From positions 153,882 to 217,881 of the forward strand of contig JAQTZV010000007.1 in the NCBI GenBank assembly GCA_028687585.1: a stretch of 64,000 bases of DNA, written 5' to 3'. The position numbers and the translations under genes are program-made. The notes beneath the pieces were generated by a model that did not search any database, was not told where the DNA came from, and saw only the letters and a list, made by a program, of their open reading frames with translations. Origin of the DNA: Desulfuromonadaceae bacterium (lineage in GTDB: Bacteria > Desulfobacterota > Desulfuromonadia > Geobacterales > Pseudopelobacteraceae). Positions within the stretch are counted from its first letter, which is position 1. The number at the start of each line of letters is the position of its first letter. Below, in pieces: positions 1 through 64,000 of this stretch.

Positions 1-605
1 GGGTTGACGTGAGGATCCTCGGTAAACAACCCGTCGACGTTCTTGACCAGGATGCAGCTCTTTGCGCCGAGAACGTCAGCCATCAGAAGCGCGCCGGTGT
101 CGGTGCGATGCGGAGGGATAAGCCCCATTGCCGGCGGATGCTCGAAGAGACCGTACGGAGGCGTACCATGAACGACCGGCAGCAATCCGAGATGAAGCAG
201 GGTCGGCAGATCAAGGAGATCACCGGTCTTTATCCGAGATCCGCCCCATTTGGAGAGGAGCAGGGTTACGATTACCGCGTTCTGCTCGCTGATCTTACCC
301 GCCAGTTCAGCGAGGACTCCGGTCGGCATGCCGAGGTCAATGCCGATGTCGAGGATGTGGCGTACTCTGACCCCGCCGCCGGTGACAACCAGCATTTTGT
401 GCTGCTTCGACAGTTCGCCGATTTCTTCCATCAGTGGCATAACCACCTCGCGGCCATAGTCAATTGCCCCATGTCCACCAATCTTGACGACATTCAGGTC
501 TGGAACCAGCCTGAGCGTGGGAGTGTCATTCTGTTGTCGCATAAGCCCTTTACGGACAAGCGTTTCACCTTTGAATTTGTTGTTTACTTCATGTCTATGG
601 GGCAT
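1..605 (-). CDS. Molybdenum storage protein-like amino acid kinase (3' end outside window)
   Basis: The first 201 codons are visible; the C-terminus runs off the left edge. The fold family is the amino acid/UMP kinases: VVKIGG near residues 39-44 and VVTGGG near 73-78 form the nucleotide site. IPPHRTDTGALLMAD and VKNVDGLFTEDP match the molybdenum storage protein (MoSto) subunits of diazotrophs, which use ATP to pack molybdate or tungstate into polyoxometalate clusters in the cytoplasm. The ATG at 605 has a good AGGAG upstream. The gene follows a TupC-like ATPase by 40 bp and ends a tungstate/molybdate operon, which fits a storage role. A plain uridylate kinase is unlikely because of the extended N-terminus. 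Whether it is the alpha or beta type cannot be decided here. Confidence 0.75.
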   Translation of the reverse strand, partial: MPHRHEVNNKFKGETLVRKGLMRQQNDTPTLRLVPDLNVVKIGGHGAIDYGREVVMPLMEEIGELSKQHKMLVVTGGGVRVRHILDIGIDLGMPTGVLAELAGKISEQNAVIVTLLLSKWGGSRIKTGDLLDLPTLLHLGLLPVVHGTPPYGLFEHPPAMGLIPPHRTDTGALLMADVLGAKSCILVKNVDGLFTEDPHVN

Positions 606-645
606 ACGCACTCTCCTTCACCTGTGGGGTATACTGATTCAAGAA

Positions 646-1743
646 TCATCCCTTGCGAAACTGATGTACTGAAGTTGCTTTCATTAACGCAAAAACGGTG
701 CCGCCCGCTTTCAGATGCAGCTCCGAAAGCGACTGATTGGTCACAGCGGCGACCAGCATGAATCCGCAGTCGAGATACACCTTGTTGTACAGGCCAAAAG
801 GAACGATCTTGACAACCGTGCCTGAATAAACATTGCGGGCGCTGGTCTGCCGGTCAGGGTCGTTGGAGGTTACCACCACATGCTCGGGATGGATACAGAA
901 TGTTACGCACTCCCCCGGAGAACCTTCGCCAAGTATTTCCATTAACTGGGTTCCAATTGTCAGTGAGAGCAGCCCGTTATCCGCTTCTCTGACCGTGCCG
1001 GAAAAGACGTTCTCCATACCGACGAAGGTTGCGACGAATTCATTTACCGGTTCGCTCATCACATTCGACGGGGCGCCTGACTGGATAATAGTGCCATTCT
1101 GCATCACTGCCATACGGTCAGCCAGTCTGAGCGCCTCTGCCTGATCGTGGGTGGTGATGATTGCTGCCGTGCCTGACTCACGCAGAACATGCTCCAGGTC
1201 CTCCGTGAGAGCCTGACGTGTCGGAGGGTCGAGAGCTACGAACGGTTCGTCCAGTAAAATTACTTCAGGAGCTGTTGCAAAGGCCCGCGCCAGACTGGTG
1301 CGCTGCGCTTCTCCACCGGAGAGCTTGCGCGCCGATCGATCGGCCAGATGGGTTATTCTAAAACGCTCCATACAGACGTCGACCTGTTTGCGGACTTCGT
1401 GCCCGGAAACCTTCCTGATCTTCAACCCGGCAGCGACATTTTCATACACGGTAGTGTCAAAGAGAAGCGGTTCCTGAAAGACCATGGCGATTTTACGCCG
1501 GAAGGCGGTCTCGCCGCCGTCATAATTGAGCGGTTCGCCCCTGAAGTTGATCTGGCCGGACGAAGGGCGGAGCAGGCACGCCAGGCTGAGCAGCAGGCTC
1601 GATTTTCCGGAGCCGTTGGGGCCGATCAGCGCCATGGTTTCATGCTCATCAAGGGAGAACGACGGGACACGTACGACCTCAACTCCGCCTCGTGCGACAA
1701 TCAGGTCCCGTACCTCCAAAAGTGGCGTGGGGCCGCTGCTCAT
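646..1743 (-). CDS. tupC: Tungstate/molybdate ABC transporter ATP-binding protein
   Basis: This 365-residue ABC ATPase energises oxyanion import at the inner membrane. Walker A GPNGSGKSS lies near residue 37, followed by signature LSGGEAQR, Walker B VILLDEP and the switch histidine in TTHDQAE. The last third resembles a MOP/TOBE oxyanion-sensing domain, as in ModC, TupC and WtpC. The open frame extends upstream, but the ATG at 1743 makes an ATGA overlap with the preceding 16-codon ORF and starts directly before the conserved domain. The neighbouring gene is tupA. The permease gene tupB is missing from its usual place, so the partner permease must be elsewhere or the system is broken. Confidence 0.85.
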   Translation of the reverse strand: MSSGPTPLLEVRDLIVARGGVEVVRVPSFSLDEHETMALIGPNGSGKSSLLLSLACLLRPSSGQINFRGEPLNYDGGETAFRRKIAMVFQEPLLFDTTVYENVAAGLKIRKVSGHEVRKQVDVCMERFRITHLADRSARKLSGGEAQRTSLARAFATAPEVILLDEPFVALDPPTRQALTEDLEHVLRESGTAAIITTHDQAEALRLADRMAVMQNGTIIQSGAPSNVMSEPVNEFVATFVGMENVFSGTVREADNGLLSLTIGTQLMEILGEGSPGECVTFCIHPEHVVVTSNDPDRQTSARNVYSGTVVKIVPFGLYNKVYLDCGFMLVAAVTNQSLSELHLKAGGTVFALMKATSVHQFRKG

Positions 1744-1790
1744 TGCAGCGACCCCAGTTGCTGCATAATGCCAGAGAAGATCAAAATCAT
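1740..1790 (-). pseudogene. 16-codon hydrophobic ORF where tupB should be (possible permease relic)
   Basis: An ATG overlaps the tupA stop codon (TGATGA). The frame reads MILIFSGIMQQLGSLQ and ends in a TGA that overlaps the tupC start as ATGA. Both junctions are the tight coupling expected for tupA-tupB-tupC, and the peptide looks like the last residues of a membrane permease. Inference: an internal deletion of tupB left its C-terminal codons. Alternatively it is just a coupling ORF. Confidence 0.4.
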
Positions 1791-2644
1791 CAGAGTCCCA
1801 GTGATTCCGGTTTTTTACCGGCATCGGGAAAGAAGAGCGGTGCGCCGAACTTCTCGACGCCAAAAGTACGGATGATATCCTGGGTCTTCTTTGCCACCAT
1901 GAAATCGGCAAATGCTTTGCCCCCCTGCTCGTTTACCTTGGGCCACTTGACCGTATTGAGCTCTATCACATGGTAGATGTTGAGCAGTTTACCGTCCCCT
2001 TCTACAAGAATTTCGAGGTTAAGCCCTTTTTTCAGCGCCAGATAGGTCGCGCGGTCCGTCAAGGTATACCCCTTCTTTTCAGCTGCGACATTCAACGTCT
2101 GGCCCATGCCGAGACCGGTCTGCTGATACCATTTCTGCCCTTCCGGGTTCAGTGAAGCGGCTTTCCAGAGCCCTTTCTCTTTTGCATGGGTTCCGGAATT
2201 ATCTCCACGGGAGGCGAACAGAGAACCGCTCTGGGCGATACGCTTCATGGCATCAGCGGCAGTGGCCCCCTTGATTTTGGCCGGATCAGCGGCCGGTCCT
2301 ATAATGATAAAGTCGTTATGCATCACCAGGCGACGGGTAACGCCAAATCCGCCAGCCATAAATTTTTTCTCGGCATCGGGAGAGTGGACCAGCAATACAT
2401 CGGCTTCTCCTTTCTCCCCCATTTTCATAGCCTGTCCTGATCCAACCGAAATAGTTTTGACAATGAAACCGCTCTCCTTCTCGAACAGCGGCACGAGTAC
2501 ATCCAGCAGACCGGAATCCTGGGTGCTGGTGGTGGTTGCCAGGATGACCGTTTTCGAGGCGGCCAGTGCCGGAACAGCAGTAGTCAGCATCATAACGGCT
2601 GCACAGAGTAGTAACATACGGGAAACAAATCGGAAACTTTTCAT
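1790..2644 (-). CDS. tupA: Tungstate-type ABC transporter periplasmic binding protein
   Basis: The 284-residue precursor has a signal peptide ending near ALAA (residue 29). The mature protein starts with the TupA hallmark TTTSTQDSG (37-45), and SRGDNSGTH follows near residue 145. These residues contact the oxyanion in TupA/WtpA-like proteins. It should bind tungstate (or molybdate) in the periplasm and hand it to a permease. The start is supported by AAAGGAG. It lies 27 bp behind a paralogue and ahead of tupC. The tungsten enzyme AOR encoded at 42884-44620 is an obvious consumer. Confidence 0.88.
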   Translation of the reverse strand: MKSFRFVSRMLLLCAAVMMLTTAVPALAASKTVILATTTSTQDSGLLDVLVPLFEKESGFIVKTISVGSGQAMKMGEKGEADVLLVHSPDAEKKFMAGGFGVTRRLVMHNDFIIIGPAADPAKIKGATAADAMKRIAQSGSLFASRGDNSGTHAKEKGLWKAASLNPEGQKWYQQTGLGMGQTLNVAAEKKGYTLTDRATYLALKKGLNLEILVEGDGKLLNIYHVIELNTVKWPKVNEQGGKAFADFMVAKKTQDIIRTFGVEKFGAPLFFPDAGKKPESLGL

Positions 2645-2671
2645 TTTGAACTCCTTTTACATCGTGCGATT

Positions 2672-3517
2672 TTATTTTTTGTCATGCTGGGCGTGCCATT
2701 CTTTGGAATCGGGAAAAAACATTTGGGCGCCAAAGCGGTCAATGCCGAATTCTGCGATGATTTTCTGTCCCTTGGATGGATTGGTGAGCCATGTGACAAA
2801 AGCTGCCGAATCCAAACTGTTGACTTTCGGGTATTTTTTCTGACTGACAGGAATGAGCGAAATGCGGTTCAGCAGCGCTTCATCACCTTCAACGAGGATC
2901 TCAAGTTTCAGCTCTTTCTTTATCGAGAGATAGGTGGCACGATCGATAAAGGTATATGCTCCGGAATTGTTCGCAAAGCGGAGCGTTGCAACATTTCCCT
3001 CGTTCCCTTTTTCATACACTTTGTACCATGCTCCGGAAGGTTTCAGCCCGGCTTTAGTCCAAAGCTCGCTCTCCGCCACATGGGTGCCCGATTTATCGCC
3101 GCGACTGATAAAGGTCCCCTGTTTTTCAGCAATTTTGCTGAGTGCTGCCGTAGCCGATTTCATGCCGCGAACCCCTGCCGGATCACTGGACGGCCCAACG
3201 ATGACGAAATCATTGTACATGAGAGGGATACGTTCCGTACCGAATCCTGCGGCGACGAACTTCTCCTCCAGTGACTTGGCATGCACCATGACCAGATCAA
3301 TGCTTCCTTTCTCAGAAATTTTGAGGGCCGCTCCGGTTCCGGCGCCAACGTGCCGCACCCGTACACCGGATTCCTTTTCAAACGCATCTTCAAGTGTTGT
3401 GACGATACCGGCGTCAATGGGGCCGATTGTGCTGGCCAGCATGATAAATCCCTTTTCGGCATGAGCTGTTGTCGTGCAGATGCCAAACAGTGCCACTGCT
3501 GCGATTAGTCGTTTCAT
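2672..3517 (-). CDS. TupA-like periplasmic substrate-binding protein, divergent ligand loop
   Basis: This paralogue of the neighbouring tupA has 281 residues and a signal peptide cleaved near AHA (residue 20). SRGDKSGTH and the C-terminal FGIDRFGAQMFFPD are shared with TupA. The first ligand loop TTTSTQDSG is replaced by LASTIGPIDAG, so the oxyanion or the affinity may differ. A strong AGGAGGA precedes the start, and the gene lies 11 bp from the upstream gene, so the four genes are probably one operon. It could supply a second specificity to a shared transporter. The actual ligand is not known. Confidence 0.8.
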   Translation of the reverse strand: MKRLIAAVALFGICTTTAHAEKGFIMLASTIGPIDAGIVTTLEDAFEKESGVRVRHVGAGTGAALKISEKGSIDLVMVHAKSLEEKFVAAGFGTERIPLMYNDFVIVGPSSDPAGVRGMKSATAALSKIAEKQGTFISRGDKSGTHVAESELWTKAGLKPSGAWYKVYEKGNEGNVATLRFANNSGAYTFIDRATYLSIKKELKLEILVEGDEALLNRISLIPVSQKKYPKVNSLDSAAFVTWLTNPSKGQKIIAEFGIDRFGAQMFFPDSKEWHAQHDKK

Positions 3518-3528
3518 CTCTGTTCCTC

Positions 3529-4980
3529 CTATCTGATTTTCTTTGTAATAATCACACTTGTGCCCTTGCTGAAAACACCTTCTTTCTGGGGCTGCTCCAG
3601 CAGTATCAGCTCTTTACGTTCCGTATCGATAAAGTAATCGGCTAGATAGTTGGGGGACTCCTTGGTATGCCACCGTTCTTCAAGGTTGGCGCCATTCCAG
3701 GCAAAGGCCGTGACAGAACTCTTGCTGTATGAGCGCTGATTGCCGACGGAAAGTGTGCCGCTGTTTTGCGGAACAATAATATTTCCTTCAGGCAACACTA
3801 CGATCCTCTGTTCTATAAAGCGCCATCGATAGCGATCAAGGGAGATATTCTGAATCTGCTGTTCATCGCGCAGAAAGTACGTTTCACTGCCGCCGACATG
3901 GTCGGCCCCTTTCCACAACTCCTTGCCCGCGTCGTCAGCGATATGAAGAACCCTGTCTCTATCTATGTATGCTGTCCGCTGCTTTCCTTCTGTATCGAAA
4001 AAGAAATTAAACGAAAAAATATCCGCATTCTTTGGCAGCTTAACTGGCTCTCCCAATGAATATGCCGACCCTTTTTTTACGATCTGACGAACATCACCAT
4101 AAAAATCTTCACTTCCTCTGCCGGCGTACTGGCCGATGAGTTTCCTGTTTTGTCCATACAGACCAACGGCTCTGAAAAAGAGGGGGAGTTTGTCAGCAAT
4201 GAGCGTAAACCCTTGCTCAGTAACCGAGAGGGCCACTGACACCAGTTCCTCGCGATCCACCACGGTAACGTACGCTTCCAGAATGCCATCGTTATCGACA
4301 TCGGCCGTATCAATAGCCAGGATTTTCCCCTCTGCCGTAATAGGGTATTCGGCAACCTTTTTAAGGGAGTCTGCCTGGCGATACAGGTACACGCTCTTGG
4401 CATCGGCAACGACAAATTCACGCTCTTTTCCGGGAAAGCTGCGGCCGGGAGCAATACCAATCAGCGTGCCCTCAATGCGGGTCTGCTGTGTCACCGTTTG
4501 GGAAGCAGGAGCAACACGCACGAGATCCTCTGACGATTTGGGCGTAACAGGCACACTGGCTGCTGCCGCAGGAACAGGAACCACCGGGAGTTTGACCGGC
4601 AGCAGCGGGCGGAGCTGGTCAGCCAGTCTACCAATCGCCGGAATCAAGTCGTTCGAGCTTTCTCCCTGAACATAGCGCTGGCCAAGGGTTTCACCGTCAG
4701 CACTTGTTACTGAAGCATCAATGCTGAATGTTTTGCCAAAGGAAGCATAACTCCCGGTGATCTTTGCGGTAACGCCTTCTGCACCATCAACCACAATAAT
4801 ATCATCTGAGGCAATGCGCGACGACAGCAGGTTTTTCAACACTGTTTTCAACTCACTTGCTTGTTCAGCGCCGGTAATCGTAAATTCTGCCACCTGTATT
4901 TTTTGCGCGGCGGCCAGAGCGTTCGTATGTGGGATACAGAAAAAGAGCGTTGAGACAAGTGTCAAAAAAAATAGTACCAT
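3529..4980 (-). CDS. Exported FG-GAP/VCBS-like repeat protein
   Basis: The 483-residue protein has an N-terminal hydrophobic signal (about 1-24). Residues 24-115 look like a FlgO/curli-assembly-type domain (VAEFTITGAEQ, LKNLLSSRI). A Pro/Ala-rich linker follows at 125-150, then a region of FG-GAP-like beta-propeller character including the calcium-type loop DTADVDNDG. It is probably periplasmic or attached to the outer membrane. It is first in the operon with the TupA-like proteins. The function is unknown; a role in outer-membrane or pilus assembly is possible. The ATG at 4980 follows GGGGAA. Confidence 0.6.
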   Translation of the reverse strand: MVLFFLTLVSTLFFCIPHTNALAAAQKIQVAEFTITGAEQASELKTVLKNLLSSRIASDDIIVVDGAEGVTAKITGSYASFGKTFSIDASVTSADGETLGQRYVQGESSNDLIPAIGRLADQLRPLLPVKLPVVPVPAAAASVPVTPKSSEDLVRVAPASQTVTQQTRIEGTLIGIAPGRSFPGKEREFVVADAKSVYLYRQADSLKKVAEYPITAEGKILAIDTADVDNDGILEAYVTVVDREELVSVALSVTEQGFTLIADKLPLFFRAVGLYGQNRKLIGQYAGRGSEDFYGDVRQIVKKGSAYSLGEPVKLPKNADIFSFNFFFDTEGKQRTAYIDRDRVLHIADDAGKELWKGADHVGGSETYFLRDEQQIQNISLDRYRWRFIEQRIVVLPEGNIIVPQNSGTLSVGNQRSYSKSSVTAFAWNGANLEERWHTKESPNYLADYFIDTERKELILLEQPQKEGVFSKGTSVIITKKIR

Positions 4981-5017
4981 GCCGTTTCCCCGGTTTTATT
5001 CTTGGTTTGAGAAATAA

Positions 5018-5042
5018 GGCGAATCGCGCAACGCAATTCGCC
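5018..5042 (-). terminator. Probable terminator behind the porin gene
   Basis: The inverted repeat GGCGAAT / ATTCGCC has an 11-nt loop. On the minus strand it is followed by TTATTT. It lies 25 bp past the porin stop codon. The T tract is short, so termination may be leaky into the downstream operon. Confidence 0.5.
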
Positions 5043-5067
5043 TCTGTAGTCCGGCAACAGTATCAAA

Positions 5068-6384
5068 TCAGAACGTGTAGCTCAACTGCAGATTGAGAGC
5101 GTATGGGTCGTCAGCATTTGCTACGCCGAAACCGGATATGCGGTCAGTTGTCGTAGCGCTGTTCATACCATCACCAAGGAATGCGTAGGCCAGCGCAGCA
5201 CTGACACTTACGTTATCTAACATTTTATAACCGACCTGAGCATTGAGTTCCGTACCGATGGAACTTTTCTCGCTGTTACGGTTTTCAGCGGTCTCTGCAT
5301 AGCCAATATTGGCATTATAGAATAGTTTGCCCATGGTGCCTTCGTAGCCGGCAAAAACAGCAACAAGACCGCGACCACCAACAGTCAGGTCGTTGCCAAG
5401 GATAGAAGTGGAAGAGTTTATGGCATTACCGCTGCGAACCAGTAACCACATTTTTGCCGGAACAAAGTACGAGGTGCTGGAAGTGATCGCAGTAAATGAA
5501 TCCTTTTTAGTGGTTCCGTTGCTGTCTCCGGATAGATAGATAGCGGAAAGGTTAACAGAACCGGGGCCGACTTTGGCTTTTGAAACGGCGCCAAGCAGGT
5601 AACCGTTCAGATCGGTAGTGGCCGTTCTGTCGCCTGACTGAACGGCTACAAATGGTTTGATATTTGCGGGGCCGACTTTGATGTCTGCATCCAGACCAAA
5701 CATGTGCAGCCGGTTAAACGCCGGAACGGTCAACGTCGTGTCGTTGTTGACATAGTAGTAGGAAGCGCCGACAGTTACATCCTTGCTGATGGTATATTTA
5801 CCGCCAAGAACGAACAGGTCAGCTGTCTTTCTACCAACTTGACCGCCATCAACCGTATTGTCATCAAAACGGAACCAGCCAAGCGAAGCCTTTGCGGGAC
5901 CAAAGTTTTTTGTCGCGTGAGCGCCGGTCATGTCAGCGATTAAAAACAGACCCTGATACGAGTCTGCCCATGGCTGCATACCGAGTTTGACATTAGCGCC
6001 GGTGAGCGGACAGTTGAAATCGACGTAAATGTTTTTGGTTTCGAGAGTCAATTTATCAGCATCAAGGTTACCGGCATCGTCACCAGTGGTCCCCAGATAA
6101 CCGCCGGTTTTACCGCCGAAACGGGTATCCAGCTCAAAATGAGTTACCAGCTTAAAATCAGCATTGACTTTTGCTATGTACTGCAAACGGGCACGCTGTT
6201 CAGCCATGAAACCTGGTGCAGGATCGGCGCTGAGCTTGCCTGTCACTCCGTTAAAAAAGTTGCCCTGGTAGCCCATGAATTTGTACAAACCATGAAATTC
6301 GTTTTCCAATGCCATAGCCGGTACTGAAATTGCCCCAAGGGCGCCTACTGCTGCTGCAATTGCTGCTGATTTTTTGAAATTCAT
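5068..6384 (-). CDS. Outer-membrane porin (Geobacter-type beta-barrel)
   Basis: The 438-residue precursor has a signal peptide (AAAVGALGAISVPAMA) and ends in LQLSYTF, the terminal aromatic residue used for barrel assembly. Alternating hydrophobic strands such as VTVGASYYYVNND and LNAQVGYKMLDN support a 14-18-strand barrel. It lies immediately upstream of the oxyanion-uptake operon in the same direction, separated by a weak terminator, so it might serve as the outer-membrane route for the same solutes. The start is backed by GGAGGAGCAAG. The substrate cannot be read from the sequence. Confidence 0.8.
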   Translation of the reverse strand: MNFKKSAAIAAAVGALGAISVPAMALENEFHGLYKFMGYQGNFFNGVTGKLSADPAPGFMAEQRARLQYIAKVNADFKLVTHFELDTRFGGKTGGYLGTTGDDAGNLDADKLTLETKNIYVDFNCPLTGANVKLGMQPWADSYQGLFLIADMTGAHATKNFGPAKASLGWFRFDDNTVDGGQVGRKTADLFVLGGKYTISKDVTVGASYYYVNNDTTLTVPAFNRLHMFGLDADIKVGPANIKPFVAVQSGDRTATTDLNGYLLGAVSKAKVGPGSVNLSAIYLSGDSNGTTKKDSFTAITSSTSYFVPAKMWLLVRSGNAINSSTSILGNDLTVGGRGLVAVFAGYEGTMGKLFYNANIGYAETAENRNSEKSSIGTELNAQVGYKMLDNVSVSAALAYAFLGDGMNSATTTDRISGFGVANADDPYALNLQLSYTF

Positions 6385-6490
6385 TCTTGCTCCTCCATTT
6401 TTGATAGTTAATGTTCCGCTACGACGGATTCCAATTCAAAACAAACGTTTGAAGCCCCTCCTTTCATGGATATTTTGCCTGCAGAATACA

Positions 6491-6525
6491 AAAAAAACGC
6501 CCCTTCACTTGAGAGAAAAGGGGCG
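6491..6525 (-). terminator. Rho-independent terminator, minus strand
   Basis: CGCCCCTT pairs with AAGGGGCG, with an A-run on the left side, so the minus-strand transcript ends in about seven U. It lies 3' of the small membrane protein gene (6950-7351) and before the porin start, isolating the two units. Confidence 0.65.
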
Positions 6526-6563
6526 CAGGCAAACCACTGGTGTGGATAGGCAAGCGACAAGAT

Positions 6564-6663
6564 CCCCTTTTCAAAGGAGGGCGGCGCTGTTTCCGGCGAC
6601 ACCCGCAGGGCGCACGCCATGAGGGATTTTCCCTGTTAGGCGTAACGACTCGGAGACTGGCTG
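6564..6663. repeat. About 100-bp direct repeat, copy 1
   Basis: Starts with CCCCTTTTCAAAGGAGGG and runs to GACTGGCTGA. It is nearly identical to 6756-6854, with only a few substitutions. A diverged inverted copy lies at 42764-42842. No ORF with coding character is present. The stretch 6385-6949 otherwise holds only the terminator at 6491 and presumably the porin promoter. Confidence 0.85.
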
Positions 6664-6755
6664 AATGTGGTGAGGCTTTAAAAACAAAAAACCCCTTATC
6701 AAAAACTGAAAAGGAGCTCGGGCAATCCACAAAAACGGATTGTCAAGCACAAGTT

Positions 6756-6854
6756 CCCCTTTTCAAAGGAGGGCGGCGCTGTTTCCGGCGACACCCGCAG
6801 GTCGTACGCCATGAGGATTTTTCCCTGTTAGGCGCAACAACTCGAAGACTGGCT
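6756..6854. repeat. About 100-bp direct repeat, copy 2
   Basis: Second copy of the 6564-6663 element, offset 192 bp, in the same orientation. Differences are scattered point changes, for example GGGCGCACG against GGTCGTACG. This is typical of a dispersed intergenic repeat family rather than a coding duplication. Confidence 0.85.
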
Positions 6855-6949
6855 AAAAATGTAGCGGGACAATAGCGGGATCACCGTCCCCTGTCAAGCG
6901 GCAATTGAAGTTCTGTAATAAAAAAATCTTCCGGTAACAGTACCATTTC

Positions 6950-7351
6950 TCAATCAAGTACCCGTCGATGGACGAGAGACCAATGCCTGAGGAATGCGGG
7001 CATATGGCTGCCGGTAACTCCGACTGCCAGCGCCGTCATAAGAACCGGCAGCAACAGATCCGGGCGAACATGGACAAACCAGATCAGACCTAAATGTAGG
7101 CCGGTCATTAAGCCGCGCCCCTGATACGGCCAGTGGCGGCACTTGAAGATATTAAATATGATCAAGGCGCTACCCGTTGCGATGACCAGATTGTGCCAGT
7201 TTGCAAGACGCGCAAATGGGATCTCCCAGACAAGACCGCCGAACAGGATGCTTGATATCCCGATGTGACAGCTTCGCAAGATCAGATCCACTATCTTGAA
7301 CCAGCCGGAACGCTTCTTTCTGTCAGCTCTGCTGTTGTGAGTGCTCTCCAT
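6950..7351 (-). CDS. Small polytopic membrane protein, unknown function
   Basis: The chosen ATG at 7351 gives 133 residues with a positively charged N-terminus (SRADRKKRSGWFK) and three to four hydrophobic segments (VDLILRSCHIGISSILFGG, VIATGSALIIFN, LLLPVLMTALAVGV). Several His residues (CHIG, NWHN, GLHLG, HVRP) lie near the segment ends and could bind metal or haem, but this is inference. It starts 8 bp past the aldehyde dehydrogenase stop and is likely co-transcribed with it. The longer open frame overlaps that gene and is not credible. I do not recognise the family with certainty. Confidence 0.6.
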   Translation of the reverse strand: MESTHNSRADRKKRSGWFKIVDLILRSCHIGISSILFGGLVWEIPFARLANWHNLVIATGSALIIFNIFKCRHWPYQGRGLMTGLHLGLIWFVHVRPDLLLPVLMTALAVGVTGSHMPAFLRHWSLVHRRVLD

Positions 7352-7359
7352 ACTACCCC

Positions 7360-8784
7360 TTATTCCTTGAACTGCATCGCCTTGAGTTCGAGAAACTCCT
7401 CCAGCCCATGATGCCCCAATTCCCGGCCGTAACCGGATTGCTTGCAGCCGCCGAAAGGCGCGAGCAGGTTGAAACCGCCGCCGTTTATATCCACCTGTCC
7501 GGCCTTGAGGCGACGGGCAATACGCGCTGCCCGCTCGGCGTCCCCTGACCATACGGCGGCAGCAAGGCCATATTGAGTGCTGTTAGCTATCTGAACGGCA
7601 TCCTCTTCGTCCCGGTAGGTCATAATTGACAACACCGGACCGAAAATTTCCTCCCGGGCGATGACCATATCCGGGGTGACTCTGCCGAACAGGGTCGGGC
7701 GGACGAAGTACCCGCTATCCATGCCATCCGGCGGCTCAGCGCCGCCTGTCAGCAGGACGGCACCCGCTGCGCTCCCCTGTCTGATGAAGTCGCGCACCCG
7801 CTCCCGTTGGGCTGCCGAAACCAGCGGCCCGAGTCGTGTCGTGTCATCCTGCGGATCTCCCGGCGCGTACGCCGAGGCTGCGGCAATCGCCAGCGCTGCT
7901 GCGGTCTCGTACCGGGACTCATGTACCAACAGGCGCGTCTGCGCGTTGCAGGTCTGGCCTGAATTTATGAAACAGGCGCCGACTACGCTTTTGACCGCTG
8001 TCGGCAGATCGGCATCATCAAGAATAACGGCCGCAGACTTGCCCCCCAGCTCCAGAGTTACCCGCTTCACCGTTGCCGCTGCCAGCTCCGCTACCCTGCG
8101 GCCGGCACGCAGTGAACCGGTAAAGGAGATCATATCAGTATCGACATGGCGTACCAGGTATTCTCCGACCTCCTCGCCGCTGCCGGTTATCAGATTGAAT
8201 ACCCCGGCCGGAACTCCGGCGTCGTGAATAATCTCGGCCAGAATAAAGGCGGAGAGCGGTGCCACTTCGCTCGGCTTGAGGACAACGGTACAGCCGGCCG
8301 CCAGAGCAGGCGCTACCTTGGCTATCACCTGATGCAGCGGGTAGTTCCACGGAGTGATACAGAGTGCAACTCCGACAGGCTCGCGCACAACCAGTGAACT
8401 ACCGATCCGCTCCTCGAAGGCGTACCCGGAGAGCAACCTGATATAGCTATCGAGGACTGCGACCGGGAGGCCGGCCTGAATGCGGCGTGAGAGCTTGAGC
8501 GGCATGCCGACTTCGCTGGTTATGGTGCGGGCGATCTCCTCGCCCCTCGACGTGAGTCCCTCCAGTATTCTGGTCAGGTAGCCGGTTCGCTCTGCCACCG
8601 ATGTACGTCCCCAGGCATCTGCGGCTGCAACGGCCGCCGCAACTGCTCTGTCGGCGTCTTCAGTCGTTGCTGCCGGAATCCGTCCCAGAATCTCTTCGGT
8701 TGCAGGATTGATAACGTCGAATACGTCACTACCGGACGGGGTAAACCATTGGCCATTACCATACAGCTCCGTACGTTCAATCAT
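7360..8784 (-). CDS. NAD(P)-dependent aldehyde dehydrogenase
   Basis: This 474-residue enzyme oxidises an aldehyde to the acid in the cytoplasm. It has ITPWNYP (143-149, with Asn146), the general base Glu245 in LELGGKS, the nucleophile Cys279 in GQTCNA and the C-terminal [13 protein letters not shown]. These are all the residues of the NAD-ALDH superfamily. AGGGAGGG precedes the ATG. The exact substrate is unknown; the context of alcohol dehydrogenases and an amide/urea-type channel suggests a short-chain aldehyde. It offers an NAD-linked alternative to the tungsten AOR at 42884. Downstream lies a small membrane protein gene. Confidence 0.92.
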
Positions 8785-8861
8785 ACATTCCCTCCCTGTT
8801 ATTCAATAGATTGGAACCCAGACTGTCGTTATAATACTCAATACGTGCGCCAATGCCATAC

Positions 8862-8892
8862 AAAAAAAACAGGGGCACCTGAGTGCCCCTGT
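8862..8892 (-). terminator. Rho-independent terminator, minus strand
   Basis: The stem CAGGGGCAC / GTGCCCCTG has a short loop and an A8 run on the left, giving a U-rich tail on the minus transcript. It ends the porin/AmiS transcript before the aldehyde dehydrogenase gene. Confidence 0.8.
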
Positions 8893-8904
8893 TTCAGTCT
8901 CTTA

Positions 8905-9060
8905 TCGCGTTTTTGGTAGCTTTACCGCTCCGGTTGCCATGCCGCTATGGGCCCATTGGCTGTTGTTATGAAATCGCGCTTCGAGTACGAAAAAACATAA
9001 TCATGTTCGGGTTGATCTTGCCGTAGGTCACGCCGGTTACTTTAGCGGCAAAACTAGATT
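8905..9060 (-). pseudogene. Decayed 3' fragment of an AmiS/UreI-family gene
   Basis: On the minus strand one frame reads VTGVTYGKINPN, matching VTGVTYGKINPK in the intact AmiS-like gene at 10366-10896. It then runs into a stop. A second frame shows a terminal GMATGAVKLP that recalls the intact C-terminus GLMGYGKLPF. No start, no full domain and frame changes are seen, so it is a relic of a duplicated copy left behind the porin gene. Confidence 0.7.
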
Positions 9061-9085
9061 TGTCTGATCGATTTCAGTTTTACTA

Positions 9086-10270
9086 TTAGAAGCTGAGGGT
9101 CGCACCCAACGCAATGGTCTTGGTCTTTTCTTTGGGCCCGCTGTCGAGCTTGATCTCGTTGACATTATATTCAGCGACCAGATTAAGGGCGCTGTTTACG
9201 GCAAAGAAAACGGCGCCGGTCATGGTTTTATCCTCCAGGTCCCCGGTAAAGATGGTGCCGTAGTCAACCTTGGTCAGGCCGTAGGAGGCCACAAACCGGG
9301 CTGGGCCATAGGTGTAGGAGCCCTGGACGAGATAGCCGTTGCTGTCTACTTCATCCCCTGCGTTCGCAACGGGGAGTCCAAGAGATGTATCGCCCCCTGG
9401 TCCGGCGAGCCAACCGGCGCCGGAAGCGTTAAACCCGGAAGCGGTGAGGCCGAAACCGGCAATTTTGCCCTGAAGGCCATAGCCGACGCCAGATGTTTTT
9501 ATACTGTTTCCGCCATCGACTTTGGATTTTTGGTACATGAAGTTTGTCCAGGCGGCTAAGGAGCCCTCACCAATTTTTTTGTTGAAGGTCAGTTCGCTTT
9601 CGATGCGTGGCATATTCTCTTCACTGCCAGCGCCGGCAGTGTGGGAGGGATCAAGCAGGCCTATTGCCAGTTTAAAACCGCTTACATCGGGAGTCCGGTA
9701 GGTGATCTGCGCAGTTGGGAGCGGGTAGATGTAGCCGGAACCGATGTTGCCGAAGGATACCCCGCCACCATCAACCAATCCCAGGGTGTCACTCACATTG
9801 CCGTAGCCCAGCAGGATCTCGTCGAGAAAGATATTGGAGCGGTTAAACAGGCCGAAGTCCTTACCGATCAGAACCTGTCCCCAGGCAGCATCTACGGTAC
9901 CATAGAACTGGCGGACGTCGATACCGGTAGCGGTCGCCCTGGAGTCCTTTCCACTGATCATGCTGTCACTGTCATTGATTGAAACCCAGAAGGAGGAGCG
10001 TCCGCCCAGTTTCAGGTCGCCGACCTGCTTGCTGAAATTGAAGCCGATATAGTTGGGCAGAAAGCCCATTTTAATACGTGCTTGATCGCGATCAGTATTA
10101 CCAATTTCATTGTCAGACGAACTGGTTACGTAGAACGTGTTGAAAAACCCGTCAACACCGAAGGTTGTTTTCTCTTTATCATAAAGAGTGATCGCGGCGG
10201 AAGCCGGTTGACTGATCGCCAAAAGAAGAAGCAAGGCAAGCAACGTGTTGAAAATCCGTGGTGAAGTCAT
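9086..10270 (-). CDS. Outer-membrane porin
   Basis: The 394-residue precursor has a signal peptide ending ASA near residue 26 and a C-terminus IALGATLSF with terminal Phe. Gram-negative porin motifs include an N-terminal FGVDGFFNTFYV strand, SFWVSINDSD and an internal GKDFGLFNRSNI loop. The family is that of general or substrate-specific 16-strand porins. It is encoded between an intact AmiS-like channel gene and an AmiS relic, suggesting that an ancestral channel-porin unit was duplicated. It could provide outer-membrane entry for the same small neutral solute as the AmiS channel. AGGGAGGATA precedes the start. Confidence 0.8.
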   Translation of the reverse strand: MTSPRIFNTLLALLLLLAISQPASAAITLYDKEKTTFGVDGFFNTFYVTSSSDNEIGNTDRDQARIKMGFLPNYIGFNFSKQVGDLKLGGRSSFWVSINDSDSMISGKDSRATATGIDVRQFYGTVDAAWGQVLIGKDFGLFNRSNIFLDEILLGYGNVSDTLGLVDGGGVSFGNIGSGYIYPLPTAQITYRTPDVSGFKLAIGLLDPSHTAGAGSEENMPRIESELTFNKKIGEGSLAAWTNFMYQKSKVDGGNSIKTSGVGYGLQGKIAGFGLTASGFNASGAGWLAGPGGDTSLGLPVANAGDEVDSNGYLVQGSYTYGPARFVASYGLTKVDYGTIFTGDLEDKTMTGAVFFAVNSALNLVAEYNVNEIKLDSGPKEKTKTIALGATLSF

Positions 10271-10365
10271 AATAAATATCCTCCCTTTTTATAGAAATAT
10301 CCTTCTGTTTTAGATTATAAAGCGTTCTTCACCCGCTGACAGCGGGCACATGAATGAAATAATAT

Positions 10366-10896
10366 TTAGAACGGTAGCTTGCCATAACCCATCAGGCCGA
10401 ACGCCGGTGCCAGCAGGCAGGTGAACGTCAGGACAATAAACATGGTGGCAGCAACTTTTGGGTTGATCTTGCCGTATGTTACGCCGGTTACGGTAAAACA
10501 GATTACAACGAAGGTCAGGTTCATGAATGCCAGATAGGGGACAACGCCGATGATGGTTTTGCCATCAGGTTTTACTCCGCCGCCGGTGGCGTAAAGCAAA
10601 GCATATATGGCGCAGACGATGCCGACGAGCAGAGCGCCGTTACCGACGGTACGCAGGTCTTCAACACCGGTCAAAAGGGCATGGCCGGTCTGCATATACA
10701 GGACGCCGAAAACGAACAACAGCCCTGCGGTAAAGGGATCGGTAAAGACCGCTGCCTGCAATGTTGCACCGATGACAACCAGAACACCAACAACCATACT
10801 GACAAAACCGGTGCTTTTCGCCTCACCGTAACCTAAGAAAAACATACCAACCGGAATCCACATAATACTGATCAATACAAGTAGCGCTAATGTCAT
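10366..10896 (-). CDS. AmiS/UreI-family inner-membrane channel
   Basis: The 176-residue protein is almost entirely hydrophobic, with six to seven segments. It starts at the ATG at 10896, which follows TAAGGAGAG; a longer frame adds a polar, non-conserved N-terminus. GYGEAKSTGF near the start, YMQTGHALLTGVEDLRTVG in the middle and VTGVTYGKINP near the end are AmiS/UreI features. Relatives conduct urea or short-chain amides. Here no amidase or urease is present, so another small neutral solute such as an alcohol or amide is possible. It lies between a DUF4242 gene and a porin gene, all on the same strand. Confidence 0.82.
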   Translation of the reverse strand: MTLALLVLISIMWIPVGMFFLGYGEAKSTGFVSMVVGVLVVIGATLQAAVFTDPFTAGLLFVFGVLYMQTGHALLTGVEDLRTVGNGALLVGIVCAIYALLYATGGGVKPDGKTIIGVVPYLAFMNLTFVVICFTVTGVTYGKINPKVAATMFIVLTFTCLLAPAFGLMGYGKLPF

Positions 10897-10964
10897 GACA
10901 CTCTCCTTAAATTTAAATAACAGTCCCTCTCCCGGCCTCTGCCGGGAGGGGAGCAAAGGGATAC

Positions 10965-11237
10965 TTATTCGGCTGTGGTCGGATCGATCATGGTACGTAC
11001 TTCGGAAACACTGTTGGCGGGGAATCCGCCTTGTTTGGCATGTTCAAGTACCATTTCCTTATTCGGTGCAATGTAGATGCAGTAGATCTTGTCGTCGGTC
11101 ACATAGCTCTGTACCCACTGAATCTGTGGTCCAAGCCCGGTAAGCACGCTGCAGGATTTCTGTGAAATTGCCTGCAATGTTTCAGCCGGTAATTGTCCTG
11201 CGCCTGGAAGTTCTCGTTCGATAACGTATTTCGGCAT
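10965..11237 (-). CDS. DUF4242-family small protein
   Basis: The 90-residue protein starts PKYVIERELPGAG and contains SYVTDDKIYCIYIAPNKEMVLEHAKQ, typical of the DUF4242/SCO4226-like ferredoxin-fold family. Some members bind nickel. The ATG at 11237 is spaced well from AAAGGAG and overlaps the stop of an upstream 30-codon ORF (TGATG). It precedes the AmiS-like channel gene by about 70 bp. The function is unknown; location in a transport operon hints at a soluble accessory. Confidence 0.75.
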   Translation of the reverse strand: MPKYVIERELPGAGQLPAETLQAISQKSCSVLTGLGPQIQWVQSYVTDDKIYCIYIAPNKEMVLEHAKQGGFPANSVSEVRTMIDPTTAE

Positions 11238-11329
11238 CACGGACTCCTTTCAAATGCATTTTCCGGTGAGGTTGCAGCCATTGAGGCTGCCGCGATAAAT
11301 CCCAGTGCAACGAGTGTTTTTTTCTTCAC
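11237..11329 (-). CDS. 30-codon signal-peptide-like ORF coupled to the DUF4242 gene
   Basis: A GTG start behind AGGGGG encodes KKKTLVALGFIAAASMAA followed by TSPENAFERSP. This is a classic signal-peptide n- and h-region with almost no mature part. Its stop overlaps the next ATG. It is either a small exported peptide, a leader that controls translation of the downstream genes, or the 5' stub of a deleted exported-protein gene. I cannot tell which. Confidence 0.45.
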   Translation of the reverse strand: MKKKTLVALGFIAAASMAATSPENAFERSP

Positions 11330-11839
11330 AACGAATTCCCCCTTTTAGTAAAATATGTTCCTGAATTAGAATTCCGTCCCATCTTTTCCTGCAAAACATG
11401 TTTTAAACAACCGTATGTCCATGCTCGTTGGCAGAACATGTACCGCTTCTCCTTTCCTTGGATTATGTAATCATTTGTCCTCATAACGCATGTTTCCGGC
11501 AAAGAACCACCAGGCAGAAAACCTGAAGAGCAACAGAGTTGACCATCGCACAAAAGCTAGCGAGGCCATTGCAACAGGAGTGCCAAAAATATAACGATGG
11601 TTTTGTTGTTATATATTGTGTGCTTGCAGCACAGCTACCCTCCGTAGATGCGCTAAAGACGATTGTAGAAAAACGGGACATATTTTCTAACATACCGAAT
11701 TTATTGTATGATAGTATAATGAGGCATAGTTCTACACCGTGGAGAATTGTCGCATGTACCTTGTGTTTAATCAAAAAAGGCGGGTACTGCTGATCCATAA
11801 GCTGGTTTTGTGCCCGGGAGAGTAAAAAATAGCAAAAAA
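11330..11839. other. Long intergenic stretch between divergent units
   Basis: No convincing gene is seen. A weak sigma-54-like match on the minus strand (CGGTACATGTTCTGCC, 11430-11445, GG and GC correctly spaced) could drive the DUF4242-AmiS-porin unit. The small frames here lack ribosome sites and family features. Confidence 0.4.
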
Positions 11840-11856
11840 CATAGAACCTGGTTATG
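11840..11856. promoter_or_regulatory. 17-bp shared motif, copy 1
   Basis: CATAGAACCTGGTTATG, an imperfect inverted repeat (CATA-G-AACC / GGTTATG). It occurs identically at 18497-18513. Both copies lie 119-128 bp before the start codon of an iron alcohol dehydrogenase gene. This copy abuts the sigma-54 promoter at 11860. It is probably a regulator site or RNA element. Confidence 0.6.
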
Positions 11857-11858
11857 TG

Positions 11859-11877
11859 TTGGGCACGAGCATTGCTT
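11859..11877 (+). promoter_or_regulatory. Sigma-54 promoter of the alcohol dehydrogenase/kinase/regulator operon
   Basis: TTGGGCACGAGCATTGCTT has -24 GG at 11862-11863 and -12 GC at 11874-11875, exactly 10 nt between, with GGCACG and TTGCT conserved. Transcription should start near 11887, about 70 nt before the ATG at 11959. Confidence 0.8.
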
Positions 11878-11958
11878 GTATATAGTGGTTGCACTGCACA
11901 ATGCTTCTGTGGTGAGTTTGTTGCGTACGTGATGGTTTAAACCAAGAAAGGCCGGAAT

Positions 11959-13125
11959 ATGGAAATGAATCGGGACGGCACTTTGCATAATTATAAATTT
12001 GAGGTTCCTGAAATAATTTTCGGCAGAGGTATGTTGAGCCAGGTCGGGCCGTGCGCCCGCAGGCTTGGCGGCAAAAAAATTTTTCTGGTGAGTGACAAGG
12101 GGCTTTTCCATGCCGGTTGGGTTGATGTTGCCATGCGCAGCCTTCTGGGTGCCGGACTTGAATTTATATATTTTGACGGCATAACCCCGAACCCGAAGGA
12201 TCATGAGGTGGATGACGGGGTCAGGGAATATCAGCGTCATGGCGCTGATGTCATAGTTGGCCTTGGCGGCGGCAGTTCCATGGATGCAGCAAAAGCTATC
12301 GCCATTCTTGTCTCCAATGGAGGAAATATCAGTGACTTTGAAGGTCCGGACCGGATCAACCGTCCCCTTCCGCCTCTTGTCCTCTGCCCGACAACCTGTG
12401 GCACCGGCTCCGATGTTTCCCAATTTGCCATTATCAGTGACACTGAGCATCTTCGTAAAATATGTATCATGAGCCGTTGTGTTGCTCCGGACATCAGCCT
12501 GACCGACCCGGACACCCTCTCGACCCTGCCGGATGAATTTGTTGGCACCACCGCAACCGATGCCCTCAGTCATGCCATGGAGGCCTTTTTTTCGATCGCC
12601 TCGACAACGCTTACCGATGTCCATGCCATCAAGGCACTGCGCCTTCTCGCCGGCAGTCTGGCAACAGCTGTTCACGAGCGGAGACCGGATGATCTGGAAA
12701 ATCTGGCTCGAGCCAGCCTGCACGCCGGCATGGCCTTTTCGAATTCAATGCTCGGTATCGTCCATGCGTTGGCCCACCCGATCGGTGGTCTCTACGATGC
12801 GAACCATGGCAGCATTAACGCGATCCTGCTGCCGGAGGTGATCCGCTACGATATTCCGGTGGTAACCGATAAGCTTCAGGAACTCGCCTGGGGGCTCGGA
12901 CATCGCTCCAACGGAGATATAACTGCCGCCAGTGAAAAAATTCAGGAGACCCTCGATTCACTTCTGGAGGCGAGTGGTGCCCCACGCAACCTCCGCAGCA
13001 TCGGAGTTCTGCGCAAGGACCTCCCGGAGCTGGCACGCCAGGCACTCAAGGATGTCTGTATCGTCACCTCCCCGCGGGAAGCTGATGAAGAGGATCTCCT
13101 GCGCATTCTTGAAAGGGCGTACTGA
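11959..13125 (+). CDS. Iron-containing alcohol dehydrogenase
   Basis: The 388-residue group III dehydrogenase oxidises a primary alcohol with NAD. It has NPKDHEVDDG near 78-87, GGGSSMDAAK for the cofactor (103-112), and metal ligands Asp201, His205 (DALSH), His269 and His283 (HALAHPIGGLYDANHG). It is transcribed from a strong sigma-54 promoter and overlaps the downstream kinase gene by TGATG, so the enzyme and its two-component regulator form one operon. AAAGG precedes the ATG. Its affinity for cofactor and its substrate are unknown; it is less like the methanol/NDMA group than the paralogue at 18625. Confidence 0.9.
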   Translation: MEMNRDGTLHNYKFEVPEIIFGRGMLSQVGPCARRLGGKKIFLVSDKGLFHAGWVDVAMRSLLGAGLEFIYFDGITPNPKDHEVDDGVREYQRHGADVIVGLGGGSSMDAAKAIAILVSNGGNISDFEGPDRINRPLPPLVLCPTTCGTGSDVSQFAIISDTEHLRKICIMSRCVAPDISLTDPDTLSTLPDEFVGTTATDALSHAMEAFFSIASTTLTDVHAIKALRLLAGSLATAVHERRPDDLENLARASLHAGMAFSNSMLGIVHALAHPIGGLYDANHGSINAILLPEVIRYDIPVVTDKLQELAWGLGHRSNGDITAASEKIQETLDSLLEASGAPRNLRSIGVLRKDLPELARQALKDVCIVTSPREADEEDLLRILERAY

Positions 13126-14342
13126 TGGATAAGATTGCCGTTCGGACAAAGATGGATGAATCATCGCTTGAGCGACTGCTTGGCCTGGACAATTCAAAAA
13201 TCGGCTTCTATGCCGAGGTCAAGCAGAAAATTCATGAGCTGGAGGCAGCAAATTCCGGCTTACGCAGAAAAAGCAGCGAATTTCAGGCCATGTTCGATTC
13301 CATTAGTGATGGCGTTATTGTCTACGATAACAGCGGGATGGTGCAGCATAGAAACCACATCTGCCCACTGTATTTTCCTCAGGAGACTCTCCCCGGCTGT
13401 TCCTGTCGCGAGTTGTTTCACCCACAGCAGGAATCAGCTCCGCTGGATTGCCCTGTAGAACGAGCCCTGGCCGGGGAACGAGTTGAAATATCAATTATGT
13501 CCGAACCGGTCGGAGTGAAGGCTCGCTACTTTGATGTTACCGCAACCCCGATCGAAGATTTTAAGGGCGAACAGAATCGTGCGCTCCTCTTTCTGCGCGA
13601 GGTCACTGAAAAACGACTTCAGGAACTACAGCTGATGCAGGCAGAAAAACTGTCAAGCATCGGAGTTCTGGCTGCCGGCGTCGCTCACGAAATCAACAAT
13701 CCTCTCTCTTCGGTAGCGGGATATGCCGAGGCCCTGCTGAGGAGATTCAGCGATGAACACTCTCTGTGTGAAGATTCCCGGCTGGATGATTTCCCGAAAT
13801 ATCTGCAGGTGATCGTTCGCGAATCGTACCGATGTAAAGGCATCATCGACAGCCTGCTCTCCTTCAGCCGCAAGTCTGACGGCTCTGTCAGCAGCGTAAA
13901 TATTAATGACGTACTGAGCGAAGTTCTGGAGTTGGTCCGGTACAAATCCCGCTACGAAAAAGTTGAGATAAAAACCAATCTTCAAAACGATCTTCCTGAT
14001 ATTGTTGGAGATCCGAGCGGCCTTCGTCAGGTCTGCATGAACCTTCTGATGAATGCATATCAAGCGATACAAGGCGCCGGAATAGTAGAAATATCCACCC
14101 GAACGAACAAGCAGTCGATGGTGCTGTTCGAGATCAGAGATACCGGCTGCGGCATCTCTAAAGATGTCATCGACCAGATCTGGGATCCGTTTTACACCAC
14201 CAAGGAAGTCGGGAAGGGTCTGGGACTTGGCCTGGCAGTGACATACAACATAATTAAGCGCCTTGGTGGTGATATCTGTGTAGAAAGCCAGGTTGGCAAA
14301 GGATCGAAATTTACCGTAAGGATGCCGCCATGCCCGAAATAG
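13125..14342 (+). CDS. PAS-domain sensor histidine kinase (NtrB-like)
   Basis: This 405-residue, apparently soluble kinase has a short coiled N-terminus, a PAS domain (about 50-160), HisKA with phospho-acceptor His188 in GVAHEINNPLSSVAGY, and a HATPase with N-box (MNLLMNAYQA), RDTGCGIS and GKGLGLGLA. The PAS domain carries Cys80, Cys92, Cys94 and Cys109 in a pattern shared with the kinase at 23922, suggesting redox, metal or Fe-S sensing. It is coupled to the alcohol dehydrogenase gene upstream and to the NtrC-type regulator downstream (13-nt overlap), its likely partner. The signal is unknown; alcohol/aldehyde or redox state is an inference. Confidence 0.88.
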   Translation: MDKIAVRTKMDESSLERLLGLDNSKIGFYAEVKQKIHELEAANSGLRRKSSEFQAMFDSISDGVIVYDNSGMVQHRNHICPLYFPQETLPGCSCRELFHPQQESAPLDCPVERALAGERVEISIMSEPVGVKARYFDVTATPIEDFKGEQNRALLFLREVTEKRLQELQLMQAEKLSSIGVLAAGVAHEINNPLSSVAGYAEALLRRFSDEHSLCEDSRLDDFPKYLQVIVRESYRCKGIIDSLLSFSRKSDGSVSSVNINDVLSEVLELVRYKSRYEKVEIKTNLQNDLPDIVGDPSGLRQVCMNLLMNAYQAIQGAGIVEISTRTNKQSMVLFEIRDTGCGISKDVIDQIWDPFYTTKEVGKGLGLGLAVTYNIIKRLGGDICVESQVGKGSKFTVRMPPCPK

Positions 14343-15721
14343 TTCGTATTGATACAAAGGTTCTTGTCGTCGAGGACGACAAGTCGCTCCGGGAGTTGCT
14401 GCAGATGGAGCTGTCCCGTTCCGGATATAAGGTAACCGCCACTTCGAGTGGTGAAGAGGGACTGGAAGCGTACCGGGAGGAGATATTCAACGTCGTTTTG
14501 CAGGATATACGCATGCCTGGTATGGATGGTGTTGAAACTCTGAAGTTGATGCGCATCGAGTCTACGATTCCGGAGATCATCATGTTCACCGGCCATGGCA
14601 CTATTGAAACGGCCGTTGAATGTATCAAGCTTGGCGCCTATGATTACCTTACCAAGCCGATAAAGCTCGATGAACTGGAGCTTCTGATCGACAAGGCGTG
14701 TGAAAAAAACCGTCTGCGGCTGGAAAATATAAACCTTAAAAAAGAGATACAGCGCTTTGAAAACCATCGCATAGTCGGCAAGAGCAGTGTGATTCAGAAG
14801 GTGATGGACACAGTGCAGCGCTGGGGGGTGACCGATGAACATGTGCTGATCACCGGAGAGAGCGGCACCGGCAAGGAGTTGATTGCCAGGGCGGTACATG
14901 ACGCGAGTCGGCGCGCAAACAAGCCGTTCGTGACGGTCAACTGTGGACGATTCGATGCAAATACAGCGGAGAGTGAGCTCTTTGGCCACATGCAGGGGGC
15001 TTTCACCGGCGCAAACAAAATGCGTGCCGGCTTGTTTGAGCTGGCCGATACCGGCACCCTGTTTATGGATGAGATTTCGGAGATGCCGCTCGATGTTCAG
15101 GTCAAACTGCTGCGGATCCTCGAAACAAGTACCTTTCGGCGCATGGGCGGCAACCATGATATTCGTGTCAACGTCCGCTTTGTCTTCGCTTCGAACAAAA
15201 TCCTGGCGGATTGCGTCAACCGCGGTGAATTCAGAGAAGATCTTTATCACCGCATCAATCTGCTGCCGATTCCACTCCCGCCGCTGCGTCTGCGCACTGA
15301 TGACATCATCCCGCTGGCGTGGTTCTTCATCCAGCAGTGTAACGAAAATGATTCCCGGAGTTGGGAAGTCACCGATGATGCCATGGCTTCACTCATCGCA
15401 TACCAATGGCCCGGCAACGTCAGAGAGCTGCGTAACACCATGCGCAGAGCCTGTATTCTCGCCAATGAGCCGATAATCACGCCGGATCTGTTTCCGTTTG
15501 CACCGCAAAAAGCGGTGTATGCGCCGCCATCAAACGTACCGCGCACTGAAAGTGCAACCTTCACTGCCTCGCCGCTCTGGGAGGTAGAGCGTGACCATAT
15601 TCAGAAAGTTCTTGAACTGGTTGAGCAAAACAAAAGTCAGGCTGCGAAACTTCTGGAGATAGACCGGAAAACCCTTTACAGTAAGCTGGAACGCTACGGC
15701 TTGGAAACTCAAGGTACCTAA
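14330..15721 (+). CDS. Sigma-54-dependent NtrC-family response regulator
   Basis: The 463-residue activator has a receiver domain with phospho-acceptor Asp59 (LQDIRMPG), then an AAA+ domain with Walker A GESGTGKE (176-183) and the sigma-54 contact loop GAFTGA (223-228). A C-terminal Fis-type helix-turn-helix follows (NKSQAAKLLEIDRKTLYSKL). The family binds enhancers 100-200 bp upstream and remodels RNA polymerase-sigma-54. Several good -24/-12 promoters occur in this window before alcohol dehydrogenase and mycofactocin genes, so it is the natural candidate for their activator. The gene overlaps the kinase gene by 13 nt. Confidence 0.93.
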   Translation: MPEIVRIDTKVLVVEDDKSLRELLQMELSRSGYKVTATSSGEEGLEAYREEIFNVVLQDIRMPGMDGVETLKLMRIESTIPEIIMFTGHGTIETAVECIKLGAYDYLTKPIKLDELELLIDKACEKNRLRLENINLKKEIQRFENHRIVGKSSVIQKVMDTVQRWGVTDEHVLITGESGTGKELIARAVHDASRRANKPFVTVNCGRFDANTAESELFGHMQGAFTGANKMRAGLFELADTGTLFMDEISEMPLDVQVKLLRILETSTFRRMGGNHDIRVNVRFVFASNKILADCVNRGEFREDLYHRINLLPIPLPPLRLRTDDIIPLAWFFIQQCNENDSRSWEVTDDAMASLIAYQWPGNVRELRNTMRRACILANEPIITPDLFPFAPQKAVYAPPSNVPRTESATFTASPLWEVERDHIQKVLELVEQNKSQAAKLLEIDRKTLYSKLERYGLETQGT

Positions 15722-15725
15722 TCTA

Positions 15726-16703
15726 ATGAAACTTCGCGACTCAATAGGTAGAACAATCAACTATTTGCGCCTCTCCGTGACGGACCGCTGCAACCTGCGC
15801 TGCAGTTACTGCATGCCGGAGGATGGCATAGGCAAGCATGCTCACGGTGACATCCTCAGCTACGAAGAGCTGTACGAGATTGCCCGTGTTGCCGTTTCCA
15901 TCGGAATCGACAAAATCCGGATAACCGGCGGAGAGCCATTGGTGCGTAAAGGGATCATCGGCTTTTTACAGAAGTTGTCAGAAATTCATGGCTTGAAACA
16001 ACTGGTGCTGACGACAAACGGGGTGCTTCTTGCGGACATGGCTGCGGATCTTCATGCAGCCGGTGTACAGCGACTCAACATCAGCCTTGATTCTCTCAAC
16101 CCGAAAACTTTTGCACAAATATCCCGCTGCGGTGAGCTGGCCCCTGTTCTGGCAGGCATAGAAAGGGCGAAATCCTGCGGTTTCCCGATTAAACTCAACA
16201 TGGTAGTAATGCGGGGCATCAACGATCATGAAATCATGGACTTTGCCGCCCTGGCAACGACCTCTGCAACGACCGTCCGCTTTATTGAGTATATGCCGGC
16301 AATCCGTGAACAGGAGTGGCAGCGACATGTGGTTCCCGGGTCAGAAATTTTGGAGCGGCTGGCGCAGCGCTTTACTCTGATTCCTGTGGAACAGGCTGAA
16401 ATGGCCGGCCCGGCACGGAATTTCCGTATCCCCGGAGCTCCCGGCATCGTGGGTGTCATCACCCCGGTTTCTCATCATTTCTGTTCCGAGTGCAACCGGA
16501 TCAGGGTCACCGCCACAGGGTTGGCCAAGGGATGTCTTTTTGACGGATCGCAGCTTGATCTGCGGGCAGCATTGCGGGCAGGCTCCAGTGCGCAGCTCGC
16601 CAATGTATTGAACGCACTTGTCAATTCAAAACCGGTACGGCATCAGATGAATCCTGACGAGTGCCATCATCAGGCATTCAGTATGGCCTCAATCGGCGGT
16701 TGA
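15726..16703 (+). CDS. moaA: GTP 3',8-cyclase, molybdopterin biosynthesis
   Basis: The 325-residue radical SAM enzyme makes 3',8-cH2GTP, the first step of molybdenum/tungsten cofactor synthesis. The N-terminal cluster cysteines are Cys22, Cys26 and Cys29 (DRCNLRCSYCMPE), followed by ITGGEPL. The C-terminal second cluster is FCSECNRIRVTATG with a further Cys in KGCLF. The C-terminus ends in GG as in bona fide MoaA. It follows the NtrC-type regulator by 4 bp and probably belongs to the same operon, linking cofactor supply to alcohol/aldehyde oxidation by the tungsten AOR. Confidence 0.95.
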   Translation: MKLRDSIGRTINYLRLSVTDRCNLRCSYCMPEDGIGKHAHGDILSYEELYEIARVAVSIGIDKIRITGGEPLVRKGIIGFLQKLSEIHGLKQLVLTTNGVLLADMAADLHAAGVQRLNISLDSLNPKTFAQISRCGELAPVLAGIERAKSCGFPIKLNMVVMRGINDHEIMDFAALATTSATTVRFIEYMPAIREQEWQRHVVPGSEILERLAQRFTLIPVEQAEMAGPARNFRIPGAPGIVGVITPVSHHFCSECNRIRVTATGLAKGCLFDGSQLDLRAALRAGSSAQLANVLNALVNSKPVRHQMNPDECHHQAFSMASIGG

Positions 16704-17014
16704 ACAGCAATACAGGCCGCTGCTGCTTTTTGCAACACTAACAAAATTCCTACCCCCTTTATGCGCCTGTCATCTTCAATTCTACGTAACAAACAACCGA
16801 TAAATATAGCTTTTATCTAGCATGGGTACTATTGCTACAGTGTAGAAATAATACACATAGCGGTGCCGGAGTTGACACTCGACAAGCTGACTTCAGCGGC
16901 ATTGGGTCGACTGACTGTGATCAAAATGGTCTTTTCCCATTAACAGCACAACCAATTGATGGTACGGCTTATGCACCTATCCGACATGACAACTCAGGAT
17001 TGGAGAGACGGATA
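16704..17014. other. Intergenic stretch before the radical SAM unit
   Basis: No gene is seen. There is no properly spaced -24/-12 element, and the TTGACA near 16874 has no matching -10. The promoter of the 54-aa ORF/radical SAM pair is not identified. Confidence 0.4.
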
Positions 17015-17179
17015 ATGCCGTGGTATATGAAGCCCGACAAAACGTGCAAAATTTTACGCAGAATAGCCGCTCGACACCCACACGCAAAACTGGGGGATCT
17101 TCAGCTGGTGCTGGATCATGTGACGCAACAGATCTGGAGAAAGCAGGAAAAATTTCATGCGACCTATTCAACCGATTGA
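17015..17179 (+). CDS. 54-aa basic ORF overlapping a radical SAM gene
   Basis: ATG behind TTGGAGAG at good spacing. The product (MPWYMKPDKTCKILRRIAAR, then HPHAKLGDLQLVLDHVTQQI) is amphipathic, basic and has one Cys. It overlaps the start of the downstream SPASM radical SAM gene by 23 nt, the arrangement of peptide-substrate or partner genes of such enzymes. No known precursor family is recognised. It may be a RiPP-like substrate, a small partner protein, or a translational coupler. Confidence 0.5.
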   Translation: MPWYMKPDKTCKILRRIAARHPHAKLGDLQLVLDHVTQQIWRKQEKFHATYSTD

Positions 17180-18251
17180 GACACTTCGGCAATTTGGCTT
17201 GAAACCTCCCCGCATACTTACAGTGGCAATCACTGATGCCTGCAATCTCGTCTGCAACCATTGCTGGGTCGAAGCTGGCGGGCTGAAGGTGCCTACTCAC
17301 GTGCCAGAGCGGTTGTTAGAGCGTATGATTACAGAGTTTGCCGCTCTTGGTGGTGAAGGGCTTCGTGTCACAGGTGGCGAACCACTTTGTCATCCTGCCT
17401 GGCTCAACATCTTGCGATTTTCGCGTACGGCAGGACTTCGCACCCTCATTCTTCAGACAAACGGAATGCTGTTTACCGATGAACAGGTATCCGCACTGCA
17501 AGAACTGGACTTTCCGGGGCTTTCAATTGAAATCAGCCTGGACGGAGCGACGGCATTAACGCATGATCTGGTGCGGGGTGCGGGTGCTTTTGCCGGCACA
17601 CTAAACGGAATTCTGAAACTTGTACAAGAAGGGCTGGCCGGTCGCATATCTCTCTTTATGACCGAGATGCGCCACAATCTGGGAGATATCCCGGCACTGC
17701 TTGAGTTTGCCGAAAGCATGGGCATTGGTTCATTTGTTAGTGGCGCTCTGGTCCGGTGCGGTCGGGCCTCCGATGGGAACAGCATGGTGCCTCCCGATAG
17801 TGACCAGTATCTTCGGCTGCTGGACTACTACGATAGCAATGTGCGATTTCGAGAACTCTACCGTAAAATTGGGACTATTGCCGCTATAGAGTGGCGGACA
17901 GACAACTCAGTCAGCCATGAGGGCTGTTCCTTTATTGAAAACCCCTATATTACGCCATCCGGAAGAATCTATCCCTGTCTGCTGTGCCACACCGATGAGT
18001 ATTCCCTTACCGGTGTTTACGAAAAGGGTCTCGCGGCAACTCTTATTGAAGGAGCTCCGCTCTGGTCGTCGTTGCACCGTATCAGCCGGGATCGCACCGA
18101 TGCACTGTCGGAGTGCCGGGATTGCCCGGGAATGCCTTGTTGTGCCGGTGGCTGTATGGGACGGGCATGGGGAAGCTGCGGGAATTTTTTCGCCGCAGAT
18201 GATCGCTGTGAAGTAAGACGGACAATCTATCAGAATAGACAACTGTGTTGA
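17157..18251 (+). CDS. Radical SAM/SPASM protein, unknown substrate
   Basis: The 364-residue enzyme has the radical SAM cluster Cys29, Cys33 and Cys36 (DACNLVCNHC), RVTGGEPL near 74, and a Cys-rich SPASM-like C-terminus (CSFIENPYITPSGRIYPCLLC, then CRDCPGMPCCAGGCMG). SPASM enzymes usually modify peptides or proteins. The start overlaps the 54-aa ORF, its only obvious local partner. It sits between moaA and the methanol/NDMA-type alcohol dehydrogenase gene. It is distinct from mftC at 34679. It may mature a peptide or activate a neighbouring enzyme; both are inference. Confidence 0.8.
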   Translation: MRPIQPIETLRQFGLKPPRILTVAITDACNLVCNHCWVEAGGLKVPTHVPERLLERMITEFAALGGEGLRVTGGEPLCHPAWLNILRFSRTAGLRTLILQTNGMLFTDEQVSALQELDFPGLSIEISLDGATALTHDLVRGAGAFAGTLNGILKLVQEGLAGRISLFMTEMRHNLGDIPALLEFAESMGIGSFVSGALVRCGRASDGNSMVPPDSDQYLRLLDYYDSNVRFRELYRKIGTIAAIEWRTDNSVSHEGCSFIENPYITPSGRIYPCLLCHTDEYSLTGVYEKGLAATLIEGAPLWSSLHRISRDRTDALSECRDCPGMPCCAGGCMGRAWGSCGNFFAADDRCEVRRTIYQNRQLC

Positions 18252-18404
18252 AATTCCCCACTGTAGATAAAATCCATAGCCAAAAAATACCTATTGTGGA
18301 CATTATTATATAAAACTGTTCCATATCACCCCGATCCTTCAGTCCTTCCCGCCACGTATTCGCAAAAACAAATCATAACTAGCTGAAATATTACAATAAA
18401 ATAA

Positions 18405-18423
18405 GTTGGCATTCAACTTGCTA
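18405..18423 (+). promoter_or_regulatory. Sigma-54 promoter of the methanol/NDMA-type alcohol dehydrogenase
   Basis: TTGGCATTCAACTTGCTA has -24 GG at 18408-18409, -12 GC at 18420-18421 and 10 nt between. The start should lie near 18433, leaving a long leader of about 190 nt. That leader holds the 17-bp motif at 18497. Confidence 0.8.
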
Positions 18424-18496
18424 AAGATATAGGCAGCTCAACCATTATGAGCCAGAACTGTTGATACACGGTTCGTCAGCAATAGATAGAGAAGGT

Positions 18497-18513
18497 CATA
18501 GAACCTGGTTATG
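18497..18513. promoter_or_regulatory. 17-bp shared motif, copy 2
   Basis: CATAGAACCTGGTTATG, identical to 11840-11856. Here it is downstream of the sigma-54 promoter, in the presumed mRNA leader. Its distance to the alcohol dehydrogenase start codon (128 bp) is nearly the same as at the other locus (119 bp). The rest of 18252-18624 holds no gene. Confidence 0.6.
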
Positions 18514-18624
18514 AGGAGGTGGGAGCTAAATTTTTGAAAGGACAGATGTAGCGGTGAACGTAAGCAGTGCAATGCAATCACATCAACCCAAACGCAGCAC
18601 ACACCCAAAAAGGAGGTAGTACCC

Positions 18625-19830
18625 ATGTCACACAACAAAGACGTCAAACGAACCCTGAAGAATGAGAGACTGGAATACCCGATCAAAATGATGCACGCAT
18701 ATCCTTCTGTAAATGTCGGTTGGGGCGCACATACAATGGTTGGCAATGACGCCAAGGCTCTTGGCATGACCAATGCTCTGATCGTAACCACCGGCCTTCG
18801 CGGCACTGGTATCGTTGAGACTATTCAGGGCGTGCTGAAGGCTGCCGGGGTTTCTTCAGAAGTATTTGACAAAGTAACTCCCAACCCGAAAGACCATGAA
18901 GTTATGGCCGGCGCCAAGGTATTGGCATCGGGCAAATTCGACGGCCTGATCAGCCTCGGCGGCGGCAGCTCCCACGACTGCTGCAAGGCCATCAAACTTG
19001 TTCACAGTCATGACGGCCAGGATGTTCGTAGTTTTGAAGGTGCTTTCAAAGCGACCAAGGCTAATTCGATCCCACAGCTTGCCATCAACACCACATCAGG
19101 AACAGGTTCGGAAGTTTCCTGTTTTTCGATCATCAACCACACCGATAAAAAGTACAAGATGGCCCTTTTTGATCCAAACTGTACGCCAAGCAAATCTGTC
19201 AATGATCCGTTGATTCATCAGTGCATGCCTGGCGACCTCGCCGGTTATACCGGTATGGATGCTCTTGCTCATGGCGTTGAAGCTATCACATCCCGTCTGG
19301 GTGTTGTCTCCGCTTACGGTCCTGGTCTGAGCGCAATATCCCTGATCTTCGGCAACCTGCGTCAATCGGCAATGAACAGAAACAACGACAAAGCCGTCGA
19401 AGCAATGGTTTGGGCTGAAATGGCAGCTGCATACAGCTTCAACAGCGCCGGCCTCGGCCTTATTCACAGTATGGCTCACGCTTTGGGCGGTATGTACGAT
19501 GCTCCTCACGGACTCTGCAACGCTATCGGTCTTGGTCCGGTTATGACTTTCAACCTGCCTGCCTGCCCTGAACGCTTCAAGATGATGGCACAGGCTGCCG
19601 GAATCGATACAAACGGCATGTCCGATATGAGAGCCGGTCAGGCATTTATTGATGCCTGCCTGGAGCTGAAAGCGGATCTCGGCATCACCAAGACCTTTAC
19701 CGATCTTGGTCTGCTTGAAAAAGACGTCGAAGGACTGTCACGCTTCTCGGTTGCTGATATCTGTACAGAGGGCAACCCGACCGATACCGGTCTGCAGGAC
19801 ATGATCAAAATATTCCATCAGTGCATGTAA
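18625..19830 (+). CDS. Iron-type alcohol dehydrogenase of the methanol/NDMA (nicotinoprotein-like) group
   Basis: The 401-residue enzyme has VTTGLRGTGI (54-63), GGGSSHD (112-118), metal ligands Asp212, His216, His281 and His295, and CTEGNPTD near the C-terminus. The TTGLRG.GI, GGGSSHD and C..GNP signatures recall methanol:NDMA oxidoreductases, which hold NAD permanently and use mycofactocin as electron acceptor in actinobacteria. Reaction: primary alcohol (methanol, ethanol or similar) to aldehyde. A perfect AAGGAGG precedes the ATG, a sigma-54 promoter lies upstream and a strong terminator follows, so it should be made in quantity. Downstream MoxR and CoxE-like genes may activate it. Nicotinoprotein behaviour is inferred. 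Confidence 0.85.
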   Translation: MSHNKDVKRTLKNERLEYPIKMMHAYPSVNVGWGAHTMVGNDAKALGMTNALIVTTGLRGTGIVETIQGVLKAAGVSSEVFDKVTPNPKDHEVMAGAKVLASGKFDGLISLGGGSSHDCCKAIKLVHSHDGQDVRSFEGAFKATKANSIPQLAINTTSGTGSEVSCFSIINHTDKKYKMALFDPNCTPSKSVNDPLIHQCMPGDLAGYTGMDALAHGVEAITSRLGVVSAYGPGLSAISLIFGNLRQSAMNRNNDKAVEAMVWAEMAAAYSFNSAGLGLIHSMAHALGGMYDAPHGLCNAIGLGPVMTFNLPACPERFKMMAQAAGIDTNGMSDMRAGQAFIDACLELKADLGITKTFTDLGLLEKDVEGLSRFSVADICTEGNPTDTGLQDMIKIFHQCM

Positions 19831-19869
19831 TTTTTACCTGAATCATTGTTACTCCCATTGCAATGATAT

Positions 19870-19922
19870 GCCGCTGGCTCCGAAGGGTTGATGTCCCTCA
19901 CCGGATGCCAGCGGCTTTTTTA
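19870..19922 (+). terminator. Strong rho-independent terminator
   Basis: GCCGCTGGC (19870-19878) pairs with GCCAGCGGC (19907-19915), then seven T. It ends the alcohol dehydrogenase transcript 40 bp past the stop. Confidence 0.9.
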
Positions 19923-19966
19923 TCGAAAAACGGTGCCATTGCTGAAAACCATAATAATGCTCTCGC

Positions 19967-19986
19967 ATAGGCGTAAAGATTGCAAA
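19967..19986 (+). promoter_or_regulatory. Candidate sigma-54 promoter of moxR/coxE
   Basis: ATAGGCGTAAAGATTGCAAA has -24 GG at 19970-19971, -12 GC at 19982-19983 and 10 nt between. The -24 box is weaker (AGGCGT), but TTGCA is exact. The predicted start is about 40 nt before the moxR ATG. Confidence 0.5.
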
Positions 19987-20035
19987 GAAACAGCAGTGCA
20001 GAAAGGCTCACTAAATTCAACGACACGAGGCCATC

Positions 20036-20938
20036 ATGATTACCGAACAAGGGGTTAAGGATTTTCTTCAAACAGGTGGATACATTGCCGATGACGCCAT
20101 CGCCACCGCCGTTTTTCTGGCACTTCGTATGGAGAAGCCGATCTTGATCGAGGGGCCTCCCGGTGTCGGAAAGACCGGCCTTGCAAAGGCGCTCTCCTCT
20201 GCTCTCGATTTCCCCTTGGTGCGGTTGCAGTGCTACGAAGGAATCGACGAGGGGAAAGCTCTCTATGACTGGGAGTACGGCAAGCAGTTGCTCTACACCC
20301 AATTACTCCGCACCCAGCTTGACAATTACCTCTCCGTGTCGTCCGACCTGCGCGAAGCGGTAGAGCGCCTCTCAAGCGAAGAAAGCCTGTTCTTTTCCAA
20401 AAACTTCCTGGTACAGCGGCCGATTTTGCGCAGTTTCCTTTCTGAAAAGCGCTCCCTGCTGCTTATTGATGAGATCGACCGCTCCGATGACGAGTTCGAA
20501 GCGCTGCTGCTGGAGTGTCTGAGTGATTTCCAGGTCTCGATTCCTGAACTGGGGGTCATCGAGGCCAAGAGAAAGCCGCTCGTAATCCTGACCAGCAACG
20601 GCACGCGGATGATTTCAGATGCGCTGCGCCGTCGCTGCCTGTATCTCTATATCGGATACCCCGACCTGGAGCGTGAAGTCGCCATTGTGCGGGTAAAATT
20701 CCCCGACCTTTGTGAGGATCTTGCCCGTCAGATGGTGGCCTTCCTGCGTAAAGCGCGCGATTTGAATCTGCGTAAACCGCCAAGTGTTTCCGAAGCCCTT
20801 GACTGGGCCCAGGTTCTGTCAATAATGAAGGCGACGAAGCTTACGCCCGAGGTGGTCGCCAATACCGTCGGGGTGATCGCCAAGCACCAGACCGATCTGC
20901 AGAAGGTGACAGACCTGGCTGCACAGGAATTGAGCTGA
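20036..20938 (+). CDS. MoxR-family AAA+ ATPase (CoxD/NorQ-like)
   Basis: The 300-residue ATPase has Walker A GPPGVGKT (40-47), Walker B LLLIDEID, sensor 1 TSNGTR and sensor 2 ALRRRC. MoxR-type proteins work with a VWA partner as chaperones that insert metals or activate metalloenzymes and alcohol or CO dehydrogenases. The VWA gene follows 3 bp later. The location directly behind the methanol/NDMA-type dehydrogenase suggests that enzyme as client, but AOR or another metalloenzyme cannot be excluded. The start has only a modest GAGG. Confidence 0.9.
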   Translation: MITEQGVKDFLQTGGYIADDAIATAVFLALRMEKPILIEGPPGVGKTGLAKALSSALDFPLVRLQCYEGIDEGKALYDWEYGKQLLYTQLLRTQLDNYLSVSSDLREAVERLSSEESLFFSKNFLVQRPILRSFLSEKRSLLLIDEIDRSDDEFEALLLECLSDFQVSIPELGVIEAKRKPLVILTSNGTRMISDALRRRCLYLYIGYPDLEREVAIVRVKFPDLCEDLARQMVAFLRKARDLNLRKPPSVSEALDWAQVLSIMKATKLTPEVVANTVGVIAKHQTDLQKVTDLAAQELS

Positions 20939-20940
20939 TC

Positions 20941-22353
20941 ATGGAACGGATTATCGCCGGATTTGTCGCCGCCCTCCGTGAAAGCGGTATCCGCGTTTCT
21001 CCCGGTGAGAGCCTGGATGCGGTTCAGGCGTTGGCGCTCTGCGGCATGGACGCTCGCCGCTCTTCCCGGCAGCTCCTCCGGCTGACGCTGGTGAAGAATG
21101 TCAACGACATTGCGGTGTTCAATGAGGTCTTCAACCGCTATTTCAGCCGCTTCCATTATGTCGACCCGGAAAGTGATGTTCCCGCGCTCATGGACGCTGC
21201 TATCATCGACATGGAGGGGGGGGAATTCACCTATCTGAACCAGCAGCAGGGTGACGACCACGATGATCACGGCCCTCTGCTCAAACTTGACAGCGAAATC
21301 AGCCCAGAAGATTTGGCTGAACTGAAAAGCCTGACGGAGATCGATCCGGACGATACGGACGGGACTGAAATAGTTATGCAGATGAAGGGGTACCGCGGCA
21401 AGGCAAAGAAACCTCCCCGGTCGACGCGCCGCTATACGCAGAATCCGCTCGTGATAGAACTTAACAAGAGCGACAGTGTCGGGCGAGGTGTCACTTTTTC
21501 TCCTGAAGAGCAAGCCGCCATGCAGGATGTTGTGTCCCGTATGATGCTGCGTCTCCGCAAGGATATGAAGCGGATGAAGAACAACCAGAATCGCGGCAAG
21601 CTGCACGTCATCAAGACGATCCAGAAAAATTACCGCCATGACATGGTGCCGTTTCAGGTGGCACTGCGGCGTAAACGCCGCGAGAAGCCGCGTCTGGTAG
21701 TGCTTTGTGATGTCAGTTTTTCCGTGAGTCACGCTTCCCGTTTCATGCTGCTGCTGCTCCATACCCTGCATAATCAGCTCCTTGATGTACGCAGTTTCAT
21801 CTATAACCGGGATATTTCGGAAATCACCGACATGCTCGCCAATATGCCGGTCAACGATCTGATGGAAACCATTGATACCGGCGACATCGTTGATCTTGAT
21901 GAAAACAGCAGTTTTGGCCAGGTTTTTCTGAAATTCAAAAAGCAGTACCTGGAAAACCTGCGCGGTCGACCGGCCTTTATCATCCTGGGAGATGCACGCA
22001 ACAACTACGGCGATGCCAATGACTTCGTGCTTGACGAGATCCGTGAGAAGGCCCGCTACATGCTCTGGCTGACTCCGGAGGATCGTGATTCGTGGAGCCG
22101 GGGTGATTGCTTGATGGATCTCTACGGTTCCTACTGCGACCGGGTAGAGGTTGTAAAAACGGTTGATGAGTTGAGTCTGTTTGTCGAGGATCTCCTGCGC
22201 GACATCTATGCCGATAAGGCAGACCCGCTGGACAGAAAAAAAATCCTTGAAGCCAAGGCAGCAGAGACCTACGACCCCAGTGACTATTATCACCGAGGAG
22301 AAAGCAGCCGCAGCGAGCCGGTTTTCGACCCTGGCGGACGCGGCCATTGGTAA
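20941..22353 (+). CDS. CoxE-like von Willebrand factor A protein
   Basis: The 470-residue protein has a helical N-terminus (ESGIRVSPGESLDAVQAL is typical of CoxE-like proteins), an acidic middle and a C-terminal VWA domain whose metal site starts DVSFS near residue 257. It is the standard partner of MoxR ATPases, the pair acting as a remodelling machine that matures metalloenzymes. The spacing from moxR is 2 bp. The long frame on the opposite strand is a shadow of this gene. The client is unknown; the local dehydrogenases are candidates. Confidence 0.88.
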   Translation: MERIIAGFVAALRESGIRVSPGESLDAVQALALCGMDARRSSRQLLRLTLVKNVNDIAVFNEVFNRYFSRFHYVDPESDVPALMDAAIIDMEGGEFTYLNQQQGDDHDDHGPLLKLDSEISPEDLAELKSLTEIDPDDTDGTEIVMQMKGYRGKAKKPPRSTRRYTQNPLVIELNKSDSVGRGVTFSPEEQAAMQDVVSRMMLRLRKDMKRMKNNQNRGKLHVIKTIQKNYRHDMVPFQVALRRKRREKPRLVVLCDVSFSVSHASRFMLLLLHTLHNQLLDVRSFIYNRDISEITDMLANMPVNDLMETIDTGDIVDLDENSSFGQVFLKFKKQYLENLRGRPAFIILGDARNNYGDANDFVLDEIREKARYMLWLTPEDRDSWSRGDCLMDLYGSYCDRVEVVKTVDELSLFVEDLLRDIYADKADPLDRKKILEAKAAETYDPSDYYHRGESSRSEPVFDPGGRGHW

Positions 22354-22397
22354 CATGGCGAATACGTATTATTTTAACGAACCTATGAGGAGTAGTT

Positions 22398-22709
22398 ATG
22401 AGTTGCGATCCTAAACAACACAAGATGCACATATGTGCTCTCAAGGCCCAGGGGCTGGATGACTGTATCAAAAAATTCTCTGATAATCCCACCGTCGAAT
22501 GCCGGAAATGCGGTGTCAAGGCCAACAGCTCTGAAAACCTGTGCGCCGCGCATTTAGGTGACTGGGCGCCGAATGTGGCAGGTGGGCATGGCTCCGTCGG
22601 CTACGAAGAGGTCGGAAAACCGCACGAGGGGTCTGACACTGCGAAAGAGGACGAAAAAGAGATCGCCACTCAGGAGGTACCGGCAGCAGGATCCTGCGGT
22701 GGGTACTAA
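22398..22709 (+). CDS. Cys-rich small protein with C-terminal CGGY
   Basis: The 103-residue protein follows AGGAG and starts SCDPKQHKMHICALKAQG. Six Cys in the first half (3, 13, 23, 35, 38, 49), including VECRKCGVKA, look like a metal or Fe-S site. The second half is Gly- and acid-rich and ends AAGSCGGY. It lies 44 bp behind the CoxE-like gene and before gldA. I do not recognise the family. The end CGGY resembles the mycofactocin precursor end CGVY; whether this is meaningful is unknown. It could be a metal-delivery factor for the MoxR/CoxE machine. Confidence 0.65.
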   Translation: MSCDPKQHKMHICALKAQGLDDCIKKFSDNPTVECRKCGVKANSSENLCAAHLGDWAPNVAGGHGSVGYEEVGKPHEGSDTAKEDEKEIATQEVPAAGSCGGY

Positions 22710-22711
22710 TT

Positions 22712-22796
22712 CCAATACCAAATCAAAGCGCCATCATCTTTGGCTCAATCCTTGCCGCCTTGATTTTATCTTTGATGTGAAATTGGTATACATTGG
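22712..22796. promoter_or_regulatory. Inverted-repeat region containing a candidate sigma-54 promoter
   Basis: CCAATACCAAATCAAAG (left) pairs imperfectly with CTTTGAT...TTGGTAT...TTGG (right). An alternative inner stem is AAATCAAAGCG / CGCCTTGATTT. Between them TTGGCTCAATCCTTGCC (22740-22756) has -24 GG and -12 GC with 10 nt between. A start near 22767 would lie 46 nt before gldA. The symmetry could be an operator or a dispersed hairpin element. Confidence 0.5.
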
Positions 22797-22812
22797 ATAA
22801 GGGGGTACTATT

Positions 22813-23925
22813 ATGAGTCGGATGCTGCTTGCACCAGGTCGCTACGTTCAGGGGGCCGGTGCCATCAAGGAAATCGGCCTGCACACGTCTCGCATCGGAA
22901 CCTGCGCTATGGTAATTGGCGGCAGGACCGCGCTGACGCTCTGTGGAGAGGATATTCAGGCAAGTTGCGCCGAGAAAGGCATCCCCTGTCACCTGGAATG
23001 CTTCCAGGGGGTCTCCTCACGGCAGGAAATTATACGGCTGTCGGAGATCGCTGCTGCAGATGGAGTGGATGTCATCATCGCCCTGGGAGGGGGAGCCTCC
23101 ATCGATGCCGGCAAAGCGGTATCGCATGAGATGAAACTACCGGTGATAGTCGTTCCTACCGTTGTTTCAACTGATGCACCCTGTTCAGCACTGTCCGTCA
23201 TTTACACGGAGGCGGGGGCTTTTGAACGCTATCTGTTTTTACGGAAAAATCCGGATTGCATTCTGGTTGATACGACATTAGTGGCCAATTCCCCGGCGAA
23301 ATTTCTCGTGGCCGGAATGGGCGATGCCCTGGCCACTTTCTGGGAATCAGATACCTGTTTCAGAAGCGGAAAGCCGAATCCGCTTACCGGAGGTGCTCTC
23401 CCCACCCTTGCAACCAGGGCACTGGCGCGACTCTGCTACGAAACGTTGCTGGAGTCCGGCCTTCAGGCAATGCTGGCTGTTGAAAGGAAGGTCGTGACAC
23501 CGGCGGTTGAAGCAATTGTCGAGGCGAACACCCTGCTGAGCGGACTGAGTTCGGAAAACGGGGGACATGCCGGGGCACACTCTATTCATAACGGCTTGAC
23601 GAACTTGAAGGTTGCGGGGCGGAAACTTCACGGCGAAAAAGTGGCCTTTGGAGTCCTTGCCCAGTTGGTATTGGAAGGGCGTCCTTCTCGTGATATCAAA
23701 GAGGTGCAGGATTTTTGCTGCAGTGTTGGGCTGCCGATCTGCCTGGAGGATCTTGACATTGTCAACCCTTCCCCTGCGGAGATCAGCCAGATTGCTGCAG
23801 CTGCCGTTGCTGACGGCGAAACCATCCATTCGACCTGGTTTCCCGTCTCTGCGGATATGGTGGAAGCGGCGATATTGACCGCTGATGCCCTCGGAACCGG
23901 ATACAAAAAGGTGCATCGCTTATGA
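22813..23925 (+). CDS. gldA: Glycerol dehydrogenase-type NAD enzyme
   Basis: This 370-residue member of the GldA branch of group III dehydrogenases normally converts glycerol and NAD to dihydroxyacetone, or acts on related diols. It has GGGASIDAGKAV (92-103), PTVVSTDAP and zinc ligands Asp171, His256 and His273 (GHAGAHSIHNGL, LHGEK). AAGGGGG precedes the ATG. The gene overlaps the following kinase gene by ATGA, mirroring the alcohol dehydrogenase-kinase arrangement at 11959-14342. It probably contributes to alcohol/polyol use under the same control. Confidence 0.88.
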   Translation: MSRMLLAPGRYVQGAGAIKEIGLHTSRIGTCAMVIGGRTALTLCGEDIQASCAEKGIPCHLECFQGVSSRQEIIRLSEIAAADGVDVIIALGGGASIDAGKAVSHEMKLPVIVVPTVVSTDAPCSALSVIYTEAGAFERYLFLRKNPDCILVDTTLVANSPAKFLVAGMGDALATFWESDTCFRSGKPNPLTGGALPTLATRALARLCYETLLESGLQAMLAVERKVVTPAVEAIVEANTLLSGLSSENGGHAGAHSIHNGLTNLKVAGRKLHGEKVAFGVLAQLVLEGRPSRDIKEVQDFCCSVGLPICLEDLDIVNPSPAEISQIAAAAVADGETIHSTWFPVSADMVEAAILTADALGTGYKKVHRL

Positions 23926-25880
23926 GCCCCCACACTGCAAATCAGGCGACAAGCTGCACGCCGGACGTCTCTGCTTCCTGCCCGGAAGTTGCTGCGTTGC
24001 GTTGTCTGCCGCTTGAGCTGGAAAAGCAGATCGAAGATTTGCGCTCTGCCAATCGGGAGTTGGAGGCATCACGGAATAAATATGCTCTGCTGTACGATTG
24101 TGCCCCCGTCGGCTATTTTACCTTTGACCGTAACGGGGTAATCAAAAGCGCCAATCTGACCGGCGCCGCCCTGCTGGGACATGACCGTACTGCCCTGACC
24201 AATCAGCATTTCCGGCATTATGTTGCTGCCGAAGATCGTTTCATGTTCGTAGATTTTCTCCGGATGGTCTTTCTGGGGAGCAACAAAATGACCTGCAGAG
24301 TGAAGCTCTCAGTTAACGGCCGGCCGCCGCTGCATGTCCGGATAGAGGCGATGGCAGCAGGGATAGGTGATGAGTGTCACGCTGCGATGCTGGATATTAC
24401 GGAACGAAAACAGTGGGAGGAGTACCTGCGGGAAAGTGAATACAATCTCTCCAAGGCGCAATCAATGTCGCATGTCGGCTCGTGGCGTTCTGATCCTCTG
24501 ACCGGTGAGCTACGCGTTTCTGACGAATTGCTCCGGATCATGAATCTCAGCCGTGAGGAGACCACACCGGAAGTCTTGACGAGTTTGATCCATCCGGAGG
24601 ACCGGGAGTCGGTTATGGCCCGCCTCCAGCAAGGAACCGAACAGGGCGTCAGCTACGAGATAGAACACCGGCTACTGTTGAAAGACGGCACCTCCAAATG
24701 GGTCTATTCAATTGTCGAACCGTCGGTAAATATCGCCCGTCAGGTCATCAAGCTGTATGGTACGACGCAGGACATAACCGAACGCAAACAAGGCGAGGTC
24801 CGGCTGCGCAACAAAAAAAATGAATTGCAGGCAATTTTTGATTCGGTCAACGATGGCGTCATCGTCTTTGACCATACCGGTTCGGTACAGCACTTTAATC
24901 ATATCTGCCCGCAGTTTTTTCCTGAGGACGTTCTTTCCGGAGCGGGGTGCAGGGATCTGTTCCACCCTGATACCGACTGTTCTCCGCAAATATGCCCGGT
25001 TGAACAGGCTCTGCGCGGTGAACGTGTGGAGACTTCCATGGTTTCTGTTCGGGAAGGTCACAACACCCGTTATATTGATATCACCGCCAACCCGATCAAG
25101 GATGAGTTTGGCGAAAAAACCAGGGCGCTCCTCTTTTTGCGGGATGTAACACAGAAAAGAGTGCACGAAATGCAGTTGATTCAGACGGAGAAAATGTCGA
25201 GCATCGGTGTTCTTGCCACCGGAATAGCCCACGAAATCAACAATCCGCTCACCTCGGTAGCGGGGTATGCCGAAGCGCTGCTGCGTCGCTTCCGTGACGA
25301 ACCTGCGATGATTGAGGACAGCAGACTGGAGGTCTTTCCGAAATACCTTGAGGTTATCGTACGGGAGGCACACCACTGTAAGGGCATTATCGGCAGTCTG
25401 CTCAATTTCGGCAGGAAATCTGACGGCATGCTCGGCACCGTTAATATCAATGGTCTGCTTCTGGAAATTATTGATCTTGTGCAGCACCAGCCAAGCTACG
25501 CCGAGATCGAGATCATTTCAGATCTGCTCGAACATATGCCCGCCATACTCGGGGACTCATCAGGCCTGCGCCAGGTTTTCATGAATCTGATGATAAACGC
25601 CTGCCACGCGGTCCATGATGGCGGTAAGATTACCGTGTCGACGTCATATTCGGAGGACGACCGGGTCTTGCTCGTTCAGATCCGTGATACCGGTTGCGGA
25701 ATTACGCATGATGTAATCGACCGCATCTGGGATCCGTTTTTCACCACCAAGGAGGTCGGTGAGGGTGTCGGTCTTGGTCTGGCCCTGACCTACAATATCG
25801 TCAAGCGTCATGGCGGTGAGATCACGGTGGAAAGCCATGTCGGCTCCGGTTCAACGTTCACCATTCTGCTCCCGGCCTGA
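23922..25880 (+). CDS. Multi-PAS sensor histidine kinase, paralogue of the 13125 kinase
   Basis: The 652-residue soluble kinase has a coiled start, three PAS domains (about 45-160, 165-290, 295-410), HisKA with His437 in GIAHEINNPLTSVAGY and a HATPase (RDTGCGIT, GEGVGLGLA). The third PAS to the end matches the kinase at 13125 closely, including the Cys pattern HICP...GCRDLFHP...CPVE. It has no adjacent regulator of its own, so it may feed the same NtrC-type activator at 14330. Two extra PAS domains give it further inputs. It is coupled to gldA by ATGA. Confidence 0.88.
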   Translation: MSPHTANQATSCTPDVSASCPEVAALRCLPLELEKQIEDLRSANRELEASRNKYALLYDCAPVGYFTFDRNGVIKSANLTGAALLGHDRTALTNQHFRHYVAAEDRFMFVDFLRMVFLGSNKMTCRVKLSVNGRPPLHVRIEAMAAGIGDECHAAMLDITERKQWEEYLRESEYNLSKAQSMSHVGSWRSDPLTGELRVSDELLRIMNLSREETTPEVLTSLIHPEDRESVMARLQQGTEQGVSYEIEHRLLLKDGTSKWVYSIVEPSVNIARQVIKLYGTTQDITERKQGEVRLRNKKNELQAIFDSVNDGVIVFDHTGSVQHFNHICPQFFPEDVLSGAGCRDLFHPDTDCSPQICPVEQALRGERVETSMVSVREGHNTRYIDITANPIKDEFGEKTRALLFLRDVTQKRVHEMQLIQTEKMSSIGVLATGIAHEINNPLTSVAGYAEALLRRFRDEPAMIEDSRLEVFPKYLEVIVREAHHCKGIIGSLLNFGRKSDGMLGTVNINGLLLEIIDLVQHQPSYAEIEIISDLLEHMPAILGDSSGLRQVFMNLMINACHAVHDGGKITVSTSYSEDDRVLLVQIRDTGCGITHDVIDRIWDPFFTTKEVGEGVGLGLALTYNIVKRHGGEITVESHVGSGSTFTILLPA

Positions 25881-25895
25881 CCCGACTAACCGACA

Positions 25896-26756
25896 ATGCC
25901 TGTCTATCCTGATCTCATAAATATTCCCTTCAATAACATCTTCATAAAGGATCTGTTTGTTCCCGGAGTGCCGCACTATGCATCGGAGCGGCTGGAACCG
26001 GGATACTGGGCAATCATCCAGGGCAACAACATACTGCTCCTGAGCGGAGCCGTCAGACCGGAGCTCCCCTTCGGCGCGCTTCCCGACTGGCTGACACCTT
26101 CAGAAGAACCACTCGAGATCGGTTTGTGGCGCGGACGTCCTCTGCGGATCTTCCCGGTTGACAAAGAGTTCACTCTCCAGCCACCATTTGTTGCTGAGGC
26201 GCTCAATGCCGTGGTACAGACAATTGATAATGCCACGCTTGGCATCGGCGGAGTTGCCCGGCAGATTTTGCACTGGGAGCTGCAGAGCCGTTTCTGTTCG
26301 CTCTGCGGCGGCAGAACCAATCCGTTTTCCCGTGAATGGGGCAGGCAATGCTCACTATGCAACGCCAAACAGTTCCCGAAAATATCTCCCTGTGCAATAG
26401 TTCTGGTCAGGCGTGACGATGAAGTGCTGCTGGTAAGAAATTCTGCATGGCCGGCCGGGCGCTACAGCCTGGCTGCAGGTTTTCTCAGTTTGGGAGAGTC
26501 TCTGGAGGAGTGTGCGGCCCGCGAGGTCCGTGAAGAAACCGGTATTGAAATATGTGAAATCACCTACGTAGGAAGCCAGAGTTGGCCGTTTCCGTCCCAG
26601 ATAATGACCGGATTTGTTGCTGCTTACGCAGGCGGAGAGCTGATCGTCGATCACAAAGAGCTTGAAGACGCCCGCTGGTTTCCGGTCTCTCAGCTTCCCA
26701 CCCTCCCGCCGACCCGAAGTATCGCCCGCAGGATGATTGACACGTTCTGTTGCTGA
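25896..26756 (+). CDS. nudC: NADH pyrophosphatase (NudC-like Nudix hydrolase)
   Basis: The 286-residue protein has a zinc ribbon (Cys134, Cys137, Cys152, Cys155), the Nudix box GESLEECAAREVREETG and, 15 residues on, SQSWPFP, the array that marks NAD(H) pyrophosphatases. It splits NADH to NMNH and AMP or removes NAD caps from RNA. It follows the kinase gene by 15 bp. Near nicotinoprotein-type dehydrogenases it could turn over damaged cofactor, an inference only. The ribosome site is weak. Confidence 0.88.
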   Translation: MPVYPDLINIPFNNIFIKDLFVPGVPHYASERLEPGYWAIIQGNNILLLSGAVRPELPFGALPDWLTPSEEPLEIGLWRGRPLRIFPVDKEFTLQPPFVAEALNAVVQTIDNATLGIGGVARQILHWELQSRFCSLCGGRTNPFSREWGRQCSLCNAKQFPKISPCAIVLVRRDDEVLLVRNSAWPAGRYSLAAGFLSLGESLEECAAREVREETGIEICEITYVGSQSWPFPSQIMTGFVAAYAGGELIVDHKELEDARWFPVSQLPTLPPTRSIARRMIDTFCC

Positions 26757-26880
26757 TTCATCCGTTTTGTCTCCCCGTCAACGCACCATTCGAAACCCCC
26801 CATATGTTTCACCGGAGACCTGGGTATGTACGCGTAATGCTGGAGAACGCGACCGGTAAGCCAGACAACCACCAGCAGGC

Positions 26881-28020
26881 TCACCGAAGATACTTATCGA
26901 GCCCCATGTGCCGGTGCAGTGCGCCGAACTCTTTCCGACCGAGCCTGACGTACTGCCGCAGATAATGAAACCCTTCAAACGGGAGCGCGTAACGCTCCAA
27001 GCCGGGCTCCGTGCAGCACTTGCATTCGGGAAATTCCAGGATGTGTCGACGGAAACTGGCGGCCTCGCCGGAGCGCAGTAATTCCTCCAGCGGCGTATCC
27101 TTCACGTTCCCCACAAGGTGGTCGATGATCGGGCAGGGGAAGAACTCACCGGTACTCCGGATAAAGAAATAATTGAACCCCGCCGAACAGGGCTTGTTCA
27201 TCCGGCCGGTATCCAGGAAGCGGAGTAGTTCGTCACGGTAATAGTTCCACCGGAAACGGGGGGTGTTGTAAAAACGCCTGAGCTTTGCTGCTTCGTTGGC
27301 GGAAAGGGCTAACCGATCCATGCCTTCCAGATTGGCGTAGCGATTGGCGGTGAGAATGTACGGCGAGATGATAGTAAAGAGGCCGTGCGCATCGGCATAA
27401 TTGCATACATTGTCCAACTCGTCGATGTTGTAGCTGGTGACGGTGGTCTTGATTCCGAGGACGAGACTCGGAAACTTTTGTCGAAGCGCCGCAAGGCCCA
27501 TGATGGTCGCGTCAAGCTTCTCCCATCCCCCCTCGAAGTTTCGAATGCGATCGTGGGCTGTGCCCACTGCGTCGAACCCGCAGGCGAATACCAGTGTCAC
27601 GCCAGCTCCTTCCAAAGGGGCGAGCACTGCCGCCACATCTTTCAGGATCTTGTCGGTCAGGAAGCCGTTAGTCGTAATGGCTACTGAGCAGAGTCGCTTC
27701 AAGCGGGTTGCCTTTAGCCGCCCGATGCCGAGCAGAAGCTCAACGATGTCGTTTCTCAGAAACGGCTCGCCCCCGGTGACGTCAAGCTCCTTCAGTTCGG
27801 AGAGGAGTGGCGATGCCAGCATCCGCAGCCAGTCGGCCGCTTCCAGTTCCGGGGCGGTCGCCGGCATCTGCCAGATGTTGCACATGACGCACCTGCCCAT
27901 GCAACGCCGGGTGACCTCCATGCTCAGAGCCTCGGGCTTCCCCGGTAGGCCCATGGCCTTAAGGCACTGAAAACGGATTCCTCGGGCGGCAAGTATGAAT
28001 GGGATGCGATCAAACGCCAT
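26881..28020 (-). CDS. Radical SAM protein with SPASM/twitch-like C-terminus
   Basis: The 379-residue protein carries the cluster Cys40, Cys44 and Cys47 (RRCMGRCVMC), DVTGGEPF and a C-terminal Cys set (KPCSAGFNYFFIRSTGEFFPC, then FPECKCC). The family includes peptide-modifying and lipid- or tail-modifying enzymes. It faces the NudC gene convergently and stands alone, with no peptide ORF visible beside it. The substrate is unknown. It is less like MftC than like the broad YfkAB/HpnH-type group. Confidence 0.75.
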   Translation of the reverse strand: MAFDRIPFILAARGIRFQCLKAMGLPGKPEALSMEVTRRCMGRCVMCNIWQMPATAPELEAADWLRMLASPLLSELKELDVTGGEPFLRNDIVELLLGIGRLKATRLKRLCSVAITTNGFLTDKILKDVAAVLAPLEGAGVTLVFACGFDAVGTAHDRIRNFEGGWEKLDATIMGLAALRQKFPSLVLGIKTTVTSYNIDELDNVCNYADAHGLFTIISPYILTANRYANLEGMDRLALSANEAAKLRRFYNTPRFRWNYYRDELLRFLDTGRMNKPCSAGFNYFFIRSTGEFFPCPIIDHLVGNVKDTPLEELLRSGEAASFRRHILEFPECKCCTEPGLERYALPFEGFHYLRQYVRLGRKEFGALHRHMGLDKYLR

Positions 28021-28227
28021 AACGGGCCTCAGACATTGTCATGCTCAGAATTTGCAGGCAGGTACAGTACGATGGAAAACAAACGCATTGTGTAGCGGGT
28101 TATACATCAGGAATTAATTGGGATACCGGTTACCCAAGTCGGCGGGACGTAGAATATTAATAGTAATAGTAAAATTCCGACGACTATGAATCCTGATGGT
28201 ATCTGGTGGCATCATATTTCCTTTAAA

Positions 28228-28288
28228 ATCTAACGGTATGGGAGAACGCCGGCGGCTAAATCAGGCCGGTGCTTCTTCCTGGTTGGGA
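28228..28288 (-). repeat. attC-like integron recombination site (left-most)
   Basis: It starts ATCTAAC (RYYYAAC) and ends GTTGGGA (GTTRRR + A). GGGAGAACGCCGGC pairs with GCCGGTGCTTCTTCC with an extra unpaired base, as in folded attC sites. It is less perfect than the two sites at 29400 and 29917. The stretch 28021-28227 shows nothing else. Confidence 0.5.
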
Positions 28289-28314
28289 ATTTTGCTTTGA
28301 TTGCTCTTTATGCA

Positions 28315-28343
28315 TTGACTCGTATAAACAAAATGTTTATTCT
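28315..28343 (+). promoter_or_regulatory. higBA promoter with palindromic operator
   Basis: TTGACT and TATTCT are separated by 17 bp. Between and overlapping the -10 lies the perfect inverted repeat ATAAACA-AAA-TGTTTAT (28324-28340), a good site for HigA repression. The expected start is at or next to the ATG at 28350, so the toxin message may be leaderless. Confidence 0.75.
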
Positions 28344-28349
28344 TGGGCC

Positions 28350-28631
28350 ATGATCACATCGTTTGCGAATAAAGAAACTGAAAAGCTCTTTGCAACGGGA
28401 AAGTCCAAAAAACTTCCTCCGGAAATCATTACCCGTTCGATCATGCGCTTGACGCAATTGGATAGTGCACGCGAGGTTACTGATTTGCTGATTCCCCCGT
28501 CAAACCGTCTTGAAACCCTCTCTGGCGATAGGGCGGGGCAGTGGAGTCTCAGGATTAACGACCAATGGCGAATATGCTTTCGGTTTACAAACGGCGAAGC
28601 AACCGATGTTGAAATAACCGACTACCATTAA
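28350..28631 (+). CDS. higB: HigB/RelE-family toxin
   Basis: The 93-residue ribosome-dependent mRNA interferase starts MITSFANKETEKLFATGKSK, typical of HigB in host-inhibition-of-growth modules. SLRINDQWRICFRF and VEITDYH carry the usual catalytic-face residues. The long upstream extension of the frame is rejected because a promoter overlaps it. The antitoxin gene follows 11 bp later, the HigBA order with toxin first. The module lies in an integron-like cassette cluster, where toxin-antitoxin pairs are common stabilisers. Confidence 0.93.
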   Translation: MITSFANKETEKLFATGKSKKLPPEIITRSIMRLTQLDSAREVTDLLIPPSNRLETLSGDRAGQWSLRINDQWRICFRFTNGEATDVEITDYH

Positions 28632-28642
28632 GGAGAAAATTT

Positions 28643-28945
28643 ATGGCGATCAAAAACGGTCTTCCTCCCGTACATCCGGGGGTATTCCTGAAAGAAATAC
28701 TTGACGAACTCGGTGTGTCACAAAACGCTTTTGCACATGCGATTGGCGTTTCACCGATGCGCATATCTCATGTTGTCAAGGGTTCGCGTCCTGTTACGGC
28801 TGAACTGGCGGTTCTTTTCGGCAAGGTATTTGGCCAGACGCCGACCTACTGGATGAACCTGCAAACCAGCTATGACTTGAAAACCGCCGAAAAAATGATG
28901 GTTAAGAGGATGCAGCAGGTGCAGCCACTATTACTTGCTGCGTAA
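28643..28945 (+). CDS. higA: HigA-family antitoxin, XRE-type DNA-binding protein
   Basis: The 100-residue protein has the HigA start (PPVHPGVFLKEILDELGVSQ), helix-turn-helix NAFAHAIGVSPMRISHVVKG and PTYWMNLQTSYDL. It should neutralise HigB and repress the palindromic operator at 28324-28340. AAGGAGAAAA precedes the ATG. It is convergent with the pseudogene that ends 11 bp beyond. Confidence 0.93.
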   Translation: MAIKNGLPPVHPGVFLKEILDELGVSQNAFAHAIGVSPMRISHVVKGSRPVTAELAVLFGKVFGQTPTYWMNLQTSYDLKTAEKMMVKRMQQVQPLLLAA

Positions 28946-28955
28946 CTGGGGTAAG

Positions 28956-29393
28956 CTACTGGTAATGGGGTGCCATTTTACCTACCCGAATTATTTCAGC
29001 GCAAAATTCTTTCCCGCCATTCGGGCATTCCTTCTGTGCTTTTTTCAAAATCTTCTGCCACCGTTCAGCCAGAACCGTCTCGCTCCAAATTCTTTTGTAA
29101 ATGAATGCCTTAAATTCTTTGTTCACTTTGGTGTACTTGAGCATTTATGGCAGTTTATTCCATTGGTTAGCCCAGAGCAGTGAAATTGCTTCATCGAATC
29201 CTTCTGCAATGCCACCATCGTCACAATGACCAAACTCTCTGAAAGCAAGGTTGACGTTCTTTCACGAGTCGAGGTAGTCCGTAACTGACTCAGCCGCATA
29301 TGCCTCCATCTGAGTACACTCTTTCGCGTTTGCCACTTGGGCCAGAACAGCAACCAACAATGTGATGAGAATCGTAGTTTTCATCTTACTCAT
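28956..29393 (-). pseudogene. Broken gene for a small exported protein (two in-frame stops)
   Basis: Reading from ATG at 29393: a signal peptide (KTTILITLLVAVLAQVANA), then ECTQMEAYAAESVTDYLDS, TGA at codon 44, FREFGHCDDGGIAEGF, TAA at codon 83, and an intact-looking tail rich in Cys and Lys to the stop at 28956. The frame never shifts, so only two point changes silenced it. The family is not recognised. It follows attC 29400-29474 as a cassette gene would. Confidence 0.65.
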
Positions 29394-29399
29394 TTCTTC

Positions 29400-29474
29400 A
29401 CCCAACGGCTCGCGCCTTTGACCCGCAACGGGGCGTTTCTCAGCCCCGGTCGGCTTCCAAGGGACTGGTTGGAC
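29400..29474 (-). repeat. attC integron recombination site
   Basis: The ends are ACCCAAC (RYYYAAC) and GTTGGAC (GTTRRRY), both exact. Inside, GGGGC / GCCCC forms the central hairpin. It lies 3 bp past the stop of the 29478-29900 gene, the normal place for a cassette attC. Confidence 0.8.
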
Positions 29475-29477
29475 GGT

Positions 29478-29900
29478 TTACATTCCACACATTCGTGAAT
29501 ATGTCACGACCGACGAGACGACGACAGACTCTTTAGTAAATTTAGCCCCAAGTGTTTTCGTCAAATCTTCATTTTCCGAATCGGGAAAACCAAGTTGAAT
29601 CTCATTGGATGAGTCTTGGGGATATAAAGCCGCCCAAAACCTGAATCCTCGTTTGATTGCCAAATCGGTGTAGGCGCACATCATCCACCGAGATGCTGCC
29701 GCTGATCTGTCTTGGAAGCCGGGGATTATGAGCGTCGAAATCCTCGGTTCTCTTTTGATTTCAGTAACCGAAAAGTCGAACTCAGTGATTCCCATTTCTC
29801 TGGAGCTTACGGAATACAGGTGTTCTCCAGCAAATACCGTATTTACTTGGGCTAATGCAATTGTCAGCAACAGAATAGCAATGATATTTTTGTTTTTCAT
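29478..29900 (-). CDS. Small exported protein, cassette gene, unknown function
   Basis: The 140-residue precursor has signal peptide NIIAILLLTIALAQVNTVFA. The mature part (EHLYSVSSREMGITEFDFSV) has no recognised domain and two Cys (MMCAYTD, SRMCGM). AAGGAAAA precedes the ATG. attC-like sites flank it at both ends, so it is a single-gene integron cassette, typical of hypothetical secreted proteins in such arrays. Confidence 0.6.
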   Translation of the reverse strand: MKNKNIIAILLLTIALAQVNTVFAGEHLYSVSSREMGITEFDFSVTEIKREPRISTLIIPGFQDRSAAASRWMMCAYTDLAIKRGFRFWAALYPQDSSNEIQLGFPDSENEDLTKTLGAKFTKESVVVSSVVTYSRMCGM

Positions 29901-29916
29901 TTCTGTTTTCCTTGTT

Positions 29917-29985
29917 ATCCAACGGGGCTGCGCTTGACCTGCCGGGCGGTTTTATGCCCGGTCATGGTCTGAGCGCGTGTTAGGA
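29917..29985 (-). repeat. attC integron recombination site
   Basis: The ends are ATCCAAC (RYYYAAC) and GTTAGGA (GTTRRR + A). The inner hairpin GCCGGGC / GCCCGG is clear. It overlaps the stop codon of the 29980-30573 gene, as is common in gene cassettes. Confidence 0.75.
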
Positions 29986-30573
29986 ACCCTTACCGTTAAA
30001 ACCACACTTAGCCAATTCGACGGCAAGAGCTTCAATGGCTTGTTTACGGCCTGCTTCCTTCTCTTCTTCTGAAGGCCGATCATCTGGTTTTATTGGTGGA
30101 CGCTCTGCCTTCACAGTAAGAGCGTGAAGCTTACCGAGAATGCCGCTAGCAGCTGCCGTAAAGTGGCCTCGGGGTGGTCCTTCTGGCTCGTGGCATGAGA
30201 ACCCTAGATTGTGGCAGCGGTCGGCGATTGACCGAGTTTCGAAGGAGATAATGGTGGCGTCATGCGCAAAATCATTTCGTATCTTTCGAATTGTGTCGAG
30301 GTCGCGTCTGCACTGATCTGAGATTATGCCCAAGAAATAAGCCAGCTTTATTTTTGCTGAGAAAGAAGACAATGGAGCAGTACCTTCAAAAAGCTCTCCT
30401 TCTGCCTTTCTGCCCTCTACGAAAGATGCCTTTAGTAACGCTTCAAGTGCAGTATCAAGATAGGCCGCAGCAAATAAGGCACATCCTCGATCAGACTCTT
30501 CTCTGAGAGCTCGACGAACAATTTTAAACTCCTCATACTGTTTGCGAATTGCTTCGGGTATTTCGATTGTCAT
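29980..30573 (-). CDS. MltR-like protein, cassette gene
   Basis: The 197-residue helical protein contains REESDRGCALFAAAYLDTALEAL, SFSAKIKLAYFLG and IRKIRNDFAHD, features of the MltR (mannitol operon repressor)/DUF4145-like group. An ATG at 30573 with AGGA upstream is preferred to the GTG at 30600. Its stop lies inside attC 29917-29985. Relatives in mobile regions lack proven functions; a regulatory or stress role is possible. Three 20-bp repeats lie upstream. Confidence 0.65.
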   Translation of the reverse strand: MTIEIPEAIRKQYEEFKIVRRALREESDRGCALFAAAYLDTALEALLKASFVEGRKAEGELFEGTAPLSSFSAKIKLAYFLGIISDQCRRDLDTIRKIRNDFAHDATIISFETRSIADRCHNLGFSCHEPEGPPRGHFTAAASGILGKLHALTVKAERPPIKPDDRPSEEEKEAGRKQAIEALAVELAKCGFNGKGS

Positions 30574-30609
30574 TTTGTAGTTTCCTAACTCGTAGATCAC
30601 CGGTTTCCG

Positions 30610-30668
30610 TATATAGGTAACTTGCTGCCTATATAGGAAGCTTGTTGCTTATATAAGATGCTTTTGCC
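30610..30668. repeat. Three tandem 20-bp repeats (TATATA-N-CTTG type)
   Basis: Units: TATATAGGTAACTTGCTGCC, TATATAGGAAGCTTGTTGCT and TATATAAGATGCTTTTGCC. They lie between the 30675 gene and the start of the MltR-like gene. They could be iteron-like regulator sites or slipped-strand repeats. Confidence 0.75.
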
Positions 30669-30674
30669 GTTTGT

Positions 30675-30947
30675 TCACCGTGCCATTATCCTTGATTCGA
30701 GTTCAGTTCCGCGAATCAATCCATACGGCACAAACCACATTTTTATCTGCGAATCCCATCTGGCACGCATGTTACGCAACTGCTCACGCAATTCAACTTC
30801 TTCGTACGCAACCAAAACCGGGATAATGTCGTTATCCTGGAACCGAGGCATATAAAGCGGTCTTTCGTCAACGATCAACTCAACCGTTTTCAGCTTTACC
30901 CTGCGGGCCTCGTCATAACGATACCGCACGCAAAGCAGGGCATCCAC
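30675..30947 (-). CDS. Conserved small hypothetical protein, possibly 5'-truncated
   Basis: About 90 residues from a GTG at 30947. It contains RYRYDEARRVKLKTVELIVDE and RWDSQIKMWFVPYGLIRGT, a pattern seen in small hypothetical proteins of mobile regions. The frame stays open upstream (AHLYSVVDALL) without a start before a stop, so the N-terminus may be lost. The function is unknown. There is no attC between it and the MltR-like gene. Confidence 0.5.
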   Translation of the reverse strand: MDALLCVRYRYDEARRVKLKTVELIVDERPLYMPRFQDNDIIPVLVAYEEVELREQLRNMRARWDSQIKMWFVPYGLIRGTELESRIMAR

Positions 30948-31044
30948 AACCGAATAAAGATGAGCATTTCTTAAAATAAAAAATCAAATTTCGTATACCT
31001 GTCAAACATGCCAAAAGCAACTGAATAAACTGGAAATTCGCGCT

Positions 31045-32226
31045 TTATTTCACTGCCGAATGGTTTCGGAAGAAGAGGTAGGCAAGCGGAGGGAGCACCA
31101 CCAGGAATCCGAGCAGCAGGTACAGAAACGCCTGCCTGACTCCGCCCCGATCAGCCAGCACTCCGACCAGTGGACCGGTGCTGACAAACAGCACCCGGAA
31201 ACAGAGGGACTGCAGCGACAGAATACCGGCCCGGTTTGCGGACGGGCACTCCTTTTGCGTCAGGTTGAGCATCATCGGCCCGCGCAGCCCCCGCATGCTT
31301 GTCAGCAGGTAATAGAAGAGAAAACCCGACACTCCGCCGACCAACCCCAAGCCCAGATACCCCACGAATATCAGAACCAGAAACAGCAGCACCATGAAGC
31401 GCTCACCCAGAAAACCATTGGCACGATGACTGGTCAGGGAGAAAAAGGCAACGGTCAGGTTGGCGCCGCACCAGACCGGGCCGAACCAGGTCAGCGGCAC
31501 CCCCGCGTGCTGCATATACGGCTGGATCAGCCAGACCGGATAGAATGAGGCGATGCCGAGCACCGTGTTGAGCAGAATGGTGTAGCGAAGGTTCTTGTTC
31601 TCCGCGAAGGCATAGCGTGCGATACGCCATGCCTCGGCAAGATGTCCCGGATGCGGGGTAATTTCCCTCGGCGGTTCAACCATGAAGCGGGTGAGCAGCA
31701 GTGCCAGAAACCAGACGCCGATCTGCAGGATAAACGGCAGCAGTGGCGCGTAAGCGTAGAGCACGCCGGCAAAGATCGCTCCCAGCGCCTCACCCACTTG
31801 AGCATAGCCGCCCATGCGCCCCTGATGTCGTTCGTACTGGAGTTCGGCGCCTTCCTGTTTGAGCGATTCATACAGCAGAGCACTGTCAGAACCGCTGATG
31901 AAGGCCAGGGATGTGCCGAGCAGAATCTCGGCGGCCATGACATGCGTAAACGAAGTTGCCACGGTATAGATTCCCCAGCCGATCAGGCCGAGCAGAGAGG
32001 CCAGGGTGAGGGAAACTCGGTAGCCGATCCTGTCGCTGATGTAGCCGCTCGGATATTCCATCACCACCATTGAGATAGAGAGTATTCCCTGCAGCAGCAG
32101 GATCTGCGTCAGCGACAGGCCGATGTGATCTTTCCAGAACAGGGTGATGATCGCCATCGGGAAAAGCGTCATCTGCAGGAAGGAAAAGGCGTAGAGCTTT
32201 CTGATATTTGAGCGGGCGGTTTTCAT
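31045..32226 (-). CDS. MFS transporter
   Basis: The 393-residue inner-membrane protein has about 12 hydrophobic segments. The loop after segment 2 reads SGYISDRIGYRVSLT, the MFS gating motif. It probably exports drugs or small metabolites. It stands alone between the cassette cluster and a divergent IclR-type regulator gene, which may control it. The substrate is unknown. The minus-strand ATG at 32226 is in-frame with the first segment. Confidence 0.82.
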   Translation of the reverse strand: MKTARSNIRKLYAFSFLQMTLFPMAIITLFWKDHIGLSLTQILLLQGILSISMVVMEYPSGYISDRIGYRVSLTLASLLGLIGWGIYTVATSFTHVMAAEILLGTSLAFISGSDSALLYESLKQEGAELQYERHQGRMGGYAQVGEALGAIFAGVLYAYAPLLPFILQIGVWFLALLLTRFMVEPPREITPHPGHLAEAWRIARYAFAENKNLRYTILLNTVLGIASFYPVWLIQPYMQHAGVPLTWFGPVWCGANLTVAFFSLTSHRANGFLGERFMVLLFLVLIFVGYLGLGLVGGVSGFLFYYLLTSMRGLRGPMMLNLTQKECPSANRAGILSLQSLCFRVLFVSTGPLVGVLADRGGVRQAFLYLLLGFLVVLPPLAYLFFRNHSAVK

Positions 32227-32598
32227 AAATTAGGTCATTTGCGGCCGGGTAAGTGGCGAAGTCCACTCGCCTCAGACTGCTTCAGCCATAATAAATAAAG
32301 GCTCAGTTCCCGTGTGCAAGCAGAGCGAAGGCCGAGTCTCCGGATGCATACTCCCTCCGGAAATACACAGAGAGTACTTACCGCCATGCAACTGTTGACA
32401 ACCTCCACATCTCGTTTGAATTTACGCTGCAATTTTCCCCATCCCAATTCTTGTCGGCCGACCGTATTTCGATAAAACAGTTGTTAATACGGGTTATTAC
32501 AGTCATGGCCTGCTTATTGCTTTTTGTATGTCCAAGTATCATATTATGAACATAAAACACAGCATACAAATCGACAAATTCCTGAAAGGATCGCAGAC
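32227..32598. promoter_or_regulatory. Divergent MFS/IclR intergenic region with palindrome
   Basis: No gene is seen. TCATA-T-TATGA (32539-32549) is a perfect 11-bp palindrome 50 bp before the IclR-type start and could be its operator. No other clear signal is visible. Confidence 0.4.
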
Positions 32599-33459
32599 AT
32601 GACCAATTACAATATCCTGGCGGTTTCACGCGCCCTCGATCTGCTTGAACAGTTCGTAGAAAACAATATGGAACTGGGAATAACGGATTTGAGCAACCGA
32701 CTCAACATTCAAAAAAACAATGTATTTCGTCTTGTCGCTACATTGAAAGATCGTGATTACATAGAAATAAACGACGTAACTGGAAAGTATCGACTGGGGT
32801 TGAAAACCCGGGTACTCGGTATGGCCGCCACCACCCAGACCAATCTCATAAACCATACTCGGCCTATACTGGACAAACTGAAAATGCTCTGCCACGAAAA
32901 CTGTTACTTATCGGTCAAGAAAGATTCTCACGTATATTATCTGGATGGTGTCGAATCGGATCTCCCGGTTCGGGCAGCCCACCGAATCGGCAGCAGACTG
33001 CCATTGCACTGCTCTGCCGCGGGCAAGGTTCACCTGGCCTTTTTGCGGCAGGAGGAAATGTTTCATCTGCTGCACGACTTGGAACTGAAACGTTTCACGC
33101 CGCACACAATTACCGATCCTGAAACGCTGCGTGCTGAACTGGACAGAATCGCACATCAGGGCTATGCCATAGAGGATCAGGAACATGACCTCGGGGTTAT
33201 GGAGATTGCCGCACCGATCATTGACTGTAACGGCTCTATGGTCGGATCGCTTTGCATATCAGGACCGGCAATTCGTTTAGCCGGAGGCCTTGTTGCAAAC
33301 GATTTGATCCGGTTGCTGCAGAGTGAGGCAGCACAGCTCTCTGTCAGTCTGGGACAAAGAGTAAGCCAGTCGGAAAGTTGCGACACTTTGCAGCATAGTC
33401 CGAAGAAGCTGCGAACAGCCAGAAAAGTGATCTGCAAAACTTCTGTAGCACTGCATTGA
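32599..33459 (+). CDS. IclR-family transcriptional regulator
   Basis: The 286-residue protein has an N-terminal winged helix (ALDLLEQFVENNMELGITDL, KNNVFRLVATL) and a C-terminal effector domain (LHCSAAGKVHLAFL, EDQEHDLGVMEIAAPI). The family senses small carboxylates or aromatics. It is divergent from the MFS gene and lies about 870 bp before the mycofactocin operon, so it may control either. The start with AAAGGATC is preferred; the longer frame has no ribosome site. Confidence 0.88.
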   Translation: MTNYNILAVSRALDLLEQFVENNMELGITDLSNRLNIQKNNVFRLVATLKDRDYIEINDVTGKYRLGLKTRVLGMAATTQTNLINHTRPILDKLKMLCHENCYLSVKKDSHVYYLDGVESDLPVRAAHRIGSRLPLHCSAAGKVHLAFLRQEEMFHLLHDLELKRFTPHTITDPETLRAELDRIAHQGYAIEDQEHDLGVMEIAAPIIDCNGSMVGSLCISGPAIRLAGGLVANDLIRLLQSEAAQLSVSLGQRVSQSESCDTLQHSPKKLRTARKVICKTSVALH

Positions 33460-33471
33460 TACATTTGTTGT

Positions 33472-33987
33472 CTAACGGTGTCCAGGGAACAAAAGTATTC
33501 CACCTGTCTCTGTAAAGTATCTTCTGATCAACAGATGATGCAGCGGAAAACCGAGGTCGATAGGTTCCAGGATCAGGTCAATCTCCTGCGTCTCCGACGA
33601 CGAGAACGGTTTCAGGCAACTTTTCGGCTGTTTTGCTGCCAGTCCGCTGATGACCAGAGTGTTGTCAAGTCCGTTTGAAACGTCGTAGAGCGTTATCTCG
33701 CCGGGAGAAACCGCTATGCCGGTCTCCTCAAGCAGTTCCCGCGCAGCCCCTTCCTGCCAGGTCTCGCCAATATCCAGGTAGCCTCCCGGCAGCACCAGTG
33801 TCCCTTTTTGCGGCTCGATATTGCGCCGGGCCACCACCAGGCCATTTCCCACAGGCACGAGCAGCACGACGACCGGTATGGGGTTCAGATAGCTTGAATT
33901 GCCGCAGTCCCGACAAGTCACCGGCCAGAGTTTCCCGACAGGGAATTTTGTGCCACAGTATGAACAGCAGGAGTTTTTTACGAACAT
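33472..33987 (-). CDS. Nudix hydrolase with zinc ribbon
   Basis: The 171-residue protein has an N-terminal ribbon (CCSYCG, CRDCG) and the Nudix box GETWQEGAARELLEETG. It lacks the SQPWPFP array of NudC, so a nucleotide sugar, ADP-ribose or similar diphosphate is a likelier substrate. The ATG at 33987 with GAGGTG upstream is chosen. It is divergent from mftA across a 347-bp regulatory region. It is convergent with the IclR-type gene. Confidence 0.8.
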   Translation of the reverse strand: MFVKNSCCSYCGTKFPVGKLWPVTCRDCGNSSYLNPIPVVVLLVPVGNGLVVARRNIEPQKGTLVLPGGYLDIGETWQEGAARELLEETGIAVSPGEITLYDVSNGLDNTLVISGLAAKQPKSCLKPFSSSETQEIDLILEPIDLGFPLHHLLIRRYFTETGGILLFPGHR

Positions 33988-34090
33988 GGAAATGCACCTC
34001 ATAACATTGATGAATAGACAAACTAACTACGCGGACTTCGTACCTATAACATAGAAGTATGGAGCGTACGCAAAACTAGATATGAAATAT

Positions 34091-34111
34091 AGTGTGGATA
34101 TTATCCACACT
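34091..34111. promoter_or_regulatory. Perfect 21-bp palindrome upstream of the mycofactocin operon
   Basis: AGTGTGGATA, a central T, then its exact complement. A further half-site TTCCACACA lies at 34120-34128. It is centred about 180 bp before the predicted sigma-54 start, the usual distance of an NtrC-type enhancer. It could equally be an operator for the divergent Nudix gene. Confidence 0.65.
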
Positions 34112-34134
34112 GCCGCCTATTTCCACACAATTTG

Positions 34135-34152
34135 AACGACAGGGGTGTCGTT
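34135..34152. repeat. Small perfect hairpin in the mft upstream region
   Basis: AACGACA-GGGG-TGTCGTT, 7-bp stem and 4-nt loop. There is no T tract, so it is not a classical terminator. It may be a further regulator site. Confidence 0.5.
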
Positions 34153-34252
34153 ACATTTCGTGGCATGTACCATTTCTCCCCACATCTCTGTATACAGGAA
34201 GGTTGCCTGTGTGTAACTAGCTGATAATAAGAGATATATCGGCACTGCGTTA

Positions 34253-34271
34253 GTTGGCATTGCCGTTGCAA
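34253..34271 (+). promoter_or_regulatory. Sigma-54 promoter of the mycofactocin operon
   Basis: GTTGGCATTGCCGTTGCAA has -24 GG at 34256-34257, -12 GC at 34268-34269, exact TTGGCA and TTGCA and 10 nt between. The start should lie near 34281, 54 nt before mftA. Confidence 0.85.
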
Positions 34272-34334
34272 TACGCCAATACATACCACAGTGCATCCTG
34301 AATCGATGCAACAAAAGAACGAAAGGAGAATATC

Positions 34335-34439
34335 ATGGAAGTAGAAAACCAAGAAGTAACATGCAGCGAAGAACCGCGTATCCTTGAGGAAATCCAGGTT
34401 GAAGAGCTCGCAATCGACGGCATCTGCGGGGTGTACTAA
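34335..34439 (+). CDS. mftA: Mycofactocin precursor peptide
   Basis: The 34-residue peptide is acidic with the diagnostic C-terminus IDGICGVY. In the known pathway MftC oxidatively decarboxylates the terminal Tyr and crosslinks it to Val, and the Val-Tyr unit becomes the redox cofactor mycofactocin. The body EEIQVEELAIDG is the usual recognition stretch for MftB. AAAGGAG stands 7 nt before the ATG. It is first in an operon driven by a sigma-54 promoter. An extra Cys at residue 10 is not essential in the family. Confidence 0.95.
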   Translation: MEVENQEVTCSEEPRILEEIQVEELAIDGICGVY

Positions 34440-34440
34440 G

Positions 34441-34689
34441 ATGGCTGCGGCAGGCATCAAGCTGCATCCGTCCTGCCGCGTGCGGCAAGAGGGGTTCGGT
34501 CTCCTGTTCTATGACTGCAAGGGACCGCGCCTTCTCTTCGCTGCTACTGGCACACTTCTTCCCGCCGACTACTTTGGAACCGTCCGTGCCAGGGATGAAT
34601 TCCCTGACGGTACTTCAGAATCCCAGAAGCCGGCCTTACAAAAATTCATCACTCAACTCCTCGAAAAAGGATTTCTCCGTGAGCAATAA
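34441..34689 (+). CDS. mftB: Mycofactocin peptide chaperone (PqqD-like)
   Basis: The 82-residue protein (KLHPSCRVRQEGFGLLFYDC, then LLFAATGTLL) has the PqqD/RRE fold signature of MftB, which binds MftA and presents it to MftC. It starts one base after the mftA stop and overlaps mftC by 11 nt, so the three are translationally coupled. It is somewhat shorter than actinobacterial MftB. Confidence 0.9.
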   Translation: MAAAGIKLHPSCRVRQEGFGLLFYDCKGPRLLFAATGTLLPADYFGTVRARDEFPDGTSESQKPALQKFITQLLEKGFLREQ

Positions 34690-35719
34690 ATACGTCGAAA
34701 TGGGAATGCGTTCCCCGGTAAATCTGACCTGGGAGGTCACGCTGGCGTGCAACCTTCGCTGTAATCACTGCCTCTCGTCATCCGGAGAAAAGGCTTGTAA
34801 CGAACTCTCCACCGCCGAGGCGCTTGATCTTGTGGAGCAACTGCACACCGCAGGCGTTTTTCAGGTAAATTTTGGCGGCGGCGAACCGTTTATCCGTCCC
34901 GACTTTGAAGAGATTCTGGCTGCCTGCCATGCCAGGGGGATCATGACCTGTATCTCCACTAACGGCACCCTTCTTACTCCTGAACTGGTTGCGCGACTGG
35001 CATCAAGCCCGTTGGTGGCTATTCAGGTGAGCCTTGACGGCGCCCGGCGGGAAACCTGCGATGCCGTGCGCGGTGACGGCGTCTTTGACGCAGCCATTGC
35101 TGCGGTCAAGCTGCTGGCTGCCACGAAAATTCCGGCCAGTATCAATACGGTCCTCACCACCCACAATGCCAGCGAAATTCCGGCCATGCACGACCTGGCC
35201 CGTTCTCTGGGAGTTTCTCTGCGGGTCAGCCGCTTCCGTCCCTCCGGTCGCGGAGCGGATAACTGGGAATCGCTCCGGCCGACCCCGACACAACTGATCG
35301 ATTTTTCCGACTGGCTTGCGAAAAGCGGTGATGTTCGTACCGGCGACAGTTTTTTCTCACTGACAACACAGGAGCGCCAGGGGCTGGGTCTCAATCTCTG
35401 CGGCGCGGCCAAGCTGACCTGCTGCGTAAGCCCTACCGGCCATATGTATCCCTGCGCTTTTCTCCAGAGCGACCGCTTTGAAGCGGGCGATCTCCGTGCC
35501 AGCAGCTTTCAGGAGATCTGGGATACCTCGGAAATTTATGCATCATTTCGTAACCTGCGCATCCATTCCTGCGAGGAGTGCACCCGCTTCGATCAGTGCC
35601 ATGGAGGCTGTCCCGCGGTTGCCTGGCATCTTAAAAACGATATCAACGGTGGTGATCCGGAATGCCTGGAGCGCTGTGTGACATCGATTGCCGACAATCG
35701 GCTGGCGGAAGCCGCATAA
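34679..35719 (+). CDS. mftC: Mycofactocin radical SAM maturase
   Basis: The 346-residue enzyme starts at the GTG at 34679 (AAGGA upstream), inside the end of mftB. The radical SAM cluster is Cys24, Cys28 and Cys31 (ACNLRCNHC), with FGGGEPF near 63. The SPASM domain has CCVSPTGHMYPC, then CEECTRFDQCHGGC and a last CLERC, giving two auxiliary clusters. It decarboxylates and crosslinks the C-terminal Val-Tyr of MftA. The longer frame that begins within mftB is not needed. The match to MftC is strong from length, motifs and neighbours. Confidence 0.93.
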   Translation: MSNKYVEMGMRSPVNLTWEVTLACNLRCNHCLSSSGEKACNELSTAEALDLVEQLHTAGVFQVNFGGGEPFIRPDFEEILAACHARGIMTCISTNGTLLTPELVARLASSPLVAIQVSLDGARRETCDAVRGDGVFDAAIAAVKLLAATKIPASINTVLTTHNASEIPAMHDLARSLGVSLRVSRFRPSGRGADNWESLRPTPTQLIDFSDWLAKSGDVRTGDSFFSLTTQERQGLGLNLCGAAKLTCCVSPTGHMYPCAFLQSDRFEAGDLRASSFQEIWDTSEIYASFRNLRIHSCEECTRFDQCHGGCPAVAWHLKNDINGGDPECLERCVTSIADNRLAEAA

Positions 35720-35724
35720 AAAAT

Positions 35725-35752
35725 GTAGGGGCGCCGCTTGCTGCGCCCTTAC
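35725..35752. repeat. Intercistronic hairpin between mftC and the OYE gene
   Basis: GTAGGGGCGC pairs with GCGCCCTTAC across an 8-nt loop. There is no T run, so it is more likely an mRNA-stabilising or dispersed hairpin than a terminator. It may set lower expression of downstream genes. Confidence 0.55.
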
Positions 35753-35782
35753 AATCAATAATCCCTTGAGGAGCCATACATC

Positions 35783-37744
35783 ATGATGTTTCCGAATCTG
35801 TTCTCACCCCTCAAAATAGGCACTACCGAGGTGAAAAACCGCATCTCCTTCCAGCCGCATCTTACCAATCTGGCCATAAGCAATCTCCCCAGCGAACGCC
35901 AGATGTACTACTGGGGCGAGCGGGCCAAGGGGGGGGCAGGTCTGGTCATCACCGAGGAACTGACGGTTCATCCGACTGACATGGCGTACGAAAAGCTGAT
36001 CGACGTCTACCATGCGGAAGTAATTCCCGGCTTCAAGAAGATTACCGACTACGTGCACCAGTACGACTCCAAAATCTTCGCCCAGCTGAACCACAACGGT
36101 CAGCAGGGTGACGGCAGCCTCTCCCGTCTGCCGATCTGGGCCCCGTCGCCGATTCCGGACGTCCTGTTTCGGGAGATCCCGAAGGCGATGGAACCGGAGG
36201 ACATCGAGGAAGTGGCCCGTTATTTTGCCAAGAGCGCCATCCATGTTCGTGAAGGGGGCTTCGACGGGGTAGAAATCCAGTTCGGTCACTCCAGTCTGGC
36301 GCGTCAGTTTCTCTCTCCACTTACCAACTTCCGTAGTGACGAATACGGCGGGAGCCTGGAAAACCGGATGCGGGCGCCACTCAAATTCATCTCTGCGGTG
36401 AGAAAGGCGGTCGGCAACGACTTCACCCTCGGCATCCGCATGTGCGCCGACGAGATGATTCCGGGCGGACTCGACCTGGCCCAGGTGCAGGAAATCTGTG
36501 CCCTCTTCGAGGCATCCGGGCTGATCGATTTCATGGATCTTTCCATTGCCACATTCTACAACCTCTATCTTGTGGAAGGCTCGATGCATTCTCCGCTCGG
36601 CTACACCATCCCGCTGGCCGCCGGAATTCGCGAAAAAATCAAGTTGCCGGTATTCTGTACCGGCAGAATCAACGACCCGGTCATGGCCGAAAAGGTGCTG
36701 GCCGCCGGCCAGGCTGACATGATCGGCATGTGCCGTGCCCTGATCTGTGACCCGTTCCTCCCCAAGAAGGCGCAGGAAGGCCGGGTGGACGACATCCGCT
36801 ACTGCATCGCCTGTAACCAGGGCTGCATCGGCCGGATCGGCATGAACAAATCCCTTGGCTGCGTCCAGAACCCGGCAGTGGGTCGGGAAAAGGAGTGGGG
36901 CGAAGGGACCCTGGAAAAAGCCAGTGTAAAGAAGAACGTTACTATCGTCGGCGGTGGACCGGCCGGCATGTGGGCGGCCAAGATGGCCGGCAGGCGCGGC
37001 CACACGGTCACCCTCATCGACCGGAACGAGGCTCTTGGCGGGCAGGTTATCACCGCCATGAAGGGTGTCGGGCGCGACGAATTCGGCGTCATCATCAGAA
37101 ACGAGAAGAGTCAGGTGGAGAAGGCCGGGGTGACCGTAAAACTCGGCGTTGAGGCGTCAAAGGAACAGCTCCTGGCCGAGAAGCCGGATGTGTTGATCGT
37201 GGCCACCGGCAGCGTTCCCAAGAAGCACCCGGTAGGCGGCGCCGACGGTCCGGCGATATTTAATGTCGTGCAGGTGCTGAACGGTGAGGCCGAGCTGGGC
37301 GAGAGAGTCTGTCTGATCGACTACGACGGGCACCAGCGTGCTACCGCCACTGCCGAGTTCATTGCCAACCAGGGGAAAAAGGTCGACATGATCACCTCCA
37401 GCCTCTTCATCTGTGCAGAGCTGGGACCAACCCAGGATCTTTATTCATCACGTCAGCGGCTGCTGCAGAAGGGGGTCACCTTTACCCCCGACATCGCCGT
37501 GATGGAGGTTGGCGGCGAAGCAGGAGCCAAGACCGTCAAGGGGTTCAATGTCTACTCCAATGTCTGGTTCGACTGGGGTCCCTATGACTCCCTCGTTCTG
37601 GTTATGGGACAGCAGGTTGACGACGACCTGTACATGAGCTTGAAGGGTACGGTGCCGGAGTTGTACCGGATCGGCGACTGTGTTTCCCCCCGTAAGGTCG
37701 ATATGGCTATCTGGGAAGGGCACAAACTCGGGAGGGAGATCTGA
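35783..37744 (+). CDS. Mycofactocin-system FadH/OYE-family oxidoreductase
   Basis: The 653-residue flavoenzyme has an N-terminal old-yellow-enzyme barrel with FMN, a 4Fe-4S site (Cys341, Cys344, Cys348, Cys360 in CIACNQGC and GCVQNP) and a C-terminal FAD/NAD(P) part beginning VTIVGGGPAGMWAA. The layout is that of 2,4-dienoyl-CoA reductase and trimethylamine dehydrogenase. OYE/FadH proteins occur as accessory genes of mycofactocin loci. Trimethylamine dehydrogenase passes electrons to ETF, and here etfA follows with a TGATG overlap, so it may oxidise mycofactocinol or a substrate and reduce the ETF. That coupling is inferred. Confidence 0.85.
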   Translation: MMFPNLFSPLKIGTTEVKNRISFQPHLTNLAISNLPSERQMYYWGERAKGGAGLVITEELTVHPTDMAYEKLIDVYHAEVIPGFKKITDYVHQYDSKIFAQLNHNGQQGDGSLSRLPIWAPSPIPDVLFREIPKAMEPEDIEEVARYFAKSAIHVREGGFDGVEIQFGHSSLARQFLSPLTNFRSDEYGGSLENRMRAPLKFISAVRKAVGNDFTLGIRMCADEMIPGGLDLAQVQEICALFEASGLIDFMDLSIATFYNLYLVEGSMHSPLGYTIPLAAGIREKIKLPVFCTGRINDPVMAEKVLAAGQADMIGMCRALICDPFLPKKAQEGRVDDIRYCIACNQGCIGRIGMNKSLGCVQNPAVGREKEWGEGTLEKASVKKNVTIVGGGPAGMWAAKMAGRRGHTVTLIDRNEALGGQVITAMKGVGRDEFGVIIRNEKSQVEKAGVTVKLGVEASKEQLLAEKPDVLIVATGSVPKKHPVGGADGPAIFNVVQVLNGEAELGERVCLIDYDGHQRATATAEFIANQGKKVDMITSSLFICAELGPTQDLYSSRQRLLQKGVTFTPDIAVMEVGGEAGAKTVKGFNVYSNVWFDWGPYDSLVLVMGQQVDDDLYMSLKGTVPELYRIGDCVSPRKVDMAIWEGHKLGREI

Positions 37745-38748
37745 TGGGCGCGAGCGGCAAAATCCTTGTTTTTGTCGATCTTCCCGACCGGGAACTCGAT
37801 GAAACCGGCAGGGGAATGCTCTCCTACGCTGCACGCCTGGCCGGGACCCTTGGCAGTTCGTGGAGCGCGGCGGTAGCTGTTATGCCCGACAGGGGGCAGC
37901 TTGCCGTTTTCGGCGCCTACGGCACTCCGGCGGTTGTCTGTATAGAAGGCGGAGCAGCACTGCTCGATACGCCGACACTGCTGGGAAAACATCTTGCCCA
38001 ACTGGCTCGGGACGAGTCGGCGACCGTGGTGCTCCTTCCGCATAATGACCTCGGCGCAACCATGGCGCCCATCGTGGCCCATGCGCTTGATGGCGCGATT
38101 ATGACCGAACTGGTTGCCGTCCGGAAGGGCGCGGATGGCGTACGACTCTCCCGCAAGACGCTCGGTGTTCGTATTGCAGAAACCAGGGTGTGGGACAGCT
38201 CCCGTCCATTGATCGCAACGGTCCCGCTGCGCACACTGAGTCAGGTAATCATGGCTACCGTTCGTCCGAGTTCACCATCTCTGGTTGCATGGTGTCCTGC
38301 TGCTCCTATCTCGGCCGCGATGGCAACGATTATCAGCCGGATTCCTCCCGACCCCCAGACGGTAGACCTGACCGAAGCGGATGTGATTTTCAGTGCCGGC
38401 AAGGGGTGCGACCCGACCACTTTTGAGCAGCTCAAAGAACTGTGCAGAGAGCTGAACGTTTCCTTCGGCGTTACCCGCCCGGTGTACGATCTCGGCTGGA
38501 CCGGTTTCGAGCGGATGGTCGGTCAGACCGGACGCACAGTGACCCCCCGTCTGTATGTGGCTCTGGGGATCTCCGGTTCCATGCATCATATCGGCGGCAT
38601 CAAGGATTCCCGACGGATCATTGCGGTCAACAGTGATGCCAAGGCCCCGATCTTTCCGAACGTTGATGAAGGATTTGTCGGTGACTTGAAGGAGCTGCTG
38701 CCGCGCCTACTGAAACAGGTTAAAGCCGGAACGGGAGGTGCGCCATGA
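37744..38748 (+). CDS. etfA: Electron transfer flavoprotein alpha subunit
   Basis: The 334-residue protein has the alpha-subunit FAD domain near the C-terminus (GQTGRTVTPRLYVALGISGS, then KDSRRIIAVNSDAKAPIF). It accepts electrons from a dehydrogenase and passes them on together with EtfB. The partner beta gene lies at 40410, beyond fixC and fixX, an order that keeps the whole ETF/ETF-quinone oxidoreductase set in one transcript. It overlaps its neighbours on both sides. FixB naming is equally valid. Confidence 0.92.
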   Translation: MGASGKILVFVDLPDRELDETGRGMLSYAARLAGTLGSSWSAAVAVMPDRGQLAVFGAYGTPAVVCIEGGAALLDTPTLLGKHLAQLARDESATVVLLPHNDLGATMAPIVAHALDGAIMTELVAVRKGADGVRLSRKTLGVRIAETRVWDSSRPLIATVPLRTLSQVIMATVRPSSPSLVAWCPAAPISAAMATIISRIPPDPQTVDLTEADVIFSAGKGCDPTTFEQLKELCRELNVSFGVTRPVYDLGWTGFERMVGQTGRTVTPRLYVALGISGSMHHIGGIKDSRRIIAVNSDAKAPIFPNVDEGFVGDLKELLPRLLKQVKAGTGGAP

Positions 38749-40043
38749 GTAAAACCTATCAGGCAATTGTGGTAGGCGCCGGTCCGGCCGGTTCATCCGC
38801 CGCCCTGATTATGGCTCGCGCCGGACTGGACGTGGCGCTGGTTGAACGGGGCACATTCCCGGGCGAAAAAAATATGTTCGGCGGGGTGCTGCACCGCCTG
38901 CCGGCTCTGGAGGAGATCTTCCCCGACTTCTGGGATCGTGCGGCTCTGGGGCGGCACATCATCAAAAAAGGTGTCACCTTCATGACCGGCGACTCCAGCT
39001 TCAGCACGGTCATCGAATCAGGCAACTTCGATAAAACGCCCTATAACGGCTACAGCATTTTCCGCCCCCGTTTCGACAACTGGCTGGCCCAGGAAGCGGT
39101 CAAGGCCGGGGCAACGCTCATCACTCGCGCTACGGTCGATGATCTGGTCTACAAGGATGGCAAGCTGGCCGGCGTTTCCATAGTCGGCCGCACCGGAGAA
39201 CTGTTGGCGCCGGTAGTGATTGCGGCCGACGGCGTACTTTCCTTTATCGCTAAAAAAGCCGGTCTCCGGCAGCCGACCTTCAACCCGGCTCAGATGGCGG
39301 TCGGGGTGAAAGCTCTTATTGATATGCCGCGTGAAATGATCGATGACCGCTTCGGTCTGGTGCGCGAGCAGGGATTTGCCAATGAATTTGTCGGCTGTAC
39401 CGCCGGTGTGCGTGGCGGCGGTTTCCTGTATACCAATTATGATTCTCTCTCCGTCGGTCTGGTGTTCCACCTGGCAAGCCTGCGGGTCAGCGGCAAAACC
39501 CCCTATGATCTCCTGAACGCCTTCATGGAGCAGCCGCAGCTGGCAAAAATGATCAGCGGCGGCAGACTCCAGGAATATTCGGCGCACCTGATTCCCGAGG
39601 GGGGCTATGAGATGATCCCCGAACTGGTTGGCGACGGCATTCTGGTCGCCGGCGATGCCGCCGCGCTCTGTAACGCCACCGGCCTCAATCTGGAAGGAAT
39701 CAATCTGGCCTCTCAATCCGGGGTACTCGCCGGCAAAGCGGTTATCGAAGCCCATCAGAACAAGAACTTCAGCAAGCAGGGTCTGTCCGTCTATAAAAAA
39801 CTCATGGATGAGAGCTACGTCATCAAGGACCTCAAGCTCTACCGCAAGGCACCGCACATGCTCCACAACGACCGCATCTACAATGAATACCCGGAACTTA
39901 TGTGCAGTTTCATGGAGTACATTTATCGTATTGACGGGGCACCAAAAGAAAATCTGACCAAGCTGTTCCTCAAATCGGCCAAAGAAAAAGTCGGCCTTGG
40001 CAATCTGCTGGCGGATGGTTTCAGCGCCTGGAGAGCACTATGA
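38745..40043 (+). CDS. fixC: FixC-type ETF-quinone oxidoreductase, FAD subunit
   Basis: The 432-residue flavoprotein has GAGPAGSSAA (9-18), CTAGVRGGGFLYTNYDSLSV and GDGILVAGDAAAL with NLEGINLA, the FAD and membrane-facing residues of ETF-QO/FixC. It passes electrons from reduced ETF to quinone with FixX. It overlaps etfA and fixX by ATGA. In this operon it gives mycofactocin-linked oxidation a route into the menaquinone pool, an inference from gene order. Confidence 0.92.
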   Translation: MSKTYQAIVVGAGPAGSSAALIMARAGLDVALVERGTFPGEKNMFGGVLHRLPALEEIFPDFWDRAALGRHIIKKGVTFMTGDSSFSTVIESGNFDKTPYNGYSIFRPRFDNWLAQEAVKAGATLITRATVDDLVYKDGKLAGVSIVGRTGELLAPVVIAADGVLSFIAKKAGLRQPTFNPAQMAVGVKALIDMPREMIDDRFGLVREQGFANEFVGCTAGVRGGGFLYTNYDSLSVGLVFHLASLRVSGKTPYDLLNAFMEQPQLAKMISGGRLQEYSAHLIPEGGYEMIPELVGDGILVAGDAAALCNATGLNLEGINLASQSGVLAGKAVIEAHQNKNFSKQGLSVYKKLMDESYVIKDLKLYRKAPHMLHNDRIYNEYPELMCSFMEYIYRIDGAPKENLTKLFLKSAKEKVGLGNLLADGFSAWRAL

Positions 40044-40318
40044 ATATTGAAGAAATTTTCGACCATACCAGCTTCACCATCGACCGGGATCCGCATATTG
40101 TGCTCGACTATGCCGTCTGCACCGGCTGCGATAACCGTGGCTGCGTTAACTCCTGCCCAGCCAAATGCTACACCTGGTCAGAAGAGGATCAGAAGATGAC
40201 TTTCGTCCATGACGGCTGCCTTGAGTGCGGCACCTGCTACGTTGTCTGTCATCGCAGCGCTTTTACCCGCTGGCGCTATCCCCGGGGAGGATTCGGGGTC
40301 GCGTACCGAATGACGTAA
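40040..40318 (+). CDS. fixX: FixX-type ferredoxin-like protein
   Basis: The 92-residue protein has Cys27, Cys30, Cys35, Cys39 and Cys43 (CTGCDNRGCVNSCPAKC) and CLECGTCYVVC, ending with the FixX signature RYPRGGFGVAYR. It is the Fe-S partner of FixC in ETF-quinone electron transfer. It overlaps fixC by ATGA. The first Cys group is richer than in most FixX and might hold a second cluster. Confidence 0.92.
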   Translation: MNIEEIFDHTSFTIDRDPHIVLDYAVCTGCDNRGCVNSCPAKCYTWSEEDQKMTFVHDGCLECGTCYVVCHRSAFTRWRYPRGGFGVAYRMT

Positions 40319-40325
40319 TATCAGG

Positions 40326-40394
40326 CTGATGACTGAAGGCTGAAGGTTTGAAATGTTTTTCTACCTTCGGTCTTCAGCCTTCGACCTTCAACCT
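40326..40394. repeat. Intercistronic inverted repeat between fixX and etfB
   Basis: GACTGAAGGCTGAAGGTT is mirrored by CTTCAGCCTTCGACCTTC with further AAGGT/ACCTT pairs. It is an imperfect long hairpin made of CTGAAGG-type words, probably a dispersed element tolerated within the operon. Confidence 0.55.
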
Positions 40395-40409
40395 TTTTTG
40401 GAGTTATCC

Positions 40410-41303
40410 ATGCCAAACAATAAACATACTATCCTCGTTCTCCTCCGCGAGACCAATGATCCCCGCCCCCCCGCCCGTGTCACTGCACGGGGTGCGGCCA
40501 TCAGTGAGCGCGGTCTGCGTCGCATGCCGAACCCGGCTGATCTGGCCGCGCTGGAAGAGGCGCTCTGTCTGAAAGATTCTCTTGGCGCAGCGGTGACGGT
40601 GCTTGCAGTCGGCCCGGTGCGTCTCGATGACTCTCTGCGCCTGGCGTTTTCCATGGGAGCTGACCGGGCAATCCGTTTTTGGGATCATGGCATGGAAGGT
40701 GGCGATGCCATGGCAGACGCCAAAGTGCTGGCCCGCATCATAACCATCATTGCGCCATCGTTTCTGTTCACCGGCAATAGTCTTACGGACCGGGGTGACG
40801 ATCCGGTGCCGGCACTCGCCGCCGCCGCGACATCTATGCCCTGCATTGGCGCTGCAGTTTCAATTCTTCCCGGTAATAACAGTGTAGAGGTGCAGCGCAA
40901 GTCTGACCGTGGCGCCCGGCAGGTTGTCGGGGCCACGCTTCCCTGTACGGTTCTCTTCGAGGAGGTTCGTACACCGCGTTACCCTTCGATTGACGCCATT
41001 ACCGCATCGTTGTCGGCAAACATCGAGAAATGGGACCTGTCACATCTGGGGCTCCCCTTCTGGGAAATCGGCTCAGCCGGCGCCTACCTTGCCGCAGCTG
41101 ATTTCGGAGTGCCCCGACCTGACCCGACCCGGGTGGTAACTCCCGACCCGTCACTACCCGCCTTTGAGCGGATACTCTCGCTCCTCTCCGGCGGCATCAA
41201 AGCCCGCAGCGGAAAACTGAACCAGCTCTCCGCCGATGACACTGCCAACGCTCTTTTGGACATTTTCCGTGAAGAAGGATTGACCGCGGGTGAGGCGCCA
41301 TGA
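40410..41303 (+). CDS. etfB: Electron transfer flavoprotein beta subunit
   Basis: The 297-residue protein starts at the ATG at 40410 behind TTGGAG. EEALCLKDSLGAAVTVLAVG and LAFSMGADRAIRF are the beta-subunit AMP/FAD domain. RKSDRGARQVVGATLPCTV corresponds to the recognition-loop region that docks with dehydrogenases. It pairs with EtfA at 37744. It is longer than the usual 250-260 residues, with extra sequence near the C-terminus. It overlaps mftF by ATGA. Confidence 0.88.
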   Translation: MPNNKHTILVLLRETNDPRPPARVTARGAAISERGLRRMPNPADLAALEEALCLKDSLGAAVTVLAVGPVRLDDSLRLAFSMGADRAIRFWDHGMEGGDAMADAKVLARIITIIAPSFLFTGNSLTDRGDDPVPALAAAATSMPCIGAAVSILPGNNSVEVQRKSDRGARQVVGATLPCTVLFEEVRTPRYPSIDAITASLSANIEKWDLSHLGLPFWEIGSAGAYLAAADFGVPRPDPTRVVTPDPSLPAFERILSLLSGGIKARSGKLNQLSADDTANALLDIFREEGLTAGEAP

Positions 41304-42733
41304 ACTACCGTCTGAGGAACAACGTGCAGTTGGTGGAACGGGACGGAGAAATATTTCTCATGTCCAAAACGCCGCTCTGCGCTCTGCGCCTCAATCGCTC
41401 ACTGGCTGATCTGCTTGGCCGGGGATCCGAAGGAAGGGTGATAGCCGCTGCCGAATCAGAACGCGGCGTCATGGAACAGTTGGCGGCAAAAGGTTTTGCC
41501 GAGCGGGTTCGGACCGCTCCGGAACAGCCTGCATCGCTCCCTGAAGTGAGTGTTGTTATCCCGGTCATGAACCGGGCTGATGAGTTGCGGCGCTGTCTGA
41601 CCTCGCTCACGCAGCTCGCCTATCCGCATGAGAAACTGCAGATCATCGTAGTGGACGACGGCAGCAGTGACGCTTCTCCTGAAGTTGCCCGCGAGTTCGG
41701 CGCGTTAGTGGCGCCGTCAGGCGGGGTAGGGCGAGGACCGGCGGCGGCCCGTAATGTGGGCGCTTCCTTGGCTGACGGAGAAATACTGGCATTTATTGAT
41801 TCTGACTGCAGTGCCTCTCCTGATTGGCTCTGCCAGCTGATTCCCGCTTTTAACGACTCCGACATGGCGGCAGTCGGCGGTCAGGTTGACGGAATGTGTA
41901 CCGAATCTGCCGTTGACCGCTATGAGGCGGTCATGTCAAGTCTCTCCATAAGTTCACGGGAGCGGGTCGGGAACAGTGGCACTGACACGTTCTACCTTCC
42001 CAGCTGCAATCTGCTGGTGCGGCGCAGCGCTTTCAGGAGTGTTGGCGGCTTCGATGACAGCATGCATGTCGGTGAGGATGTCGATTTGACCTGGCGTCTG
42101 CGGGACAGACGCTGGAGCATCTGCTATCTTCCGCTCGGAAATATCCTTCACGAACATCGCAGCTCAATCCGCTCCTTCATGTCCCGGCGCTTCGACTACG
42201 GCACATCGGAAGGAATACTGCAGCTCCTCCATCCCACTCGTCACAAGCGGATGGTCATCCCTCCGCTGCTGGCAGCCATACTCGTACTCTGCCTGATGAC
42301 GTATTTTACGGGAGGGTGGTCACTGCTGGCGGCGGGCGGACTCCTGCTGTCCGATGCAGCCGCCGTACGACTGCGAACCGGCAAACAAGGGCTTCCGATC
42401 ACTCTGGCTGCGATTCTAGCGGGGCGACTCCGCGCACTCGGAAGTCTGATATACTATCTCAGCTATCATCTGGTGCGTTACTACGCCATTGCACTGATCA
42501 TGATCACCCTGTTTGCGCCGGTTCTCTGGCTGCTGTTCGGGACTGTTCTTGCCACTGCTGCCGGTGTTGACTACGCCGTCAAGAAGCCGAAACTGTCGTT
42601 TTACACGTTCACCGGCATCTATCTTCTGGAGCAGCTAGCCTACGGGGCCGGGGTTTTTTGGGGATGTTTGAGCCGTAGATGTTTTGCAAGTTACCGTATT
42701 GAAATTTTTCGGCAAATGGAGCAGACTGCATAA
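41300..42733 (+). CDS. mftF: Mycofactocin system glycosyltransferase
   Basis: The 477-residue protein begins with a PqqD-like stretch (NYRLRNNVQLVERDGEIFLM). A GT2 domain follows (VSVVIPVMNRADELRRCL, IIVVDDGSSD, AFIDSDC, GGFDDSMHVGEDVDLTWR), and then hydrophobic segments near 310-345 and 390-430. In the known pathway MftF adds beta-1,4-glucose units to the modified peptide or the redox core. It ends the operon, separated from mftC by the electron-transfer genes. The combination with the N-terminal domain makes the assignment firm. Confidence 0.9.
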   Translation: MNYRLRNNVQLVERDGEIFLMSKTPLCALRLNRSLADLLGRGSEGRVIAAAESERGVMEQLAAKGFAERVRTAPEQPASLPEVSVVIPVMNRADELRRCLTSLTQLAYPHEKLQIIVVDDGSSDASPEVAREFGALVAPSGGVGRGPAAARNVGASLADGEILAFIDSDCSASPDWLCQLIPAFNDSDMAAVGGQVDGMCTESAVDRYEAVMSSLSISSRERVGNSGTDTFYLPSCNLLVRRSAFRSVGGFDDSMHVGEDVDLTWRLRDRRWSICYLPLGNILHEHRSSIRSFMSRRFDYGTSEGILQLLHPTRHKRMVIPPLLAAILVLCLMTYFTGGWSLLAAGGLLLSDAAAVRLRTGKQGLPITLAAILAGRLRALGSLIYYLSYHLVRYYAIALIMITLFAPVLWLLFGTVLATAAGVDYAVKKPKLSFYTFTGIYLLEQLAYGAGVFWGCLSRRCFASYRIEIFRQMEQTA

Positions 42734-42763
42734 AACCATATTAATTTTACTCCGAGCCTCCCC

Positions 42764-42842
42764 GCCTACCGGTTCACTCCCATGGCGGCAGGCCATTGGG
42801 TTGTGCGGGAAACGGCGCAGCCTTCCTTTGAAAAGGAGAATT
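42764..42842. repeat. Diverged inverted copy of the 6564/6756 repeat
   Basis: CATGGCGGCAGGCC, then GGGAAACGGCGCAGCC and TTCCTTTGAAAAGGAGAA, align with the reverse complement of the 100-bp repeat. It lies just before the AOR gene and probably does not code. Confidence 0.6.
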
Positions 42843-42883
42843 TCATCTGTGCAACGCACAGAATAAGGGAAAGGAGAACAGAT

Positions 42884-44620
42884 ATGGACAAAATTGCACG
42901 GATTGACATGGGGGCCGCTGGAGGCCCGAAGGTAACAGTTGCCGGACTCGGCGACTATGCCGGCCTGGGCGGCAGGGCAATGACGTCTCTCGTCGTTGCT
43001 GCTGAAGTTCACCCACTCGCCCACCCGCTGGGTGCGGAAAACAAATTGGTTATCTCCCCCGGTATGCTCAGCGGCACGGTCGGTTCCATGACCGGGCGTC
43101 TGTCGGTCGGCTGCAAAAGTCCGTTGACCGGTACCATCAAGGAATCCAACGCCGGCGGCCAGGCGGCGCAGGTATTGGCCAGACTCGGCTATGCCGCAGT
43201 TATCCTCGAAGGTAAGCCTGCAGGAGACGATCTCTACAAAATTGTTATTTCCAAAGACGGCATCAAAGTCATCGTCGATAACAGCCTCAAGCTTATGGAC
43301 AACTACCCAGTGGTAGAAAAACTTCGCAAAGAATATGGCGACAAGGTTGCCTACATGACGATCGGTTCTGCCGGGGAGCGCAAAATGCTTGCGGCTTCCA
43401 TCGCCTGCACCGATCCCGAGTTACGTCCAACCCGTCACTGCGGCCGTGGCGGCGTCGGAGCGGTCATGGGTGCCAAGCGTGTCAAGGCGATCATCATCGA
43501 TGATGCCGGCGTAACGATGCGACCAGCTAAAAATCCTGAAGCCTATCGTGATGCCAACCGCAAATTCGTTGAAGGTCTGCGCAAACACCCGGTCACCGGT
43601 GAAGGTCTGCCCGCCTATGGTACTAATGTTCTGACCAACGTACTCAATGAGGCTGGTGGTTATCCGACCAACAACTTCAAAACCGGCCAGTTTGAGGGCG
43701 GTTCCAAGATCAGCGGCGAAGCCCAGGCCGAACTGGAAATCAAGCGGGGCGGTTCTGCCACCCACGGCTGCCATCGCGGCTGTGTCATCCAGTGTTCCGG
43801 TATCTACAACGACAAGGACGGCAAATACCTCACCAAGCAGCCTGAGTACGAAACGGTCTGGTCACACGGCGGGCACTGCGGTATCTCGAATCTTGATGCC
43901 ATTGCCCAAATGGACTACATGGACGACAATTTCGGTGTTGACACCATCGAAATGGGTGTAACCATCGGTGTTGCCATGGATGCCGGGCTTGCAGAGTTTG
44001 GTGATGAAGCCGGAGCAATCCGGCTGTTGGAAGAAGTCGGCAAAGGGACTCCTCTTGGGTGCGTCCTCGGCAGTGGCGCGGGAATCACCGGCAAGGTCTT
44101 TGGTGTCGAGCGTGTACCGGTAGTCAAGAATCAGGCCCTCCCGGCCTATGATCCACGCGCCGTTCAGGGTATCGGCGTAACGTACGCAACAACGACCCAG
44201 GGTGCTGACCACACCGCCGGCTATGCTATCGCGACAAACATCCTCAAGGTTGGCGGTGATGTTGATCCGCTCAAAACCGAAGGGCAGATCGAACTGTCGC
44301 GCAACCTGCAGATCGCCACTGCAGCAATCGACTCCACCGGTATGTGCCTTTTCATCGCCTTTGCTATTCTGGATCAGCCGGAAACCTTCCAGGCGCTGCT
44401 TGACATGCTCGGTTCTTTCCATGGCATAACCATGACCGGCGACGATGTTGTTGCTCTTGGCAAAAAAGTGCTTTCCGCCGAGCGGGATTTCAACACCCGT
44501 GCCGGTTTCACCAAGCACGATGACCGTCTGCCGCGCTTTTTCTACACCGAGCCGGTTGCACCACATAACGTGACGTTCATGATGAAAGACGAAGAGCTGG
44601 ACGAAGTCTTTAACTGGTAA
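42884..44620 (+). CDS. aor: Tungsten-containing aldehyde:ferredoxin oxidoreductase
   Basis: The 578-residue enzyme oxidises aldehydes to acids, or reduces acids, with ferredoxin. It has HCGRGGVGAVMGAKRVKAI (186-204) for the bis-pterin, the cluster ligands Cys296, Cys300 and Cys304 (GCHRGCVIQC) and Cys488 (DSTGMCLF). The first spacing is C-x3-C rather than the C-x2-C of the archaeal enzymes. AAAGGAG precedes the ATG at 42884; the longer frame includes a repeat element. MoaD- and ThiF-like genes follow, and tungstate uptake genes and moaA are elsewhere in the window. It would consume aldehydes made by the alcohol dehydrogenases. Confidence 0.93.
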   Translation: MDKIARIDMGAAGGPKVTVAGLGDYAGLGGRAMTSLVVAAEVHPLAHPLGAENKLVISPGMLSGTVGSMTGRLSVGCKSPLTGTIKESNAGGQAAQVLARLGYAAVILEGKPAGDDLYKIVISKDGIKVIVDNSLKLMDNYPVVEKLRKEYGDKVAYMTIGSAGERKMLAASIACTDPELRPTRHCGRGGVGAVMGAKRVKAIIIDDAGVTMRPAKNPEAYRDANRKFVEGLRKHPVTGEGLPAYGTNVLTNVLNEAGGYPTNNFKTGQFEGGSKISGEAQAELEIKRGGSATHGCHRGCVIQCSGIYNDKDGKYLTKQPEYETVWSHGGHCGISNLDAIAQMDYMDDNFGVDTIEMGVTIGVAMDAGLAEFGDEAGAIRLLEEVGKGTPLGCVLGSGAGITGKVFGVERVPVVKNQALPAYDPRAVQGIGVTYATTTQGADHTAGYAIATNILKVGGDVDPLKTEGQIELSRNLQIATAAIDSTGMCLFIAFAILDQPETFQALLDMLGSFHGITMTGDDVVALGKKVLSAERDFNTRAGFTKHDDRLPRFFYTEPVAPHNVTFMMKDEELDEVFNW

Positions 44621-44674
44621 TTGAAATGCTGCGAGGGGGATCTCCTCCTCGCAGCAGTCATTCGGGAGACAACC

Positions 44675-45208
44675 GTGAAGCTGGAAACTCTGAAATTACA
44701 TCTGAATAGTGACGATCTGCATCTGTTCTTTCCGCTTTTCCAGAAGGGAGTAACCGTTCCTGCCATTGTAGGGTGTACGCTTAAAAGCCTGCTCGTTGAC
44801 CAGTTTGCCATCCCCGTTGACTATGTAACCGACCGGATAACAACCATATTTTTAGACAACCGCCCCGTAGATGATCTTGATCGCACCATTATACAGGAGG
44901 GGTCCCGGGTAACCCTGTCGGCTGCCATGCCTGGTCTTGTCGGCGCCACCATGCGGCGCGGCGGTTTCTATGCTGCGCTGCGCCAGGGGATAAGTTACGC
45001 GGCAGATAGTGAAAAAACATCAGACACATCCGGGACGGTCCGCCTAAAATTGTTTAATCTCCTGCTGGCTGAACTTGCTCCAACTGTCCTGGCGCGAGGG
45101 CTTATTCTGGAACGGGACGAATTCAATGAACTTCTCCGCAATCTCCCCCCGCAAACAAAACATTCGCAGCAGGACACCGGCATGATTCTTCTTACGGCCA
45201 CCTTTTAA
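44675..45208 (+). CDS. Unknown protein in the AOR operon
   Basis: The 177-residue protein starts at a GTG behind CGGGAGA, 54 bp past aor. The middle (IFLDNRPVDDLDRTII, EGSRVTLSAAMPGLVGATMR) recalls beta-grasp ThiS/MoaD-like proteins, but there is no terminal GG. The C-terminal half is helical. Genes of this kind accompany aor in Geobacter-like bacteria. It may be an AOR-specific maturation or inhibitory factor. The function is not established. Confidence 0.6.
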   Translation: MKLETLKLHLNSDDLHLFFPLFQKGVTVPAIVGCTLKSLLVDQFAIPVDYVTDRITTIFLDNRPVDDLDRTIIQEGSRVTLSAAMPGLVGATMRRGGFYAALRQGISYAADSEKTSDTSGTVRLKLFNLLLAELAPTVLARGLILERDEFNELLRNLPPQTKHSQQDTGMILLTATF

Positions 45209-45297
45209 TAGATTTTAGAAGTTGTTTTCTAAGATTTTCTGGTAGAAAATGACTCCATAATCACATGTATCCTGTTATCAGGGCCAGGAGAAACTCT

Positions 45298-45522
45298 ATG
45301 AACATAACCGTCAAACTGTTTGCTTCATTTCGTACCGGTCGTTTCGACATTGAAACCGGGGATTATCCGGCGGGAACCACTGTGGCTGATGTGGCCGACA
45401 GTCTGAACCTGCCGCAATCCGAGTTAGGGATAATGATGATCAACAACCGGCATGTCAAACTTGACCGCCAGATTGCCGAAGGCGATATTCTGGCGCTCTT
45501 TCCACTGCTTGGCGGGGGGTGA
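45298..45522 (+). CDS. MoaD/ThiS-family sulfur carrier
   Basis: The 74-residue beta-grasp protein starts MNITVKLFASFRTG and ends LFPLLGGG, the di-glycine tail that is adenylated and thiocarboxylated. It starts at the ATG at 45298 (AGGAG upstream). Downstream lies its likely activator, a ThiF-like enzyme. It probably donates sulfur for the dithiolene of the AOR pterin cofactor, as a dedicated MoaD or alternate carrier. Confidence 0.88.
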   Translation: MNITVKLFASFRTGRFDIETGDYPAGTTVADVADSLNLPQSELGIMMINNRHVKLDRQIAEGDILALFPLLGGG

Positions 45523-45523
45523 T

Positions 45524-46375
45524 ATGGATGCGTTATCGGCATTTATCCGGGATCATTCAGATGGTCAGTTATTTCCATGGGCCCGACAGCATGAGGCCGC
45601 GGTACGTTTTAGCGTAAGCGTGGCCCAGGTTGAAGCAGCTGCTTTGCAGCAGAACATTCTTCCTGCCCGCTATCAGCGAAATCGCCAGGCAATTTCTGTC
45701 AGTGACCAGTTTACCATCTTCAGTAGTTGTGTCGCCGTAATCGGCTGTGGCGGACTTGGCGGTTATGTTGTGGAAGAGTTAGCCCGGCTTGGGGTCGGCA
45801 GGATTGTGGTGATCGATCCGGACGTATTTGAAGAGCATAACCTGAACCGGCAGCTTTTCAGCACTCCGGCCAACCTCGGGAGAGCCAAGGTAGAGGCGGC
45901 GGCCGCAAGAGTCAGAGAAATAAATCCGGCAGTAACTCTGGCGCCGATTCAAAAAGCGTTTTCCATTGACAATGGTGCGGAGCTGCTTAACGGGTGTCAG
46001 ATTGTCGTTGATGCGCTTGATTCAATTCAGGTTCGCTTGGAGTTGGCTGAAATCTGCTCCACAATGAATATTCCCCTGGTTCATGGCGCCATTGCCGGAT
46101 GGTTCGGGCATGTAACGACCCAGTTCCCGGGTGACACTACGCTGCAAACTATCTATCGTTCCTGGAAGGGGGGAAAGGGGGTAGAACAGACACTGGGAAA
46201 TCCCTCGTTCACTCCTGCGGTAGTAGCAAGCATAGAAGTCGCAGAGGTCTGCAAACTACTGCTGGGGCAAGGGAATCCTCTACGAGGACGACAGTTGATA
46301 ATTGATCTGCTTTCAATGGAGATTCAGGTCATTGACTTACATGAAGAGATCGTCACGGTTGCCTCAGAATTCTGA
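45524..46375 (+). CDS. ThiF/MoeB-family adenylyltransferase
   Basis: The 283-residue E1-like enzyme has VIGCGGLGGYVVEELARLGV, VVIDPDVFEEHNLNRQL and DALDSIQVRLEL, the ATP and carrier-binding motifs. It should adenylate the C-terminal glycine of the MoaD-like protein encoded 2 bp upstream. The paired CxxC zinc motifs of classical MoeB are not seen, so it belongs to a Zn-free branch. An N-terminal extension of about 65 residues precedes the Rossmann domain. It ends the AOR operon at a strong terminator. Confidence 0.88.
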   Translation: MDALSAFIRDHSDGQLFPWARQHEAAVRFSVSVAQVEAAALQQNILPARYQRNRQAISVSDQFTIFSSCVAVIGCGGLGGYVVEELARLGVGRIVVIDPDVFEEHNLNRQLFSTPANLGRAKVEAAAARVREINPAVTLAPIQKAFSIDNGAELLNGCQIVVDALDSIQVRLELAEICSTMNIPLVHGAIAGWFGHVTTQFPGDTTLQTIYRSWKGGKGVEQTLGNPSFTPAVVASIEVAEVCKLLLGQGNPLRGRQLIIDLLSMEIQVIDLHEEIVTVASEF

Positions 46376-46387
46376 GGCACACTTCTC

Positions 46388-46433
46388 CTGATCAGTGCAG
46401 CAGTGTCACTGCTGCGCTGATCAGGCCATTTTT
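46388..46433. terminator. Strong, probably bidirectional terminator
   Basis: CTGATCAGTGCAGCAGTG pairs with CACTGCTGCGCTGATCAG (one mismatch) with a minimal loop, followed by GGCCATTTTT on the plus side. It separates the convergent AOR and arginine units. Confidence 0.85.
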
Positions 46434-46438
46434 CCGCG

Positions 46439-47668
46439 TTATTTCTTTCGGTTAGCGTTCATCAGCGAACGGATCCGCAGTCGAAGACTGTTGATCTTTA
46501 TGAATCCCTCGGCATCAGCCTGGTTGAAGACCTGGTCTTTCTCGAAGGTGGCGAAGTCGAGGTTGAACAGCGAGTCTGACTCTGACTTACGGCCAACGGT
46601 GCGGCAGAGACCTTTGTACAGCTTGACACGGGCCACGCCGTTCACGCATTTCTGCGAGTCGTCAATCAGGGTCTGCAACATCAGCCGCTCGGGAGAGAAC
46701 CAGTAACCGGCGTATATCTGCTTGGCATATTCCGGTATCAGACTGTCACGGATACGCATGACTTCACGGTCCATGGTGATCTGTTCTACCGCCGAATGTG
46801 CCTCGCGCAGAATCGTACCGCCGGGTGTCTCGTAGACGCCGCGTGACTTCATACCGACCGAACGGTTCTCAAGCAGGTCAACACGGCCAACGCCATGCTG
46901 ACCACCGAGGGAGTTCAAATGAGCAAGCAGTTGCGCCGGTGTCATTTTTTCACCGTCAACAGCCACAGCATTGCCGTTCCTGAACTCGATTTCAACATAC
47001 TGCGGCTTGTTTGGTGCTTTTTCCGGTGGCTTGGTCAGGACGTACATCTCTTCCGGAGCCTCAGCCCAGGTATCCTCAAGAATGCCCCCTTCAAAAGAAA
47101 TGTGCAGCAGATTGCGGTCTGATGACCAGGGACGCTTCTTGATGGTCGGAATTGGAATGTCATTCTTCTTGGCGTAGTCGATCAGTGCCTGACGGCTGTT
47201 CAGATCCCACATTCTCCACGGAGCGATGACTTTTATAGACGGATCAAAATGGTAATATGCCAATTCGAAACGAACCTGATCATTCCCCTTGCCGGTAGCG
47301 CCGTGAGAAACTGCGTCGCATTTTTCCTTGGCAGCGATTTCCATCTGGCGCTTGGCGATCAGCGGACGGGCAATGGACGTGCCGAGCAGGTAGTGCCCTT
47401 CATAGATTGCATTGGCGCGGAACATCGGGAAGACAAAGTCGCGGACGAATTCTTCTTTCAGGTCATCGATGTAGACCTTGTCAGCGCCGGTTGCCAGAGC
47501 CTTTTCGCGGACCGGATCAAGCTCCTCACCCTGCCCAAGGTCGGCTGAAAAAGCGACTACTTTGCAGCCGTACTCATTTTTCAACCATTTAAGGATGATT
47601 GAAGTATCCAGACCGCCGGAATATGCCAGAACGATTTTTTTGATTTCCTGCTTTTTGGTTGATGCCAT
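46439..47668 (-). CDS. argG: Argininosuccinate synthase
   Basis: The 409-residue cytoplasmic enzyme joins citrulline and aspartate with ATP. The PP-loop AYSGGLDTS lies at 15-23, and [14 protein letters not shown] plus [13 protein letters not shown] further on are family signatures. It is third-to-last in arginine synthesis and follows argF with 30 bp between. Length matches the family. AGGAGACC precedes the ATG. Confidence 0.97.
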
Positions 47669-47698
47669 CTGTGTGGTCTCCTTTAGTTTGTATGTTGG

Positions 47699-48610
47699 TT
47701 ACTTAATTAACGTGGCCATAATGGCCTTTTGTATATGCAAACGGTTCTCCGCTTCATCCCACACAACGGAATGGTTACCTTCAATAACCGAGTCCGAAAT
47801 TTCCTCGCCGCGATGCGCCGGAAGGCAGTGCAGTACAATGGCGTCCAGCTTTGCCAGCGCAAGCAGCGCGTCATCAAGGCAGTAGCCGACGAAATCCTTT
47901 TCACGTTTTTTCTGCTCAGCTTCCTGCCCCATACTGGCCCAGACATCGGTATTGATGACATCTGCGCCGGCAACAGCAACCTTCGGATCCGGCGTCAGCG
48001 TGATCAGGCCGGGAGCTTTGGCTTCTGCCCACGCCATGACGGCCGCATCCGGAGCATATCCGTCCGGACAGGCCAGAGTGAGCGCAAAACCAAAGATAGC
48101 CGCCGCCTCGATCCAGGTGTTGGCCATGTTATTGCCATCACCAACCCAGGCAAATTTGAGCCCGCGATAACCGCCCTTGTGTTCAGTAACCGTCTGCAGA
48201 TCGGCCATAATCTGGCACGGATGAAACAGGTCGGTCAGGCCGTTGATAACCGGAACATCGGAATATTTCGCAAACTCATCAACAATCTCCTGGCCGAAAG
48301 TCCTGATCATTACTCCATCACAATAGCGGGCCATGACACGGGCACTATCCTTGATCGGCTCACCGCGCCCCATCTGAGACGAACCGGATGGCATAAACAG
48401 ACCGTGACCACCTAACTGAAAAACACCTACTTCGAAGGAAACTCTGGTGCGGGTGGACGATTTTTCAAAAATCAGTGCAACGGTTTTTCCTTCCAGCAAC
48501 CGGTGCGGAATACCGCTTTTCTGTTTCCTCTTCAGATCGGCAGCGAGAGCTAGCAGACTGTCCAGTTCATCTTTTGTGTAATCGTGCAGTGCCAGAAAAT
48601 GTCGCGTCAT
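47699..48610 (-). CDS. argF: Ornithine carbamoyltransferase
   Basis: The 303-residue enzyme transfers carbamoyl from carbamoyl phosphate to ornithine. SSTRTRVSFE (51-60) is the phosphate site, FHPCQIMADLQT and HCLPAHRGEE carry the ornithine and catalytic residues. The start overlaps the argD stop by TGA/ATG, so argB, argD, argF and argG form one operon in that order. Confidence 0.97.
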   Translation of the reverse strand: MTRHFLALHDYTKDELDSLLALAADLKRKQKSGIPHRLLEGKTVALIFEKSSTRTRVSFEVGVFQLGGHGLFMPSGSSQMGRGEPIKDSARVMARYCDGVMIRTFGQEIVDEFAKYSDVPVINGLTDLFHPCQIMADLQTVTEHKGGYRGLKFAWVGDGNNMANTWIEAAAIFGFALTLACPDGYAPDAAVMAWAEAKAPGLITLTPDPKVAVAGADVINTDVWASMGQEAEQKKREKDFVGYCLDDALLALAKLDAIVLHCLPAHRGEEISDSVIEGNHSVVWDEAENRLHIQKAIMATLIK

Positions 48611-49809
48611 TGTAGCTCCTGAACCTCGGCAAAAATAGTGTCGAGTATTGCAATCATGGTATTTATTTCCTGCTTGGTCACGACCAGCGGCGGCACGAAG
48701 CGAAGCACCGAGTCATGAGTGACATTGAGCAGAACCCCGCGTGCATGACCTTTCTTGACGATGTCTCCCGCCGGAATGGTGAGTGCCATGCCGATCATCA
48801 AGCCAACGCCGCGCACCTCTTTGACAAAGGGATATTTCCGGCCAAGCGTTTCCAGTTCTCCGGTCAGATATTCGCCGATTTCCTCGCAGCGATTGAGCAG
48901 GCCATCCGCAAGGATAGTCCTGATCGTGGCGATGGCAGCGGCACAGACGAGCGGGTTGCCGCCAAAGGTCGAGCCGTGAGTTCCGGGAACAAAAGCGACG
49001 GCAAATTTCTCCTTCGCCAGCATGGTGCCGATAGGTGCGCCACCAGCGAGTGCCTTGGCAAGAGTCATTATATCGGGGGTTACATCAAAATGCTCATACG
49101 CAAACATTTTGCCGGTACGCCCCATTCCTACCTGAACTTCATCAAAGATCAACAGTAAGTCATTCCGGTCACACAACTCCCGCACTGCCTGGAAATAGCC
49201 GGGTGACGGCATGTTTATGCCTCCCTCGCCCTGAATCGGTTCCAGCATGATGGCACAGGTGGTGGGTGTTATCGCTGTTTCCAGCGCGGCAACGTCATTG
49301 AACGGGACATGCTTGAAGCCATGCAGGAGCGGATCAAAGAAGCGCTGCACTTTCTCCTGTCCGGTCGCTGAAACCGTGGCCATGGTACGGCCATGGAAGG
49401 AATCGGCGGCAGTAATAATCTCGTAACGTTCGGGGCCATAGGTATCGCGGCTGTATTTTCGCGCCAGCTTGATGGCCGCTTCGTTGGCTTCGGCTCCGCT
49501 GTTGCAGAAGAATGCTTTATCGGCAAATGAGATAGTACAGAGCAGTTCCGCCAGCTCGATCTGCTGTGGAATCTGGTAGTAATTGGAGCAGTGGATCAAT
49601 TCGGCAGCCTGCTTCTGCAGAGCGGCGACAACTTTTGGGTGACAGTGTCCCAAGTTGTTAACCGCAACGCCGCCGAGAAAATCAAGATACTCTTTACCGT
49701 CGGCATCCCACAACCGGCATCCCTTCCCTTTGACCGGGACGATCGGGTAGCGACCATAGGTTTTCATGATGTATTTATCTGACTTTTCAACCCATTGCTG
49801 ACTGTTCAT
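48607..49809 (-). CDS. argD: Acetylornithine aminotransferase
   Basis: The 400-residue PLP enzyme converts N-acetylglutamate semialdehyde to acetylornithine. It has [30 protein letters not shown] and the Schiff-base lysine in [14 protein letters not shown]. It can also serve lysine synthesis in some bacteria. It overlaps argB by 4 nt and argF by 4 nt. Confidence 0.95.
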
Positions 49810-50684
49810 TTCACTATCTCCGTGCCGATTCCCACATCGGTGAATATTTCAAGCAGGACTGCATGCTCCATACGGCCATCAATGATGTGCGCTTTTTTGA
49901 CCCCCTCCTTGAGAGCGTCGGCACAACAGATAACCTTTGGAATCATGCCGCCGGTGATAGCCTCTTCCGTAATTAAACGATGCAGTTCAGCCACTGTCAG
50001 ACTAGCCAACAGGTTGCCACCGGTATCCTTGACTCCGTTGATATCGGTCAGCAGAATCAGTTTTTCGGCATTGAGAGCGGCTGCAACCCTGCCGGCCACC
50101 AGGTCGGCATTAATGTTGTAACTCTCCCCATCAGGTCCGACACCGATCGGCGCGATAACCGGAATATATTTCCCCTGCTCAAGCGTACTGATCAGGTCGG
50201 AGTTTACCTTGACCACATCGCCGACATAGCCGATATCAACCATACTTACAGAGCCGTCATCGTCTTTAACTTCCTGCAGCAGTTTCTTTGCAAGCAGCAG
50301 TGTGCCATCTTTGCCGGAGAGTCCCACCGCTCGGCCACCATGTTGATTGAGGTAGCCGACAACCTCTTTGTTAACCTGTCCCGCCAGTACCATTTCAACC
50401 ACCTGCATCGTTTCTGCGTCGGTAACGCGCATGCCGCGCACAAACTCGGAGACAATGCCGTACTTTTTCAAGGTATCGTTGATCTGCGGTCCGCCGCCAT
50501 GAACGATAACGGTATTGATCCCCAATGACTTGAGCAGAACGATATCCAGAGCAAACGACTCTTTCAGCTTTTCGTCCGCCATGGCATGACCGCCGTACTT
50601 AATGACAAAAGTTTTTCCGGAAAAACGTCGAATATAGGGCAACGCTTCCATCAACGTATTTGCTTTTTCGATTAACTGTTTCAT
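49806..50684 (-). CDS. argB: Acetylglutamate kinase
   Basis: The 292-residue amino acid kinase has [22 protein letters not shown] and LTDINGVKD, the nucleotide and substrate loops. It phosphorylates N-acetylglutamate and is usually the arginine-feedback point. The N-terminal helix ([20 protein letters not shown]) is of the type that gives the hexameric, arginine-sensitive form. First gene of the arginine operon. Confidence 0.97.
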
Positions 50685-50728
50685 TGTATATCCTTACGGT
50701 TATAATTCACTTCACTCTTCAACCTGCA

Positions 50729-51850
50729 TCAATTCAGAGGCAGGCTTATCGTTACGGTCGTACCTAAGCCAGCCTCGCTGGCGATGCTGATACTCCCGCC
50801 ATGTTGCCTGATGAATTCGCGCGCATAGAACAGTCCCAACCCGAAACCTCGTACCTGACCGGTGTGATCCGGGTCAATTTGATAAAATTTTTCAAACACT
50901 TTGGATATTTCGGATTCGGGAATCCCGATTCCGGAGTCTGAAACAATAATGAAAACAGAATCAGCGTGACTTCCAAGTTTGAGAGAAATGTGACCCCTCT
51001 TACCGGAGAACTTGAAAGCATTATCTATCACCTGATGGAGTGCAAAGCGGATTTTGGAAGCGTCAAGCAGCACTGGGGGCAGAGCATCCGGGGCTGCTTC
51101 AAGTTCAACATCGAAATTACTATGCTCCTCACGACACTGGATCAGCACATCAGCAACAATTTCATTCAAATCATTCGGACACTTGCTGATGCCGGTACTG
51201 TCCACCATCACCTGGCTGAATGCAAGCAGATCCGTGACCAGTTGGCCAAGATAGCCCGCCTCTTCAATTGCCATATCAATACTCTGCTGGAAAATCGGAT
51301 CAGCCGGATTATACATCCCCGTCTTCAGATTCTGCAGCAAGAGGGAAATGCCGGTGATCGGGGTGCGCAGCTTATGTGAAACAAGCGAAAGAAATACGTT
51401 TTTTAACTCTTCAGCGTGCTTGATATCAAGCAATTCTTCTTTGATGGATTTTCTTTCCAGGGCTTTCTCAATAGAGGTTTTCAGCTGCAGAAGATTAAGC
51501 GGTTTGTTGATAAAATCGTCCGCATCTTCTTTAAGCGCATTCAGTATGATCTCTTTATCCGAAAACCCGGTCATTATGATCACAACTGCCGTCGGATCAA
51601 GTTTTTTAACCTGTTTGAGAAGGTCAATTCCTGATCCTCCGGGCATCAAGATATCGGAGAGGACCAAATCAACATGTTCTGCTTCGTACAACCGGAGTGC
51701 GTCTTCACAGGAACCGGCCTGCAATACTTTATAATTGCAGAGGACCTGCCCACACATTTCACGAATCATCGGCTCGTCATCAACAACCAAAATAGTAGCC
51801 AGCGGCGCTTGTGAACAGATATGTCCGGTATGTAAAAGCAGCTCCGGCAT
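50729..51850 (-). CDS. Receiver-histidine kinase hybrid
   Basis: The 373-residue soluble protein has an N-terminal receiver (ILVVDDEPMIRE, phospho-site in LVLSDILMPGG) followed by HisKA with SLVSHKLRTPITG and a HATPase (DNAFKFS, SDSGIGIPE, GFGLGLFYA). The start at 51850 behind AGGGAG is chosen; the longer frame runs into alaS. The receiver-kinase order suggests it takes phosphoryl signals from another kinase and relays them. Target and signal are unknown. It lies between alaS and argB. Confidence 0.85.
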   Translation of the reverse strand: MPELLLHTGHICSQAPLATILVVDDEPMIREMCGQVLCNYKVLQAGSCEDALRLYEAEHVDLVLSDILMPGGSGIDLLKQVKKLDPTAVVIIMTGFSDKEIILNALKEDADDFINKPLNLLQLKTSIEKALERKSIKEELLDIKHAEELKNVFLSLVSHKLRTPITGISLLLQNLKTGMYNPADPIFQQSIDMAIEEAGYLGQLVTDLLAFSQVMVDSTGISKCPNDLNEIVADVLIQCREEHSNFDVELEAAPDALPPVLLDASKIRFALHQVIDNAFKFSGKRGHISLKLGSHADSVFIIVSDSGIGIPESEISKVFEKFYQIDPDHTGQVRGFGLGLFYAREFIRQHGGSISIASEAGLGTTVTISLPLN

Positions 51851-51878
51851 GAAAACTCCCTGGGTAATCTCTTTCTCT

Positions 51879-54515
51879 TTAGCGCTCTGCAAGGAGTGTA
51901 GAAATTGCTGCCAAGGCGTCCGCAAGCTTTTCGGGCTGATTCCCGCCAGCCTGGGCAAGTTCCGGCTTGCCGCCACCACTGCCGCCAACGAGAGGTGCAA
52001 TCTGTTTGATGATATCACCTGCCTTGATGGTATTACTCAGCTCTTTAGTGACTGCAACGAGAAGATTCGCCTTGCCGGCAATATCCGCACCAAGGGCGAT
52101 CACCCCGGTGCCGATACGATCCTTCAGCATATCAGACAGATCCCGCAGAGCTTTGATATCCGCAACCTGAACCTGCACTGCCAGCAGCATAACTCCGTGC
52201 ACCTCTACAGCCTGCGACATCAGATCTCCGGAAGCGGCAACATTCAGCTTTGCGTGCAATGCTTCTATTTCACGCTGCAGTTCCCTCTGGCGGGCGAGCA
52301 GCTTTTCAACTCTATCGCGGGAATTGCCCGCATCGGATTTGAGCAGTGCAGCAATGTCCCGCTGTTCGTCCTCCATTTGCCGGACAAAATCCAGCGCCGC
52401 GAAACCGGTCAAGGCCTCAATACGTCGCACTCCGGCAGCAATACCCGCTTCGGAGGCAATTTTGAACAGTCCTATCTCCCCTGCGGCCCGCACATGAGTC
52501 CCGCCGCACAGCTCCATACTGACATCGCCGACCTTTACAACCCGGACAGAATCTCCGTACTTCTCGTCAAACAGGGCCGTAGCTCCCGTCTCAATAGCTT
52601 CGGCGATATCCATCTCGCGGGTAACAACCTGGTCGTTCGCCATAATAAACCGGTTGACAATTGTCTCAACCTGGCGAAGTTCGTCATCAGCCACCGCAGA
52701 AAAATGGGTAAAGTCAAAACGGAGCCGCCCTTGGGAAACCAGCGATCCGGCCTGTTTAACATGCTCACCCAACACCTGGCGTAATGCGCTCTGCAGCAGG
52801 TGCGTTGCGGTATGATTGCGACACGTGGCGTCACGTTCCGCTCGTGCTACCTTCAAATCAGCAGCATCTCCAACTTTGATGACCCCTTCCGTAACAACAG
52901 CGTGGTGAACAACCATGTCAACAAAGGGGCGACTGGCAGTAACAATGTCGAGATGGGCATTGCCGGTTGAAATAGTGCCGCTGTCACCTTTCTGGCCACC
53001 TGAATCGCCATAAAAGGGTGTTTTTTCCGTTATCACCGCCACAGAATCTCCCGCTTCGGCGGTTTCAACGGGGAGCCCGTCCCGGATAATGGCCAGCACC
53101 GGCGCGTAGGTCGTCATTTCGTCATAGCCGACAAACCGGCCGCGTACGCCATTGTTGTGAAGCTCCTTGTAGATCTGGGCGATCCCTTCCTCGCCGGAAC
53201 CTTTCCAGTGTTCACGGGCCTGTGCTCTCTGGCGCTCCATGCAGGTTTCAAAGCCGGCTTCATCGATGGTAAACCCTTCACTCTCAACGATATCAGCGGT
53301 CAGATCAGTCGGGAAACCATAGGTGTCATACAGCTTGAACAGAACATCTCCGGGGATAACGTTTGTACCTGCACCGCGCAGAACTGCTACCTCATCATTA
53401 AGAATTGCCAGACCACGATCCAGGGTCTCAATGAATCGCTGTTCTTCGGCCAACACAACCTTCTTGATATACTCTTCACGATCCTGCAGTTCCGGGTACG
53501 CATCCCCCATGACTTCTCGCACCGCATCAACCATATTAAACAGCATTGGCTCCGCGCAGCCGAGCATTTTGGCGTGGCGAGCCGCCCGGCGCATGATGCG
53601 TCGTAATACATACCCGCGACCTTCATTGGAAGGGAGTGCGCCGTCACAGATCAGGAACGTCACTGCCCGGGCATGGTCGGCAATAACCCGCATCGAGACA
53701 TTGTCCTTATCGTCGGCGCCATATTTTTTACCGGTCAGGCGCTCTATATGACGGATAATCCCCTGCAGGATATCTATGTCGTAGTTTGAGGTTACTCCCT
53801 GCATGACGGCCGAAACACGCTCCAACCCCATACCGGTATCGACCGAAGGTTTCGGCAGCGGTGTCATGGTGCCGTCACTTGACCGGTTGAACTGCATGAA
53901 GACGTTGTTCCAGATTTCCATGTACCGGTCACATTCGCACCCGACATTACAGTCCGGGCGATCACACCCTATTTCGGCGCCCTGATCGTAGAAAATCTCA
54001 CTGCAGGGACCACAGGGTCCGGTATCCCCCATTGACCAGAAGTTATCCTTTTCGCCGAAGCGAAAAATCCGCTCACGCGGGATTCCTTCCTGAAAATGCC
54101 AGATATCGGCCGCTTCGTCATCATCGGTGTACACGGTTACATACAGACGACTTTTGTCCAGTTTTAGCTCGACGGTCAGAAATTCCCAGGCGTAGGCGAT
54201 GGCTTCTTTTTTAAAATAATCGCCGAAGGAAAAATTCCCCAGCATTTCAAAAAAAGTATGGTGTCGTGCCGTCCGGCCGACGTTTTCAAGGTCATTATGC
54301 TTACCACCTGCCCGGACACATTTTTGTGAACTTGCCGCCCGGTAATATCCCCGATCCTCCAAGCCGAGAAAGCAGTCCTTGAACTGGTTCATGCCGGCAT
54401 TGGCAAACATCAGGGTCGGATCATTCTTTGGGAGGATTCCCGAACTTGAAACGACCGTGTGACCACGATCGGCAAAATACTGTAGAAAACGTGCCCGGAT
54501 TTCTGTACCTGTCAT
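51879..54515 (-). CDS. alaS: Alanyl-tRNA synthetase
   Basis: The 878-residue enzyme charges tRNA-Ala. It starts [20 protein letters not shown], has the class II catalytic core ([13 protein letters not shown]), the editing-site HNHT-type [12 protein letters not shown] with [13 protein letters not shown], and a C-Ala domain ([15 protein letters not shown]). Length is standard. It follows recX in the same direction; the recA-pilT-recX-alaS order is Geobacter-like. Confidence 0.98.
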
Positions 54516-54534
54516 AATGTCCTCGTTAGATTAT

Positions 54535-55017
54535 TTATTCCTCTGCTCGTAACGCCCGCATTATCGCGGAAAACCCGAAGCCGCGCCGCTGCAGAAAACC
54601 GACCATCCGGCGCCTGTCGCGATCACTCGCCGCTGAATAGGAAAATCCGGGGGAGCGCCGCTCTGCCGCCGACCTGACCTCGGAAAGTTCATCGCTATCC
54701 GCCAGAAGAGGTGCAAGGGTTTCATCCACGACATCAGCGGTGAAGCCTCTGCGGCGCATCTCCAAGCGGAGACGGACTCCGTAATAGCGACCGGAGGAAA
54801 GTGCGTATTCTGCAAATCTGGCAGCAAATCGACCGTCATCCAACCATCCTTCACGCTGCAGGCGGAGAATTACCGCATCAAGATCCTGATCGGCAATCTG
54901 CCGTAACGCCAGTTTTTGCCGGATTCCGGCAACCGTGTAGTCCCGACCGGTCAGCAACCGTATGGCATACGGGTAGATCTTGTCAGGCGGTAACGGCTCA
55001 GTATTTTTCAATATCAA
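54535..55017 (-). CDS. recX: RecA regulator RecX
   Basis: The 160-residue helical protein (LLTGRDYTVAGIRQKLALRQ, GWLDDGRFAARFAEYALSSG, YYGVRLRLEMRRRGF) is made of RecX three-helix repeats. RecX caps RecA filaments. A TTG at 55017 with GGAG upstream is the likely start, inside the end of pilT; the longer frame has no conserved residues there. It lies two genes after recA, with pilT between. Confidence 0.85.
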   Translation of the reverse strand: MILKNTEPLPPDKIYPYAIRLLTGRDYTVAGIRQKLALRQIADQDLDAVILRLQREGWLDDGRFAARFAEYALSSGRYYGVRLRLEMRRRGFTADVVDETLAPLLADSDELSEVRSAAERRSPGFSYSAASDRDRRRMVGFLQRRGFGFSAIMRALRAEE

Positions 55018-56155
55018 GTTTCTCCAGCTCGGCAGCAGGGTCTTCGGGCTTATTTTCAAAACCCTCCCATGATGCGTTGGAAGTTGATGAAATACCGGAT
55101 ATTTTGAGGGCAAAATCATCGGGATTGGAACTTTGCCGCAACGCCTCTTCATAGGTAATCAGTTTGTTGGAATAGAGCCTCATCAGCGACTGATCAAAAC
55201 TCTGCATACCGTATGTTACATATCCCTGTGAAATGGCATCGTTTAACTGCTTGGTTTTGTCCTTATCGTCGATACATTCCCTGACGCGCGCCGAAGCCAG
55301 CATAACCTCTACTGCCGGCACTCGCCCTTTGCCGTCTGATTTCGGCACCAGCCTTTGTGAAATGACCGCCTTGATAATGCTGGCGAGCTGGATCCTCACC
55401 TGGCGCTGATGATACGGGGGAAAAACCCCGATTATACGGTTGATGGTTTCGGCCGCGTCCATGGTATGGAGGGTGGACATGACCAAATGTCCGGTTTCAG
55501 CAGCCGTCATCGCCGTTTCAATGGTTTCATAATCGCGCATTTCCCCAACCAGGATGACATCCGGGTCCTGGCGGAGCGCTCCTTTAAGTGCCGCCGAAAA
55601 GGTGGGGGTGTCGGTCCCTACCTCACGCTGGCTGATGATGCTCTTGTTGTCGCGATGCAGAAACTCAACCGGGTCTTCAATGGTAATAATATTACAAGTG
55701 CGGGATTCATTAATTGCACCAATCATAGCGGCCAGGGTGCTGGATTTACCTGCTCCGGTTGTTCCCGTTACCAGGATCAGGCCTCGCTCTTCCTTACAGA
55801 CTTTCTGGATAACGGGTGGGAGGTTAAGCCCCTCCAGTGTCGGAATGACAAAAGCGATTGAACGAAATACCATCGCCACGGTGCCGCGCTGTCGGTAAAC
55901 ACTGACTCTGAAACGCCCCAGACCCGGCACGGCATACGCCAGATCGACTTCAAAATTTTCCTCAAACATGCGCCGCTGGCGATCGTTCATCATCGTGTTG
56001 GCAGTCTCTGATACAAAATCAGGTGACAAACGCGGGGCGTTGGGAATCGGGTGCAGTCGACCATCGATCCTTACGATAGGCGGCAGACCGGTTTTGATAT
56101 GGATATCAGAACCCTTTGCCTTAAACGCGATGGTGAGTATTTCGTTCAAATCCAT
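54998..56155 (-). CDS. pilT: Type IV pilus retraction ATPase
   Basis: The 385-residue hexameric ATPase depolymerises type IV pili. Walker A GTTGAGKSS (131-139), Asp boxes (EDPVEFLH, LVGEMRDYETI) and His box (GHLVMSTLHT) are all present, as is the PilT AIRNLIREGK-type region (TKQLNDAISQGYVTYGMQSF). It lies between recA and recX, an arrangement known in Geobacter relatives. It overlaps the recX start by 20 nt. Confidence 0.95.
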   Translation of the reverse strand: MDLNEILTIAFKAKGSDIHIKTGLPPIVRIDGRLHPIPNAPRLSPDFVSETANTMMNDRQRRMFEENFEVDLAYAVPGLGRFRVSVYRQRGTVAMVFRSIAFVIPTLEGLNLPPVIQKVCKEERGLILVTGTTGAGKSSTLAAMIGAINESRTCNIITIEDPVEFLHRDNKSIISQREVGTDTPTFSAALKGALRQDPDVILVGEMRDYETIETAMTAAETGHLVMSTLHTMDAAETINRIIGVFPPYHQRQVRIQLASIIKAVISQRLVPKSDGKGRVPAVEVMLASARVRECIDDKDKTKQLNDAISQGYVTYGMQSFDQSLMRLYSNKLITYEEALRQSSNPDDFALKISGISSTSNASWEGFENKPEDPAAELEKLDIEKY

Positions 56156-56170
56156 AGCGTACCTCCGCTG

Positions 56171-57208
56171 CTAGGCAGCCTTATCCGCTTTTTCAGCGGC
56201 AGGTGCGGGCTTAAGCAGGTCCATCAGCTTGCCTTCGATCTCAGCCAGAGTGTCAGGATGCTCGGTCAGCCAGGTACGGGAATTCTCGCGGCCCTGACCG
56301 ATTCGCTCTTTACCGTAGGAGTACCAGGCGCCGCTCTTTTCAACGATGTTTTTATCTACCGCCAGATCAAGCACATCGCCGGTACGCGAAATGCCTTCTC
56401 CGTAGAGAATATCGAACTCAACCTCTTTAAACGGGGGAGCAACCTTGTTCTTGACAACCTTTACGCGGGTTCGGGAACCAATAATCTGATCACCCTGTTT
56501 CAGTGTGGCAATCTTACGGATGTCCATACGTACTGAAGCGTAGAATTTAAGTGCGTTTCCTCCGGTCGTCGTCTCCGGATTCCCGAACATGACGCCGATC
56601 TTCATACGTATCTGATTGATGAAGATTACACAGCAGTTCGACTTGCTGATAATGCCGGTCAACTTGCGCAGTGCCTGGGACATCAGGCGGGCTTGCAGCC
56701 CCATATGGGAATCACCCATATCGCCCTCTATCTCTGCCTTGGGTACCAGAGCAGCGACCGAGTCAACCACCAGAACGTCAATCGCACCGCTTCTGACCAG
56801 AGTCTCGGTAATTTCCAGCGCCTGTTCTCCGGTGTCCGGCTGCGATACCAGCAGGTCATCGGTTTTAACTCCCAGTTTACGTGCATAGCCAATGTCGAGC
56901 GCATGCTCAGCGTCGATAAAAGCGGCGATACCGCCTGTTTTCTGTGCTTCGGCAACAATGTGCAATGCCAGCGTTGTTTTGCCGGATGACTCAGGGCCAT
57001 ATATTTCAATCACCCGGCCTCGCGGCACACCTCCGACACCCAGAGCCATGTCGAGAGATATGGAGCCGGTTGAAATAGCCTCAACACCTGGAAGCGCCTC
57101 ATCATTGCCGAGCCGCATGATAGCGCCTTTGCCGAACTGCTTTTCGATCTGGCTAAGCGCCAGATCAATCGCCTTGTTTTTCTCCAGAGTATTGTTTTTC
57201 TCGGCCAT
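56171..57208 (-). CDS. recA: Recombinase RecA
   Basis: The 345-residue strand-exchange protein has Walker [10 protein letters not shown] (71-79), [35 protein letters not shown] (loop 2) and an acidic-basic C-terminus. It starts repair and the SOS response. AGGAGAT precedes the ATG. The 130-bp gap upstream should hold its promoter; TTGCGA with GCTATT at 16 bp is a possible but weak core, and no certain LexA box was identified. Confidence 0.98.
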
Positions 57209-57338
57209 TAGGGATATCTCCTGAAGGATAGGATATGTAGATTAAAGGGGTAGAAAATAGCATATCAGACTGATGTATCGCAAGGGTTTATCTGACGCGA
57301 AATCGGGGGAGAAAGGTCTGGTATTGTTCTATAGCTGT

Positions 57339-58142
57339 TTAGTTTTGACAGCTCCGGCAAAAAACGGTACTCCGGTTCCCGAGCCGTATCTCGTCAAGCT
57401 GGCCCCCGCAACAGCAACACGCTTTGCCACCCCGCCCATAAGCCTTGTACTCCTGGGGATAATAGGTCACCGATTCCTCGGCAACCCGGCAGGCGTCCCC
57501 TGCAGCGATTGACTCTTCCAGGACGGACCGAATACTCGTTACCAGCTGTGAACATTCCTGCAAAGTCAGCGTCCCGGCGATACGGTCCGGGCGAATGCCG
57601 GCACGAAACAGCGCTTCGTTAGCGTAGATATTTCCCACACCGGCAACCACTGCACTATTCATGATTAACTGTTTGACCGCAACTTTTCGCCCTCTGGCAA
57701 TATCAAAGAGGTGTCCGCCATTAAACGCTTCCGTCAGCGGCTCCGGCCCGATGTCTGACAATAGCGGCTGCTGCAGCGGATCACCGGTGAACCAGGTTAC
57801 GATGCCGAATTTGCGCGGATCATGAAAACGGAGCAGATGGCCGTCATCAAAGAGAAAGTCGAGATGGTCATGTGTTCCTGGTGGTATGGAACTGCGGAGC
57901 AGCCGCAAAAAGCCGGTCATCCCCAGGTGGACCAGCAGCCACCCGCTGCCGCAGTCGAACAGCAGGTACTTGCCGCGTCGGGTAATGGCCCGCAGAGTCA
58001 ATCCCGGCAGTATTTCCTTGAGTTCTGCAGGCAATGGAAGCCTGAGCTTTTTTACGCGCAGCATTACCTGCGTGAAACGTTTCCCTACCAATTCCCGCTC
58101 AAGTCGGCGACGGGTTACTTCAACTTCTGGTAGTTCAGGCAC
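57339..58142 (-). CDS. mutM: Formamidopyrimidine-DNA glycosylase
   Basis: The 267-residue base-excision enzyme starts PELPEVEVTRRRLE with catalytic Pro2 and Glu3. GVGNIYANEALFRAGIRPD is the helix-two-turn-helix region, and the C-terminal zinc finger ends CCCCGGQL...VFCRSCQ. It removes 8-oxoguanine. It lies downstream of a DUF3750 gene. Confidence 0.96.
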   Translation of the reverse strand: MPELPEVEVTRRRLERELVGKRFTQVMLRVKKLRLPLPAELKEILPGLTLRAITRRGKYLLFDCGSGWLLVHLGMTGFLRLLRSSIPPGTHDHLDFLFDDGHLLRFHDPRKFGIVTWFTGDPLQQPLLSDIGPEPLTEAFNGGHLFDIARGRKVAVKQLIMNSAVVAGVGNIYANEALFRAGIRPDRIAGTLTLQECSQLVTSIRSVLEESIAAGDACRVAEESVTYYPQEYKAYGRGGKACCCCGGQLDEIRLGNRSTVFCRSCQN

Positions 58143-58157
58143 GTTAGTCTCCTGATC

Positions 58158-58718
58158 TTATTGAGTTCTTGTTTCTGTGTAGCCACTACCAATAGCCGAA
58201 AAGGGGAGGTCCAGTCCAAGTTCAGGAACCTGCTTGGCTATCCAGGCAGTGAAGGTGTTGCTGTTGGGACCAGGGAAAGCCTTATAGGTATCGGGCCATG
58301 GGTAACTTTTTGCCGCTCGATCTACCGCTTCGATCAGTTTATTCGCCGACTCGCCTCTAAAGTCTTTAAGAAGGCGAGGGCGTTCACCAAACCAGTAGCG
58401 ATCAGGAAGATCTTTTTCGATACGCACTGCAGATAAACCCCGGTGCTGTCTCCAGCCGATGACTTCGTAAACGGTATATGATTCAGCGTTGACAGGTTTA
58501 GCTGCAATCCAGGTATGGATGGCAAACCACCCTCGCCAACCCCATGTTGATGCACCGTACACCTGAAGCACGGCCTCTTTATTAGTTGCCGGAAGTGGAG
58601 CTATCCCGGCTGATTCCCTACTTGCAGTGCGATGGTCTTTCGTAGCGCAACCGGTTGGAATAAGAAGTACGAGGAAGAACAACAAAAGCCTAAGCGAGGT
58701 TGACAGATATCTTTTCAA
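58158..58718 (-). CDS. DUF3750-family lipoprotein
   Basis: The 186-residue protein has a lipobox (LLIPTGCA, Cys24), so it is probably a membrane-anchored lipoprotein. YGASTWGWRGWFAIHTWIAA and WPDTYKAFPGPNSNTFTAWI are DUF3750 features. The function is unknown. It lies 3 bp after an exonuclease gene and 15 bp before mutM, apparently in one unit. Confidence 0.8.
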   Translation of the reverse strand: MKRYLSTSLRLLLFFLVLLIPTGCATKDHRTASRESAGIAPLPATNKEAVLQVYGASTWGWRGWFAIHTWIAAKPVNAESYTVYEVIGWRQHRGLSAVRIEKDLPDRYWFGERPRLLKDFRGESANKLIEAVDRAAKSYPWPDTYKAFPGPNSNTFTAWIAKQVPELGLDLPFSAIGSGYTETRTQ

Positions 58719-58721
58719 ACA

Positions 58722-59342
58722 TTACTCCTTCAACTTCATCTTCTGCAAAAAATCAGGTACTTTTTTCTTCGGAATTTTGCATAGTTGCTGCATCAAGCCA
58801 AACGGAACCGACTGAAGCCCATAATTGTTTCGGATGTCTTCAATCATACGTATCCACAAGTGAGCCGTCATCTCGGCATCAGCGAGTGCCCTATGGTGGA
58901 TGCCATCGGTTTTCAGGTTTTTGTATCGCACCAGAGTTTCAAGCTTATGGTTGGGTGCTTCAGGATACAATCGGCGGGAAGACAGCATGGAACACGCAAA
59001 TTCGTTCTGACGCTTGTGGTTGATCCGATTTAGTTCGGCATCAAGAAAGCGTGAATCGAAGGAAGCATTGTGGGCAACCAGATGGTGGTGGGCAAGGAAA
59101 GACTTCAGTTTAAGTATTACTTCCTTTATGCGTGGTGCGGTAGACAGCATCCGGTTTGTGATTCCGGTGTATTCTTCAATGAAACCGGATACCTTTATTT
59201 CAGGATTCATCAAACTTTGGAAGCGATCTACAATCTGGCAATTGGATATCAGGACGGCTCCCACCTCGATAGTCCTGTCTCCATATCCGGGAGACAGACC
59301 GGTAGTTTCAAAGTCGATAACAATGGTGATGTAATTTCCCAT
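58722..59342 (-). CDS. DEDDh 3'-5' exonuclease (DnaQ-like)
   Basis: The 206-residue protein has ExoI VIDFETTGL, ExoII AHNASFDSRFL and ExoIII HHRALADAEMTAHLW, giving the catalytic D-E-D-D set with the final His. It is shorter than a polymerase epsilon subunit with clamp motif and may act in repair or RNA turnover. It overlaps nothing and precedes the DUF3750 gene by 3 bp. Confidence 0.85.
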   Translation of the reverse strand: MGNYITIVIDFETTGLSPGYGDRTIEVGAVLISNCQIVDRFQSLMNPEIKVSGFIEEYTGITNRMLSTAPRIKEVILKLKSFLAHHHLVAHNASFDSRFLDAELNRINHKRQNEFACSMLSSRRLYPEAPNHKLETLVRYKNLKTDGIHHRALADAEMTAHLWIRMIEDIRNNYGLQSVPFGLMQQLCKIPKKKVPDFLQKMKLKE

Positions 59343-59374
59343 GTTGATACCCTATTGGATATTGTAAGCTGTAA

Positions 59375-59755
59375 TTAATTAATGAATAAAACATTTGTCA
59401 AGTCAGATTTGGTCACGCATGCACTTCTTGACGATTCATATTTTCTGATAGAGTCGTGGTTAAGCTTTTTCTTCACGCTGTTAACCTTGTCTTCCATAGT
59501 CTGGTTCCTGTCGGTACGCGTTCCTGCCTTTATGGTAGTTGTGATACGCGGCGCTCCCATAGCATGAACTTTCTCATGACAGTGTTTGATGGCGGCGAAG
59601 ACGTCGTCCCATTCGCCTTCGATATTGGTCCCGTAGGAGTGGAGTGATGTTTTCAATCCAGCTGCAGTCAGAACATTTTCACATTCTGCGATGTATGTGG
59701 ATAGGGACACACCGACACCGATTGGTACAATACATAGATCTACCAGTACTTTCAT
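59375..59755 (-). CDS. MTH1187-family thiamine-binding-like protein
   Basis: The 126-residue protein starts VLVDLCIVPIGVGVSLSTYI and contains HEKVHAMGAPRITTTIKAGT and DRNQTMEDKV, typical of the YqgV/MTH1187 group, some of which bind thiamine-like ligands. A C-terminal tail of about 22 residues exceeds the usual length. AGGAG precedes the ATG. The role is uncertain. Confidence 0.82.
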   Translation of the reverse strand: MKVLVDLCIVPIGVGVSLSTYIAECENVLTAAGLKTSLHSYGTNIEGEWDDVFAAIKHCHEKVHAMGAPRITTTIKAGTRTDRNQTMEDKVNSVKKKLNHDSIRKYESSRSACVTKSDLTNVLFIN

Positions 59756-59808
59756 GCTTCCAGACTCCTTTGCACGGTAAGGTTATTCTTCGCTAGAGTA
59801 ATCAGAAT

Positions 59809-60675
59809 TCAAGTGCTTCTGATTACTCGACTGATTGCGGCAAAATCTGCATCACCAAGATTTTCTGCCAGAGCTTTCTTGTAGAGTTCATTGATGGTCG
59901 CCGTGACAAAGAGTGGTTGCCCGACCTCTTCCGCTAACTGTAGGGCAAGCCGCAGGTCCTTCTGCATATGCTTGAGCGGGAATGCAGTAGGAAACTCATT
60001 GTTGGCTGCAATCTGCGGCCCTTTCAGTCGAAACATCGGGTTGGTAACAGCGCCGGAATCGAGTACTTCAAGCAACTGGGCAGTCTCCAGTCCGCTTCCC
60101 GCCGCCAAGGCAATTCCTTCGCTCAGCGCGGTAAGCATTCCACACATTACCAGATTATTGGCCAGCTTCATGCGGGAGGCGTTACCTGCTTCGCCAAGAA
60201 ACAATAGCTTCTTCCCCATCTTTTCCAGAACTGGCAGTGAGGAGTCATACAGTTCGCGGTCTCCCGCTGCCATGATTGTCAGCGTGGCATCTTCGGCAGG
60301 TTTGCGGCTGCCCGCAACCGGTGCTTCCAAAAACAGAGCCCCTTTTTCGTGAGCCAGCCGGTACGACTCTGATGAGGTAGCAGCATCCACGGTGGACATG
60401 TCTACATAGCCGTTACCCGTTGACAGTCCGGCAATGATACCTTCTGCACCATTCCTTACGGACAGAACGGCAGCGGGAGTTGCCATCATGGCAATGACGA
60501 CATCGGAACTCTCTGCCACTGCACGAGGGGATGCAGCAACAGTCGCCCCCAGGACTGCAAGAGGAGAACATTTATCAAGAGATCGATTCCATACTGTTAC
60601 CGTAAATCCCGCTTTAAGTAAATTTGATGCCATAGCGCTTCCCATGATGCCGAGTCCTACAAATCCGATTTTCAT
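59809..60675 (-). CDS. Beta-hydroxyacid dehydrogenase family reductase
   Basis: The 288-residue NAD(P) enzyme has FVGLGIMGSAMASNLLKAGF, VDMSTVDAATS, APVAGSRKPAEDATL and the catalytic lysine region KLANNLVMCGML. Relatives in Geobacter reduce succinic semialdehyde or glyoxylate; 3-hydroxyisobutyrate is another option. It stands alone. The substrate is not assigned. Confidence 0.88.
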   Translation of the reverse strand: MKIGFVGLGIMGSAMASNLLKAGFTVTVWNRSLDKCSPLAVLGATVAASPRAVAESSDVVIAMMATPAAVLSVRNGAEGIIAGLSTGNGYVDMSTVDAATSSESYRLAHEKGALFLEAPVAGSRKPAEDATLTIMAAGDRELYDSSLPVLEKMGKKLLFLGEAGNASRMKLANNLVMCGMLTALSEGIALAAGSGLETAQLLEVLDSGAVTNPMFRLKGPQIAANNEFPTAFPLKHMQKDLRLALQLAEEVGQPLFVTATINELYKKALAENLGDADFAAISRVIRST

Positions 60676-60718
60676 ATGCTATGTCACTCCCTTCGCAGAT
60701 TGCATCTGAATACTCTCT

Positions 60719-61024
60719 TTATTTCAGTATTTCTGCTTTGACGTCATCATCAATGAAGCTTTCTTCTATCGCTTCTCTTGCCCATGACTCTTTGCATTGA
60801 GCCAGCACTCTAGCAGATCCTTCCGCTACCGATGGGACGGTACTCCACAGGGCGTTGCGTATCGAACGCAGTTCATTTGGCGAGGCTTTCCTGCCATCTG
60901 CCCAACTTCTGCACTGCTGGCAGAGAAGCGTCAGCGTTTCTATGTCAGGTGGTGCGTCAGGTTTATAATCCCAGACGCGTAGATCCTCCTTGCTTTCACA
61001 CCACTCACATGTAAAGCCTGCCAT
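60719..61024 (-). CDS. PhnA-like zinc-ribbon protein
   Basis: The 101-residue protein begins FTCEWCESKEDLRVWDYKP and LTLLCQQCRSWADG, two CxxC pairs as in the N-terminal zinc ribbon of PhnA/YjdM proteins. The C-terminal half (ALWSTVPSVAEGSARVLAQC) is typical of a PhnA branch. The physiological role is unclear. It lies alone; 61025-61216 contains nothing recognisable. Confidence 0.7.
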   Translation of the reverse strand: MAGFTCEWCESKEDLRVWDYKPDAPPDIETLTLLCQQCRSWADGRKASPNELRSIRNALWSTVPSVAEGSARVLAQCKESWAREAIEESFIDDDVKAEILK

Positions 61025-61216
61025 CGTTTACCGATGGCTTTTCCAAAGCTACTAATTTCATCCAGTCGGTCTTTGTTCCCCTGACACCCTTTTGCTATGG
61101 TTCGTTCCCTTATGCAATGCGTGTTATCTTGTGTACGGTCTTCTCAGCAATCATACCTTCGACAGCAGCAATAAAGCATTTCTGTTCTCTGCATTATCAT
61201 CCACCAGCACAACAAG

Positions 61217-61816
61217 TCACGATAATATCCTTGTGCCATTGGCAGCGACTGTTTCCTCTGCAAAGGAGCGCACTAACGGCATGAATCCTCGGAAATCGGA
61301 ACGCAGGCCATAAAAGTTCCGCTCCAACTCAACCTCACCGCCAGCAAGCGGATTTGTTCGTTTTAACCTTCGCGACATCCTCTCAAATGCTGTGCCAATT
61401 CCGCTCACTTCGCCATACGATGGCAAAAGCTCTTCAAAAATATACGGTACAAGCTTTTGCATACGTTCAGGCAGCTCTTCATAATGCTTTGTGATGACCG
61501 CTCTCGTCCTGACCAGATAATCACTGAGCGGTTCATCCGACCAGCTATTCCATTCTTTAACAAGGAAATGATCATAAAACAGATCAATCATTACTCCGCG
61601 ATACAGCCCGTAGTGTGGATCTATGCGCCGCCTGCTCTGCTGAAACAGCTCAGAACGACTGGAAAAAGAATCAATCCTGCGGTGTAGGTGAATTCCTTGT
61701 CGGATGCGCACGGGAAATCTTTCAGTCAGCGGTCCTTTGACAAAGTCTCCCATAAAGTTGCCGACCAGAATCTGCTCATCGTCACCGGAAAGCAGCATGT
61801 GAAAGAGGAAGTTCAT
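61217..61816 (-). CDS. acpH: Acyl carrier protein phosphodiesterase (AcpH)
   Basis: The 199-residue HD-like enzyme starts MNFLFHMLLSGDDEQILVGN and contains GNFMGDFVKG, GIHLHRRIDSF and YDHFLVKEW, the metal-binding His/Asp set of AcpH, which removes phosphopantetheine from ACP. It overlaps the upstream NRDE gene by 4 nt. Confidence 0.85.
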   Translation of the reverse strand: MNFLFHMLLSGDDEQILVGNFMGDFVKGPLTERFPVRIRQGIHLHRRIDSFSSRSELFQQSRRRIDPHYGLYRGVMIDLFYDHFLVKEWNSWSDEPLSDYLVRTRAVITKHYEELPERMQKLVPYIFEELLPSYGEVSGIGTAFERMSRRLKRTNPLAGGEVELERNFYGLRSDFRGFMPLVRSFAEETVAANGTRILS

Positions 61817-62589
61817 GGGCTGGACTTCTGTTGGAAGTTAAAGTTTTGTGTTGAGGACGTACCAGATGAATGGTCAAAGACCCGTTCGATGAACGTCGTA
61901 TACCCTTTTCGGTCCACCAATATGACAGTTGATGAGCGAGTACCGTATTCTTTATTTTCAATGTAGAGCGGTGAGAGCATCCGCTCCCTTTCAAGGCCTA
62001 CCCCGGTGTCGGGCAGCAGGTTGTCGGCAAACGGAACAGGGTCGGACAGTGCTGCAAAAATTTGTTCCGAATCAACGTTACCGTTTTGTACGATTGTCTC
62101 CATACGAGATTTGGCAATTGTTACCTTGGGCCAATGGCTGTCGAGCAGATGGTTGGATAACCCGTGGATACCGAAAGAGACAGGTCCCGATGAGCCCCCC
62201 CGGTTGGTGAAATAATACAATTTGTCGAGTGTGCCGTAGAGAAAATTGAAGCCATCATACTTCTGACCGTCCCGGTTTAGTGTCGCTTGATACTCTTCTG
62301 GAGTCAAACTCGCACCTTGCAAATAGTCTGACACCAACTTCCCTCGTGATGGTTGATCTTTTGCTTGCTTGCGTGGGTCACGGTAATTGGTGATGGCCGC
62401 AAATTTGCCAGTGGTCGTTAGACCCATCCAGGTCCCACCGGCCTGCATGTCGCGTCCCGCTACTAGGTATGGTGCGCTAAGCCAGAATCCGGCCGACTCG
62501 GTAGGTCGATCACGAAATTCATCGCGGTTTGCTCCGAGGATCATCTGGTAGTCTGGATGGCATTTATATGCAAATACGATAAGACACAT
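61813..62589 (-). CDS. NRDE (TANGO2-like) family protein
   Basis: The 258-residue protein starts MCLIVFAYKCHPDYQMILGA with NRDEF at 21-25 and WLSAPYLVAGRDMQAGGTWM, the N-terminal nucleophile-like family signature. TANGO2 relatives have been linked to haem or lipid handling; bacterial roles are unclear. It overlaps acpH and lies 16 bp after a thioesterase gene. Confidence 0.85.
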   Translation of the reverse strand: MCLIVFAYKCHPDYQMILGANRDEFRDRPTESAGFWLSAPYLVAGRDMQAGGTWMGLTTTGKFAAITNYRDPRKQAKDQPSRGKLVSDYLQGASLTPEEYQATLNRDGQKYDGFNFLYGTLDKLYYFTNRGGSSGPVSFGIHGLSNHLLDSHWPKVTIAKSRMETIVQNGNVDSEQIFAALSDPVPFADNLLPDTGVGLERERMLSPLYIENKEYGTRSSTVILVDRKGYTTFIERVFDHSSGTSSTQNFNFQQKSSP

Positions 62590-62605
62590 TTATCTATGGC
62601 AGCCT

Positions 62606-63112
62606 TTAAAGCTCGATAAACTTCGGGTCATTTTCATTTTGCACAACCCGCCAATCATTTTCTTCGGGGTCAAAATCAGCTATTTTTGATAGCGGTGCTT
62701 TCATATACCGACCTTTTGCAACAACTGCAATTTCACCGCTATCAAGAACAATCTCGCCGGTACCCTCGAAAAAACGGCTGTTTTGGGTGATTATCCTGCC
62801 AATAACTTTTACTTCCTTGTTTAGAGGTATCGGTTTTTTGAATTGAACTGACAGTTCTACTGTTATCCCCCAGATCTGCTCGGCATTTCCAATTGAAATT
62901 GCCCGACCTATTGTCTCATCAAGAATTGCAGAAGCGATTCCACCGTGAAGTCGACCTGGATAGCTTTGATGTTCTTCTGTAGGCATAAACCTCGCAATCA
63001 GCTCATTTCCGTCTGTCTCAAAAAATGAAGCTTTAAGACCGGAACTGTTCTTAAGTCCGCATATAAAGCATTGTTTAGAGTTGTGTTGTTTTCCAGTAAT
63101 TTTGTGCCGCAT
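62606..63112 (-). CDS. PaaI-type hotdog-fold thioesterase
   Basis: The 168-residue protein has an N-terminal CFICGLKNSSGL, then HGGIASAILDETIGRAI, the active-site helix of PaaI-like acyl-CoA thioesterases. VELSVQFKKPIPLNKEV and GRIITQNSRFFEGTGEIV form the hotdog sheet. The substrate is unknown. It probably begins the acpH unit. Confidence 0.82.
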   Translation of the reverse strand: MRHKITGKQHNSKQCFICGLKNSSGLKASFFETDGNELIARFMPTEEHQSYPGRLHGGIASAILDETIGRAISIGNAEQIWGITVELSVQFKKPIPLNKEVKVIGRIITQNSRFFEGTGEIVLDSGEIAVVAKGRYMKAPLSKIADFDPEENDWRVVQNENDPKFIEL

Positions 63113-63529
63113 TGATTAAGGCTCCTGATAATAAGGGCATGTACTGAATTCAATTTTATAGGCCAATGTGCTCAGCTATAATTTCTGTTCCGCAACGGTA
63201 CAAATAGATAATCAAATCAAAAAATACAGGTGAATACTGTTTGTTGCAACCTATATGCAACCTAATTATAAAAGTGCCTACACGAAATGGAGTAAGCCAT
63301 TGATTTTATGGCGTCCCTTGGCAGACGTACTTCGAGCTTTTTAATGCCGCCGGTTCAAATCCTGATTACGAATTCTAACGAGGTATGTCTGGATTTATTC
63401 TCCATTCGGACCAATCTCATTCACTTCGATTTCGAACTTATCAGACAGATCATGAATATTTTCATTACGGTGCTCTCAAATGATGAAGGGGATGGTTTTT
63501 TTTGAATGAGCTATGAATCGAACGTTCGT
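63113..63529. other. Gene-poor stretch
   Basis: No supported gene is seen. A tRNA-like fragment (GGTTCAAATCC near 63351) lacks a pairing T stem and acceptor stem. The 65-codon frame at 63308 has no ribosome site. CGAACGTTCG (63519-63528) is a perfect palindrome just before the -35 of the next gene. Confidence 0.5.
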
Positions 63530-63557
63530 TTGACAAATACCACAAAGATGATATACT
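63530..63557 (+). promoter_or_regulatory. Sigma-70 promoter of the 57-aa zinc-ribbon gene
   Basis: TTGACA (63530-63535), 16 bp, TATACT (63552-63557). The start should be near 63564, 68 nt before the ATG. The palindrome CGAACGTTCG abuts the -35 box upstream and may bind a regulator. Confidence 0.8.
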
Positions 63558-63631
63558 AAAATCACTGATATGAAACGGGCGAAAATACATCAAACATGTG
63601 CTACCACAAACGGAATAAAAAGGAGATAATT

Positions 63632-63805
63632 ATGAACTCAGACAATTTTTTTGAATGTGGAATCTGTTACTATCAGAGCTTGGCCAAAGATTTTACACCA
63701 ATTACTGTCAGCGCTAACTTCGCAGCTCTTGAATGTCCTAAATGTCTGAACAATGATGAAGACTCTTTCTGTGAAATAATTAATGAAGAAAGATTAGCGG
63801 CATAG
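63632..63805 (+). CDS. 57-aa CxxC small protein
   Basis: ATG behind AAAGGAG. The product has FECGICYYQSLAKDF and ALECPKCLNNDEDSFCEI, two CxxC pairs suggesting a zinc or rubredoxin-like knuckle, in an acidic protein. It has its own sigma-70 promoter and a clear terminator, so it is a real monocistronic gene. The family is not recognised. Confidence 0.7.
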   Translation: MNSDNFFECGICYYQSLAKDFTPITVSANFAALECPKCLNNDEDSFCEIINEERLAA

Positions 63806-63842
63806 TAAAAACCATCGTCGTCCGTTCCTTTTTTAAATTTAT

Positions 63843-63872
63843 AAACCGCCCTCTAAGCTGGGCGGTTTTTTT
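63843..63872 (+). terminator. Rho-independent terminator
   Basis: AAACCGCCC pairs with GGGCGGTTT, loop TCTAAGCT, then a T tract. It ends the 57-aa gene. A group II intron begins six bases later. Confidence 0.93.
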
Positions 63873-63877
63873 ATGTT

Positions 63878-64000
63878 GTGCGCCAGGCATGGCGCGTGGC
63901 GCGTAAGCGCCATCCAATCAGCTATGGTGGCTGATTGGTGACTTGGAGGTGCAAGTCCTCTTCGGACCCTGATGGTGGGAACCGATAGCCGGACGGCAAG
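63878..64000 (+). mobile_element. Group II intron, 5' part (probably class C), continues beyond window
   Basis: It begins GTGCGCCAGGCATGGCGC, the GUGYG 5' end of group II introns. Domain I hairpins follow (GGCGCGTAAGCGCC; CCAATCAGC / GCTGATTGG), then GGAGGTGCAAGTCCTC and CCGGACGGCAAG, typical of domain I. Its position directly behind a terminator stem is the insertion preference of class C introns. The reverse transcriptase ORF and 3' end lie outside the window. Confidence 0.8.

What the first reader, a model, noticed from the sequence alone, without database searches (positions are those of the whole stretch)
34335..42733. Mycofactocin operon in a Geobacter-like Gram-negative, built around an ETF respiratory module
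mftA (ending IDGICGVY), mftB, mftC and mftF are clear, but between mftC and mftF lie an OYE/FadH flavoenzyme, etfA, fixC, fixX and etfB, mostly with 4-nt overlaps. Mycofactocin is best known from actinobacteria with aerobic physiology. Here gene order suggests that reduced mycofactocin, or a product of it, is oxidised via OYE to ETF to FixCX to menaquinone. This would be an anaerobic mycofactocin respiratory chain.
Basis: partly seen in the sequence, partly recalled or inferred. Interest (0 to 1): 0.88.

Follow-up and report, generated by a model that had tools for sequence, protein, structure and literature searches.

The report
Oxygen-free maker of the cofactor mycofactocin
In this Geobacter-like bacterium the genes for the alcohol-oxidising cofactor mycofactocin form one cluster with five electron-transfer genes that are found, in bacteria and archaea, mostly where the standard finishing enzyme MftD is missing, and that likely do MftD's job without oxygen by passing the electrons to the respiratory chain.

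Summary
mftA, mftB, mftC and mftF pass NCBIfam cut-offs, with OYE2-etfA-fixC-fixX-etfB between mftC and mftF. The unit runs on into a tungsten-type aldehyde oxidoreductase set and follows a sigma54-type promoter present in 41 of 41 class loci checked. In 57 of 60 class mftF loci etfB directly precedes mftF. NCBIfam already names OYE_2 and mft-ETF families, so the linkage alone is not new.

New here is the pattern. The module tracks absence of MftD, which oxidises AHDP to pre-mycofactocin. MftD passes its cut-off in 3 of 60 class genomes; two of them are the only clear cases without OYE2. In 50 other genomes: MftD 32, OYE2 14, both 1; the MftC tree needs 12 switches. MftG shows no such pattern. 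OYE2 resembles ETF-coupled amine dehydrogenases and lacks the NAD(P)H motif and the ene-reductase tyrosine.

Best reading: OYE2 is an O2-independent pre-mycofactocin synthase draining through ETF and FixCX to quinone. No activity has been tested.

The parts
34255..34270 (+). sigma54-type -24/-12 promoter element, about 80 nt before mftA
   Evidence: TGGCAttgccgTTGCA; an element of this form lies 72-105 nt before mftA in 41 of 41 class loci with at least 200 nt of upstream DNA, window included, against 71 of 820 random windows
34335..34439 (+). mftA, mycofactocin precursor peptide, core Val-Tyr
   Evidence: NF040489 47.7 bits (cut-off 30), TIGR03969 44.2 (cut-off 25)
34441..34689 (+). mftB, peptide chaperone
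   Evidence: TIGR03967 65.8 bits (cut-off 33)
34679..35719 (+). mftC, radical SAM/SPASM maturase (GTG start inferred from relatives)
   Evidence: TIGR03962 349 bits (cut-off 265); starts of relatives
35783..37744 (+). OYE2 (mycofact_OYE_2): FMN / 4Fe-4S / dinucleotide-domain flavoenzyme, proposed O2-independent pre-mycofactocin synthase
   Evidence: TIGR03997 1002 bits (cut-off 793); TMADH, histamine dehydrogenase, FadH and NCR relatives; residue analysis; fold
37744..38748 (+). etfA, ETF alpha subunit
   Evidence: PF00766 90 bits; NF038209 mft_etfA 133 bits, below cut-off 240
38745..40043 (+). fixC, ETF:quinone oxidoreductase flavoprotein
   Evidence: best solved relative 7koe_C FixC, 266 bits
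40040..40318 (+). fixX, ferredoxin-like partner of FixC
   Evidence: PRK15449 FixX 58 bits, below cut-off 166; Fer4 domains
40353..41303 (+). etfB, ETF beta subunit (the true start may be a later ATG)
   Evidence: PF01012 77 bits; best solved relative 1o94_C, the ETF of the TMADH-ETF complex, 88 bits
41300..42733 (+). mftF, mycofactocin glycosyltransferase
   Evidence: TIGR03965 357 bits (cut-off 280)
42782..44620 (+). aldehyde:ferredoxin oxidoreductase family protein (tungsten type), linked but separable
   Evidence: PF01314 257 bits, PF02730 178; 9mqx_D 316 bits; at 150 bits or more downstream of mftF in 48 of 60 class loci
44621..45208 (+). conserved protein without family, goes with the AFOR set
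   Evidence: no Pfam or NCBIfam hit at 1e-5; in 70 of 277 class genomes, 50 of them with mftF
45265..45522 (+). ThiS/MoaD-like carrier ending GGG
   Evidence: PF02597 35.5 bits; tail
45452..46375 (+). ThiF-like adenylyltransferase (longest ORF; overlaps the carrier gene, so the true start is probably later)
   Evidence: PF00899 175 bits over residues 74-296
46387..46425 (+). terminator-like hairpin closing the unit
   Evidence: 18-pair stem followed by a T-rich tail

Best explanation
OYE2-EtfAB-FixC-FixX is an electron-transfer module that occurs in mycofactocin gene sets mostly where MftD is absent, and OYE2 is likely an oxygen-independent pre-mycofactocin synthase. Proposed mechanism: MftC with MftB decarboxylates and cyclises the Val-Tyr end of MftA; a peptidase (MftE in other lineages, probably an unlinked one here) frees AHDP; OYE2 oxidises the C-NH2 of AHDP, free or glycosylated, at its FMN to an imine that water hydrolyses to the redox-active keto group; the electrons pass by the 4Fe-4S cluster to the dedicated EtfAB, then FixC-FixX, then the quinone pool, as in Pno-EtfAB-Euo and TMADH-ETF. 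MftF adds the sugar chain. The finished cofactor would serve Fe-type alcohol dehydrogenases such as those coded upstream, and the AFOR would oxidise the aldehyde. Shown here: genes, order, conservation, promoter element, exchange with MftD, residue changes, predicted fold. Inferred: substrate, electron route, quinone, peptidase, physiology.
For: MftD makes pre-mycofactocin and its deletion abolishes mycofactocin in M. smegmatis (PMC7491314, passages), yet it passes its cut-off in only 3 of 60 class genomes with mftF, and the MftA core is the same with or without it (CGVY in 124 of 125 peptides found by a pattern that allowed V, A, I or T). Exchange: class genomes G084 and G088, whose mftC and mftF adjoin and which have no OYE2 match at 1e-200, both have MftD. 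In 50 genomes outside the class MftD 32, OYE2 14, both 1, neither 5, and 4 of these 5 carry a sub-cut-off OYE2 with etfA and fixC in the mft locus (Fisher p 3e-7). MftC tree: 12 changes of state, at least 9 forced by supported branches; of 8 independent pairs 7.4 on average go with the exchange and 0 against, median p 0.016. MftG shows no such relation (p 0.17) and within 44 MftG-negative genomes the MftD-OYE2 exclusion stays (p 2e-6). OYE2 is related over its full length to TMADH (241 bits), histamine dehydrogenase (223, 213) and 6l6j (208); model rmsd 1.8-2.1 to these against 2.3-2.6 to FadH and NCR. Tyr proton donor absent and first NAD(P)H glycine replaced by Asp in 88 of 88 rows. EtfB's best solved relative is the TMADH partner ETF. 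Precedent: Pno, FMN and 4Fe-4S, deaminates with oxygen from water and gives its electrons to EtfAB, then Euo, then CoQ (PMC7688666, passages).
Confidence: 0.6

Rival explanations
1. One reading: the module re-oxidises reduced mycofactocin and passes the electrons to menaquinone, as an analogue of MftG; the MftD step is done by some other enzyme.
For: MftG passes its cut-off in 0 of 60 class genomes and in 0 of the 14 OYE2 genomes among the 50; about 25% of MftC genomes lack MftG and the paper leaves open what replaces it (PMC11778925, passages); PMFT at -255 mV against menaquinone at -74 mV makes the transfer downhill (same paper); a dedicated ETF:quinone chain suits a steady catabolic flux.
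Against: 25 genomes lack both MftG and OYE2 but have MftD, so OYE2 does not follow the loss of MftG. It would leave the MftD step unexplained in the class, where 57 of 60 genomes lack MftD.
Confidence: 0.24
2. OYE2 acts on a catabolic substrate and the EtfAB-FixCX part is a bifurcating FixABCX-type complex; mycofactocin genes are linked only because the same pathway uses the cofactor.
For: FixC and EtfA are nearest to 7koe, 6fah and 5ol2; OYE2's closest solved relatives are reductases; AFOR and alcohol dehydrogenase genes lie nearby.
Against: OYE2 has no NAD(P)H glycine motif; EtfB lacks the usual nucleotide-site motif of ETF beta subunits (motif recalled) and is nearest to a non-bifurcating ETF; the module follows mft genes and the absence of MftD across lineages with different neighbours.
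Confidence: 0.1
3. The pattern is ecological: MftD, taken to need O2, is lost in anaerobes that happen to carry the module, and an unlinked unknown enzyme does the MftD step.
For: The class is mostly anaerobic (recalled) and mostly lacks MftD.
Against: Module-type sets without mftD occur in Streptomyces and haloarchaeal plasmids and in Saccharopolyspora shandongensis, taken as aerobes (recalled), and MftD occurs in three class genomes; the state has changed at least 9 to 12 times on the MftC tree.
Confidence: 0.06

Closest known systems
Canonical mycofactocin set mftABCDEFG (e.g. Tsukamurella plasmid NZ_LR134465.1)
   Same: MftA core, MftB, MftC and MftF families, mftABC order
   Different: MftD, MftE and MftG missing; OYE2-etfA-fixC-fixX-etfB between mftC and mftF; AFOR set downstream; sigma54-type promoter element
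NCBIfam mycofact_OYE_2 (TIGR03997), mft_etfA (NF038209), mft_etfB (TIGR04503)
   Same: OYE2 is a member; the families already record the association with mycofactocin
   Different: EtfA and EtfB here are below both cut-offs; the families state no function that the calls showed
Pno-EtfAB-Euo of nicotine breakdown (PMC7688666)
   Same: TMADH-family flavoenzyme with its own ETF and ETF:quinone oxidoreductase in one cluster; O2-independent amine oxidation
   Different: Different substrate; membrane oxidoreductase is separate FixC plus FixX here; OYE2 is only distantly related
Trimethylamine dehydrogenase with its ETF (1o94, 2tmd)
   Different: Covalent FMN Cys30 and residues Tyr169, Trp264, Asp267 not conserved
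MftG
   Same: Would link mycofactocin chemistry to the respiratory chain
   Different: Unrelated GMC oxidoreductase; its distribution does not mirror the module
FixABCX / EtfABCX (7koe)
   Same: EtfA, EtfB, FixC and FixX parts; FixC 266 bits
   Different: A dedicated OYE-family dehydrogenase is added; EtfB nucleotide motif is degenerate (motif recalled); bifurcation not tested

Membership tests
Mycofactocin biosynthesis system | MftA, MftB, MftC and MftF together (universal markers in PMC3023750) | tested here: met
   all four over NCBIfam cut-offs
Mycofactocin biosynthesis system | MftD and MftE (in most, not all, sets in PMC3023750, so not defining) | tested here: not met
   own genome: MftE no match at 1e-3, MftD 25 bits of 471
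mycofact_OYE_2 (TIGR03997) | score over cut-off 793 | tested here: met
   1002 bits
mft_etfA (NF038209) and mft_etfB (TIGR04503) | score over cut-offs 240 and 200 | tested here: not met
   133 and 67 bits
TMADH / histamine dehydrogenase / Pno amine dehydrogenases | full-length FMN, 4Fe-4S, dinucleotide-domain architecture with four cluster ligands | tested here: met
   full-length alignments, C341, C344, C348, C360 in the window, fold
TMADH / histamine dehydrogenase / Pno amine dehydrogenases | TMADH active-site residues Tyr169, His172, Asp267 and FMN-linking Cys30 (roles recalled) | tested here: not met
   only His172 is kept as His169; Pno too has non-covalent FMN (PMC7688666); so it is filed as working like, not as a member
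TMADH / histamine dehydrogenase / Pno amine dehydrogenases | amine oxidation with EtfAB as acceptor | not testable with these tools
   gene linkage with etfA and etfB only
Ene-reductases FadH / NCR | proton-donor Tyr (FadH) and NAD(P)H glycine motif (roles recalled) | tested here: not met
   Tyr absent and first glycine replaced by Asp in 88 of 88 rows
Bifurcating FixABCX / EtfABCX | bifurcating FAD and NADH site in EtfAB | tested here: inconclusive
   EtfA and FixC nearest to such complexes, EtfB nearest to a canonical ETF with a degenerate motif
sigma54-dependent promoter | -24/-12 element with GG and GC 10 nt apart | tested here: met
   41 of 41 class loci against 71 of 820 random windows; transcription itself not testable

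The most novel reading that the evidence does not exclude
OYE2-EtfAB-FixCX is a self-contained respiratory mycofactocin engine: one flavoenzyme both makes the cofactor from AHDP and re-oxidises its reduced form, draining to quinone in both cases, so that a single module replaces MftD and MftG together and has been exchanged with them about nine times or more in bacteria and archaea.
Probability: 0.25. Interest if true: 0.87.

Novelty: new variant of a known kind. Interest (0 to 1): 0.7.

Why it matters
It names a testable candidate for two gaps: how mycofactocin is completed where MftD is missing, and what links mycofactocin to respiration in MftC genomes without MftG, which the 2025 MftG paper leaves open (PMC11778925, passages). 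It would be a second, oxygen-free route to a peptide-derived redox cofactor, would explain how anaerobes can use it, and would give a function to a family (mycofact_OYE_2) so far only named. In the library held here I found no paper on it: 'mycofactocin' with 'electron transfer flavoprotein' 0 papers, with 'old yellow enzyme' 1, on coumarin breakdown, with 'flavoprotein' 13 (listing only, apart from the three I opened). Most subscription papers are not held.

Tried and rejected
Rejected: that the module is a speciality of anaerobes (found in Streptomyces, Saccharopolyspora and haloarchaea). Rejected: that the 195-aa gene 44621-45208 is a mycofactocin part, for example a stand-in for MftE: it is in 20 class genomes without an mftF match and missing from 10 with one, so it goes with the AFOR set. 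Rejected: the inverted repeat CGACAGGGGTGTCG at 34137 as a conserved enhancer site: 1 of 43 loci. Considered: loss of MftE as fatal; but mftE deletion is leaky in M. smegmatis (PMC7491314), so an unlinked peptidase could do.

Weak points checked: the six class genomes with OYE2 but no mftF match all carry mftC beside OYE2 on contigs that end before mftF would come. Four with mftF but no OYE2 match at 1e-200 are cut or partial: G151 (internal gap in OYE2), G203 (contig ends in etfA), G224 and G243 (contig begins inside OYE2). Of the two clear exceptions G088 is 99% and G084 only 76% complete. The fold search could not rank amine dehydrogenases above reductases. The EtfB motif reading rests on a recalled motif.

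In the tree 25 of 60 class loci were used, chosen by hand for spread with the three MftD genomes included on purpose. In one search, 9 of 97 aligned rows were left out as repeats of class members. Of 12 plasmid records 9 were read. Some genomes appear twice among the 124 loci, under class and names.


Full report
What is there. The nine genes of the finding are present as described. mftA, mftB, mftC, OYE2 and mftF pass their NCBIfam cut-offs; EtfA and EtfB are clear ETF subunits but lie below the special mft_etfA and mft_etfB cut-offs. The unit is longer than reported: it goes on through an aldehyde:ferredoxin oxidoreductase family protein (42782-44620), a 195-aa protein without family, a ThiS/MoaD-like carrier ending GGG and a ThiF-like enzyme, and ends at a terminator-like hairpin (46387-46425). 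It begins behind a -24/-12 element at 34255; an element of this form lies 72-105 nt before mftA in 41 of 41 class loci with enough upstream DNA, window included, against 71 of 820 random windows of the same loci.

Conservation in the class. MftF is over its cut-off in 60 of 277 genomes of the class, window's genome included. I fetched 59 regions and read them with the window as the sixtieth. In 57 of 60 etfB is directly upstream of mftF; in 2 (L052 in G084, L079 in G088) mftB-mftC-mftF stand together without the module; in 1 the contig begins at mftF. AFOR follows at 150 bits or more in 48 of 60, some of the rest being cut by contig ends. OYE2 at 1e-200 or better occurs in 60 of 277 genomes: 54 have mftF, and the other 6 have mftC beside OYE2 on contigs that end before mftF would come. 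So at that threshold no class genome had OYE2 without mft genes.

What is missing. The window's genome (100% complete, 3.3% contaminated as listed) has no MftE match at 1e-3 and only a 25-bit MftD match (cut-off 471). In the 60 mftF genomes MftE passes its cut-off in 0 (a weaker creatininase match, 109-128 bits, in 40), MftD in 3 and MftG in 0 (one sub-cut-off match of 246 bits). In M. smegmatis loss of mftD abolishes mycofactocin, while loss of mftE is leaky, put down to an unknown peptidase (PMC7491314, passages). The MftA core is the same in MftD and OYE2 sets: CGVY in 124 of 125 peptides found in 124 loci by a pattern that allowed V, A, I or T; one ends CGAY. Something else must therefore do the MftD step.

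The exchange. Of 12 plasmid records with mftC I read 9. Four carry mftD in or beside the set: Thermomicrobium, M. chubuense, Tsukamurella and Streptomyces NBC_00080. In three Streptomyces (NBC_00564, NBC_00557, SAT1) OYE1, OYE2, etfA, fixC, fixX and etfB follow mftC; in SAT1 the OYE2 gene is unannotated and falls into two ORFs. In two haloarchaea the set stands next to mftF on the other strand. In these five no mftD or mftG was found in the stretches read, by annotation or by my search. I then took 80 loci by MftC and tested 50 genomes outside the class, chosen by locus length only (at least 12 kb). MftD passes its cut-off in 32 (634 bits or more; next lower match 352), OYE2 in 14, both in 1 (S. 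aridisoli), neither in 5; four of these five have a sub-cut-off OYE2 with etfA and fixC in the mft locus. Fisher p is 3e-7. S. shandongensis has OYE2 and S. subtropica has MftD, so the state differs within a genus. Against a clean rule: 18 of the 32 MftD genomes also hold OYE relatives below the cut-off (698 bits at most), in four loci (L153, L170, L171, L194) beside mft genes though without etf genes.

Correction for descent. A tree of 84 MftC proteins (25 class, 50 others, 9 plasmid rows) needs 12 changes between the MftD and OYE2 states; supported branches alone force 9. In 8 independent pairs on supported branches absence of MftD goes with the module in 7.4 on average and against it in 0 (median p 0.016). 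With the strict OYE2 cut-off it is 9 pairs, 6.5 with and 0 against (p 0.03); without plasmid rows 7 pairs, 6.4 and 0 (p 0.03). It is a quick tree with several long branches, so the counts are approximate.

MftD, not MftG. MftG passes its cut-off in 6 of the 50 genomes, all of them with MftD. MftG against OYE2 gives p 0.17; within the 44 MftG-negative genomes there are 1 with both, 25 MftD only, 13 OYE2 only and 5 neither (p 2e-6). A plain MftG substitute should turn up in those 25.

Physiology, inferred. Upstream in the window lie three Fe-ADH-family dehydrogenases (11959, 18625, 22813; the last a glycerol dehydrogenase over cut-off), a kinase and a sigma54 response regulator (13125-15721), moaA, a MadB-like ATPase with a MadC-like VWA protein (20036-22353, both below cut-off) and an aldehyde dehydrogenase (7360-8784, minus strand). 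Only three sites of a strict -24/-12 pattern occur in the window: before mftA (34255), 218 nt before the dehydrogenase at 18625 (18407), and on the minus strand at 11585. Some class relatives have TupA/TupB-like transporter genes (below cut-off) or an Fe-ADH beside the set, in up to 10 loci each. This suggests an alcohol-to-acid regulon: mycofactocin for the alcohol step, AFOR for the aldehyde. The G. pickeringii genome paper reports methanol use and methanol genes upstream of its mycofactocin set (PMC4358379, passage).

Verdict. The linkage is real and conserved, and was known at the level of family names (TIGR03997, NF038209, TIGR04503) and of Geobacter mycofactocin clusters (PMC3023750, passages and one section). 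The exchange with MftD and the amine-dehydrogenase reading of OYE2 I found in none of my searches (listings; six papers opened: passages of PMC3023750, PMC4358379, PMC11778925, PMC7491314 and PMC7688666, and PMC8406134 where the terms were not found). I put 0.6 on OYE2-EtfAB-FixCX as an oxygen-independent pre-mycofactocin synthase and 0.24 on a pure re-oxidase; both functions in one enzyme get 0.25, which overlaps the first.

Noticed in passing
window OYE2 residue 344 (about 36812-36814) and class relatives: The second 4Fe-4S ligand of OYE2 is Cys in the window but Asp (CxxD) in 13 of 47 class rows.
   Followed up: partly
window 18407-22353: A second sigma54-type site lies 218 nt before an Fe-ADH (best NCBIfam match NDMA-dependent methanol dehydrogenase, 306 bits of 625) followed by MadB-like and MadC-like genes: a likely mycofactocin-dependent alcohol dehydrogenase set.
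   Followed up: partly
L117 and L119: An AAA ATPase / VWA gene pair also stands beside the haloarchaeal mft and OYE2 genes, as it does upstream in this window.
   Followed up: no
window 17157-18251 and 26881-28020 (minus strand): Two more radical SAM proteins; the first scores 103 bits to the MftC model (cut-off 265), the second has a SPASM domain.
   Followed up: no
window 44621-45208: A conserved 195-aa family without name goes with AFOR, a MoaD-like carrier and ThiF, also in class genomes without mftF.
   Followed up: partly
G125: L060, L110, L111: One class genome (7% contamination) has the OYE2 operon and two MftD genes on other contigs.
   Followed up: partly
L170, L171, L194: Actinomycetospora mft loci have OYE1 and a sub-cut-off OYE2-like gene but no etf genes, and their genomes have MftD and MftG: OYE relatives may have another role there.
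   Followed up: no
one of the 124 loci: One MftA ends MDGICGAY, with Ala in place of Val in the core.
   Followed up: no
L217 (G151): OYE2 lacks residues 37-279 in this metagenome-type assembly: internal deletion or assembly gap.
   Followed up: no
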